From the NCBI GenBank assembly GCA_017526985.1, contig JAFXQR010000181.1, positions 1-35,076 on the forward strand: a DNA stretch of 35,076 nucleotides, given 5' to 3'. This document shows positions 1 to 35,076 of this stretch, piece after piece. The stretch is from Lachnospiraceae bacterium (lineage in GTDB: Bacteria > Bacillota > Clostridia > Lachnospirales > Lachnospiraceae). How positions within the stretch are numbered: position 1 is the stretch's first letter; each line of letters begins with the position of its first letter. A program made the translations under genes and the position numbers. The notes beneath the pieces are model-generated. The model had not been told where the DNA came from. It saw only the letters and a program-made list of their open reading frames with translations, and made no database searches.

Positions 1-778
1 CACCGGAAGCTACGGAGAAGTACTTCTTACCAGCCTCTACGCGCTCCTTCTTGTAGGTACCTGCAACCGGATGCTGGAAACGTGTCGGGTTTGTGGAGTT
101 ACCTGTGATGGAAACGTCAACGTTCTCCTTCCACATGATGGCAACGCCCTCAACTACGTCGTTTGCGCCGTAGCAGTTTACCTTTGCGCGGAGACCCTCG
201 GAGTAAGCCTTGCGGAATACTTCCTCTACCTCACCGGTAAAGTAGTTGTACTTGGTCTCTACATAAGTAAAGCCGTTGATACGGGAGATGATCTGTGCAG
301 CATCTTTGCCCAGACCGTTCAGGATAACACGCAGCGGCTTCTGACGAACCTTGTTTGCCTTCTCAGCGATACCGATCGCACCTTCTGCAGCTGCGAAAGA
401 CTCGTGACCAGCCAGGAATGCGAAGCACTCGGTATCCTCTTCCAGAAGCATCTTGCCAAGGTTACCATGACCAAGACCTACCTTACGACGGTCAGCAACG
501 GAACCCGGGATGCAGAATGCCTGCAGGCCGATACCGATTGCTGCAGCAGCCTCGGATGCCTTGCGGCAGTTCTTCTTGATCGCGATAGCAGCGCCTACGG
601 TGTAAGCCCACTTTGCATTTTCGAAGCAGATCGGCTGAATGCCTTCGATCAGCTTATATACATCAATGCCTGCAGCCTCAGTGATCTCCTTGCACTCTTC
701 GATGGAAGAAATGCCGTACTCCTTCAGACAAGCAAGGATCTGCGGCTCTCTTCTTTCATAAGACTCAAACAATGCCAT
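1..778 (-). CDS. GGGtGRT family protein, partial (3' end beyond window)
   Basis: The minus-strand frame starts at ATG 776-778 behind an AGGAGG-like site (GGAGGAGAAAAAAG) and stays open for about 259 codons to the window edge. The protein begins MALFESYERREPQ and the visible part ends ...KKYFSVASG followed by another G codon, so the window cuts exactly where the family's name-giving Gly-Gly-Gly-x-Gly-Arg-Thr motif would begin. It has no signal peptide or membrane segment and is probably cytosolic. The gene lies 14 bases downstream of a NifU-like scaffold gene, a pairing I recall as typical of this family in anaerobic Firmicutes and Bacteroidetes. The biochemical role is not established; a part in Fe-S chemistry is inferred only from the partner. 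Codon use is strongly biased (GTA, GGT, CTG, AAG), suggesting high expression. Family assignment rests on recall and on the position of the truncated motif. Confidence 0.82.
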   Translation of the reverse strand, partial: MALFESYERREPQILACLKEYGISSIEECKEITEAAGIDVYKLIEGIQPICFENAKWAYTVGAAIAIKKNCRKASEAAAAIGIGLQAFCIPGSVADRRKVGLGHGNLGKMLLEEDTECFAFLAGHESFAAAEGAIGIAEKANKVRQKPLRVILNGLGKDAAQIISRINGFTYVETKYNYFTGEVEEVFRKAYSEGLRAKVNCYGANDVVEGVAIMWKENVDVSITGNSTNPTRFQHPVAGTYKKERVEAGKKYFSVASG

Positions 779-792
779 CTTTTTTCTCCTCC

Positions 793-1485
793 TTACTCGT
801 GTCTGGGGTTAATGAATCTTGCAGCATCTGCTACACGACCATACTGACCGGATGCCTTCTGCAGTGCGGTAGCTGCATCATCACCCTTCTGGATGAACTC
901 CATCATCTTGCCGAAGTTTACATACTTGTAGCCGATGATCTCTTCGTTCTCGTCCAGAGCCAGCTCGGTGATATAACCGTCAGTCAGTTCCAGATAACGA
1001 GGTCCCTTCTCCAGAGTACCGTAGGTGGTACCAACCATGGAACGGGTTCCCTTACCAAGATCTTCCAGACCTGCACCGATCTGCAGACCGTCCTCGGAGA
1101 ATGCGCTCTGTGTTCTGCCGTATACGATCTGCAGGAACAGCTCACGCATAGCGGTATTGATGGCATCGCATACCAGGTCGGTATTCAATGCTTCAAGCAG
1201 TGTCAATCCCGGCAGGATTTCTGCTGCCATAGCTGCGGAATGTGTCATACCGGAGCAGCCGATGGTCTCCACCAATGCTTCCTGAATGATACCTTCCTTA
1301 ACATTCAAAGACAGCTTGCAGGCACCCTGCTGCGGTGCACACCAGCCGATACCGTGTGTATAGCCGGAGATGTCTTTGATCTCTTTTGCCTGTACCCATT
1401 TTGCTTCCTCCGGGATAGGAGCAGCGCCATGATGAACGCCCTGGGTAACGGGACACATAGCCTTCACTTCTGTTGAGTAAATCAT
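793..1485 (-). CDS. NifU/IscU-like iron-sulfur cluster scaffold protein (partner of GGGtGRT protein)
   Basis: This 230-residue protein starts MIYSTEVKAMCPV. ATG 1483-1485 is chosen because AAGGAGG lies about 7 bases upstream; an in-frame ATG further upstream has no such site. The core around residues 60-110 (IGCSGMTHSAAMAAEILPG, then LTLLEALNTD) matches the NifU N-terminal/IscU pattern of a Cys before a small-residue helix and a 'G.tl.EAL' segment. Further cysteines (MCPV; GWCAPQQGAC; LVCDA) could serve as cluster ligands. It is longer than IscU (about 130 residues), and the C-terminal extension is specific to this partner family. It is the first gene of a two-gene unit with the GGGtGRT gene. 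Scaffold function is inferred from the fold; the client proteins are unknown. Confidence 0.8.
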   Translation of the reverse strand: MIYSTEVKAMCPVTQGVHHGAAPIPEEAKWVQAKEIKDISGYTHGIGWCAPQQGACKLSLNVKEGIIQEALVETIGCSGMTHSAAMAAEILPGLTLLEALNTDLVCDAINTAMRELFLQIVYGRTQSAFSEDGLQIGAGLEDLGKGTRSMVGTTYGTLEKGPRYLELTDGYITELALDENEEIIGYKYVNFGKMMEFIQKGDDAATALQKASGQYGRVADAARFINPRHE

Positions 1486-1538
1486 ATGATCCTCCTTATT
1501 CAATTTTTTGTTGCGTCTTCCCCGCAAACATTATCAGC

Positions 1539-1567
1539 ATCATACCATAACACGCGCTCTTTATCAA
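1539..1567 (-). promoter_or_regulatory. Sigma-A-type promoter of the NifU-like/GGGtGRT unit
   Basis: On the minus strand a -35 box TTGATA (1562-1567) is separated by 17 bases from a -10 box TATGAT (1539-1544). Both boxes match consensus at five of six positions. The start codon is about 50 bases downstream, with AAGGAGG in between. Confidence 0.72.
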
Positions 1568-1575
1568 TATTCCCC

Positions 1576-1604
1576 TTGCTTTTTTCACAAAAAAATACTA
1601 TTCT
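1576..1604 (+). promoter_or_regulatory. Candidate promoter of the DtxR-like regulator gene
   Basis: TTGCTT (1576-1581), a 17-base spacer and TATTCT (1599-1604) lie about 40 bases before the GTG start at 1643. The match is moderate. It lies next to the divergent minus-strand promoter at 1539-1567, so one bound regulator could affect both directions. Confidence 0.42.
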
Positions 1605-1642
1605 TATTTCTATAAGACCTGATATAAAGGGGGTACCTGAAC

Positions 1643-2011
1643 GTGAAATCAAACGAATCATCCGAAGATTATCTGGAGACAATACTGATCCTGAGCCACA
1701 AGCTGCCGGTGGTACGCAGTGTGGATATCGCCAATGAGATGGGCTTCCGTAAGTCCAGTGTGTCCATCGCCATGAAGAACCTGCGGGAACGCGGACATAT
1801 CACCGTGACCGATGCCGGCTATATCTATCTGACGGAAAGCGGCAAGAAGATCGCCGATACCATCTATGAACGGCACGAATTTCTGACCAATATGCTCGCT
1901 TCCTGGGGTGTGGACCGGAACACAGCCGAGACCGATGCCTGCCGCATCGAGCATGTGATCAGTGCAGAAAGCTTTGATGCTTTGAAAAAACATTTTGGCA
2001 AGAAAAAATAA
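1643..2011 (+). CDS. DtxR/MntR-family metal-dependent transcriptional regulator (short form)
   Basis: This 122-residue protein uses a GTG start with AAAGGGGG about 9 bases upstream. The first 70 residues form a winged helix-turn-helix typical of the family: SSEDYLETILIL, a recognition region around MGFRKSSVSIAMKNL, and the wing ERGHITVTDAGYIYLTESG. It continues with the dimerisation/metal-binding helices (ERHEFLTNML, then TDACRIEHVIS), including the Glu-His pair that contributes metal ligands in DtxR and MntR. The protein stops soon after, so it has no SH3-like third domain and resembles MntR-type or shorter relatives. It is divergent from the NifU-like/GGGtGRT unit and may sense Fe or Mn and regulate it. 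That regulatory link is inferred from position only. Confidence 0.85.
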   Translation: MKSNESSEDYLETILILSHKLPVVRSVDIANEMGFRKSSVSIAMKNLRERGHITVTDAGYIYLTESGKKIADTIYERHEFLTNMLASWGVDRNTAETDACRIEHVISAESFDALKKHFGKKK

Positions 2012-2027
2012 ATCTTACGGCAACAGC

Positions 2028-2057
2028 AAAGGGACGGTTCGAAACCGTCCCTTTTTT
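2028..2057 (+). terminator. Intrinsic terminator of the DtxR-like gene
   Basis: A perfect stem GGGACGGTT / AACCGTCCC (2031-2039 with 2043-2051, loop CGA) is flanked by AAA/TTT that extend it to 12 bp. Six T's follow at 2052-2057. It begins 17 bases after the TAA stop and separates two convergent genes. Its core GGGACGGTTC is shared with the repeat at 6393-6448. Confidence 0.88.
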
Positions 2058-2074
2058 GATACCTTTTCTCTGTT

Positions 2075-2920
2075 TCAGCCTCTGTGGCCGCCGCCTCCGC
2101 TGTGGCCGCCGCCACCTCCGCCGCCACCGCCTCCGCCGCTGGAGGATCTCGGTGAATACTTTCGTGTTGTATGTGTCAGATCCATCCTTGGATTGATGAT
2201 CGAAAACTGGGTTACCAGTCCCTCCAGCACTTCTTTGTCTCTCGGCGTCTTCTTGCGGTTAAACGCAGCAACGATCATAAAGTTGACCAACAGTCCCAGG
2301 ATCAGTGCCAGCAGTGCGCTGGTCACAATCTTCATGGGCTGCGGGATATCCGCCCCGCCCAGTCTTTTCTGGATCTGCTGCAATGCCTCATCCGCATAGC
2401 CATAATAATTTCTGCTATGATCATATCCGTAGTACTGTCCGGAAGCATGCTTTCTGGTAGTCGCGATCGCATTATCCGCAATAGAGGAACAATACGAATC
2501 CGTCACGACATCATTGACCCCGTTATATGTCTGGATCCACAGCGTGCACCCGCCCTTGCAGTCACTGTCCAACACAATGGCAACGATCACACCATCCGAA
2601 GTAGAACGAAACAATGATTCATAGCAGGCTTTTGCAAGCCGCTGCGATTTGGAGTCATCCGCATAGCTGTCTGCTACCGTCGAGTAAAATACCGCATTGC
2701 CATAAGCGGTGATCTTCTCCAATTCCTCGAAGATTTTATCCTCACTCCGTTGATTCAGCACATCCCCCTCATCATACAGGATGGCCTGATAGCCGGTTTC
2801 GTCATTGGTAGATTCCCTGACCGTGGCCTCATCATCCTCCGCCCGCACCATCATCGGCAGGAACAGACTCAGAAGAAGCATCATCAAAACAGGTACTGCG
2901 ATCGTTTTAATCCTGCGCAC
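2075..2920 (-). CDS. TPM-domain membrane protein with poly-glycine C-terminus
   Basis: This protein of about 281 residues has an N-terminal signal or anchor segment (VPVLMMLLLSLFLPMMVRA). A TPM-type domain (YgcG/Psb32-like, residues about 40-180) follows, marked by ILYDEGDVLNQRSEDKI and DGVIVAIVLDSD. One transmembrane helix (about 198-220) precedes a cytoplasmic tail ending in 11 consecutive glycines, then HSGGGGHRG. The start is likely GTG at 2918-2920, because AAGGAGG lies 8 bases before it and only 2 bases before the alternative ATG at 2926. The gene overlaps the 3' end of the zinc-ribbon gene, and its Shine-Dalgarno sequence is inside that gene, so the two are probably translationally coupled. 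TPM proteins are linked to membrane-protein or photosystem maintenance in other organisms; the role here is unknown. Confidence 0.8.
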   Translation of the reverse strand: MRRIKTIAVPVLMMLLLSLFLPMMVRAEDDEATVRESTNDETGYQAILYDEGDVLNQRSEDKIFEELEKITAYGNAVFYSTVADSYADDSKSQRLAKACYESLFRSTSDGVIVAIVLDSDCKGGCTLWIQTYNGVNDVVTDSYCSSIADNAIATTRKHASGQYYGYDHSRNYYGYADEALQQIQKRLGGADIPQPMKIVTSALLALILGLLVNFMIVAAFNRKKTPRDKEVLEGLVTQFSIINPRMDLTHTTRKYSPRSSSGGGGGGGGGGGHSGGGGHRG

Positions 2921-5204
2921 TGTCATCGCCTCCTTTCCGGTTCAACTGCGGCAACGGCCGGGTTGTCAACAGATTATACTGATCCAGTGCCATCAACTGC
3001 GCAAGCAGCGTACCGATAAACAGCAGGATCGCGCAGATGTAATACGGGAAGTTACTGACCGGATCCAACAGGATCACCACTCCGCTGGCTATGCATACCA
3101 CAATGATCCCCCATATCCCGGCAAACAGCTTCATTGCTGATCTCTCATCCAGCTCTTTTGCTTTCTTGTTCGTAGCCGCATTGAGCACCACCAGCACGAC
3201 CGCCAATACCAGCGTAACCAGTGCAGTCGTGGCATTATTGGAAAAGATACCTTTCAGCCCCTCTCCGACAACACCGATCATCGGTCCGATCGCGGCCACC
3301 AGCATGATCAATACCACCGCAGCCGTCGCGCCTCCTCCGCCCGACTTTTTCGCATTCAGCTTCGAAATGGTGCCATCACCGGTTCCCTTCCCGGAATCCG
3401 CCGGATTTGCCGCCCGTCTGGATTTGCTGAGAAAGCCTTTATCATCCAGCCGCTTATCCCTGATATATACCTTTGATACTGTCCCCGTCAGTAAAACCAC
3501 CGCCAAAACCGAAAGCATCTCCGCCAGGAGCACCATGGTGGCCGGCATCAGGACCGGCAGTCCCAACAGCAGGAAAAAGATGGGGATCGACATCAGAACG
3601 GCTGACAAAATAAATTTCTTCTTGTCCACCGGCAGGTCGCTGATCAGTTTTCCTGTCTGGCCATTCACCACTGCGTAAGCGACACGGTCATTATTACGAT
3701 AAGATAAAAACCACACCGGGAAAAACGCCGTATATACACCATCGTGAAGCGCATCGATGGTCGGACGGATCAGTGCTATCTGATTATCCGCAAAATTCAG
3801 CCCGGAAAAAAAGTCTTTCTTTCGAAATGAATTCAGGATCTGCTTCTGTCCGAAACGGATCGCTTCCGCCTCATAAGTATGATACGATATATCCTGCAGA
3901 TCCGCGTAAAAACCGCTCAGATAAGCCGGGTTAAAATCGATCATCGCATGCGCATCATAAGGTGCGATCTGCTCGCTGAAATGATCATCAAAACCGGAGG
4001 ACGCATCATAGGAAAGTCCCTTGTAGAACGCATCCACCAGTCCGCCGCACATATAATGCTCCGTGTAGATGTAATCACCCCTGCGATAGCTTTTGGTACC
4101 ATCCAGCACCAGGTTTCCGTAATACATCACATCGTAGCCCCAGTACGGCATATAGATCCCGCGGAAGCGTTCCAGATACTCCGGATTCTTCAGTTCCTTC
4201 GGAGCAAAAAATGCTTTTTTCACATGATTTAAATAGTACTGCTTGCAGGCATTTTTATTTACACGGAACGGCAATACATACTTGGGATATTTCATCCTCG
4301 CCATACGGGACTGCAGCGTGATATTGGAACCGCAGAAACTGCAGAAGCCGTTGACCGATTCATCCGTTGAATAGATACTGCCGCCACACTGCGGACAGCT
4401 GTAGGCGATAACCTCCAATTCCTGTGCGTTGGCCGTAGGATCATAATCGTACGGAACATAGGAAGGAGCAGCATTGCCTGCCTGCTGCTGTTGCGGCTGC
4501 GCCTGATAACCCGCCTGCGGAGACTGCGCAAATCCCATCTGGGGCTGCGCAAAGCCCTGTGCCGCGTTTCCCATAGGCTGCGGTGTGCCGTTCAGCGCTG
4601 CACTCTCCGCCGATGTGATCGAACCGAGAAACGAAGCGGTTGCCGCTGTCTGTGCTGCTGCCGCCGAAGCGGATCCTGATGCCGCAAACCCGGTACTGCT
4701 TCCGAAGGTACCGCCCTGTCCCTGCTGCATAAAGCCTCCACCCATCGGAGCTGCGCCCTGCGAGGCAAAGCTGCCTGAAGTACCCACACCCTCACCGGCA
4801 AAACCTGCGCCGCTGGGAGTCGTACCTGCCTGGGATGCAAAGCTGTTTGAGACTCCGGTACCCTGCTGCATAAAGCCGCCGCCGACCGGTACGCCTCCCT
4901 GGGAAGCAAAACTGCCGGAGGGTCCCAGATTGCCGCCGGAGGGTCCGAGCATACCGCTGCCCTGCGCCGGCTGTCCGTAACCATTCTGCATCTCCGGGAT
5001 CACCGGTGATGCCGGAACCACATCCTGCGCAATGCCTTCCTCCGCTCCTGCTGCCGCATCCATTGCCACATGCACCTCTTCGGCCGCAGCGCCAAACTCC
5101 GTATAGGCAGACGGATCGATCTTTGCACCGCAGAACGGACAGGCAAGCTTTTGTGACGCAATATCAAATTTTAATTCCGCTCCGCAATTCGGACATGCAT
5201 TCAT
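2907..5204 (-). CDS. Double zinc-ribbon multi-pass membrane protein with Gly/Gln/Ala-rich linker
   Basis: This 765-residue protein opens with a zinc ribbon (C4, C7, C22, C25). Residues about 60-260 form a low-complexity linker rich in Gly, Gln, Ala and Ser, with imperfect repeats of SFASQ...GGGFMQQG. A second zinc ribbon follows (C270, C273, C288, C291), then a soluble region rich in aromatic residues (about 300-525). The C-terminal part carries about six hydrophobic segments (about 531-572, 626-646, 659-676, 692-714, 719-739). ATG 5202-5204 has GAGGAG upstream. It resembles Firmicute proteins annotated only as 'TFIIB-type zinc ribbon-containing'. It is followed by the overlapping TPM gene, so the two products may act together at the membrane. 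I do not recognise a specific function. Confidence 0.8.
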   Translation of the reverse strand: MNACPNCGAELKFDIASQKLACPFCGAKIDPSAYTEFGAAAEEVHVAMDAAAGAEEGIAQDVVPASPVIPEMQNGYGQPAQGSGMLGPSGGNLGPSGSFASQGGVPVGGGFMQQGTGVSNSFASQAGTTPSGAGFAGEGVGTSGSFASQGAAPMGGGFMQQGQGGTFGSSTGFAASGSASAAAAQTAATASFLGSITSAESAALNGTPQPMGNAAQGFAQPQMGFAQSPQAGYQAQPQQQQAGNAAPSYVPYDYDPTANAQELEVIAYSCPQCGGSIYSTDESVNGFCSFCGSNITLQSRMARMKYPKYVLPFRVNKNACKQYYLNHVKKAFFAPKELKNPEYLERFRGIYMPYWGYDVMYYGNLVLDGTKSYRRGDYIYTEHYMCGGLVDAFYKGLSYDASSGFDDHFSEQIAPYDAHAMIDFNPAYLSGFYADLQDISYHTYEAEAIRFGQKQILNSFRKKDFFSGLNFADNQIALIRPTIDALHDGVYTAFFPVWFLSYRNNDRVAYAVVNGQTGKLISDLPVDKKKFILSAVLMSIPIFFLLLGLPVLMPATMVLLAEMLSVLAVVLLTGTVSKVYIRDKRLDDKGFLSKSRRAANPADSGKGTGDGTISKLNAKKSGGGGATAAVVLIMLVAAIGPMIGVVGEGLKGIFSNNATTALVTLVLAVVLVVLNAATNKKAKELDERSAMKLFAGIWGIIVVCIASGVVILLDPVSNFPYYICAILLFIGTLLAQLMALDQYNLLTTRPLPQLNRKGGDDSAQD

Positions 5205-5227
5205 AGCATTACTCCTCTCTACAGGGT

Positions 5228-5261
5228 ATAAAACGGCCCGGAAGGATCAGGTTCCGGGCCG
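5228..5261 (-). terminator. Intrinsic terminator of ddh
   Basis: A 10-bp perfect stem CGGCCCGGAA / TTCCGGGCCG (5234-5243 with 5252-5261, 8-base loop) lies 9 bases downstream of the ddh stop on the minus strand. It is followed there by TTTTATA. It sits directly before the zinc-ribbon gene, separating the two units. Confidence 0.85.
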
Positions 5262-5270
5262 CATTTTTTC

Positions 5271-6257
5271 TTACAACAGGCTGTGTCTCAACTCATCCGC
5301 GCTCTTGGCACTTAAGTATGCCGGCGCAATATCAAAGATGGTCTTGCAGCCGCTCTGGCCCTCTTTTGCCAAACGGTATGCCGCTCTCGCATACGCCGCG
5401 ATCACGGAACCGGTAAACTCCGGATTGGAGTCCAGTTTCAGATTATACTCCACAATGTGCTTATGCTCTTTATCAAAACCGGTCACACCGCTGCGGATCA
5501 CGAAACCTCCGTGCGGCAGGCCTGCGTGGTTTGCCTTCAGCTCTTCTTCGCTGATGAAATGTACCGTAGTATCATAATCTGCGAAGTAGTTCGGCATTTC
5601 CTTGATCTCTTTCTCGATACGCGCCTTGTCTGCACCTTCTTCCGCTACCACATAGCACTCTCTGGTGTGCATTTCACGAGTGGTGAGCTCCGGATTGGAT
5701 CCGCTGCGTACTTTATCAACGGATGCTTCTACCGGTACGGTGTACTGTCTGGCATCCTTTACGCCTTCGATCCGGCGGATCGCATCAGAATGTCCCTGGC
5801 TCACGCCGCGTCCCCAGAAGGTATAGTGCTTGCCTTCCGGAAGCACTGCATCGGATACCATACGTACCAGGGAGAACATACCCGGGTCCCAGCCGATGGA
5901 GATGATACCGACTTTGCCGCCCTTCTTTGCCGCCGCATCTACATTTGCAAAATGCTCGCCGATGCGTGCGTGGGTATCAAAGCTGTCTACCACATTGAAC
6001 ATCTCTGCATACTTCGGTGTCTGCTCCGGAAGATCCGTTGCGCTGCCGCCACCCAGTACCAGCACATCGATCTTGTCTTTCCAGTCTGCGATATTGTCTG
6101 TGGAAACCATCGGCACACCTTCCGTGCGTACCTTTACGCCTGCCGGATCTCTGCGGGTAAATACCGCTACCAGCTCCAGATCCTCATTCTGACGGATCGC
6201 GCTTTCCACACCACGGGAAAGATTTCCATAGCCTAAAATTCCGATTTTGATACTCAT
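5271..6257 (-). CDS. ddh: meso-Diaminopimelate D-dehydrogenase (EC 1.4.1.16)
   Basis: This 328-residue protein has the usual length for the family. It catalyses NADPH-dependent reductive amination of L-2-amino-6-oxopimelate (tetrahydrodipicolinate) to meso-diaminopimelate, a one-step route to the lysine and peptidoglycan precursor. Seen features are a Rossmann dinucleotide-binding motif at the N-terminus (GILGYGNLSRG), the segment DSFDTHARI (about 91-99), the GWDPGMFSL segment (about 122-130) expected near the substrate site, and the HGGFVIRSG motif. ATG 6255-6257 follows GAGGAG at about 11 bases. The gene stands alone, with its own terminator downstream and a repeat upstream. It is cytosolic. 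Confidence 0.96.
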   Translation of the reverse strand: MSIKIGILGYGNLSRGVESAIRQNEDLELVAVFTRRDPAGVKVRTEGVPMVSTDNIADWKDKIDVLVLGGGSATDLPEQTPKYAEMFNVVDSFDTHARIGEHFANVDAAAKKGGKVGIISIGWDPGMFSLVRMVSDAVLPEGKHYTFWGRGVSQGHSDAIRRIEGVKDARQYTVPVEASVDKVRSGSNPELTTREMHTRECYVVAEEGADKARIEKEIKEMPNYFADYDTTVHFISEEELKANHAGLPHGGFVIRSGVTGFDKEHKHIVEYNLKLDSNPEFTGSVIAAYARAAYRLAKEGQSGCKTIFDIAPAYLSAKSADELRHSLL

Positions 6258-6392
6258 TGTTTTACTTTCTCCTCTCGATCATTAAAAATTTTCCGGGAAA
6301 TTCCTGATCGTGAATTAGTGTATCATATTTTCCCTTTGATTTCTACTATCTTCCGGTTGCGTTCCCGCACTTTTTCGAATGTGCCAAACCGA

Positions 6393-6448
6393 CCACAGGG
6401 ACGGTTCTCCGGCCAGTTTCCAGCCACAAGAACCGTCCCTGTGGCTGG
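6393..6448. repeat. REP-like inverted repeat with two alternative hairpins (GGGACGGTTCT family)
   Basis: The arms CCACAGGGACGGTTCT (6393-6408) and AGAACCGTCCCTGTGG (6429-6444) are perfect 16-bp inverted repeats around a 20-base centre. The right arm can instead fold locally: CCAGCCACA (6420-6428) is the exact complement of TGTGGCTGG (6440-6448), forming a 9-bp stem over an 11-base loop. No T-run follows on either strand, so this is not a standard intrinsic terminator, although it lies 10 bases downstream of the thioesterase stop codon. The core GGGACGGTTC also forms the terminator stem at 2031-2051. I recall dispersed sequences of this kind in clostridial genomes, possibly mobilised by IS200-like (RAYT) transposases. 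No transposase is present here. Confidence 0.72.
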
Positions 6449-6457
6449 TCCCCGTGC

Positions 6458-7222
6458 TCATAGTATCACGCTATCCGCAAAGCTTACTTTCGCGCAGATG
6501 GCCGGTGCCCCGTCCTCTTTAAGCGCCAGGATGCGATGCCCGTCCTCTTCCGCGCCGCGCAGCACCAGCAGCCGGTCTCCGAAGACACACTGGTTCCGGT
6601 AATGGATCTCCATATCCGTCAGCATCTTCCCTTGAAACTCCTCCGGCGTAAATGCATCCATGATCAGCTGGATATAGCGCAGATTGGTCATATGGCGATT
6701 GTTATCCAGATCCGTGTATCGCACAATATAAGGATATGCTTCCGCCAGTCCCTCCGCATCCTGCCCGATCCGGGTAAAAGGCGCCACAAGGTTTTCCCGT
6801 TCCAGCGCCACTTCCTGCCGGTACCCGATCCGATCCAGTCTGGCCACCCGCTTATTCTCCAGATCCACCAGACAGCTCTCCAGCCGCCCTCGGGCCATCA
6901 GCTGCCCACCCATCCGGATCTCCACCGCATGCCGCATGGAAACGGAATGCCCCGCCGGCTCCGTCCAGCATTCGATCCGCAGCGGTTCGTGATAGGTCGT
7001 TTTGGCAAACACCTGCATACGATACTTCAAAAATACCCAGGCCACACCGTATTTCTCGTGTATCACATCATTTCCCCAGCCCAGCCGGTGCATCAGTGTG
7101 GTCACCGTATCCTGAAAATAATTCAGATACGCCCGCATCCCGATGGCCCCGTCCGCATCCGCGTCCCGGAACTGCTGGATCTTGGGCTCATCAAATAAAA
7201 CATGCTCCTGTCTTTCGCTCAT
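6458..7222 (-). CDS. Acyl-ACP thioesterase (FatA/FatB-like, double hotdog)
   Basis: This 254-residue protein fits the bacterial acyl-ACP thioesterase family, which hydrolyses acyl-ACP to free fatty acid and ACP and so ends chain elongation. The first hotdog (about 8-130) includes RAYLNYFQDT and the helix around HRLGWGNDVI. The second hotdog (about 150-254) holds the catalytic segment YTDLDNNRHMTN, with D173, N175 and H177 at the positions expected for the plant-type Asp/Asn/His catalytic network. ATG 7220-7222 has AAGGA about 7 bases upstream, at the end of the preceding gene; only 8 bases separate the two, so they form an operon. It lacks a signal peptide and is cytosolic. The preferred chain length cannot be read from the sequence. 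Confidence 0.92.
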   Translation of the reverse strand: MSERQEHVLFDEPKIQQFRDADADGAIGMRAYLNYFQDTVTTLMHRLGWGNDVIHEKYGVAWVFLKYRMQVFAKTTYHEPLRIECWTEPAGHSVSMRHAVEIRMGGQLMARGRLESCLVDLENKRVARLDRIGYRQEVALERENLVAPFTRIGQDAEGLAEAYPYIVRYTDLDNNRHMTNLRYIQLIMDAFTPEEFQGKMLTDMEIHYRNQCVFGDRLLVLRGAEEDGHRILALKEDGAPAICAKVSFADSVIL

Positions 7223-7230
7223 CGTGATCC

Positions 7231-7995
7231 TTATTGCTCCCTGATATTTCCAATGGCCAGAACATACATGGTATGTGCCCTGCCCTGGTGATAATCCTGT
7301 ACCGCTTCATAAAGCGACGGATAGTACTGTACTCGGACGCTGTCATTGTGCCGACAATATCCTTCCTTTTCCTTCGTGATGCACATGGTATGCACCATGG
7401 AAAAGGGATTCTGCCCCTGATTAAATGCCGTCATGATAAATGCCTCGTACTCCGTCTGAAACTCCGTCAGTTTTTCTTCGGTGATCTGCTTGCCCTTGCA
7501 GGATGCCGTCCGGTAATTCCCTTTCTGAAAGAAGCGCTCCAAAGCTTTGGGCGAAGTGCCGAATACCCCTTTCGCGCAGATGCCCCGTGTCGAAAACAGA
7601 TACAGCAGATCCGGCAGGCTGCGGTGTTTTCGCTTCTTTCCGCCGTTTCGCTCCCGCTCCCTCTCCAGAGCCAGCAGGGCATTATAGGTTGCGATCACCT
7701 CACAGGAATTCTCGGCTGCGGTCAGTTCACGCCCACCAAAGAACAATTTCCGTTCCAGCGCATTTGCCTTGCCATACTTAAGCCAGGTCAGATCCGGCTG
7801 ACGCTCGACATAGGCCGGCAACACTTCTCCGGTTCCTTTCTTTTTCTCCAAGGGTTTGGGCTGTTTTTCCACCCAGGCCAGCATGTTCTGCTCATACTGC
7901 TCCCGGGCCGTCTTTTTCCCCAAACTGCCGGACAGCAGGCTGAATACGCCCATGGTCGCCTGATCCATAAAGTTTTCACCAAATTTCTTTTTCAT
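7231..7995 (-). CDS. Uncharacterised protein, possible C39/papain-like cysteine peptidase fold
   Basis: This 254-residue soluble protein has no signal peptide. The start ATG 7993-7995 follows a G7 run (AAAGGGGGGGACG). From residue about 94 the layout suggests a C39/papain-like fold. A Cys (C98) opens a helix in ENSCEVIATYNALLAL, as the catalytic Cys does in CGPTAL-type motifs. GTSPKALERFF follows (about 146-156), similar to the conserved 'G.sp..l...l' region. A His (H202) lies in the strand SMVHTMCI, and Asn217 in CRHNDS could complete a Cys-His-Asn triad. The N-terminal 90 residues are basic and unassigned. It is the first gene of an operon with acyl-ACP thioesterase. The peptidase idea is my inference from motif spacing, and the true function may differ. 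Confidence 0.72.
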   Translation of the reverse strand: MKKKFGENFMDQATMGVFSLLSGSLGKKTAREQYEQNMLAWVEKQPKPLEKKKGTGEVLPAYVERQPDLTWLKYGKANALERKLFFGGRELTAAENSCEVIATYNALLALERERERNGGKKRKHRSLPDLLYLFSTRGICAKGVFGTSPKALERFFQKGNYRTASCKGKQITEEKLTEFQTEYEAFIMTAFNQGQNPFSMVHTMCITKEKEGYCRHNDSVRVQYYPSLYEAVQDYHQGRAHTMYVLAIGNIREQ

Positions 7996-8043
7996 CGTCC
8001 CCCCCTTTACTCACTTCTGCGCATAACGCTTTCCCCATCGTTT

Positions 8044-8072
8044 ATTATACTGTTTCCGCCCCAAGGCCGCAA
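8044..8072 (-). promoter_or_regulatory. Promoter of the cysteine-peptidase-like/thioesterase operon
   Basis: On the minus strand TTGCGG (8067-8072) and a perfect TATAAT (8044-8049) are 17 bases apart, about 49 bases before the start codon. The -35 box touches the T-run of the terminator of the preceding unit. Confidence 0.62.
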
Positions 8073-8101
8073 CAAAAACCCCGGTACAAAATGTACCGGG
8101 G
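8071..8101 (-). terminator. Intrinsic terminator of the SPFH/ribbon-helix-helix unit
   Basis: The stem CCCCGGTACA / TGTACCGGGG (8079-8088 with 8092-8101, 3-base loop) begins 5 bases after the stop codon. On the minus strand it is followed by TTTTTGTT. Confidence 0.88.
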
Positions 8102-8106
8102 TAAAA

Positions 8107-8304
8107 TCATTTGATGTCGATCTTTGGCGGTACATCGATGTCCTGCCCGACATACTTGCCATCCTTCTTTCGCTGCTTCACACACTCGGTCAACAGGTAT
8201 TCGATCTGCCCGTTGACCGATCGAAAATCATCTTCTGCCCAGGCAGCGATCGCATCGTACAGTTTTTCCGATAACCTTAAAGGTACCTGTTTCTTCTCTG
8301 CCAT
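8107..8304 (-). CDS. Small ribbon-helix-helix (Arc-like) DNA-binding protein
   Basis: This 65-residue protein starts MAEKKQVPLRLSEKLYDAI. The beta strand KQVPLRLS followed by two helices (EKLYDAIAAWAEDD and SVNGQIEYLLTECVKQRK) is the Arc/CopG/MetJ ribbon-helix-helix pattern, including the Ser-Val-Asn-Gly turn between the helices. ATG 8302-8304 is preferred over ATG 8308-8310 because GGGAG lies 9 bases before the former and only 3 before the latter. The gene lies 36 bases downstream of an SPFH gene and is probably co-transcribed. Ribbon-helix-helix proteins commonly repress their own operons through palindromes, and two palindromes cover the operon promoter at 9386-9417. Such self-regulation is inferred. 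It may alternatively act as an antitoxin-like protein, but no toxin is adjacent. Confidence 0.82.
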   Translation of the reverse strand: MAEKKQVPLRLSEKLYDAIAAWAEDDFRSVNGQIEYLLTECVKQRKKDGKYVGQDIDVPPKIDIK

Positions 8305-8340
8305 TAGCATTTACTCCCTTACTGTCTGCCGTTACTGCCA

Positions 8341-9342
8341 TCAGTACAGGCTTCCCGAATTCACGATAGGCTGTGCATCGTGATTGCCGCAAAGCACTAC
8401 CAGCAGGTTCGATACCATAGCGGCTTTCCGCTCCTCGTCCAGCACTACGGTCTGTCTTTCGTTCAATCTTTCCAATGCCAATTCTACCATACCTACGGCA
8501 CCGTCGACAATCAGCTTTCTTGCATCGACTACTGCGGATGCCTGCTGTCTCTGCAACATCGCCGCTGCGATCTCCGGAGCGTATGCCAGATAGGTGATCC
8601 GTGCATCCACGATCTCCAGACCTGCGCCTGTCACCTTGCTCTGGATCTCTTCCTTGATCTTGTTCGCCACCAGTTCGGTAGAACCTCTTAAGCTGCCGTC
8701 ATCGGCAATACCGTCACCTGTGGTATCCACATTGTCGGTTACATCGTACGGATAGATCTTTACGACATTTCGTACTGCGGTGTCCACCTGCAGGGAAAGA
8801 TACTCTTTGAAGTTATCCACCTCGAATACTGCCTTTGCGGTATTTTTCACTCTCCACATAACTGCTACTGCCACTTCTACCGGATTGCCCAGTACATCGT
8901 TGACTTTCTGCTTGCTGTTGGAAAGTGTCATCACCTTCAGGGAGATCTTCTTGCTGTAAGTATCTGTGGATACGGTAGCGCCCTGTGCCGTCACCGTCAG
9001 AGCGCTCTTATTTACCGCTACATCTCCGCTCTGGCCCAGCTTAGTGCCGGATGCCGGATTGAATGCGGTGCAGAACGGATTCACCCAGAAGAAGCCGTCG
9101 CCTACCAGTGTGCCTACATATTTACCAAACAAAGTAAGTACCAGTGCCTCATTCGGTTTCAACACCTTCAGTCCCAGCCAGGTGAGCCAGCCCAGACACA
9201 GCCACGCTATGCTGACCACCATGATCATTCCTCCCATCGCTATCCCCGGGATTGCCAGTATATATAGCAGTATCGATACCAGCAATACCAGTCCGCCGAT
9301 CTTGTGACCTTTAATGATTTTTTCCTGTACATTTGTTCCCAT
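8341..9342 (-). CDS. SPFH/Band 7 domain membrane protein
   Basis: This 333-residue protein has two N-terminal hydrophobic stretches (about 15-37 and 39-58). An SPFH (stomatin/prohibitin/flotillin/HflK) domain follows, from about 62 to 290. Typical elements are LKPNEALVLTLFGKYVGTL, FFWVNPF, the strand VEVAVAVMWRVKN, and the helix near the end with AMLQRQQASAVVDARKLIV. ATG 9340-9342 follows AAAGGAGG. SPFH proteins form oligomers in membrane microdomains; a client here is unknown. The nearest partner is the small ribbon-helix-helix gene downstream. The promoter and palindromes at 9386-9437 control the pair. Confidence 0.9.
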   Translation of the reverse strand: MGTNVQEKIIKGHKIGGLVLLVSILLYILAIPGIAMGGMIMVVSIAWLCLGWLTWLGLKVLKPNEALVLTLFGKYVGTLVGDGFFWVNPFCTAFNPASGTKLGQSGDVAVNKSALTVTAQGATVSTDTYSKKISLKVMTLSNSKQKVNDVLGNPVEVAVAVMWRVKNTAKAVFEVDNFKEYLSLQVDTAVRNVVKIYPYDVTDNVDTTGDGIADDGSLRGSTELVANKIKEEIQSKVTGAGLEIVDARITYLAYAPEIAAAMLQRQQASAVVDARKLIVDGAVGMVELALERLNERQTVVLDEERKAAMVSNLLVVLCGNHDAQPIVNSGSLY

Positions 9343-9385
9343 AACTCTTTCCTCCTTTGTAAGCCATAAAGAACATTTTTGTTAT

Positions 9386-9417
9386 TCACAAATCTTTGTG
9401 ATATCATTATGATATCA
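9386..9417. promoter_or_regulatory. Two overlapping perfect palindromes, candidate operator
   Basis: TCACAAA-TC-TTTGTGA (9386-9401) overlaps by three bases with TGATATCAT-T-ATGATATCA (9399-9417). Both are perfect inverted repeats. The second covers the -10 box of the SPFH promoter, and the first covers the region around and after the expected transcription start. This is where a repressor would block RNA polymerase. The Arc-like product of the same operon is a natural candidate ligand; this is inference. Confidence 0.65.
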
Positions 9418-9437
9418 ATGAGATTTGTTTTTGTCAA
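9409..9437 (-). promoter_or_regulatory. Promoter of the SPFH/ribbon-helix-helix operon
   Basis: On the minus strand a consensus -35 box TTGACA (9432-9437), a 17-base spacer and a -10 box TATCAT (9409-9414) place transcription start near 9402. That is about 60 bases before the SPFH start codon. Confidence 0.75.
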
Positions 9438-9476
9438 CAGACTCCTGGTTGTCATTTGCGATCGTAGCAGTTGCGC

Positions 9477-9503
9477 AAAAAACTCCGGTGGCTGGCCGGA
9501 GTT
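9477..9503 (-). terminator. Intrinsic terminator after the DUF4190-like gene
   Basis: The stem AACTCCGG / CCGGAGTT (9481-9488 with 9496-9503, 7-base loop) is followed on the minus strand by six T's (complement of 9477-9482), about 60 bases after the stop codon at 9564. It is the first clear terminator downstream of the exosortase G unit. Confidence 0.8.
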
Positions 9504-9563
9504 TTAAATAAATGTTTCTTATCGGTTCTTTACTGTCGAAAGATGGTCATCAGTATCGCAGTC

Positions 9564-10037
9564 TTATGGCAATAGACGAGCAACAGTGCTCACAAACAAT
9601 CCGATGATCGAAATAATTAAGCCGATCGCCCCCATAACCATTCCGGCGATCGCATACGATCTTCCGCTCATATTATCATTGATCGATGCAATACCGAGCG
9701 CGATCGCTACCCAGCCGACCAGAAAGCCCAGCACCGGAACCCAGCCCCCGATCAGAAAACTGATGATCCCCACTACCATGGACGCCAGGGAAACACCCTG
9801 TCTGCCGGTCGTCGGCTGCGGTGTCTGCGGATCAAATATATTTGCCGCTTTGGGTGCAGTGGATGCCTCTCCGCTGTTCACCGGCTCCACCGGGCGCGGA
9901 ATAAAGAAATCGCCCATATTTCCCTGCTGCGACATATACGGATTCGACGCCTGCTGCGGTTCCTGTCCCTGCGGAATCTGCGTCGTATTTTCTGTATTCT
10001 TCATATTCTCATTGGATATCGGATTTTGCTCTATCAT
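9564..10037 (-). CDS. DUF4190-like small membrane protein
   Basis: This protein of about 157 residues starts MIEQNPISNENMKNTENT. The start ATG 10035-10037 is chosen because GAGGAG lies 6 bases upstream; the open frame continues further upstream without a better site. Residues 1-80 are a hydrophilic linker rich in Gln, Asn and Pro. The C-terminal part has two hydrophobic hairpins (VSLASMVVGIISFLIGGWV... and SYAIAGMVMGAIGLIISII), separated by the ALGIASIND segment typical of DUF4190 proteins. The function is unknown. It lies 49 bases downstream of the MORN/TPR gene, probably in the same transcript, and is the last gene before the terminator at 9477-9503. Confidence 0.78.
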   Translation of the reverse strand: MIEQNPISNENMKNTENTTQIPQGQEPQQASNPYMSQQGNMGDFFIPRPVEPVNSGEASTAPKAANIFDPQTPQPTTGRQGVSLASMVVGIISFLIGGWVPVLGFLVGWVAIALGIASINDNMSGRSYAIAGMVMGAIGLIISIIGLFVSTVARLLP

Positions 10038-10086
10038 ATGTATCTCCTCATCCTTTTCGATTTGTATAAAGTCCGGAAGAGTCTTT

Positions 10087-11244
10087 TTAGCGATATCCCA
10101 AAGCCCCAAGAAGATCCGTGTAGCGATAGTAAGATTCGTAGGTGTAGTCATCATAGATCACATAGATGGTCGCATCGGCGTACATCTGACTATATTCGTA
10201 TTCATCGTGTAAGATTTCTTTGTAATAATCTACTTTATTGCCGGCGGCCAGATCCGCTTCCACTTCGTTGTAGATCTGCTCCAGTTCATCGGTAGCTTCG
10301 ACCGGTCGGCCGTAATTCACATAGTATTCGCCGCTATGGATCACATTGTGATTATTGGCGTCCTCGATCCGAATGGTAAAATCTCCATCTTCCAGTCCGT
10401 CCTTAAAATTACCGGTACGATAAACCGAATTATTATAGGAATAGACCAGCGCAGAGGTTCCGTATCCGTTCGGCGCATCATCCTTCCACTCGCCATCATA
10501 GATCTCGTAACCGCTGCCATTGTACCAATAGGAAACCCCATGGCCGCTACGCTCGCCATCCACAAAGTCACCATAGTAAAAGAAATAACCGCTGGATACC
10601 TGATATATGCCACAACCGGTACCCGTACCGTGACTGCCTTCCTCCGGGATGTAGATCACATGATCCCCTTTCAGTTCCTCGATCACCAGATCTGCTTCAT
10701 CCGAACCATCCACACTGCACATCCCGTCATAGTCCTGTTTCGAAAGCAGCTCATATGCTTTTTCCAGCAAAGCGACCTGCCGCTGTCGTGCCGTTTCGCC
10801 CTGTCCGAGATTTTCATCCGGTGCATTACCGGTACCACTTCCGCCGGTGATCACCGGACCAATGGATTCCCGCAGTGCTTCTGCGCGTTCTTCCAGTGAT
10901 TCATCCCCGGTCTTTTCATACCCCTTCTCCAGCATATGCAGAGCTGCATCATCGTCTCCCTGCCGCTGATAAGCATCTACGATACCCTCATACGCTTTAA
11001 TATTATTCGGGTTCTGCTGCAACGCTTCGCGATAAGCAGCAATGGCCATCACATAGTTTTTCTCTGCCAGATATTTGTCGCCACGCTCCAACGGCGACCC
11101 GAGATTTTGAGGCATGCTCGCGATCAGAAATGCCGCGCCTACCGTCAAAACGATCAGTGCTGCCAGAAATGCCACGATCGTTACATATGTTTTTACCTGC
11201 GGTTTGTCCTGTACAGACGCCCCCGCCATCTGCATGTTATCCAT
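10087..11244 (-). CDS. Membrane-anchored TPR plus MORN-repeat protein
   Basis: This 385-residue protein has a short cytoplasmic N-terminus, one transmembrane helix (about 21-44, TYVTIVAFLAALIVLTVGAA) and an external region. Two or three TPR units follow (about 52-125), for example AIAAYREALQQNPNNIKAYEGI. After a Gly/Thr linker come MORN-type repeats (about 215-300), with YGDFVDGERSGHGVSYW, YDGEWKDDAPNGYGT and RTGNFKDGLEDGDF. The C-terminus is acidic and Tyr-rich. ATG 11242-11244 follows GGAGGGG. It begins 43 bases after the lipoprotein gene with no terminator between, so it may belong to the exosortase G transcript. TPR and MORN repeats mediate protein or membrane contacts; no enzymatic motif is seen. 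Confidence 0.82.
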   Translation of the reverse strand: MDNMQMAGASVQDKPQVKTYVTIVAFLAALIVLTVGAAFLIASMPQNLGSPLERGDKYLAEKNYVMAIAAYREALQQNPNNIKAYEGIVDAYQRQGDDDAALHMLEKGYEKTGDESLEERAEALRESIGPVITGGSGTGNAPDENLGQGETARQRQVALLEKAYELLSKQDYDGMCSVDGSDEADLVIEELKGDHVIYIPEEGSHGTGTGCGIYQVSSGYFFYYGDFVDGERSGHGVSYWYNGSGYEIYDGEWKDDAPNGYGTSALVYSYNNSVYRTGNFKDGLEDGDFTIRIEDANNHNVIHSGEYYVNYGRPVEATDELEQIYNEVEADLAAGNKVDYYKEILHDEYEYSQMYADATIYVIYDDYTYESYYRYTDLLGALGYR

Positions 11245-11287
11245 CGTTTTCCCCTCCGAAAACTGATATCATGGTGTGATCGATCAA

Positions 11288-13468
11288 CTATTCCGCCGGG
11301 ATCTTCAGGTCTCCGAAACACCCCTGCAGGATCCAGTACGAATCCTTCAGGCGCTCCGTAAATTCCACATGGTCCCAGTCAGCCCAGGTGTATGATACCA
11401 TATTTATCTGATCTTTTCCACAACGAACTCCCAACCAGATCTCCGAGATGTCCCTGCCGCACAATTCACCACGCTGCCAGAAGTCATCCTCGATCTCCTT
11501 GCTGCTGGGATCCCGGAAATTCAGCATCTCCCAAGGGATGCGCAGCTCCAGGCAATGCTCCCCATAACACAGATCCGCCAGGGAATCGTAGGCTTCGTCA
11601 TCCGGCACGCCCACACCGATCCGCAGCAGCCCGGTATCGTATTTCAGTGCATCAAAAGTCTCACCGGTTTCCGGCTGCGTAAATGCTTTGTTCAAGGAAA
11701 GCAGAATCGGGCCAAAGTTTTCATTAGACGGGTCATCATATCCCGTCACATCCAGCAGGTTATCGTATTTCTGATAGAAAAACGCATAACGGTCATAATA
11801 CTGATGCACATAGATATGGCTTTCCGTCTCCTCCTCCATACCATTCAGCTCTGCCACAAAATCCACCGGCCGTTCAAAGGTCTGGTCTTTATAATGCTGC
11901 GCCCCGGACAGTGGTGTGATATCAAACGGGATCAGCACTTGTTCTTTTGCCGGATCGTGTGCATCTGCTTCTACCGCCAGCCAAAGATAACGCGCATCCG
12001 TTGCCGCATACAGCTTCAGTCCGTCTTCTTCCGCGATGAGCTCGTTCTCCCGCCATTCTGTCAGTTCCCCGTCCAGGCGGTGTCTTCCGTCCCCCGGTAC
12101 AAATTCCAGCAGACCGAAATTCTGCTCGGATGTCTGCAGATCGTTCCAGAACGCACGCCGATCCGGATCCGTATAGTCCATGGTATTCCAGGTACGCTTG
12201 AACCATTCATCCTGCCATGCAAAGACCAGTCCGCCTGCATAACCGTTGTCATAGATATCCCGTGCCATGGCATCCAGACACCAGCCCTGCTCTGTCTCGG
12301 TATGTTTTCCCTGATCCAGTCCGGTGTATGGATTGATGTGTGTACAACCACGGGAAGACGGTACACCGAATTCCGCCACCAGCACCGGCATGGTGTGGAT
12401 GGCACGAAGTTCCTTCAGATAGGCCTCATAGGTATTGATCACACCGTCATTGTCATGATAGGTATTGTAATCCTCATCCAGATACATAAAGTCGGGATAG
12501 TACGGATATACATGATAGGACGCAAAGATGCCCGGTGCAAAACCGGCCTTGGTGTGAAAGCGCTCCACATTGATCGTGACCGCATCCTCCTTATCCGGTG
12601 CCGGTTCCGACGGATGATCCAGCGCATCCGCTGTGGGCCAGTTGGTCCAGCTGACGGGGCGCTGCATCTGATACTGATCCGTTTCGTATTTGATCACTTC
12701 ATCCCCAAGTTCGCAAAGAAATGCATCGAATGCCTGAATATCCTCGCCCTGCGTATACAGATACTCTCCGTCATAGCTATGGATGTCCGGATGCAGATCA
12801 TTGGTTGTTCCCACCAGATAGGCATCCGACTCGATCCCCAGGATCCAGCCCAGGACATACTCCGACACATCTCTGGTATAAACACCGTGCGCACGTCCGG
12901 GGCGCTCATCGATCTCACAGTTTCCATGAATGATGTCGATCTGTTCCTTTGCTTCCGAGACTGCACCTTTCAGCAGATCATAGGCATCCCCGGTCTGCTC
13001 GATCATTTCTTCGTCATACCATACCCCCATCAGCAGATATAATTTGTGATCCGCATCTGCTGTGTAGTTGTAGGTATAAAACGCATTGTAAAAAGACGGC
13101 ATCATGGTCGTATAGATACGGATCGTGTTGCAGTTCATCTCCGAGATCTCGTGAAACCAGCGCAGATAGGTTTCCTCCGGGATCGCCAATTCTCCCGGAT
13201 AATAGCCCGGATAGCCCGACCCGATATTGACACCGTTCAAATAGACCGGCTGAAACTCCGCGCCGTCATAGATTTCCAGATATTGCTCCCCGCAGCGGAA
13301 GGCATAATCCACTCCGGTCTGTGTATCGTGATCCAGCGCCTGCTCCGGCCCCGGAGTCAGTTCCGCACTGCCCTGCTCTTCCGGCACCATCCAGGGTGCG
13401 GTGCATCCCGCAAGAAATGCGCCTGTGATCACAGCCGTTATCATTTTGCAAAAGTGTTTTCCTCTCAC
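11288..13468 (-). CDS. Lipoprotein with glycosidase-like TIM barrel and CBM9/DOMON-like C-terminal module
   Basis: This protein of about 726 residues likely starts at GTG 13466-13468, which overlaps the previous gene's TGA as GTGA. AAGGAG lies about 11 bases upstream, and this start gives a compact lipoprotein signal (MRGKHFCK, hydrophobic core, lipobox LAGC). The region from about 50 to 450 resembles a (beta/alpha)8 glycosidase: YLNGVNIGSGYPGYYPGE, NCNTIRIYTTMMPSFYNAF, GWILGIESD at the usual acid/base position, and VLVAEFGVPSSRG with a Glu typical of a clan GH-A nucleophile. From about 465 a second module starts DGELTEW and ends LELRIPWEMLNF, a pattern like CBM9/DOMON domains. It is the last tightly coupled gene of the exosortase G unit. 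It should sit outside the membrane and act on, or bind, surface glycan. The substrate is unknown. Confidence 0.8.
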   Translation of the reverse strand: MRGKHFCKMITAVITGAFLAGCTAPWMVPEEQGSAELTPGPEQALDHDTQTGVDYAFRCGEQYLEIYDGAEFQPVYLNGVNIGSGYPGYYPGELAIPEETYLRWFHEISEMNCNTIRIYTTMMPSFYNAFYTYNYTADADHKLYLLMGVWYDEEMIEQTGDAYDLLKGAVSEAKEQIDIIHGNCEIDERPGRAHGVYTRDVSEYVLGWILGIESDAYLVGTTNDLHPDIHSYDGEYLYTQGEDIQAFDAFLCELGDEVIKYETDQYQMQRPVSWTNWPTADALDHPSEPAPDKEDAVTINVERFHTKAGFAPGIFASYHVYPYYPDFMYLDEDYNTYHDNDGVINTYEAYLKELRAIHTMPVLVAEFGVPSSRGCTHINPYTGLDQGKHTETEQGWCLDAMARDIYDNGYAGGLVFAWQDEWFKRTWNTMDYTDPDRRAFWNDLQTSEQNFGLLEFVPGDGRHRLDGELTEWRENELIAEEDGLKLYAATDARYLWLAVEADAHDPAKEQVLIPFDITPLSGAQHYKDQTFERPVDFVAELNGMEEETESHIYVHQYYDRYAFFYQKYDNLLDVTGYDDPSNENFGPILLSLNKAFTQPETGETFDALKYDTGLLRIGVGVPDDEAYDSLADLCYGEHCLELRIPWEMLNFRDPSSKEIEDDFWQRGELCGRDISEIWLGVRCGKDQINMVSYTWADWDHVEFTERLKDSYWILQGCFGDLKIPAE

Positions 13469-15942
13469 GCTTTCGCCCGCTCCTTTTCTTCCTGATATGC
13501 TCTCCACCTCCGGTCACATTTGCTTCCCAGGACAAAGGTCAAAAGCAGCAGCAACACACCGCCCAGGCTCATTGCCAGCCCGCCCGCAAAATATGGATGC
13601 CCAAAGTAGATCGTAGTATTTCCCGCATCCACATGCAGCAGCCGGTTGCGCTCCCAGGCATCCTCCGACAGTACAAAACTGCCCGGTACCGAAAGCGTGG
13701 TATCCACATCATTTTCTTCGGAACGGATCGTGATGCTGTCCTTACCATACGCCACATCCAGATCTACCACACGACGCTTCGGCATCTCTCCGATCTCCAT
13801 ACAAAAGATCTCATAGAGCAGATCCTCCAGGGAAGGATCCTTGGTCAGCGCGTAATGATAGGTCAGATTGATCGCCAGCACATAGATGTTCGGATCCCGC
13901 ACAGTACCGTAAAACGGCAGTTCCACACCATCTTCCGAAGTGTATCCCAGTACTTTATGCAGGCCCGTCACATATACCGTTCTCCATTGCGCATGCCCTG
14001 CCGCGAACAGATCCGTATTGATGATGCCGTAATTCTCTGTGATCAGTTCCGGATAGCCGTTGGAAAATACCACTTCCTGCGCATGCACACCCAGAAACTC
14101 CCTCGCCTTGGTGGTGGGATCCTGGGGTATACCGTCTGCCAGCAATACGATACGGGTACCGTTCTGCGCAAGCTTTAAGAGCATCGCTTCTGCCTCATAC
14201 TTGTCGCTGTAGGTAAAACCGTTTAAATACACCGTCTGGTACTGTGACAGCTCTTCATAAGTATAATCATTGATATTGGTGGAGGTCACTTCTTCCACCG
14301 TCGGGAAATCCAGTGAGATCTGTCCGGCACCGCTGCCGATGCCGATGGCACCGAAATCACTCACCACGCCGAAACGCCCCCGTACATCCCGGTGATACAG
14401 ACGATAGCGCTCATTTGCGTCTGCCAGATGATAGCCGGAGATCGCTGCTGCCGCATCCAACTCACCGATGGCCTCACTGTTCCAGTCCACATGTTTCAAC
14501 TGCAACAGCACGGAATCGTTCCCCAGTTCCAGCGTGCGGTCAAATAAGTATTTAAAGTTTCCGCCGGCATAGGCCCTATCCAGCTGTGTGATATTATAAG
14601 TGGTTGCCGCAGAAGCAATGTCCGAACCGTAACTGCCCATCAGCGGCACATCATAAACATTCACCATCCAGCTTCCGTCGGATTCCAGATCCCCCAGATC
14701 CAGCAGCGCCAGTCTCTGCTGTGTGATGGATTTGGCCGTATCCAGAAGCATCTCTTTTTCCTCATGCGCAAAACGCCGCTCTGCCGGGTCGCTGTCCATA
14801 TCCCCGGAAAAAAGCGGAAACGACGGGATACAGTCCAGAAGCAGCAGCGTACAGATGGTCACACGCACCTGCCATTTACAGCGTTTCCACGACGCGATGC
14901 CGTAGAGCAGCAGGCACATGGCCACCGGTACATACTGCAGCATATGCAGATACCGGTTGCCCGGAAAGATCTTTAATACCTGATAGGCACTGCGCGTCGT
15001 TGCAATGAATAATAACAGTCCTATGGAAAATGCCGGAATGCTTTTCTTATCCGAGCACAAAAGTCCGAAGATCAGAACCAGCACCGCTGACAGCCCGAAA
15101 TACGGCAGATACAGATCCACCTCTTTTCGCAGGAAAGGATTGATGGAACGAAAAGCACTGCTGAAGGCTTCCGACATGGTCTCTGCCAGATCCACCGGGA
15201 TCTGCCGGCCACACAGATACGGCAGGAGCCATAAGCCGGTCAGCAAAAAGACGCCCAGCATCATCAGGATCACCTGTGCCAGCCGGATCCAGCCGTGGTT
15301 CAGCTTTGCATAAACGATCAGATACAGCGTGAATGCGATGGATGTCATGACCGCCAGATCATGTTCCGTAAAGATCAGCAAAAGCAGCAGGACCGCCGCC
15401 AGCAGGAGCTGTCCTTTCTTTGCTTCATTCATATACTTTTCCAGAAAATACAGAAGGAGCGGCAACAGTATCAGACCGAAGGCACGCGCCAGATTACCCT
15501 CACCGTAGATCAGAAGAAGATTGCCCGGAAGCAGCATCCATAACGGCCCCAGCAGTGTCCCCGCCACCGGCTGTCCTTTTTTTGCAGTGACAAAGAAAAA
15601 GGAAAGCGCTCCCAGCCAGAAGACCAGACCGCTGTATAAAATATACGCACCGAAGGGATTGCCGGATGCCAGTCCTTCACACAAAGCCAGCACATAGGAA
15701 GACAACGGCGCCCAGAAACGAAGTGCCTCCGCACCGTTATACCACATCGGATCGTATGCCGGATACAGATCCCCCTGCACCACACTATGATAGATCAGAT
15801 CCGCTTTGTACAGATGCGTCATAACATCCGCTCCGGCCGGATACAGACCGCTGTGCGAGATCACCTGCATCAGGATCCACGCCAGCAAGCCATATCCCAC
15901 CACCACAAACAGCGGCCATATTTTTTTCATGGCTTCTTTCAA
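13465..15942 (-). CDS. Large multi-pass membrane protein, PTPS-related/GT-C glycosyltransferase-like
   Basis: This 825-residue protein probably starts at TTG 15940-15942, which overlaps the upstream TGA as TTGA. GGAGG lies about 10 bases upstream, whereas the next ATG (15930) is too far from it. The first about 380 residues contain about ten hydrophobic helices with an early loop GLYPAGADVMTHLYKADLI, resembling the Asp-containing first loop of GT-C enzymes that use lipid-linked sugars. An extracytoplasmic region (about 385-785) follows, with a flavodoxin-like stretch (TVYLNGFTYSDKYEA, then TRIVLLADGIPQD). One C-terminal helix (about 787-810) ends in a basic tail. It matches the membrane '6-pyruvoyl-tetrahydropterin synthase-related' family (PF10131 as I recall) seen near XrtG. 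A glycosyl transfer role is inferred. Confidence 0.8.
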   Translation of the reverse strand: MKEAMKKIWPLFVVVGYGLLAWILMQVISHSGLYPAGADVMTHLYKADLIYHSVVQGDLYPAYDPMWYNGAEALRFWAPLSSYVLALCEGLASGNPFGAYILYSGLVFWLGALSFFFVTAKKGQPVAGTLLGPLWMLLPGNLLLIYGEGNLARAFGLILLPLLLYFLEKYMNEAKKGQLLLAAVLLLLLIFTEHDLAVMTSIAFTLYLIVYAKLNHGWIRLAQVILMMLGVFLLTGLWLLPYLCGRQIPVDLAETMSEAFSSAFRSINPFLRKEVDLYLPYFGLSAVLVLIFGLLCSDKKSIPAFSIGLLLFIATTRSAYQVLKIFPGNRYLHMLQYVPVAMCLLLYGIASWKRCKWQVRVTICTLLLLDCIPSFPLFSGDMDSDPAERRFAHEEKEMLLDTAKSITQQRLALLDLGDLESDGSWMVNVYDVPLMGSYGSDIASAATTYNITQLDRAYAGGNFKYLFDRTLELGNDSVLLQLKHVDWNSEAIGELDAAAAISGYHLADANERYRLYHRDVRGRFGVVSDFGAIGIGSGAGQISLDFPTVEEVTSTNINDYTYEELSQYQTVYLNGFTYSDKYEAEAMLLKLAQNGTRIVLLADGIPQDPTTKAREFLGVHAQEVVFSNGYPELITENYGIINTDLFAAGHAQWRTVYVTGLHKVLGYTSEDGVELPFYGTVRDPNIYVLAINLTYHYALTKDPSLEDLLYEIFCMEIGEMPKRRVVDLDVAYGKDSITIRSEENDVDTTLSVPGSFVLSEDAWERNRLLHVDAGNTTIYFGHPYFAGGLAMSLGGVLLLLLTFVLGSKCDRRWRAYQEEKERAKA

Positions 15943-16418
15943 TTCTTCATATCCTCCAGGATATCATCCAGCACGGCGTCGATCACGGTCTTCTTGACCT
16001 CTTCGGTATAATTATCCAGTTCAAAACTGTCAAAAGCATCATTAAAACTGATGACATAGCTGCGCGTCGGGGTCTCGCTGCCCTCGATGGAAAGCACCCG
16101 TCCCCCGATCTGTTTCACCAGTTCCTGTGCCCGGATCCCGAAATATTCCACAAGATTTTCCAGTGTGGGCGTGATCGCGTCAAAGGGATCCACTTCATTC
16201 AGCACCTTGTTCTGATACGGCGCCAGCAGCTGTTCTATGGCGCGCTCATACTGGTTAAACTCCACAAAGGTCTCACGCCCTACCAGGATATTGAGCGTAA
16301 ACTCCCAGGTATGCGGATGTGTCTCGCCGCGCGTATTCCCAAACATCAGATAATGATTTCCGTTCAGATAAAACTTCAGGCGGTATTCATGAAAGAGTCG
16401 GTTTTCCAGATTTTTCAT
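15939..16418 (-). CDS. 6-pyruvoyl-tetrahydropterin synthase-like protein (XrtG-associated), copy 1
   Basis: This 159-residue cytosolic protein overlaps its upstream neighbour by ATGA. The tunnelling (T) fold of PTPS/QueD is suggested by an N-terminal strand with His22 (LNGNHYLMF) and the metal-binding pair HPH (H34, H36) in ETHPHTWEFTLNI. VLNEVDPFD, the helix signature TPTLENLVEYF and the late Glu segment IEGSETPTRSY also fit. The usual catalytic Cys preceding HGH is replaced (GNTRGETHPH), so normal 6-carboxytetrahydropterin synthase activity is doubtful. PTPS-related proteins are known partners of exosortase G in Gram-positive bacteria (TIGR03112, from memory). Its position between a membrane sensor-like protein and a GT-C-like protein suggests a service role in the surface pathway. 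Confidence 0.82.
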   Translation of the reverse strand: MKNLENRLFHEYRLKFYLNGNHYLMFGNTRGETHPHTWEFTLNILVGRETFVEFNQYERAIEQLLAPYQNKVLNEVDPFDAITPTLENLVEYFGIRAQELVKQIGGRVLSIEGSETPTRSYVISFNDAFDSFELDNYTEEVKKTVIDAVLDDILEDMKN

Positions 16419-17497
16419 TGATTCTTACTCCTCATATCCTGTAAAAATGCGTGAATATCCCCGCGATCCGGCTGCCATTCTTCCACGGTACGAACCGTTA
16501 CGGAAACATTGATCAACGGCCGCAGATGCGTAAATGCCTTTCTCTGGTCGCAGTTTAAAAATACCAGCAGGATCTGCCCGGATACCGCTGCATTGGTATA
16601 GGCCTGCTCTCCGGTCAGACGGAAACGCAACACGCTGCGGTCCAGCACCAGCTGCGCCTGCTCTAAGAAACTGCCCTCATTCGCACAGTTCAGCAGTGCA
16701 AAAGAGATGGGCCATACATTTTTGCGCACGATACGATCCAAAAAATCTGCGAGCATGCTTTCCTGGAATAAGGTCCTGCGCATATCATAGGTTGATTTGA
16801 CCAGCAGTTTATCATTCAGTTTCGCAATGCTGGAATTAAGATCCACCATCATAGCGTCTTTGTCATTGATCTCGTCGCGCAGTTTGCCGATCCGGTGGGC
16901 AAAGAGCATGGCTCCGACCGCCAGCACTACGATGGCCAGCGCATAACAGAGCGAAATATTGATGCGTCCGCCCAGAAATGCGTTGTTATCCAAAAACACT
17001 TCTTCATTGGAAAGCAGACACAGGCGGTATTCCGCGCCGTTGTATTCAAAGATCACACCACTGGCCACATACTTTCTGTCTTCAATGGTAATGCGCCCGT
17101 GGGTGACGGAATTGAGACTCAATTCTTTCAAAAACTCCGATGCGCTGTCGGAAATGTAATAGGTTGCTGTCGTAAAACCCTTGTATTTATTCGTCTCCGT
17201 AACATCCTTTACAAAGAGCATGGTCTCTTCCTTGGAAAAGGTCCAGTACTTGTTGGTGGACGCATCCAGACTGCCCAGGATCTCTTCAATGATAGAAGCG
17301 TCCGAGCGGTTGTTACGGATATAGATCTGATCCAGCACCAGCTGCACATAGGCATCCTGCTGCTCCGCACATACCTCCAGCACACCTTCCTCATACTGGT
17401 CCATAAAACGCCAGAACATAAACAGCAGGATAAGTCCGGTCAGGCAGGCCCCCACCGCTACGGTTCCGAAATAATGTTTTCTGATCCACGCTTTCAT
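16415..17497 (-). CDS. Two-helix membrane protein with extracytoplasmic domain and degenerate GGDEF-like domain
   Basis: This 360-residue protein starts at ATG 17495-17497, overlapping the glycosyltransferase stop as ATGA. Helix 1 (about 10-31) is followed by an external domain (about 32-178) with a PAS/dCache-like pattern (FTTATYYISDSASEF, then KYVASGVIFEYNGAEYRL). Helix 2 spans about 183-203. A short coiled-coil region (KLRDEINDKDAMMVDLNSSI) leads into a domain that resembles a GGDEF fold: SFALLNCANEGSF in place of the 'D.D.FK..ND' strand, QILLVFLNCD in place of GGDEFLILLP, and INVSVTVRTVEEW in place of the 'vTvSiGva' strand. No GGDEF motif or metal-binding Asp is visible, so it should not make c-di-GMP. 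It may bind a ligand or act as a structural partner. Confidence 0.74.
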   Translation of the reverse strand: MKAWIRKHYFGTVAVGACLTGLILLFMFWRFMDQYEEGVLEVCAEQQDAYVQLVLDQIYIRNNRSDASIIEEILGSLDASTNKYWTFSKEETMLFVKDVTETNKYKGFTTATYYISDSASEFLKELSLNSVTHGRITIEDRKYVASGVIFEYNGAEYRLCLLSNEEVFLDNNAFLGGRINISLCYALAIVVLAVGAMLFAHRIGKLRDEINDKDAMMVDLNSSIAKLNDKLLVKSTYDMRRTLFQESMLADFLDRIVRKNVWPISFALLNCANEGSFLEQAQLVLDRSVLRFRLTGEQAYTNAAVSGQILLVFLNCDQRKAFTHLRPLINVSVTVRTVEEWQPDRGDIHAFLQDMRSKNQ

Positions 17498-18873
17498 GCT
17501 TTTTCCTTCTCCTCAGGGTTGTTGACCCATTCCCGTAATTGTTTCAGCCATCCCGCCGGCTTGGACAGATCCTCCTTCACCACCGCGGCAAAAGCCTGCC
17601 CCTCTTCCGTTAAGTTTCTCGTCTTCCATGCACTGTCTGTTCCGATACTGTTGACGATACCGGCCAGCCGGATGAAGAATACCGCAAAGTTAAAGAACGG
17701 CAACAAGATGACTACCCACCAGTGCCCGGCATAATAACTCTTCAGATCCGGGAACTCCCGGAAGAAATACAACACGGTCGCAAAATACATAAATCCGACG
17801 ATGATGTAGGTCAGGAAAATAAAGGCCGTCGACAGGATGATCATCTTGGACGAATAATTCATAAACAGCAGGCACAAAAGCGCCAGATACCAGATGGCAC
17901 GCGGGAACGCAAAGGTATGGTCATACAACAGTGTATGGACATTGACATCCAGGAAACTGCGGCCGAAGTCATTCTTATCATTCAAAAACTGCTTGGCTAC
18001 CTCCAGACTGCCTCGCTGCCAGCGCTGTCTCTGGGTATAGAGCTTATTGATGCCTTCAATGGGATCCACATAGAACAACGCATTCTCACAGATTTCCACC
18101 CGCTCCTTTTGCAGATAGCGCATCTGGAAGGTGATGTGGGTATCTTCACAGATCGTATTGGTATTGTACATACGGGATTTGAGGATCGCGGATTTCCGGA
18201 ATGCGGAAAACGCACCGGATAGCGTATACACTTTGTTCAGCTCCGATGCATAACTGCGCCCTGCCAGAAATGCCTGCGCATACTCCATAAACTCTAGCTC
18301 CCGCAGCAGTCTCGGGAAGAAATGTTCAAACTGGTCGATGAGCCGCGGCTCCGTGAGTACCGCACCGGTCATACAGTTTAAGTCCTGTCTGGTCTCAAAT
18401 TTATCCACCAGATTCTGCAATGCGTGCGGCTCCAGGATACCGTCGCTATCCAGATTGATGATGTACTTGCCTTCACTGTTGTACAGCGCCAGGTTTAATG
18501 CACGGGATTTGCCCTGCTGCGCATTCAGCCACTGCATGTGTAGTTCCGGAAACGCCAGCTGGCAGCGCTGGAAGATCTCAAAACTGTTATCCTTGCCCTG
18601 ATTGTTGACCAAAAAGATCCGGATCTTGTCGGGATCGTAGGTGCTGAGTTTGATCGAACGGATGCAGGCAAATAGCGTTTGCGCAGAGTTGTAGACCGGG
18701 ATGATGATGGAGATCTCCGGATAAACCTTTGGCTTATCCAAACGATGCCCCGCCTTGGCCCTGCGGATCAGCAGCAGAAAAAAACCGCCGATCGCCGGTA
18801 CGATCTCCATCAGGACCGGGATAATGATCCACGCGCCCCAGAATATGAAGGAATGTAAGAATCTGTTCAGCAT
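17494..18873 (-). CDS. Exosortase G-associated family 2 glycosyltransferase (TIGR03111-like)
   Basis: This 459-residue processive-type glycosyltransferase has an N-terminal helix (about 10-36). The GT-A catalytic domain runs from about 52, with EISIIIPVYNSAQTL, the nucleotide-metal DxD (D142, D144 in NLDSDG), the acceptor-site ED (243-244, CEDTH) and the QxxRW motif (Q281 to W285, QRQRW). C-terminal membrane helices follow (about 330-360, 365-375, 388-412). This architecture is shared with cellulose/hyaluronan-type synthases and with the glycosyltransferase that accompanies XrtG. ATG 18871-18873 follows GGAAGGGAAG, 21 bases after xrtG. It likely polymerises or transfers a sugar from a nucleotide donor at the cytoplasmic face. 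The sugar is unknown. Confidence 0.92.
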   Translation of the reverse strand: MLNRFLHSFIFWGAWIIIPVLMEIVPAIGGFFLLLIRRAKAGHRLDKPKVYPEISIIIPVYNSAQTLFACIRSIKLSTYDPDKIRIFLVNNQGKDNSFEIFQRCQLAFPELHMQWLNAQQGKSRALNLALYNSEGKYIINLDSDGILEPHALQNLVDKFETRQDLNCMTGAVLTEPRLIDQFEHFFPRLLRELEFMEYAQAFLAGRSYASELNKVYTLSGAFSAFRKSAILKSRMYNTNTICEDTHITFQMRYLQKERVEICENALFYVDPIEGINKLYTQRQRWQRGSLEVAKQFLNDKNDFGRSFLDVNVHTLLYDHTFAFPRAIWYLALLCLLFMNYSSKMIILSTAFIFLTYIIVGFMYFATVLYFFREFPDLKSYYAGHWWVVILLPFFNFAVFFIRLAGIVNSIGTDSAWKTRNLTEEGQAFAAVVKEDLSKPAGWLKQLREWVNNPEEKEKA

Positions 18874-18894
18874 ATGTTACTTCCCTTCCGCAAC

Positions 18895-19482
18895 TCAATC
18901 ATATTTAAAAGTCCCCACCCGCATCTTGATGATGTGCGGTTTCGTAAATACATAAAAGTACAAAAGCACCGACAGCACATAGAAGAAAATACGCCCGATA
19001 TAGGTATGTGCCATAAAATAGTAGCCGCTGCCGCCAAAATGGATGATCTCACAGATCAGCACGATGCGCATAGCGTTGGCGATCAGGATATAGAATATAC
19101 CGAGCAGTGCGACCAGGATCTTTTCCTGCAGATTATAGATGTCAAAGAAGACCAGCAGTGCCAGATAAGCCATGATCTCCAAGATGCCGGAACATTCCAT
19201 ATCGATCTGCAGTGTCATAGGGCCGGACGGCGTATACACAAAGATCGTACCGTACTTAAAATACGGGGTAAAGGTACCGGTGGCCCTGCCGAAGAATCCG
19301 GCCAACGCGGAAACGCCCTGTGCCAGCGGCTGCGTCAGCACAGGACGTACAAATACCATCATCAGAATAAACAATCCTGCACCGCCCCAGAAAAAACGCC
19401 ATGCCGGCAATTTTGCCTTGGACATCACATGCAACACATACAACCAAACAGCGGTTGCCAGGATCCCGATGAGCCACAGCAT
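18895..19482 (-). CDS. xrtG: Exosortase family protein XrtG
   Basis: This 195-residue integral membrane protein has about six hydrophobic helices. The three catalytic residues of the exosortase/archaeosortase superfamily are all visible: Cys97 in DMECSGILEI, Arg139 in IANAMRIVLI, and His159 in FMAHTYIGRIFF. The length and the FVYTPSGPMTLQID segment fit the Gram-positive exosortase G family (TIGR03110, from memory). Exosortases recognise a C-terminal sorting tail on exported proteins, cleave it, and are thought to join the protein to a surface molecule. The start ATG directly follows the cargo gene's TAA (TAAATG), with AAGGTGAT inside the cargo coding end. The upstream cargo gene and downstream glycosyltransferase complete the core of the system. 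Confidence 0.93.
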   Translation of the reverse strand: MLWLIGILATAVWLYVLHVMSKAKLPAWRFFWGGAGLFILMMVFVRPVLTQPLAQGVSALAGFFGRATGTFTPYFKYGTIFVYTPSGPMTLQIDMECSGILEIMAYLALLVFFDIYNLQEKILVALLGIFYILIANAMRIVLICEIIHFGGSGYYFMAHTYIGRIFFYVLSVLLYFYVFTKPHIIKMRVGTFKYD

Positions 19483-21312
19483 TTAGATCACCTTCTTGCG
19501 GCGCTGCAGGACCACTGCGGAACCTGCCACCGCCATGCTGAGCAGGATGCCTGCTACCGGACCGGTAGAAGCACCTGCGGTCTGCAGCCATTTATCACCA
19601 ATACGCTCGTATCTTACCTCCAGTACCTGCATATCGGTCTCTTCCAGGCCAAAATGCTCTGCGATCAGTCCCAGATCCAGCTTCCATTCCGCCTCATCCG
19701 AGATGTCACCCTTGGTGATACGCATACGGCCGTATACATGATTTCCTTCATCGATCTCTTCCAGCGTCTGCGCACTGGACCAGCCTCTGGTATCTACGAT
19801 ATAGTACTCATGCGTACCGTTTTCCTGATCTGCTACATTTACATTCCAGTTGATCCGCCCGTTCTCATCCACATCGATCAGACGGAATTCAAACCACAGA
19901 TTATTATCCTGGTTGATGCGCAGCACCACGCCGTACTGCATTTCTTCTCCATGCTCGGTCAGGTGCGCATTCATACGGGTCACCACATGGCCATACAAGG
20001 TACCGCCGGTGGAATACAGCGCACCCTCGCCGTCAACATATTTCTCCCAGGTACCGGAGGTCGCATAGTGGATCAGGGTGTGCGGATAGGTACTCCAGTC
20101 ACCGTACAAGCCGTCAAAGATAATGAGCTCATCCTCCTGGCCTTCTCCGTTACCTTCCCCGTTTGTATTGCCGGTCACATCATCCTTTTCCCGCTGGTCT
20201 GCCACTTCCCCGATGAACGGGTCAGCCTGGTAATAACCAAACGCAAAAGTTCCGCGGCTGTTCGGCAGTTCCGAGACCGGAATGGCGATCTCCCATTCAC
20301 CGCTGTAGCCCCAGCCCTTCGTATAATAAGCGCACTCTGCACCATTCACGCCGGAAATGCTCACATGCGCACCGTTATCCGTTGCATGCAGCTGGAACAA
20401 TACGGAATAGCCCAGATCCGTCACCAAAGAAAACTGGCCGTTTCCGTGCGGGCCGGACCAAGACGCCGCACCGATCCCGGTATCCCGGATATACACATAA
20501 ATATAATCGCCATCCTGGAACACCGCGCATGCTTCCAGGAAATCCTGATATTCTGTCGAACCTCCGGCATCCGTTTTGGCGACACCGTCCCAATCAGAAA
20601 ACTTACCGTCGATCACGATCCCGTCATATACGGCTTCTTCTTCCTGCTCTTCCTCTTTGTCCTCTTCTGCCATTTCCTTGACCGGCAAAGCATCCAGATC
20701 CAGATTCAACTCGATCGCATTCGGATCCGAAACCGTCACGTCTTCCGACAACTCTGCTGCATTCGGATCCGAAACCGTCACATCTTCCGGCAACTCTGCT
20801 GCATTCGGATCTGAAACCGTCGCATCCTCCGATAACCCATTGGTTTCTTCTGCATTTTCCGCAGCCTGCCCCTCTTCTGCCGCTTCTTCGGATACCGGTT
20901 CTTCCTCTGTGGTCTCCGTTACATCCGTTGCCGCTTCTTCCGCAGGATTCTCTTCATTTGCAGTTGCGCCGGATCCCTCTGTCTCTTTAGACTCTTCCGC
21001 AGACGCTTCTGTAGTGCTTTCTTCTATAGTGCTTTCTTCTGTAGTGTTTTCTTCTGTAGCGCTTTCTTCTGCGTTTTCCGTTACCGGCTCTTCCGCAGTC
21101 GTTTCCCCTGTATTCTCCCCGGAAGTCTCCTCCGAAGTCACCTCAGCCGTTTCCTCTGTTGATCCTTCGGTCACTTCCTCCTCTTCCGGTGCCGCCAGCG
21201 CAAAACTGCCGGCCGGCGCGGATACAGAAAAAGCCAGCGTTGCCGTAAGCATCGCCAGCCATTTTTTCGCGCACTTCTGAAACACCTTTTTTTCTACATA
21301 TAATCTCTTCAT
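19483..21312 (-). CDS. Exported exosortase G cargo protein with Firmicu-CTERM-like sorting tail
   Basis: This protein of about 609 residues starts MKRLYVEKKVFQK (ATG 21310-21312, GAGGAG 9 bases upstream). A signal peptide ends near residue 40 (SFALA-AP). Residues about 43-205 are a highly acidic, Thr/Ser/Glu-rich stalk including three 14-residue repeats (DVTVSDPNAAELSE). A CBM9/DOMON-like module follows (about 220-375), from DGKFSDWDG to EWEIAIPVSEL. A second, related region (about 385-570) starts IIFDGLYGDWSTYPH. The C-terminus is tripartite: STGPVAG, a hydrophobic helix (ILLSMAVAGSAVVL) and basic RRKK, as expected for an exosortase or sortase-like sorting signal. It lacks LPxTG. Adjacency to xrtG makes it the natural substrate. 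The 140-base gap upstream holds a T8 run but no clear hairpin. Confidence 0.88.
   Translation of the reverse strand: MKRLYVEKKVFQKCAKKWLAMLTATLAFSVSAPAGSFALAAPEEEEVTEGSTEETAEVTSEETSGENTGETTAEEPVTENAEESATEENTTEESTIEESTTEASAEESKETEGSGATANEENPAEEAATDVTETTEEEPVSEEAAEEGQAAENAEETNGLSEDATVSDPNAAELPEDVTVSDPNAAELSEDVTVSDPNAIELNLDLDALPVKEMAEEDKEEEQEEEAVYDGIVIDGKFSDWDGVAKTDAGGSTEYQDFLEACAVFQDGDYIYVYIRDTGIGAASWSGPHGNGQFSLVTDLGYSVLFQLHATDNGAHVSISGVNGAECAYYTKGWGYSGEWEIAIPVSELPNSRGTFAFGYYQADPFIGEVADQREKDDVTGNTNGEGNGEGQEDELIIFDGLYGDWSTYPHTLIHYATSGTWEKYVDGEGALYSTGGTLYGHVVTRMNAHLTEHGEEMQYGVVLRINQDNNLWFEFRLIDVDENGRINWNVNVADQENGTHEYYIVDTRGWSSAQTLEEIDEGNHVYGRMRITKGDISDEAEWKLDLGLIAEHFGLEETDMQVLEVRYERIGDKWLQTAGASTGPVAGILLSMAVAGSAVVLQRRKKVI
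20718..20832 (-). repeat. Three tandem 42-base repeats in the cargo stalk
   Basis: Copies begin at 20718, 20760 and 20802 (plus-strand coordinates), exactly 42 bases apart, each reading CATTCGGATCYGAAACCGTC at its start. They encode the 14-residue unit D-[VA]-T-V-S-D-P-N-A-[AI]-E-L with small changes. Near-identical DNA suggests recent expansion, a site where stalk length could vary between strains. Confidence 0.85.
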
Positions 21313-21452
21313 GCTTCCATGCTCCTCATCATGCCTTGCACACACGCACGCCCCCTCGCGTTCGTTGTTTTATTTGTGCCCCCTCAAGCACGCGCATCCT
21401 TCCCTGGACACGCTCCCATAAAAAAAACCTCTATTCTATATATCGGACCGTT

Positions 21453-21896
21453 TTATAAATAAGTTGATACTACATACACACGTAATGGATTTTCCCCGAT
21501 CTCCAGCCGCTCCAGAAAGAGCTGTTCCTTCAACAGATGATCACTCATCAGGTTGTAGAGTACATCCCCCACATGTTCAATACTGGCATCGCCTTCCAGT
21601 TCCTTCAGGTCATTTAAGTACTTTCCTTCGTATTGTTTCAGAAAAGCGGATGCATACTTTTCGATTTCGCCGAATTTCTCCCGGCTTCTGGTCTGCATCC
21701 CGTCCGCCGAACGGCTTTGAATATCATCCTGTTCAAAACCGGACAACAGCCGGATGTAAGTCGTGATCTCCAGCGTATGCGAATGCCTGTGCTCGACCAC
21801 ATTATCCACACTGTGCGTGATCGGTATAAAATAACGGAAGCAATACCGGTCATCCAGTTCCTGCTGCTTTTGACCTTTTCTTGCTGTCTCTGCCAT
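21453..21896 (-). CDS. 6-pyruvoyl-tetrahydropterin synthase-like protein, copy 2
   Basis: This protein of about 147 residues likely starts at ATG 21894-21896 (MAETARKGQKQQ), with GGGAGG just upstream; a GTG one codon earlier is possible. The T-fold pattern is visible: FRYFIPITHSV with His28, then EHRHSHTLEITTYI where H38 and H40 occupy the HxH metal site. YLNDLKEL, a helix (SIEHVGDVLYNLM) and LEIGENPLRVYVVS at the conserved Glu strand follow. As in the second copy at 15939-16418, the catalytic Cys expected before HGH is absent (VVEHRHSH). It heads the exosortase G unit behind a TATAAT promoter. The two copies are strongly divergent and may have distinct roles or form a hetero-oligomer. The product has no signal peptide. 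Confidence 0.76.
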   Translation of the reverse strand: MAETARKGQKQQELDDRYCFRYFIPITHSVDNVVEHRHSHTLEITTYIRLLSGFEQDDIQSRSADGMQTRSREKFGEIEKYASAFLKQYEGKYLNDLKELEGDASIEHVGDVLYNLMSDHLLKEQLFLERLEIGENPLRVYVVSTYL

Positions 21897-21935
21897 CACG
21901 CCTCCCGAAATATTGTCCAATTTGCCTTTGATATT

Positions 21936-21964
21936 ATTATAAGTTTTTCACAAAAATTACGCAA
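21936..21964 (-). promoter_or_regulatory. Promoter of the exosortase G unit
   Basis: On the minus strand TTGCGT (21959-21964), a 17-base spacer and a perfect TATAAT (21936-21941) lie about 40 bases upstream of the first start codon. No other strong promoter was found inside the tightly packed unit. Confidence 0.65.
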
Positions 21965-21997
21965 TCTATATTCGTGCCTTTTCACTATTGACTCATG

Positions 21998-22026
21998 AAA
22001 AAGGGCGTTTCCTTACCGAAACGCCC
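21998..22026 (-). terminator. Intrinsic terminator of the GH3/GH5/GGDEF unit
   Basis: The stem GGGCGTTTC / GAAACGCCC (22003-22011 with 22018-22026, 6-base loop) is followed on the minus strand by TTTTT (complement of 21998-22002). It lies about 43 bases after the GH3 stop and upstream of the exosortase G promoter, so the two units are transcriptionally separate. Confidence 0.87.
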
Positions 22027-22068
22027 CTTCCAAATACACAGAATGATTTGAATCTCTCTTAAAAAAGT

Positions 22069-24321
22069 TTATTTTAATGTAACTTCTTTTATGGCCCGGA
22101 TATCCCTGCTGGAAGCGCCGATGCAGATGACCATCTTTCCTTTCATCTGCTGCCAGTCGTTTGCTTCATTACTGAAGTGTGAAAAGTCTTTTGCCGTCAG
22201 TGTGAAGCTTACCGTCTTTTCTTCCCCCGGCGCCAGCTCCACTTTGTCAAAGCCCTTCAGTTCCTTGACGGGATTGGCCTCCGATACTTCTTTTTCACCG
22301 ACATAGAGCTGTACCGCTTCTTTTCCGCTGACATGGCCGGTGTTCTTCACCTTAATGCTCACGGTATAGAGCGCATCCTTCTCTTTTGCCTTTTCCACCT
22401 TCATACCGCTGTATCTGTATTCCGTATAGGACAGGCCGTAACCGAACTCGTACTGTACCGGCACATTGAATTTTTCATAGAAGCGATAGCCCACAAACAC
22501 ACCATCCTTAAAGGTCTGGGTCAGGTTCGCGTTCATCTTTTTCTTTTCCGCTGATGTCAGCTTGCGTCCCGGATAATCCCCAAAAACTGCTGCCGATGTC
22601 TTCCTGAAATCCGAAGGCAGGGATTCCGGCAGTTTTCCGCTGGGATTGATCGTACCGCTGATCACTTCCGCCAGCGCCGTACCGCCTTCCATGCCATTGT
22701 ATGCCATCCAGAGGATTGCCTGGGCTTTGTCACTCCATGCCGTCATATCCACCGGGCTGCCGGCAAACATGACCACCACCGCACGGGGATTGACTGCCAG
22801 TACCGCATTGATCAGCTCGTCCTGCGCATAGGGCAGTTTCAGATCCTTACGGTCCATCCCCTCGGTATCATAGTTATGATCCAGACCGCCGACGATCACC
22901 ACTTCTTCATATTCTTTTGCCAGGCGTACCGCTTCTTCCCGGTATGCTTTGATCTTCTTTTTCTCTTCCGCAGCCACCTTGCGTTTATCCCGTACGGAAG
23001 GATCCGACATCACTTCCGCGGAAACACTGTCTTCCTGCCAGCTGGTATCTTCTTTTGCTTTCTTCGGTACATAATAGCCCGGCGTGAAACGCACTTCCGT
23101 ATTACCGCCGTATTCCCTGGTCAGTCCCATCAGAGGTGTCACTTCATACAGTGCCTTGATCTCGCCGCTGCCGCCGCCATTGGATTGTTTCATATCCGCA
23201 TTGTTTCCGATCACCAGCAGGCGCCTTGTCTGTGACGGCTTGATGGGCAGGCGTTTCTTCTCATTCTTCAGCATGATCACAGCCTCTCTGGCCGTTTCTT
23301 TTGCCAGATGATGCATGATGTCGCCGTTATAATAGCCCGGATCACGATCCGCTACCGGTACGGCCTTTGCAGCAGCCTTACCGTTCTTCTTTTCCGTCAG
23401 CTCGATCTCGATCATACGCACACGCAGCATAAAGCGCAGGATGTTACGCACTTTTTTATCCAGGTCTTCCTCTTTGACCTCGCCCTTCTTTACGGCTTCC
23501 AGCACCGGATTGGCCAGACAATATTCATCAAAATTCCGGAACACGCTCATCTCCAGATCCAGACCGCTCTCCGCAGCCGCTTTGGTATCATGGACAGCCC
23601 CCCAGTCGGAAACCACCAGACCGTCGTATTTCCATTCCTTGCGCAAAATATCCGTGAGCAGGAATTTGCTCTGGCTGCCATGCTCCCCGCGCACCAGATT
23701 GTAGGATCCCATCAGTGCCATGGTCTTTGCGCGCTTGACCGCCGCTTCAAAGCCCGGCAGGTAGATCTCCCGCAGAGTGCGCTCATCCAGTTCCACATTC
23801 ACCCACAGTCTCTCCCATTCCTGAGCATTGCAGGCAAAGTGCTTCACGCAGGCCGACACATCGTTTTCCTGGATCCCTTCGATCAGCGGCACTACCATCT
23901 CCGCGATCAGATACGGATCCTCGCTCATATACTCAAAATTGCGTCCGCATAAGGGATTGCGCTTGATATTGATGCCCGGCGCCAGGATCATATCCTTGCC
24001 GCGGCCTCTGGCTTCCCGTCCCAGCACCCTGCCGGAATCATAAGCCAGTTCCCGGTTCCAGGTCGATGCGATCGCGGTATTGCAGGGCAGATAGCTCACC
24101 GCATCTGCCGAGGTGCCCACCGGATGCCAGTCTGCCGGGTGAAAATCGTTGCGCACACCCATAGGGCCGTCCGAGGTTGTGATCTTGGGAATGCCCAGAC
24201 GCGGCACATCCCCGGAGCGGAAAAACTCGGACGCATGGATCATCCGCACCTTTTCTTCTAAGGTCAGCTCCTGCAGCAGAGTTTCGATCTTTTTTTCGGT
24301 ATCTTTTTTATTACCCCGCAT
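22069..24321 (-). CDS. Glycoside hydrolase family 3 beta-glucosidase-like enzyme (cytosolic)
   Basis: This protein of about 750 residues starts MRGNKKDTEKKIETLL. ATG 24319-24321 is chosen because AGGAGG lies 7 bases upstream. It has the three-part GH3 layout: an N-terminal TIM barrel with TTSDGPMGVRN and the KHFA motif, with the nucleophile Asp near residue 239 in GLVVSDWGAVH; an alpha/beta sandwich (IGNNADMKQSNGGGSGE, VVMFAGSPVDM); and a C-terminal fibronectin-III-like domain (VSIKVKNTGHVSGKEAVQLY). No signal peptide is present, so it probably acts on imported oligosaccharides. It follows GH5 after a 78-base gap containing a REP-like hairpin. Together they could degrade beta-linked glucooligosaccharides. 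Exact specificity (gluco-, xylo- or other) cannot be fixed by reading. Confidence 0.93.
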   Translation of the reverse strand: MRGNKKDTEKKIETLLQELTLEEKVRMIHASEFFRSGDVPRLGIPKITTSDGPMGVRNDFHPADWHPVGTSADAVSYLPCNTAIASTWNRELAYDSGRVLGREARGRGKDMILAPGINIKRNPLCGRNFEYMSEDPYLIAEMVVPLIEGIQENDVSACVKHFACNAQEWERLWVNVELDERTLREIYLPGFEAAVKRAKTMALMGSYNLVRGEHGSQSKFLLTDILRKEWKYDGLVVSDWGAVHDTKAAAESGLDLEMSVFRNFDEYCLANPVLEAVKKGEVKEEDLDKKVRNILRFMLRVRMIEIELTEKKNGKAAAKAVPVADRDPGYYNGDIMHHLAKETAREAVIMLKNEKKRLPIKPSQTRRLLVIGNNADMKQSNGGGSGEIKALYEVTPLMGLTREYGGNTEVRFTPGYYVPKKAKEDTSWQEDSVSAEVMSDPSVRDKRKVAAEEKKKIKAYREEAVRLAKEYEEVVIVGGLDHNYDTEGMDRKDLKLPYAQDELINAVLAVNPRAVVVMFAGSPVDMTAWSDKAQAILWMAYNGMEGGTALAEVISGTINPSGKLPESLPSDFRKTSAAVFGDYPGRKLTSAEKKKMNANLTQTFKDGVFVGYRFYEKFNVPVQYEFGYGLSYTEYRYSGMKVEKAKEKDALYTVSIKVKNTGHVSGKEAVQLYVGEKEVSEANPVKELKGFDKVELAPGEEKTVSFTLTAKDFSHFSNEANDWQQMKGKMVICIGASSRDIRAIKEVTLK

Positions 24322-24343
24322 GAAATATCCTCCTAAACATTTC

Positions 24344-24378
24344 CACCTCATCCGTCAGCTTCCCCTCAAGGGGAAGCC
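24344..24378. repeat. REP-like dispersed repeat, short copy
   Basis: CACCTCATCCGTCAG is followed by the hairpin CTTCCCC-TCAA-GGGGAAG (24359-24376). The same elements occur at 30490-30533 in a longer form. This copy lies between the GH5 stop and the GH3 ribosome binding site. It has no T-run, so it may attenuate or stabilise the message rather than terminate it. Confidence 0.75.
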
Positions 24379-24399
24379 AAGAACTAGCGCCTTATATGA

Positions 24400-25437
24400 T
24401 CACAATATCTCCATAAAACGATCCCGGATGGTCTTAAAGCTCTCATCCACGAAGCCGAAATCTTTCTCCTTATAGTTCCACAGCGCGCGGCCGATGCCAT
24501 GCTTGTCAAAGACGCTATGGATGTCCTTCATCCAGCGCAAACGGTCTTCCGGATCCGCCAGATCGATCACGCCATATTCCCCGCAGTACAGAGGGATGCC
24601 GTCTTTTTCCGCTTTTTCCAGTGCCGGCGCAAACAGATCCTCGTAGAAGCCTTCGCCGATCTCACGGATGCCTTCGGTAAACACTGCCCCCGCCAGATCT
24701 GCCTCCAGACTGTTGCTCACCTCCTGATACTCTTTCAGGGTCTTCGGATAGCCTATGCGGAAATCCGACGGCATTTTGTCGATCCAGTATGCGCCCTGAT
24801 GGGTAAAGATGATGGGTTCATAGCAGTGGAAATTGTATACGATGCGGTCATCCAGAGGGATATCCAGCAGGTGCACCGTGGTGATGCTGTTGTAGCATAC
24901 GCCGCCGACTACGATGTAACTCTTCGGTGCCAGCTCCCGTACCATCCTGATAAACTTCGTCACAATACCGTTCCAGGCATCTGCCACCTCATACAATACT
25001 ACTTCATTGAGCGGCTCAAAGGCTACCTGCTCAGAGTACGATGCAAAACGGGTCACGATCGATTTCCAAAGCTTCATAAAGCGTGCCTGCAGCGCATCAT
25101 CATAAAAGAATTTCTTCCGGTCCATATCCTTCTTCAGCGGATCGAAGGAATAGCCGAAGCACTCGTGCAGATCGATGATCATGTGCAGACCGTATTCTTC
25201 ACACCATGCACGGCAGTTCTCCAGATAGCCGAATCCGGACTCGATCGGATTGCCCTCTTCGTCTTCCAACACATTATAATCCACCGGTACACGCACATGG
25301 TCAAAGCCCAGAGATGCGATGCTCTCGATGTCTGCCTTGGTAATAAAGCTGTCAAAATGTGCCTTATCATACTTTGCAAACTGTGAGATCCAGCCCCCGA
25401 GATTTACACCTTTCTGAAACCCTTCAAATTTCCCCAT
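24400..25437 (-). CDS. Glycoside hydrolase family 5 (cellulase-like), cytosolic
   Basis: This 345-residue single-domain TIM barrel starts MGKFEGFQKGVNLGGW. The family hallmarks are visible: GVNLGGW near the N-terminus, FDHVRVPVDY (Arg at strand 2), IIDLHECFG (His at strand 3), the acid/base Glu145 in AFEPLNEV, HCYEP (His204, Tyr206), the nucleophile Glu287 in LYCGEYGV, and the aromatic RALWNYKEKDFG near the end. No signal peptide or binding module is seen, so it likely acts inside the cell on short beta-glucans. ATG 25435-25437 lies 3 bases after the previous stop, and its GGAGGGG lies inside the previous gene, indicating coupling to the sensor/GGDEF gene. GH5 subfamily and substrate are not determined. 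Confidence 0.93.
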   Translation of the reverse strand: MGKFEGFQKGVNLGGWISQFAKYDKAHFDSFITKADIESIASLGFDHVRVPVDYNVLEDEEGNPIESGFGYLENCRAWCEEYGLHMIIDLHECFGYSFDPLKKDMDRKKFFYDDALQARFMKLWKSIVTRFASYSEQVAFEPLNEVVLYEVADAWNGIVTKFIRMVRELAPKSYIVVGGVCYNSITTVHLLDIPLDDRIVYNFHCYEPIIFTHQGAYWIDKMPSDFRIGYPKTLKEYQEVSNSLEADLAGAVFTEGIREIGEGFYEDLFAPALEKAEKDGIPLYCGEYGVIDLADPEDRLRWMKDIHSVFDKHGIGRALWNYKEKDFGFVDESFKTIRDRFMEIL

Positions 25438-25440
25438 TAT

Positions 25441-27312
25441 TCATTCCCCTCCTGCTTTATGTTTTGTTTTCTCGCTTTTTTTCACCTCGTACATTTTTCG
25501 GTCTGCCTGATCTACGATCTCCTGCAGATTGACCGCCCGATCAATGGTCGTATGACTGCATCCGCAACTGGCGGTGATCGTAAAGCCCAGCTCCCTGCTT
25601 CTCTGCTCCAGTCCGTTCGCCACGCCCTCCATGATCATCTGTACATTGCAGCCTCCCGGAATGAACGCCAGGATCTCATCCCCACCGTAACGCACACAAA
25701 GCGTATCTCTCGGGCATGCATCCCGCAGTGCTTCTGCCACCGCTTTGATCGCCTGATCACCGGCAATATGCCCTCTGCTGTCGTTGATCGTCTTCAGATA
25801 GTCCAGATCCGCCATCACCACCAGCATCGGACGCCCCACTTGTTCCGGATCCGCCAGCAGCTTTTCATAAGCCTCGCGGAACGCCAGACGGTTATACAAT
25901 CCCGTAAGCGCATCCACCTTGTAGAGCTCTTTCATACGAGACATCAGGTACTGCTGATAGCGCATATTGATATAGCCGCCCAGTCCCTGATTCACCATTT
26001 CCGTCAGCGTCGCCGTCTTGGCATAATCCATGATATCATAGTTGTCATAGAAATAGCAGACATATCCCATGGGCCGGTCCATATAGTCCAGTCCCTGAAA
26101 GATCAGAGGATAGCCGCTCTCCATACGTTTCTGCAGATCCGGGATCACCTGATTTTTATTGAAGACCAGTCTTTCTCCGTCCGAATAATCCGGATCATAG
26201 ATCAGATGATAAGCGGATTCCCAAGGTTCTTCCGTAAAGAAATTGCGTTCCTGCCGGAAACATTCCGCCTTTACGACACAGCACATATGATCCGTATATT
26301 TGTTGTCCATATTGCGTACCGCTTCCGCAAGCGTTCCCGACATGATCATCTTGTTCACACAGTCATGGGTCAGGCGCACATCATCCTGATACCGGTAGAA
26401 ACGGTCATTAAAGGTATTGATCGATGCACTGCCACCATAGGTACAACGCGGGCATCCGCAGGATTCGTTGGTCATCAGTTTCGGTACCACGCGGTAGGCT
26501 TCACTTGCCGCACCACCCATACACTGCTCTACAGCGTGCGCCGTCATATCCGCCAGTTCCTTCAGTTCACAGTTGACCGTGGTCATCCCCGGATGATTCA
26601 AAAACGCTTCATCATAACCGTCAAATCCGGTAACGATCACATCTTCCGGCACACGCAATCCATGTTTCTTCAATACATCACAGGCATTGATCGCCATAAA
26701 GTCATTGGCACAGATAATGGCATCGGGAATGTCCCCGCCTGCAAGGATCTCCTCTGTCGCCTTTCTGGCCGGGATGGCCCAATAATCCCCATAACTGCAC
26801 ATCCGCTCTTCATCAAAGGCAATGCCGTGTTCTTCGATCACCTTACGGAAGATCTGCTTGCGTTCTTCCGAAAAGACATTTCCCTTAAAACCGCCCATAT
26901 AATGCGGCTTTTTGATCACATGGTTTTCCATGACATGCCGCATCACGGACTCAAATCCCGCAGCAAAATCAAAGCGAACGCTGCTGCAGCCCTCATATTC
27001 ACCATCCACGACCACAACAGGCTTTTGATACTTCTTCGCCTTCTGAATGATCCTTCCGGCGATGGTATGATTCTTGATCTTTTCATCCATCAGGATCACG
27101 ATATCTGCTTTTTCATAATCGATATAGGAAAAAATCTCAGCTTCCGAAGGGATATGATCCTCTACCCAGTAGAGATCCTCATTGATCGAATAGATCCATA
27201 TGGAAAACCCCTGTTCCCGCAGACGGTCACAGAGTGTGATGATATACTCGTATACCTGCATATCATAAATACGCGAAGTACATAACGCCGCTACTTTACG
27301 GTTTCCAACCAT
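25441..27312 (-). CDS. LacI-type ligand-binding domain fused to an intact GGDEF diguanylate cyclase (soluble)
   Basis: This 623-residue protein starts MVGNRKVAALCTS (ATG 27310-27312 after GGGGG). Residues about 5-290 form a periplasmic-binding-protein fold as in LacI regulators (DAIICANDFMAINACDVLKKHG, VIVTGFDGYDEAF), but there is no helix-turn-helix before it and no signal peptide or membrane helix. A middle region (about 300-455) with several cysteines (ESCGCPRCT) and a GAF-like pattern follows. The C-terminal GGDEF domain (about 460-610) carries VDALTGLYNR, ADLDYLKTINDSRGH and the motif GGDEI (543-547), all intact for c-di-GMP synthesis. No canonical RxxD inhibitory site is seen upstream of it. 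It is the first gene of an operon with GH5 and GH3, so a sugar may set c-di-GMP output. Confidence 0.9.
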   Translation of the reverse strand: MVGNRKVAALCTSRIYDMQVYEYIITLCDRLREQGFSIWIYSINEDLYWVEDHIPSEAEIFSYIDYEKADIVILMDEKIKNHTIAGRIIQKAKKYQKPVVVVDGEYEGCSSVRFDFAAGFESVMRHVMENHVIKKPHYMGGFKGNVFSEERKQIFRKVIEEHGIAFDEERMCSYGDYWAIPARKATEEILAGGDIPDAIICANDFMAINACDVLKKHGLRVPEDVIVTGFDGYDEAFLNHPGMTTVNCELKELADMTAHAVEQCMGGAASEAYRVVPKLMTNESCGCPRCTYGGSASINTFNDRFYRYQDDVRLTHDCVNKMIMSGTLAEAVRNMDNKYTDHMCCVVKAECFRQERNFFTEEPWESAYHLIYDPDYSDGERLVFNKNQVIPDLQKRMESGYPLIFQGLDYMDRPMGYVCYFYDNYDIMDYAKTATLTEMVNQGLGGYINMRYQQYLMSRMKELYKVDALTGLYNRLAFREAYEKLLADPEQVGRPMLVVMADLDYLKTINDSRGHIAGDQAIKAVAEALRDACPRDTLCVRYGGDEILAFIPGGCNVQMIMEGVANGLEQRSRELGFTITASCGCSHTTIDRAVNLQEIVDQADRKMYEVKKSEKTKHKAGGE

Positions 27313-27329
27313 AGCAATCCCCCATACAT

Positions 27330-27352
27330 CTCCGAACCGGAGTGCTTACTCC
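27330..27352 (-). promoter_or_regulatory. Mutually exclusive small hairpins in the leader of the sensor/GGDEF gene
   Basis: CTCCG-aac-CGGAG (27330-27342) and GGAGT-gctt-ACTCC (27339-27352) share the central GGAG, so only one can form. They lie within the roughly 55-base leader just before the G-rich ribosome binding site. Function is uncertain. Confidence 0.35.
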
Positions 27353-27373
27353 CGTCAATAGGCACATAGGATA

Positions 27374-27402
27374 AGTATATCATGGCTTTTGCTTTTTGGG
27401 AA
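27374..27402 (-). promoter_or_regulatory. Promoter of the sensor/GH5/GH3 operon
   Basis: On the minus strand TTCCCA (27397-27402), a 17-base spacer and TATACT (27374-27379) lie about 60 bases before the start codon. Its -35 box lies between the boxes of the divergent promoter at 27389-27417. Confidence 0.55.
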
Positions 27403-27417
27403 TAATTATGGTATGCT
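27389..27417 (+). promoter_or_regulatory. Candidate promoter of the AraC-like gene
   Basis: TTGCTT (27389-27394), a 17-base spacer and TATGCT (27412-27417) precede the ATG at 27444. The match is moderate. It overlaps the divergent promoter, so the two directions probably compete. Confidence 0.42.
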
Positions 27418-27443
27418 TTTTAGCGGTAGGGGGGCAGTCAACT

Positions 27444-28379
27444 ATGGCTACGGAAATCTTTGAAGATTATTTTGAACATACCAATGCCGATTATCCCATC
27501 GGCGTCTATTATATTGACCTCGACAATATGTTCATGGAACGCGTATGTCCCCAGTGGCATGACGAAATGGAGATCGATCTGGTGCGGGAAGGCCGTGCCG
27601 TCTTTACCGTAGGAGAAGAAGAAGTGGTCGTTCCCGCCGGTGCTGCCATCTGGATCAACCAGAACCGCCTGCATTCCGTCCGCCCCGCAGACAGCGAAAA
27701 ATGCGTGATCCTTTCCACGCTCTTCCATCCATCCTATCTCTTTGAAGACGGCTCTTTTCTGTCTGCCAAATACTTTTCCCCGCTGATCATGAATACGGAT
27801 TTTACCCATGTGGTGCTGGACCGCAGTGATGCATACGGCCGCCGTGGTCTGGAATGTGTGGATGCCATACTGGATGCCAACCTGAAGAAGGAATACGGCT
27901 ATGAACTGGAAACAAAAGGTATGCTCTGCCGTCTGTGGCTGCAGCTGTTGGAAAAAGACGCTTCTGCCCAGCGCCAGGTGACTGCACGGGCCCTGTTGGA
28001 TGAGGAACGCGTCAAAAATGCCATTCTCTTTATCCAGGAACATTACCGTGAGGCCCTTACCCTGGATCATATCGCTGAAAGCATCCATGTCAGCAAGAGC
28101 GAATGCTGCCGCTGTTTCAAACGCACCACCAAGGAAGCGCCCTTTGACCATCTGCTGATCTATCGCATCTTTGAGTCCGCCAGACGCATGCAGCGTGCCG
28201 ACGCTTCCGCCGACTCCATCCAGACACTGTCTGCGGCTGTCGGCTTCCACAACGCCAGCTACTATAACAAGATCTTCAAAAAATACTTAAGCTGTACCCC
28301 CACACAATATCGGGAGATCATCAAAAAAAGCCACAGGGATGCACTCAATCCCTATGGCATATCTTTGGCCCGTATGTAA
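27444..28379 (+). CDS. AraC-family transcriptional regulator with cupin sensor domain
   Basis: This protein of about 311 residues starts MATEIFEDYFEHTNADYPIG. ATG 27444-27446 is preferred because AGGGGGG lies about 9 bases upstream; an earlier in-frame ATG lacks such a site. The N-terminal cupin (about 25-110) shows WHDEMEIDLVREGRAVFTV and AGAAIWINQNRLHSV. The C-terminal AraC DNA-binding domain (about 195-295) has two helix-turn-helix units: LTLDHIAESIHVSKSECCRCFK and the signature VGFHNASYYNKIFKKYLSCTP. It is divergent from the sensor/GH5/GH3 operon and is the obvious candidate sugar-responsive regulator. The inducer is unknown. The last codons overlap a terminator that works on the opposite strand. 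Confidence 0.92.
   Translation: MATEIFEDYFEHTNADYPIGVYYIDLDNMFMERVCPQWHDEMEIDLVREGRAVFTVGEEEVVVPAGAAIWINQNRLHSVRPADSEKCVILSTLFHPSYLFEDGSFLSAKYFSPLIMNTDFTHVVLDRSDAYGRRGLECVDAILDANLKKEYGYELETKGMLCRLWLQLLEKDASAQRQVTARALLDEERVKNAILFIQEHYREALTLDHIAESIHVSKSECCRCFKRTTKEAPFDHLLIYRIFESARRMQRADASADSIQTLSAAVGFHNASYYNKIFKKYLSCTPTQYREIIKKSHRDALNPYGISLARM
28323..28358 (-). terminator. Intrinsic terminator of srtB, embedded in the 3' coding end of the AraC-like gene
   Basis: On the minus strand an 11-bp stem (28330-28340 with 28348-28358, 7-base loop) is followed by seven T's (complement of 28323-28329). One position is a G-U wobble in minus-strand RNA but a C-A mismatch in plus-strand RNA, so the hairpin is built for the minus-strand transcript. 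It begins about 43 bases after the srtB stop and encodes the last residues of the AraC protein on the other strand. Confidence 0.82.
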
Positions 28380-28401
28380 TACTTTTTGTTGATCCGTCTT
28401 T

Positions 28402-29343
28402 TCATTGGATCCTTTTTCCGACGACCACAAACCGCCCGTATTCCGAAGAACTGTCGCAGGTGGAAAGCGTGATCAGCTCGTCTCCGAACTCTGCCGTCAC
28501 CCCGGTATCATAAAGCGCCAGCCGTTTCACATTATCATAAAAATCCTGAAACTCTTCCGGCGTATATGCATGGAAAAACTGGTAATACTTAAACACATCT
28601 TCATCCACATGATAGATCTCGGAACGAAAAGCCGCCAGTAACTGGTATTCCCTATGCTCATAGAGCGTATCAAAACAGATCACCGAATGCTCCATCCCAT
28701 ACGCTTTCTGTGCATACAGATCCAGCTCCCCAAACATTTCCTTGCTGCGCATATGGTGTCCGTAGATCATCAGATTGGTGCCCGGCGCCATACCCTCCTC
28801 GTATTCATAAGCCGCTTTGCCAATCCCCACATCCGAAGCCGCATCCGCAAAAAGGCAGCCGTTGGTATTACTCTTGCCGTAAAAATCCCGTCGCAGATAA
28901 TAATACGGATTGGACGGCGTCTGCATCACAGGGTAATCAATGCGCGTCCCCACAATATACAGCCAGCCGATGATATCCGGGTTCAGTTCGTACAGAGCCT
29001 GATACTGCGGCAGCATGGAAGTCGGTGTCTCGACATATTCCTCTACCGGCACTGTCATCGTCTCCGTGCCCTGCTCCGGTTCCTGCGGATCCGAAGACGC
29101 CGGTTTGGAGATCGTCCCGCCACCGGTGTGTGATGTGTTCGTCAGATGCTTTTCCGCCACCGCATCCATCATCGCCTTCAGCTCCGACTGCTGTTTTCTG
29201 GTGCGCGCATCATCCGAAAAATGCTTGGCAAAGATCACCACTGCCACAATGAGACAGATGCTGCCGATCACCACCAATATATCCCGGATCATTTCCAGCC
29301 GGTCTTTTTTGCTCATCTTACCGTTTTTCAAAGGCTTTTCCAT
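28402..29343 (-). CDS. srtB: Class B sortase
   Basis: This 313-residue protein has a cytoplasmic N-terminus, one membrane anchor (about 21-40, DILVVIGSICLIVAVVIFAK), a Thr/Pro/Glu-rich linker (about 65-110) and an external sortase domain (about 112-313). The catalytic residues are visible: His196 in LMIYGHHM, Cys296 in TLSTCDSSS, and Arg304 in EYGRFVVVGKR. The domain length and the insertion with DLYAQKAYG fit class B (SrtB). Class B sortases attach NPQTN- or NPxTG-like proteins to peptidoglycan, but no substrate gene is adjacent. It lies 25 bases after prfA with no terminator between, so it may be transcribed with the translation genes. The ribosome binding site AAGGGG is rather far (14 bases) from ATG 29341-29343. 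Confidence 0.93.
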   Translation of the reverse strand: MEKPLKNGKMSKKDRLEMIRDILVVIGSICLIVAVVIFAKHFSDDARTRKQQSELKAMMDAVAEKHLTNTSHTGGGTISKPASSDPQEPEQGTETMTVPVEEYVETPTSMLPQYQALYELNPDIIGWLYIVGTRIDYPVMQTPSNPYYYLRRDFYGKSNTNGCLFADAASDVGIGKAAYEYEEGMAPGTNLMIYGHHMRSKEMFGELDLYAQKAYGMEHSVICFDTLYEHREYQLLAAFRSEIYHVDEDVFKYYQFFHAYTPEEFQDFYDNVKRLALYDTGVTAEFGDELITLSTCDSSSEYGRFVVVGKRIQ

Positions 29344-29368
29344 CCAAAGACTTTTTTATCCCCTTAAA

Positions 29369-30445
29369 TTACGCCGATTCGCCCATCTTTAACAGTTTTG
29401 CCGCCTGGTCTGCCGTTGTACAAGCATCCAGGATCTCCTGCAGGTCACCGTTCATCACGCTGTCGATCTTGTACAGTGTCAGTCCGATGCGATGATCCGT
29501 CACACGCCCCTGCGGGAAATTGTAGGTACGGATCTTTTCGGAACGGTCACCTGTACCGATCTGACTGCGGCGCATATCCGCTTCCGCATCATATGCTTTC
29601 TGCAGCTCCAGGTCATAGAGTTTTGCCCGCAGCAGAGCAAATGCTTTTTCCTTGTTCTGGATCTGCGACTTCTCTGTCTGAGAGTAGATCACGATTCCGG
29701 TGGGATAATGGGTCAGTCGTACTGCGGAATCCGTGGTATTGACACACTGGCCACCGTTGCCCGATGCCCGCATCACATCGATACGGATGTCCTTGTCATC
29801 GATCTTGACATCCACATCCTCCGCCTCCGGCATCACGGCTACCGTAACGGTAGAGGTATGGATGCGCCCGCCGGTCTCCGTCTTGGGCACACGCTGCACA
29901 CGATGCACACCACTCTCATATTTTAACACAGAATACGCTCCGCTGCCACTCACCATAAATTCCGCTTCCTTCATTCCGCCGATGCCGGTTTCATCCGCAT
30001 TCACCAGCTCCAGCTTCCAGTGCCGGCTCTCGATATAGTGCGCGTACATACGATACAGCTCTGCCGCAAAGAGCGCCGCTTCCTCACCGCCGGCCCCTGC
30101 ACGGATCTCCACGATCACATTTTTGTCATCGTTCGGGTCCTTGGGCAGCAGCAGGATCTTCAGCTTCTGCTCCAGCTCCGCGATGTTCTTCTTTGCCTCT
30201 GCATACTCTTCCTTGAGCATCTCGCGCATCTCCGGATCTTTTTCCTCCTCCAGCATCGCTACCGCGTCTTCGGCATCCTGATTGCTCTGCTTGTATGCCT
30301 TGTACGCTTCCACGATGGGCGTCAGATCACTCTGCTCCTTCATCAGCCGCTGGAAACGCTTGGTGTCGTTTGCCACACCCGGCTCCGACAGCTCATTCAA
30401 TATCTCTTCAAATCGCCTTAATAGATCTTCTAATTTGTCAAACAT
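29369..30445 (-). CDS. prfA: Peptide chain release factor 1
   Basis: This 358-residue protein has the normal length for RF1, which recognises UAA and UAG stop codons and triggers peptide release. The codon-recognition tripeptide is P187-K188-T189 (RVQRVPKTE), a PxT form typical of RF1 rather than the SPF of RF2. The catalytic GGQ is at residues 231-233 in [18 protein letters not shown], where Gln233 is the residue methylated by Prm[19 protein letters not shown] is also conserved. ATG 30443-30445 follows GAGGTAAG. The neighbouring prmC gene upstream is the expected partner. Confidence 0.98.
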
Positions 30446-30489
30446 GTTACTTACCTCACTTAACCCTTATAATATCACAATGCCTGGTC

Positions 30490-30533
30490 CACCTCATCCG
30501 GCCTTCGGCCACCTTCCCCTCAAGGGGAAGGCA
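30490..30533. repeat. REP-like dispersed repeat, long copy, overlapping the prmC 3' end
   Basis: CACCTCATCCG is followed by two hairpins: GGCC-TTC-GGCC (30500-30510) and CCTTCCCC-TCAA-GGGGAAGG (30512-30531). A shorter copy is at 24344-24378. The family resembles CACCTCATCC...CTTCCCC repeats that I recall in many gut Clostridia. The element runs into prmC, whose stop codon (30520-30522) lies at the hairpin loop. Confidence 0.82.
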
Positions 30534-31386
30534 AGTATGACTTGTATGTACCAACTACTACACGATCCAGCCCGGCGTAGTCCTTCACCGTACGGATCTC
30601 CGTATAGCCCTGTGCCTTCATCAGCGCCTCCACTGCCGGCGCCTGCGTGCATCCGATCTCCAGATACAGCCGGCCCTCCGCCGCAAAATGCTCCGGTGCT
30701 TCCGCGATGATCCTGCGGTAAAAATCCAGCCCGTCCGCACCGCCGTCCAGCGCCATATACGGATCGTGTTCCCGCACCTCCGGCATCAGCGTATCGATCT
30801 CCGCCGTCTCGATATAGGGCGGATTGGAAACGATGATATCAAAGCCCTTCGCCGCTTCTTCCGGCAATGCCGCAAACAGATCTCCCCGGTAAAATGCCGC
30901 CGGGATCTGCAGACGCTCTGCATTGTGCATTGCTACCGAAAGCGCATCTGCCGACAGATCTGTTCCGATCCCGGTAGCAGAATTGCTGTACTTTAAGATA
31001 CTTAATAAAATGCAACCGCTGCCCGTACACAGATCCAGCACTTTCGCTCCGGACGCACCGTCCTTTATGACTTCCTCCACCAGGATCTCCGTATCCGGTC
31101 TCGGTACCAGCACACGCCCGTCCACGGCAAATTCCAGTCCCATGAAATACTGCGAACCGGTGATATGCTGCAACGGTACCCTGCGGGCGCGTTCCCGGGT
31201 CACTTCCGAATACCGCGCTTCCTCCGCTCCCGTCAGAGTCCGTTCCGGCGCCAGCAGCATTGCCTGTCGGTCTGTACCGCAGACATACTCCAGCAGCAGT
31301 CTCGCATTCTGCTCCGCTTCCGGTACCTCTGCCGCCAGCAGTCGTTCCTTTCCCTGCAGATAAGCTTCCCGATAACTGATACTCAT
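30520..31386 (-). CDS. prmC: Release factor N5-glutamine methyltransferase
   Basis: This 288-residue protein methylates the GGQ glutamine of release factors using S-adenosylmethionine. It has the N-terminal helical domain (about 1-75), the linker LQHITGSQYFMGLEF, the SAM-binding motif VLDLCTGSGCILLS (about 116-129) and the active-site NPPY (188-191, IIVSNPPYIE). ATG 31384-31386 overlaps the yqhQ stop as ATGA, so the two are coupled. The last residues (LPSP) and the TGA come from the inserted REP-like repeat at 30490-30533, so the C-terminus is probably altered compared with relatives. Those residues are beyond the catalytic core, so activity should be kept. Confidence 0.97.
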   Translation of the reverse strand: MSISYREAYLQGKERLLAAEVPEAEQNARLLLEYVCGTDRQAMLLAPERTLTGAEEARYSEVTRERARRVPLQHITGSQYFMGLEFAVDGRVLVPRPDTEILVEEVIKDGASGAKVLDLCTGSGCILLSILKYSNSATGIGTDLSADALSVAMHNAERLQIPAAFYRGDLFAALPEEAAKGFDIIVSNPPYIETAEIDTLMPEVREHDPYMALDGGADGLDFYRRIIAEAPEHFAAEGRLYLEIGCTQAPAVEALMKAQGYTEIRTVKDYAGLDRVVVGTYKSYLPSP

Positions 31387-32462
31387 TCGTCCGCATCCTC
31401 GTTATTCTGCTTATTCGCTTGTATCCTTGCCAGGATCTCTTCGACCTCCAGCACACTGATCTCCAGGGTCTCTTCGCCGGTCTCCACCTCACGGCCGTCT
31501 GCTTCCACCCGCTTTTTCTTCACGGTTTTGGTCTTGAAATGCTTCTTCTGGAAGGCTTCCCAGTCAAATACTGCTTCCAAGGAGGCAATGGCCACTTCGA
31601 TCATTTCGTCATCCGGCTCCTTGGTGGTCACACGCTGCAGCCACAGTCCCGGTGCCGAGACGATATCCAGCAGGATGCTTTCCTTTGTCCCTGCCAGTTT
31701 CAGCAATTCATAAGAGATACCCGCGATCACCGGCACCAGTGCGATACGCAGCGCCATCCGCTTCCAGACTACATCCGTCTGTATAAAGAAGCAGAGCACG
31801 ATACCGATCAATACCACCAGGATCAGAAAACTCGTTCCGCAGCGTTTATGGAAACGGGAGGAACGCTTTACATTCTTTACCGTCAGCGGCCGTCCCGACT
31901 CAATGCAGTTGATACATTTGTGTTCCGCGCCGTGATACTGGTACAGCCGGCAGATATCCTTCATCAAAGCGATGCTTGCCACATAGATCAAAAAAACCAG
32001 GATACGCAGCACACCCTCGATCAACAGCACCAGAGAATGGTTGCGGATATATTTGCCCAGCAGTTCCGATACCGCATAAGGCAGCACCATAAACAGCAGG
32101 ATGGCAAATGCGACCGAGATCAGCACCGTGATCCCCATAGCCACATCATCTGCCTTATCGTGAAAAAGCTTTTCCAGAATGCCGTCTTCTTCCTCTTCTT
32201 CACCTTCCCCCACCTCGGCCGAGTAGGATAAGATATCCATCCCCAGCACCAGAGAATCCACAAAATTGAAGATACCTCGGATAAACGGGATCTTGCGCAG
32301 CAGGCTGTCCGGATTTCCCTTTGCCTTCTTTACCGACACATCAATGGTGCCATCCGGCTTGCGCACCGCCACTGCATACTCCTGCTTGTTGCGCATCATC
32401 ACGCCTTCTAAGACTGCCTGGCCGCCGATGCCGGAATAGACTGTTTTTCTTTTCTTTGCCAT
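31383..32462 (-). CDS. yqhQ: DUF1385 integral membrane protein (YqhQ-like)
   Basis: This 359-residue protein has the family N-terminus GGQAVLEGVMMRN, with about five hydrophobic segments between about 112 and 265. It carries the conserved motif YQYHGAEHKCINCIESG and the RFHKRCGTSFL segment, whose His and Cys residues suggest metal binding. A charged cytoplasmic tail follows (about 290-359). ATG 32460-32462 follows AGAGGAAAAC. In Firmicutes this gene usually lies between rpmE and prmC, as here. It overlaps prmC by four bases. Its biochemical role is not established. Confidence 0.93.
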   Translation of the reverse strand: MAKKRKTVYSGIGGQAVLEGVMMRNKQEYAVAVRKPDGTIDVSVKKAKGNPDSLLRKIPFIRGIFNFVDSLVLGMDILSYSAEVGEGEEEEEDGILEKLFHDKADDVAMGITVLISVAFAILLFMVLPYAVSELLGKYIRNHSLVLLIEGVLRILVFLIYVASIALMKDICRLYQYHGAEHKCINCIESGRPLTVKNVKRSSRFHKRCGTSFLILVVLIGIVLCFFIQTDVVWKRMALRIALVPVIAGISYELLKLAGTKESILLDIVSAPGLWLQRVTTKEPDDEMIEVAIASLEAVFDWEAFQKKHFKTKTVKKKRVEADGREVETGEETLEISVLEVEEILARIQANKQNNEDADE

Positions 32463-32483
32463 TTGTTTTCCTCTAAAGATACG

Positions 32484-32518
32484 AAAAAAGTTGGGACAGG
32501 GTTCTCCTATCCCAACTT
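32484..32518 (-). terminator. Intrinsic terminator after rpmE
   Basis: The stem AAGTTGGGA / TCCCAACTT (32488-32496 with 32510-32518) can extend inward. It is followed on the minus strand by six T's (complement of 32484-32489). It lies between rpmE and yqhQ, so read-through or partial termination would set yqhQ-prmC-prfA expression relative to the ribosomal protein. Confidence 0.86.
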
Positions 32519-32539
32519 CTCAATTTGCAAATACAAAAT

Positions 32540-32749
32540 CTACTTATTTGCAGCTACGCCGTACTTCTTGTTGAACTTATCTACACGACCACGAGCCTGG
32601 GTAGCCTTCTGCTGGCCGGTGTAGAACGGATGGCACTTGGAGCAGATTTCTACGTGGATCTCGGACTTTGTAGAACCGGTCACAAATGTGTTTCCGCAGT
32701 TGCAGGTTACGGTTGCCTGATAATACTCAGGATGGATTCCTTCTCTCAT
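32540..32749 (-). CDS. rpmE: 50S ribosomal protein L31, zinc-binding form
   Basis: This 69-residue protein starts [17 protein letters not shown]16, C18, C36 and C39 form the zinc site of the C+ type L31. The C-terminal KFNKKYG segment is conserved. ATG 32747-32749 follows AAGGAGTG. It has its own promoter candidate upstream and a strong terminator downstream. The zinc-containing form is the one usually replaced by a zinc-free paralogue under zinc limitation; no paralogue is in this window. Confidence 0.98.
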
Positions 32750-32763
32750 TTTACACTCCTTCT

Positions 32764-32810
32764 TTCCACCTCACGGATAAACAAGGTTATTTCTTTATAC
32801 GTGTGTGGAA
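32764..32810 (-). promoter_or_regulatory. Possible structured leader of rpmE
   Basis: TTCCAC (32764-32769) and GTGGAA (32805-32810) can close a 6-bp stem over a roughly 35-base interior in the rpmE 5' leader, ending close to the ribosome binding site. Firmicute L31 genes can have autoregulatory leaders bound by L31. I cannot match a specific consensus by eye. Confidence 0.3.
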
Positions 32811-32836
32811 CACTCCATGTTTACAACAACTTCTAA

Positions 32837-32865
32837 AATGTACCACAATTTACTTTTGAATGCAA
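32837..32865 (-). promoter_or_regulatory. Candidate promoter of rpmE
   Basis: On the minus strand TTGCAT (32860-32865), a 17-base spacer and TACATT (32837-32842) precede rpmE by about 88 bases. The surrounding stretch is very AT-rich and contains the near-duplicate ACTTGCA. The match is moderate. Confidence 0.4.
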
Positions 32866-32902
32866 GTAAAATTTTTGCAAGTATATTTTTGCAGGCAGCT
32901 GT

Positions 32903-34315
32903 TTAATAAAATCTCGTCTTCTGGATCATCTGCACAAAATCTTTGTTGCTCTGCGTCTTGGCAAACATATCGATGATCTTGTCCACTGCATCATCCGGAC
33001 GTACGCCGTTGATCGCTTTGCGGATGGTGCTGATCGCTTCCAGTTCTTCCTTGGTGAGCAGCAGGTCTTCACGACGCGTACTGGACTTCGGAATATCGAT
33101 GGCCGGGAAGATACGGCGCTCGGAAAGCTTGCGGTCCAGTACCAGTTCCATGTTACCGGTACCTTTGAATTCCTCGTACACCACATCATCCATCTTGCTG
33201 CCGGTATCTACCAGTGCGGTTGCCAGGATCGTTAAGCTGCCGCCTTCACGCATATTACGCGCTGCACCGAAAAATCTCTTGGGCGGATGCATTGCCGCAG
33301 GGTCCAGACCGCCGGAAAGTGTACGGCCGCTGGGCGGAACCACCTGGTTGTACGCTCTGGTCAGACGGGTAATGGAATCCAGCAGGATGATAACATCTTT
33401 CTTATATTCTACCAGACGTCTTGCACGTTCCACCACCATCTCCGCCACACGCTTGTGGTGTTCCGGTGTCTCGTCGAAGGTGGAGTAGATGACCTCTACG
33501 CCCGGTCCGCCGACTTCTTCCTTCATATCCGTTACTTCCTCCGGACGCTCATCGATGAGCAGGATGATCATATGCATATCCGGATTGGTCACTTTGATGG
33601 ACTTTGCCACATCCTTCAGCAGCGTTGTCTTACCTGCCTTCGGCTGTGCCACGATCATACCACGCTGTCCCTTACCGATAGGGCTGATCAGGTCCATGAT
33701 ACGCATGGATACCGGCGCCCCCGGACGCTCCAGACGGATCTTCTGGTTCGGGAAGATCGGCGTCATCTCTTCAAAGTTCAGACGGTTCGGTGTGGTCTCC
33801 GGTGCATAACCGTTCACATTGGTCAGATACAACAGCGCACGGAATTTTTCCTTTTCCGTCTTGATCCTGGTGTTACCGGTCAGGATATCGCCGGTCTTCA
33901 AGCCGAAACGGCGGATTTGGCTCGGTGCCACATACACATCGTTTGCTCCCGGCAGGAAATTTTCGCAGCGGATGAAGCCGAACCCGCCCTGCATCACTTC
34001 CAGGATGCCGTTTACGGTCTGCCCGCTGTCCAGTTCCTTGATCTGCTCTTCGGTCAGAAGATCCACATCAAAAGCTTTCTTGCGTTCCGTCTTCTCGCCC
34101 TTTTCTCCCTTATCCTCCGCAGATGCCTTAGGTGCGATCAGTTCTGCCACCTTTGCCTGCTTTTCTTTTTCTTCCTCATCATCCTTCGCAACCATTGCGT
34201 CGATGAGGTCAGCTTTTTTCATGGTAGAAATGCCCTTGATGCCACGAAACTTCGCCATTTCCTTCAGGTCTGCCAGAGAAATGGTTTCATAACGTTCTCT
34301 CATGTTAGATGCCAT
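32903..34315 (-). CDS. rho: Transcription termination factor Rho
   Basis: This 470-residue hexameric RNA-dependent ATPase has a Rho N-terminal helical domain (about 8-45, SLADLKEMAKFRGIKGISTM). A charged Lys/Glu insert (about 44-82) follows, then the S1-like RNA-binding cold-shock domain (VNGILEVMQGGFGFIRCENFLPG). The ATPase domain has Walker A AQPKAGKTTLL (about 223-233), Walker B VIILLDSITRL, the Q-loop region YNQVVPPSGRTLSGG and the R-loop. ATG 34313-34315 follows GGAGG. It is upstream of rpmE as in other Firmicutes. A leader of about 165 bases precedes it. Confidence 0.98.
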   Translation of the reverse strand: MASNMRERYETISLADLKEMAKFRGIKGISTMKKADLIDAMVAKDDEEEKEKQAKVAELIAPKASAEDKGEKGEKTERKKAFDVDLLTEEQIKELDSGQTVNGILEVMQGGFGFIRCENFLPGANDVYVAPSQIRRFGLKTGDILTGNTRIKTEKEKFRALLYLTNVNGYAPETTPNRLNFEEMTPIFPNQKIRLERPGAPVSMRIMDLISPIGKGQRGMIVAQPKAGKTTLLKDVAKSIKVTNPDMHMIILLIDERPEEVTDMKEEVGGPGVEVIYSTFDETPEHHKRVAEMVVERARRLVEYKKDVIILLDSITRLTRAYNQVVPPSGRTLSGGLDPAAMHPPKRFFGAARNMREGGSLTILATALVDTGSKMDDVVYEEFKGTGNMELVLDRKLSERRIFPAIDIPKSSTRREDLLLTKEELEAISTIRKAINGVRPDDAVDKIIDMFAKTQSNKDFVQMIQKTRFY

Positions 34316-34487
34316 TCTGTTTCCTCCAAAAAATATAATAAAAATACTACATTGGTTTAACGATATATATATTTACGGTATAAGTACTATGCCCGAAAAC
34401 TTAATTATGTGCTAATCATTGATGGGATTTCCTAAACGAAATGTCCATGAATCAACTTACTGCTGTTTCTGATTACCTACGGCTTGC

Positions 34488-34516
34488 ATTATACACTATT
34501 TTTTTGAAAATGCAAA
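34488..34516 (-). promoter_or_regulatory. Promoter of rho with a long leader
   Basis: On the minus strand TTTGCA (34511-34516), a 17-base spacer and a perfect TATAAT (34488-34493) place the start near 34481. The resulting untranslated leader of about 165 bases (34316-34481) is very AT-rich near the gene and shows no obvious intrinsic terminator. A leader of this length fits possible autoregulation by Rho, which is known in other bacteria. Confidence 0.65.
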
Positions 34517-34524
34517 TACTTTTC

Positions 34525-34553
34525 TTGTACTTTTTCGGGCAAAATGATAAACT
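34525..34553 (+). promoter_or_regulatory. Candidate promoter of the malic enzyme gene
   Basis: TTGTAC (34525-34530), a 17-base spacer and TAAACT (34548-34553) precede the start codon by about 50 bases. The match is moderate. It is back to back with the rho promoter, 8 bases apart. Confidence 0.4.
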
Positions 34554-34604
34554 TATGAAATATACGGATTTCAAGCATTATTTTAGGAAAAAGGAGATAT
34601 CATC

Positions 34605-35076
34605 ATGACGAACGCTGAAAAAGCATTACAGTTACATGAAGAATGGAAAGGCAAGCTGAATACCACTGCCAAGGCTTCCGTGAAAACGGCAGAAGACTTG
34701 GCGCTGGCATACACACCGGGTGTTGCGGAACCCTGCAAGGTGATCGCGGAAGATCCCGAAGCTGCCTACAAATACACGATCAAGTCCAACACGATCCTGG
34801 TCGTATCCGACGGCAGCGCCGTTCTGGGTCTCGGCAACATCGGCCCGAAGGCTGCTATGCCGGTTATGGAAGGCAAGGCCGTATTGTTCAAGGAATTCGG
34901 CGGTGTAAATGCCGTACCGATCTGCCTGGATACTCAGGATACCGAAGAGATCATCAAAGCCGTAACATGGCTGGCTCCGGGCTACGGCGGCGTCAACCTG
35001 GAAGACATCAGTGCTCCGCGCTGCTTTGAGATCGAAGAAAGACTGAAAGAGACGCTAGACATCCCGGTATTCCATG
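34605..35076 (+). CDS. NAD(P)-dependent malic enzyme, partial (5' part)
   Basis: The first 157 codons are present and the frame is open at the window edge. ATG 34605-34607 follows AAGGAG at about 8 bases. Malic enzyme oxidatively decarboxylates malate to pyruvate. The N-terminal malic domain is clear: ALAYTPGVAEPCKVIAED, KSNTILVVSDGSAVLGLGN, GPKAAMPVMEGKAVLFKEF and NLEDISAPRCFEIEERL, which includes the metal-binding Glu-Asp region. The short N-terminus fits the compact prokaryotic type. The NAD(P)-binding half lies outside the window, so cofactor preference cannot be read. Confidence 0.96.
   Translation, partial: MTNAEKALQLHEEWKGKLNTTAKASVKTAEDLALAYTPGVAEPCKVIAEDPEAAYKYTIKSNTILVVSDGSAVLGLGNIGPKAAMPVMEGKAVLFKEFGGVNAVPICLDTQDTEEIIKAVTWLAPGYGGVNLEDISAPRCFEIEERLKETLDIPVFH

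Follow-up and report, generated by a model that had tools for sequence, protein, structure and literature searches.

We analyzed a 35,076-nt stretch of DNA (hereinafter, the window: contig JAFXQR010000181.1 of the Lachnospiraceae bacterium assembly GCA_017526985.1) that contains eight consecutive genes on the minus strand, from position 21896 to position 11288; all the open reading frames (ORFs) were found at the positions and on the strand given by an earlier, sequence-only reading of this DNA. The run starts with PTPS1 (P0001; 21453..21896), a small protein similar to TIGR03112 and PF01242, followed by the exported cargo protein (P0002; 19483..21312, with an ATG start at 21312 within an ORF that spans 19483-21345), which has an acidic linker and a C-terminal Firmicu-CTERM domain with a sorting tail (19486..19578: the motif AGASTGP at residue 590, a hydrophobic helix, and a basic end). 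Next come exosortase G (XrtG; 18895..19482), the membrane glycosyltransferase GT2 (17494..18873), a sensor-like protein of an unnamed family (P0005; 16415..17497), in which two transmembrane (TM) segments identified by hydropathy flank an outer domain and precede a C-terminal domain, a second PTPS-like protein, PTPS2 (P0006; 15939..16418), an 825-aa membrane protein with many TM segments (13465..15930; PF10131, 373.7 bits; an alternative TTG start at 15942 is possible), and a lipoprotein with a glycosidase-like part (11288..13468). The intergenic gaps from the cargo through the PF10131 gene are 0, 21, -4, -4, and 8 nt, and the spacing between the PF10131 and lipoprotein genes is -4 nt, provided that GTG at 13468 is the start codon. 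The 140-nt gap between PTPS1 and the cargo contains a T-run, so that a break of the transcript is possible there. Two minus-strand hairpins followed by T-runs, both read by eye, lie on the two sides of the run, one between a GH3 gene and the unit (21998..22029), a likely end of the upstream transcript, and the other, a likely transcript end, at 9477..9503. Neither was listed by a pattern scan of the window, which yielded 29 promoter-like (18.2 expected) and 19 terminator-like (12.8 expected) sites, counts that cannot decide operon borders.

Five of these proteins score above the cut-offs of four curated models, namely, XrtG (TIGR03110, 175.7 bits against a cut-off of 102.75), GT2 (TIGR03111, 595.9 against 363.95), the cargo (TIGR04145 Firmicu_CTERM, 105 against 50), and both PTPS-like proteins (TIGR03112, cut-off 69.35; 116.5 bits for PTPS2 and 69.7 bits for PTPS1). 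With all four models represented, this is the XrtG/Firmicu-CTERM system, reportedly described by Haft et al. 2012, and the association of XrtG with a family 2 glycosyltransferase and a PTPS-related protein, which the sequence-only reading took to be a known one, is confirmed. Pfam family PF09721 does not match the XrtG of the window, although it matched a cargo-XrtG fusion in a relative (L127, see below). Out of 200 genomes of the family, the ones that exceed the cut-offs of TIGR03110, TIGR03111, and TIGR03112 are the same 14 for all three models, with 0 among the other 186 (Fisher test, 8e-22). Among these 14 XrtG genomes, to which the TIGR04145 search was limited, the cargo is always present within the XrtG locus (below cut-off in G078), and only G066 shows an additional weak match elsewhere.

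For the comparison of gene neighborhoods, we took the best 80 of 332 loci by GT2 similarity, counted all ORFs because greedy ORF picking lets an antisense ORF mask the cargo and XrtG, as happens in the window and some other loci, and excluded 26 loci with short flanks; the resulting 54 complete loci, which thus describe close kin, form 37 clusters at 90% GT2 identity and show three gene orders. The nearest named relatives point to the Lachnospiraceae as the family of the window, most likely to a member from the rumen or gut. Six genes, those for the cargo, XrtG, GT2, the approximately 360-aa sensor-like membrane protein, a PTPS-like protein, and the PF10131 protein, occur together in 54/54 of these loci, so that a lack of co-occurrence, which would have spoken against the unit, was not observed. 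The upstream, second PTPS is present in 33/54 loci, and the lipoprotein in 19/54. The earlier view of a glycan-type unit with XrtG stands, with co-occurrence far beyond chance, but the listed additional genes are not equal members, and the cargo, rather than extending the described core, is its already named Firmicu-CTERM partner. Of the 14 XrtG genomes, 3 lack the sensor-like protein and another 3 have a partial copy, and it was not found in the XrtG loci examined outside the family. The class-level search of G276 covered only 4 genomes.

The catalytic residues of XrtG, C97, R139, and H159, were verified in the sequence, and the Cys/Arg/His triad is present in 97 of 100 aligned XrtG rows (not dereplicated), the three exceptions all being cargo fusions. 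The cargo lacks the LPXTG motif of sortase substrates; its tail carries the pattern G-x-[SP]-[STA] in 76 of 77 cargos and the stricter AG[AT][SP][ST]G in 63 of 77. Outside the family, a tailed cargo accompanies an XrtG with the Cys-containing motif ECSG in 11/11 loci (L040, L043, L045, L046, L166, L168-L172, L176), and a broken locus, L177, fits this pattern. Not counted in this set is L167 (Aneurinibacillus), where ECSG adjoins a different tailed protein that is matched neither by the cargo profiles nor by Pfam. The cargo domain itself matches no known fold, and a carbohydrate-binding fold finds no support in the sequence; likewise, a sugar-binding domain shared by the cargo and the lipoprotein, suggested by eye from a DG-x-DW start, received a probability of 1.4% with hhalign.

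GT2 is related to PgaC and cellulose synthase, its motifs DSD, ED, and QRQRW are invariant in 14 rows, and hydropathy indicates TM segments on both sides. By motifs and membrane topology, it would be a processive GT2 synthase with a predicted polymer product. The PF10131 protein is probably GT-C-like, and one of its relatives also weakly matches GT-C_AftD, below cut-off. The lipoprotein, an optional member with a lipobox, LAGC, recognized by eye, weakly matches GH113 (0.019 in the window; matched in 6 of 33 homologs, at best 5e-4) and PDB 9fz9 (E=2e-4). Candidates for the two catalytic Glu of a retaining clan GH-A glycosidase are E226 and E379, which at least 90% of the 33 rows retain; within an overall weak match, E379 aligns with a Glu of 9fz9 whose counterpart in 9g4n is Ala. 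Genomes without XrtG also carry lipoprotein homologs, there in a GT2 operon of another kind, and in two XrtG genomes (G066 and G157), the gene is on a separate contig and no CotH-type operon accompanies it.

Gene fusions in relatives connect the members of the unit. The PTPS-like protein is fused to the sensor-like protein in L027, L030, and L101 and to the PF10131 protein in 10 loci, and in 4 genomes, the cargo domain forms the C-terminal end of the PF10131 protein. In a distant lineage of 8 genomes, the cargo is fused to XrtG, and in all 9 such ORFs, the sorting tail is absent and the catalytic Cys is replaced by Asn (ENSG), whereas Arg is retained, as is His wherever the ORF is complete. 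The nine rows form one branch (93/93), which indicates a single origin, that is, one event rather than nine. A second Cys, seven residues downstream, is conserved in all 9 fused XrtG proteins and in 5 near relatives that have the catalytic Cys, so that the nucleophile of the fused enzymes may have moved to this position. In L127, the cargo and XrtG are encoded in one ORF with the Cys retained; L026, a marginal case at 31 bits that lacks an ExSG motif, is not part of the count of cargo-XrtG fusions. The window contains neither a cargo-XrtG nor a cargo-PF10131 fusion. We give somewhat less than even odds to a reading in which the exosortase of the 8-genome lineage, now one polypeptide with its own substrate and having lost both the tail and the catalytic Cys, persists as a pseudo-exosortase, a permanent anchor.

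A further fusion, detected with a purpose-built profile in 15 of the 80 loci and absent from the genome of the window, joins GT2 to a phosphoglycerol transferase I-like domain. The two such fusions that were tested against the phosphoglycerol transferase I models reached 169 and 182 bits, below the cut-offs of 572 and 574. The arrangement resembles osmoregulated glucan synthesis by OpgH and OpgB, from which these low scores and its absence from the genome of the window set it apart. Phosphoglycerol transferase I matches were found in 5 of 22 XrtG genomes, 2 of them strong. Given that the genome of the window yields no such match, we did not extend phosphoglycerol decoration to its unit.

The gene set, co-occurrence, motifs, fusions, and the correlation between the Cys and the tail are observations; from them we infer all the biochemical steps, the nature of the acceptor and of the sugar, and how the unit is regulated. 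We estimate at about one half the probability that the XrtG system is a membrane machine dedicated to the synthesis of a surface glycan and to the maturation of a single protein of its own, the cargo, which would then become an outer-face component near the glycosyltransferases. Under this scenario, GT2 would build a sugar chain across the membrane, and the PF10131 protein would act on this chain at the outer face using a lipid-linked sugar. After export, the C-terminal tail of the cargo would keep it in place, whereupon Cys97 of XrtG would attack the tail at AGASTG, forming an acyl-enzyme, and XrtG would hand the cargo over to an acceptor, a lipid or the nascent glycan. The mature cargo would work beside the glycosyltransferases rather than being a freely distributed surface protein; one PTPS module would serve the sensor-like protein and the other one the PF10131 protein, and the lipoprotein could trim or release the chain.

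An earlier reading, that XrtG covalently joins the cargo to the unit's own glycan, yielding a surface glycoprotein, is compatible with the invariable joint presence of the cargo, XrtG, and GT2 in complete loci and with the sortase-like chemistry proposed for the family in the available portions of PMC7157517 and PMC4343526. It is hard to square, as free display, with the cargo domain as the C-terminal end of PF10131 proteins and with the 9 tail-less fusions to XrtG; retention of the cargo at the membrane with the glycosyltransferases fits these fusions better, and we regard the joining of the cargo to the glycan as rather doubtful. The unit could also be an exopolysaccharide synthase controlled by c-di-GMP, resembling Listeria Pss or cellulose synthase, with the sensor-like protein as the receptor. 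The kinship of GT2 speaks for this, as does L. lactis plasmid pBV60, on which a PAS-GGDEF protein with an intact motif and an EAL protein directly precede Firmicu-CTERM, xrtG, and GT2, and GGDEF gave the best probability among 47 profiles compared with the C-terminal domain of the sensor-like protein. That probability is only 6.8% (P=0.005; hhalign, single pair), however, and the raw scores of two unrelated profiles exceed that of GGDEF. P0005 has no NCBIfam match, only chance-level Pfam matches, and no GGDEF motif, and its sole RxxD-type match is near the N-terminus rather than at the position of an inhibitory site, immediately ahead of such a motif; nor is GGDEF among the 25 of 67 Pfam families listed for 62 relatives. 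The earlier designation of this protein as a degenerate GGDEF protein finds no support in Pfam and only a weak hint in the profile comparison. Genuine GGDEF genes occur in 13 of the 80 loci at scattered distances and, by inspection, look like background; no Rfam riboswitch, for c-di-GMP or otherwise, was detected in the window, and six relatives gave only tmRNA and TPP. Control by c-di-GMP in this form thus seems unlikely.

The PTPS-like proteins retain a fold with zinc- and ligand-type residues, H22, H34, H36, and E115 being invariant in 29 rows (we take the three histidines to be of the zinc-binding type), and could accordingly be enzymes that make a pterin or a modified sugar required by the glycosyltransferases. 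The Asp-His pair of 2g64 and 2dj6, presumably the catalytic pair of PTPS, is found together in 0 of the 29 rows, although L059 and L075 have one member each; the DHRNL segment that contains the pair aligns with YQNKVLN-type sequences. Together with the fusion of this domain to membrane partners in 13 ORFs, this makes an enzymatic role highly improbable. With the zinc- and ligand-type residues kept but the catalytic pair missing, both PTPS folds, judging by sequence, probably act within the cell as regulatory modules that lack enzymatic activity. Membership of the next two genes, encoding a TPR/MORN and a DUF4190-like protein, which the sequence-only reading had included, is not borne out by conservation. 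A single operon covering the whole run from 21.9 to 9.6 kb, with both products as working parts, would agree with the shared strand, the intergenic distances of 43 nt and about 49 nt, and the next hairpin appearing only at 9503-9477; but TPR/MORN genes occur in only 4 of 81 loci, namely, the window and three near kin (2 of the 54 complete loci), and the DUF4190-like protein has no homolog in 80 loci, so we consider this very unlikely.

Compared with the named XrtG system, the unit in the window adds the conserved, unnamed sensor-like protein, often a second PTPS and sometimes the glycosidase-like lipoprotein, and relatives display the GT2-phosphoglycerol transferase and cargo-XrtG fusions; the PF10131 protein stands where L. 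lactis carries TIGR03766. The XrtG core association and the cargo are already named; the comparative picture across relatives is new. In the accessible part of PMC7157517, archaeosortase A, which processes PGF-CTERM proteins, is likewise a Cys/Arg/His membrane enzyme that acts on a tripartite C-terminal signal, with a thioester model at Cys-173 that the authors call speculative; each XrtG, unlike archaeosortase A, has one dedicated cargo, and XrtG adjoins glycosyltransferases, whereas that text has pss lipid genes. Exosortase A of the PEP-CTERM system similarly adjoins polysaccharide genes in Gram-negative EPS loci (PMC1569441, in part), but the XrtA model scores 21 bits in the window against a cut-off of 208, and XrtG genomes in the sample have one cargo each. 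The Listeria Pss (PMC4125290) and L. acidophilus Gts (PMC6123363) operons, as presented in the excerpts available, also combine a BcsA/PgaC-like GT2 with regulators; in contrast, the c-di-GMP receptor is only a candidate in our unit, and exosortases are not mentioned (0 occurrences) in the Gts excerpt.

In the literature searched, we found no experimental account of XrtG function; a 'complete' XrtG system has been reported in L. plantarum (PMC12854382), a species for which the relevant literature states only that XrtG transcripts are more abundant in some strains. The XrtG/Firmicu-CTERM annotation is found both in [Eubacterium] eligens ATCC 27750, which carries the six-gene unit on a sequenced megaplasmid, and on the 44-kb L. 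lactis plasmid pBV60, where a shorter XrtG unit resides, so that tests are feasible in cultured strains. The natural gene fusions in relatives hint at how the XrtG system works and make a named but unexplained association testable through the pairings of catalytic residue with tail and of PTPS with its partners; the GT2 fusions add the testable claim that, in some species, the GT2 product is possibly a phosphoglycerol acceptor. If the pseudo-exosortase interpretation is correct, active XrtG would serve to keep a single extracytoplasmic subunit attached to a glycan synthase in the membrane, and its action would be a step in synthase assembly rather than in protein display.

Comparison of gene neighbourhoods across relatives showed that the XrtG unit of this Lachnospiraceae contig is real, strongly conserved and of an already known kind. 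The sequence-only reading placed eight genes on one strand from 21896 to 11288; these positions were confirmed, with every gene on the minus strand, and XrtG carries Cys97, Arg139 and His159 as described. The genes encode PTPS1, an exported Firmicu-CTERM cargo with a C-terminal sorting tail, XrtG, the glycosyltransferase GT2, a sensor-like protein, PTPS2, a large membrane protein and a lipoprotein. The core genes are named by the curated models TIGR03110, TIGR03111, TIGR03112 and TIGR04145, with both small proteins matching TIGR03112 and the cargo TIGR04145, and the membrane protein matches PF10131. From the cargo to the lipoprotein, the genes are contiguous or overlapping. PTPS1 and the cargo are 140 nt apart, enough to accommodate an internal start or stop. 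Hairpins with T-runs, identified by eye and not in the pattern scan list, lie at about 22029-21998 and at 9503-9477.

Several other features of the window adjoin or overlap the unit. Directly upstream is a GH3-family gene (22069-24351, minus strand; 9 of 81 loci including the window) and, a few genes further, a Peripla_BP_3-GGDEF protein (25441-27312, minus strand; motif RYGGDE, GGDEF 104 bits), with related ORFs in L049, L050 and L092. Beyond the downstream hairpin, an SPFH/Band 7 gene (8341-9342, minus strand; 3 of 81 loci) has a promoter-like site at 9437-9409 in the pattern scan. A plus-strand antisense ORF of 646 aa (18874-20814) lies opposite XrtG and a large part of the cargo; comparable ORFs on the antisense strand of other loci misled simple gene picking.

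Within the family, 200 genomes were scanned: 14 exceed the TIGR03110 cut-off, and TIGR03111 and TIGR03112 are above theirs in the identical 14 and in none of the other 186 (Fisher 8e-22). The cargo model matches the window's genome and the other 13 XrtG genomes inside the XrtG locus (under the cut-off in G078); only G066 has an additional weak match outside it. A scan of named genomes yielded 332 relatives, and locus counts were made on the best 80 by GT2 similarity; 54 of these 80 loci are complete, that is, extend at least 5.5 kb before and at least 7.5 kb after GT2. The proposed association held for a six-gene core: cargo, XrtG, GT2, the sensor-like protein, PTPS and PF10131 are all present, on one strand, in 54/54 complete loci, in three gene orders (37, 16 and 1). 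These loci form 37 clusters at 90% GT2 identity and 17 at 70%. The upstream PTPS is present in 33 of the 54, the lipoprotein gene in 19 (with one further case on the opposite strand), GH3 in 8 and the TPR/MORN gene in 2; the DUF4190-like protein has no homolog among the best 80 loci. In [Eubacterium] eligens ATCC 27750, the six core genes are carried by a 627-kb plasmid. Lactococcus lactis pBV60 encodes, consecutively, a PAS-GGDEF protein with an intact GGDEF motif, an EAL protein, Firmicu-CTERM, XrtG, GT2, PTPS and a TIGR03766 glycosyltransferase, a gene row that is a single instance in favour of c-di-GMP control of the unit.

The cargo tail follows the motif A-G-[TA]-S-[TS]-G-[PA], with G-x-[SP]-[STA] in 76 and AG[AT][SP][ST]G in 63 of 77 cargos. 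In the 77th (L127, 8137-10008), the cargo and XrtG, with its Cys retained, form a single ORF in which the sorting helix leads straight into the first XrtG helix; this could be a genuine fusion or an assembly deletion. Outside the family, we found three designs: (i) a separate tailed cargo with an XrtG carrying the catalytic Cys motif ECSG (L043, L168, L169, L170, L171, L172 and L. lactis L166); (ii) a PF10131 protein that ends in a tailed cargo domain, again with ECSG in XrtG (L040, L045, L046, L176 and the broken L177, where tail and ECSG are present); and (iii) an ENSG XrtG preceded, in the same ORF, by a tailless cargo domain (9 ORFs in 8 genomes). The design (iii) cargo domain shares 37-42% identity with separate cargos (E to 2e-46) and 28-37% with the PF10131-borne domains. 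Each of the 11 compared XrtG ORFs that lack a cargo domain carries ECSG (a marginal 31-bit match, L026, was excluded). The Cys-less proteins form one branch in a 38-row tree (support 93/93), so that the Cys was lost in one event; Arg is retained in 9/9 and His in 8/9, L137 ending before the His. In Aneurinibacillus (L167), an ECSG XrtG adjoins a secreted protein (7772-8422) with a hydrophobic, basic tail and no Pfam family; it is unlike Firmicu-CTERM and may be another cargo type.

The joint loss of tail and Cys in design (iii) supports the tail as the substrate and the Cys as the nucleophile of XrtG. All 9 Cys-less ORFs, like 5 Cys-bearing relatives, have a further Cys at +7, so that the nucleophile may have moved there instead. 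For archaeosortase A, a thioester at Cys-173 has been proposed, from which the substrate is passed to a lipid, in a model that its authors term speculative (PMC7157517); by analogy, XrtG would cut the cargo tail and then transfer the cargo. In designs (ii) and (iii), the cargo is permanently joined with PF10131 or XrtG, and we therefore favour a role of XrtG in assembly over one in display.

GT2 has invariant DSD, ED and QRQRW motifs in 14 rows; its best PDB match is another family 2 enzyme (E 1e-15), and its kin include cellulose synthase (profile positions 47-360, E 4e-6). In 15 of the best 80 loci, GT2 extends into a second domain of ~490 residues (cut by the contig end in L078). Family searches with two of these fusions indicate a Sulfatase fold whose nearest family is phosphoglycerol transferase I (169 and 182 bits for NF009027, 140 and 171 bits for NF003000, all under cut-off; PDB 3lxq, 1.5e-14; LtaS, 41-44 bits), and thus the GT2 product probably receives phosphoglycerol in the species with the fusion. 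No such protein was found in the window's genome. A polyprenyl-phosphate sugar synthase-like protein (GT2 + GtrA; L034 5660-6721), whose cluster occurs in 11 loci, is a possible donor maker for PF10131.

The PTPS alignment (29 rows) has nine invariant columns, including three His, Glu115, Pro117 and Arg119; HxH aligns with both solved structures, 2g64 and 2dj6, and the EETP Glu with 2g64. The DH pair of DHRNL is kept in none of the 29 rows (L059 retains the Asp, L075 the His). In 10 loci, a PTPS domain forms the front part of a fusion with PF10131; in L027, L030 and L101, PTPS is joined directly to the front half of the sensor-like protein, which ties one PTPS to the latter. These features suggest that both PTPS proteins act as ligand-binding modules without enzymatic activity, and that they have two membrane partners.

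The sensor-like protein, with an outer domain flanked by two TM segments, had been read as a degenerate GGDEF protein, which now appears as a weak hint only. It has no NCBIfam match and no convincing PDB match (the top one is a designed protein, E 0.014), and GGDEF is absent from the 25 Pfam families listed, of 67, for 62 members. When its profile was compared with that of 25 GGDEF domains found in the loci, the probability was 6.8% (P=0.005, 81 colinear columns); 46 other family profiles gave at most 3.0%, two of them exceeding GGDEF in raw score. Among the 14 XrtG genomes, the match is full-length in 8, partial in 3 and missing in 3, with a maximum of 29.3 bits in XrtG-less genomes. In L031, a YfhO-family membrane protein (5608-8208) lies between GT2 and PTPS, the sensor-like position of other loci.

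The lipoprotein, also assigned to the unit from sequence, does not belong to it in the same sense. It occurs in 18 of the 200 genomes, namely 5 of the 14 XrtG genomes and 13 of the 186 others (Fisher 0.004), and in two of the five (G066 and G157) it lies on a separate contig from XrtG. Of the 13 XrtG-less loci, we examined 12 (L147-L158, leaving out G147): 11 represent a different operon, with a GT2 scoring 193-234 bits against the XrtG-GT2 profile, and in L147 the lipoprotein adjoins a 984-aa HEAT-GT2 protein (142 bits). Its partners in L149 are VTC, DUF4956, CotH and HEAT proteins. Being found beside other GT2s, the lipoprotein is a glycosidase-like companion of GT2 synthases rather than an XrtG gene. 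GH113 is matched by 6 and GH72 by 2 of 33 members, the PDB match is a GH2-type catalytic domain (E=2e-4), and E379 of the window's protein aligns with a Glu in whose place entry 9g4n has Ala. The conserved XrtG-less operon, VTC-DUF4956-CotH-lipoprotein-HEAT-GT2 (L148-L158; for example, L149 4731-12347), is of exopolysaccharide type and, in L149, adjoins a GGDEF-EAL protein. In L153, the lipoprotein gene is in two ORFs (557 and 180 aa) with three opposite-strand ORFs between them, in an insertion-like arrangement; elsewhere in the window's genome (contig C149, 17345-17425), a 27-residue piece is 78% identical to the lipoprotein end.

In the literature searched, we found no functional study of XrtG. 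One report describes L. plantarum strains with a complete, over-expressed XrtG system (PMC12854382); the Gts operon is BcsA-like and distinct from the XrtG unit (PMC6123363). The new elements are the extension of the core, the gene fusions and an XrtG relative that lacks the Cys and is joined to its substrate; with these, the role of XrtG becomes testable.
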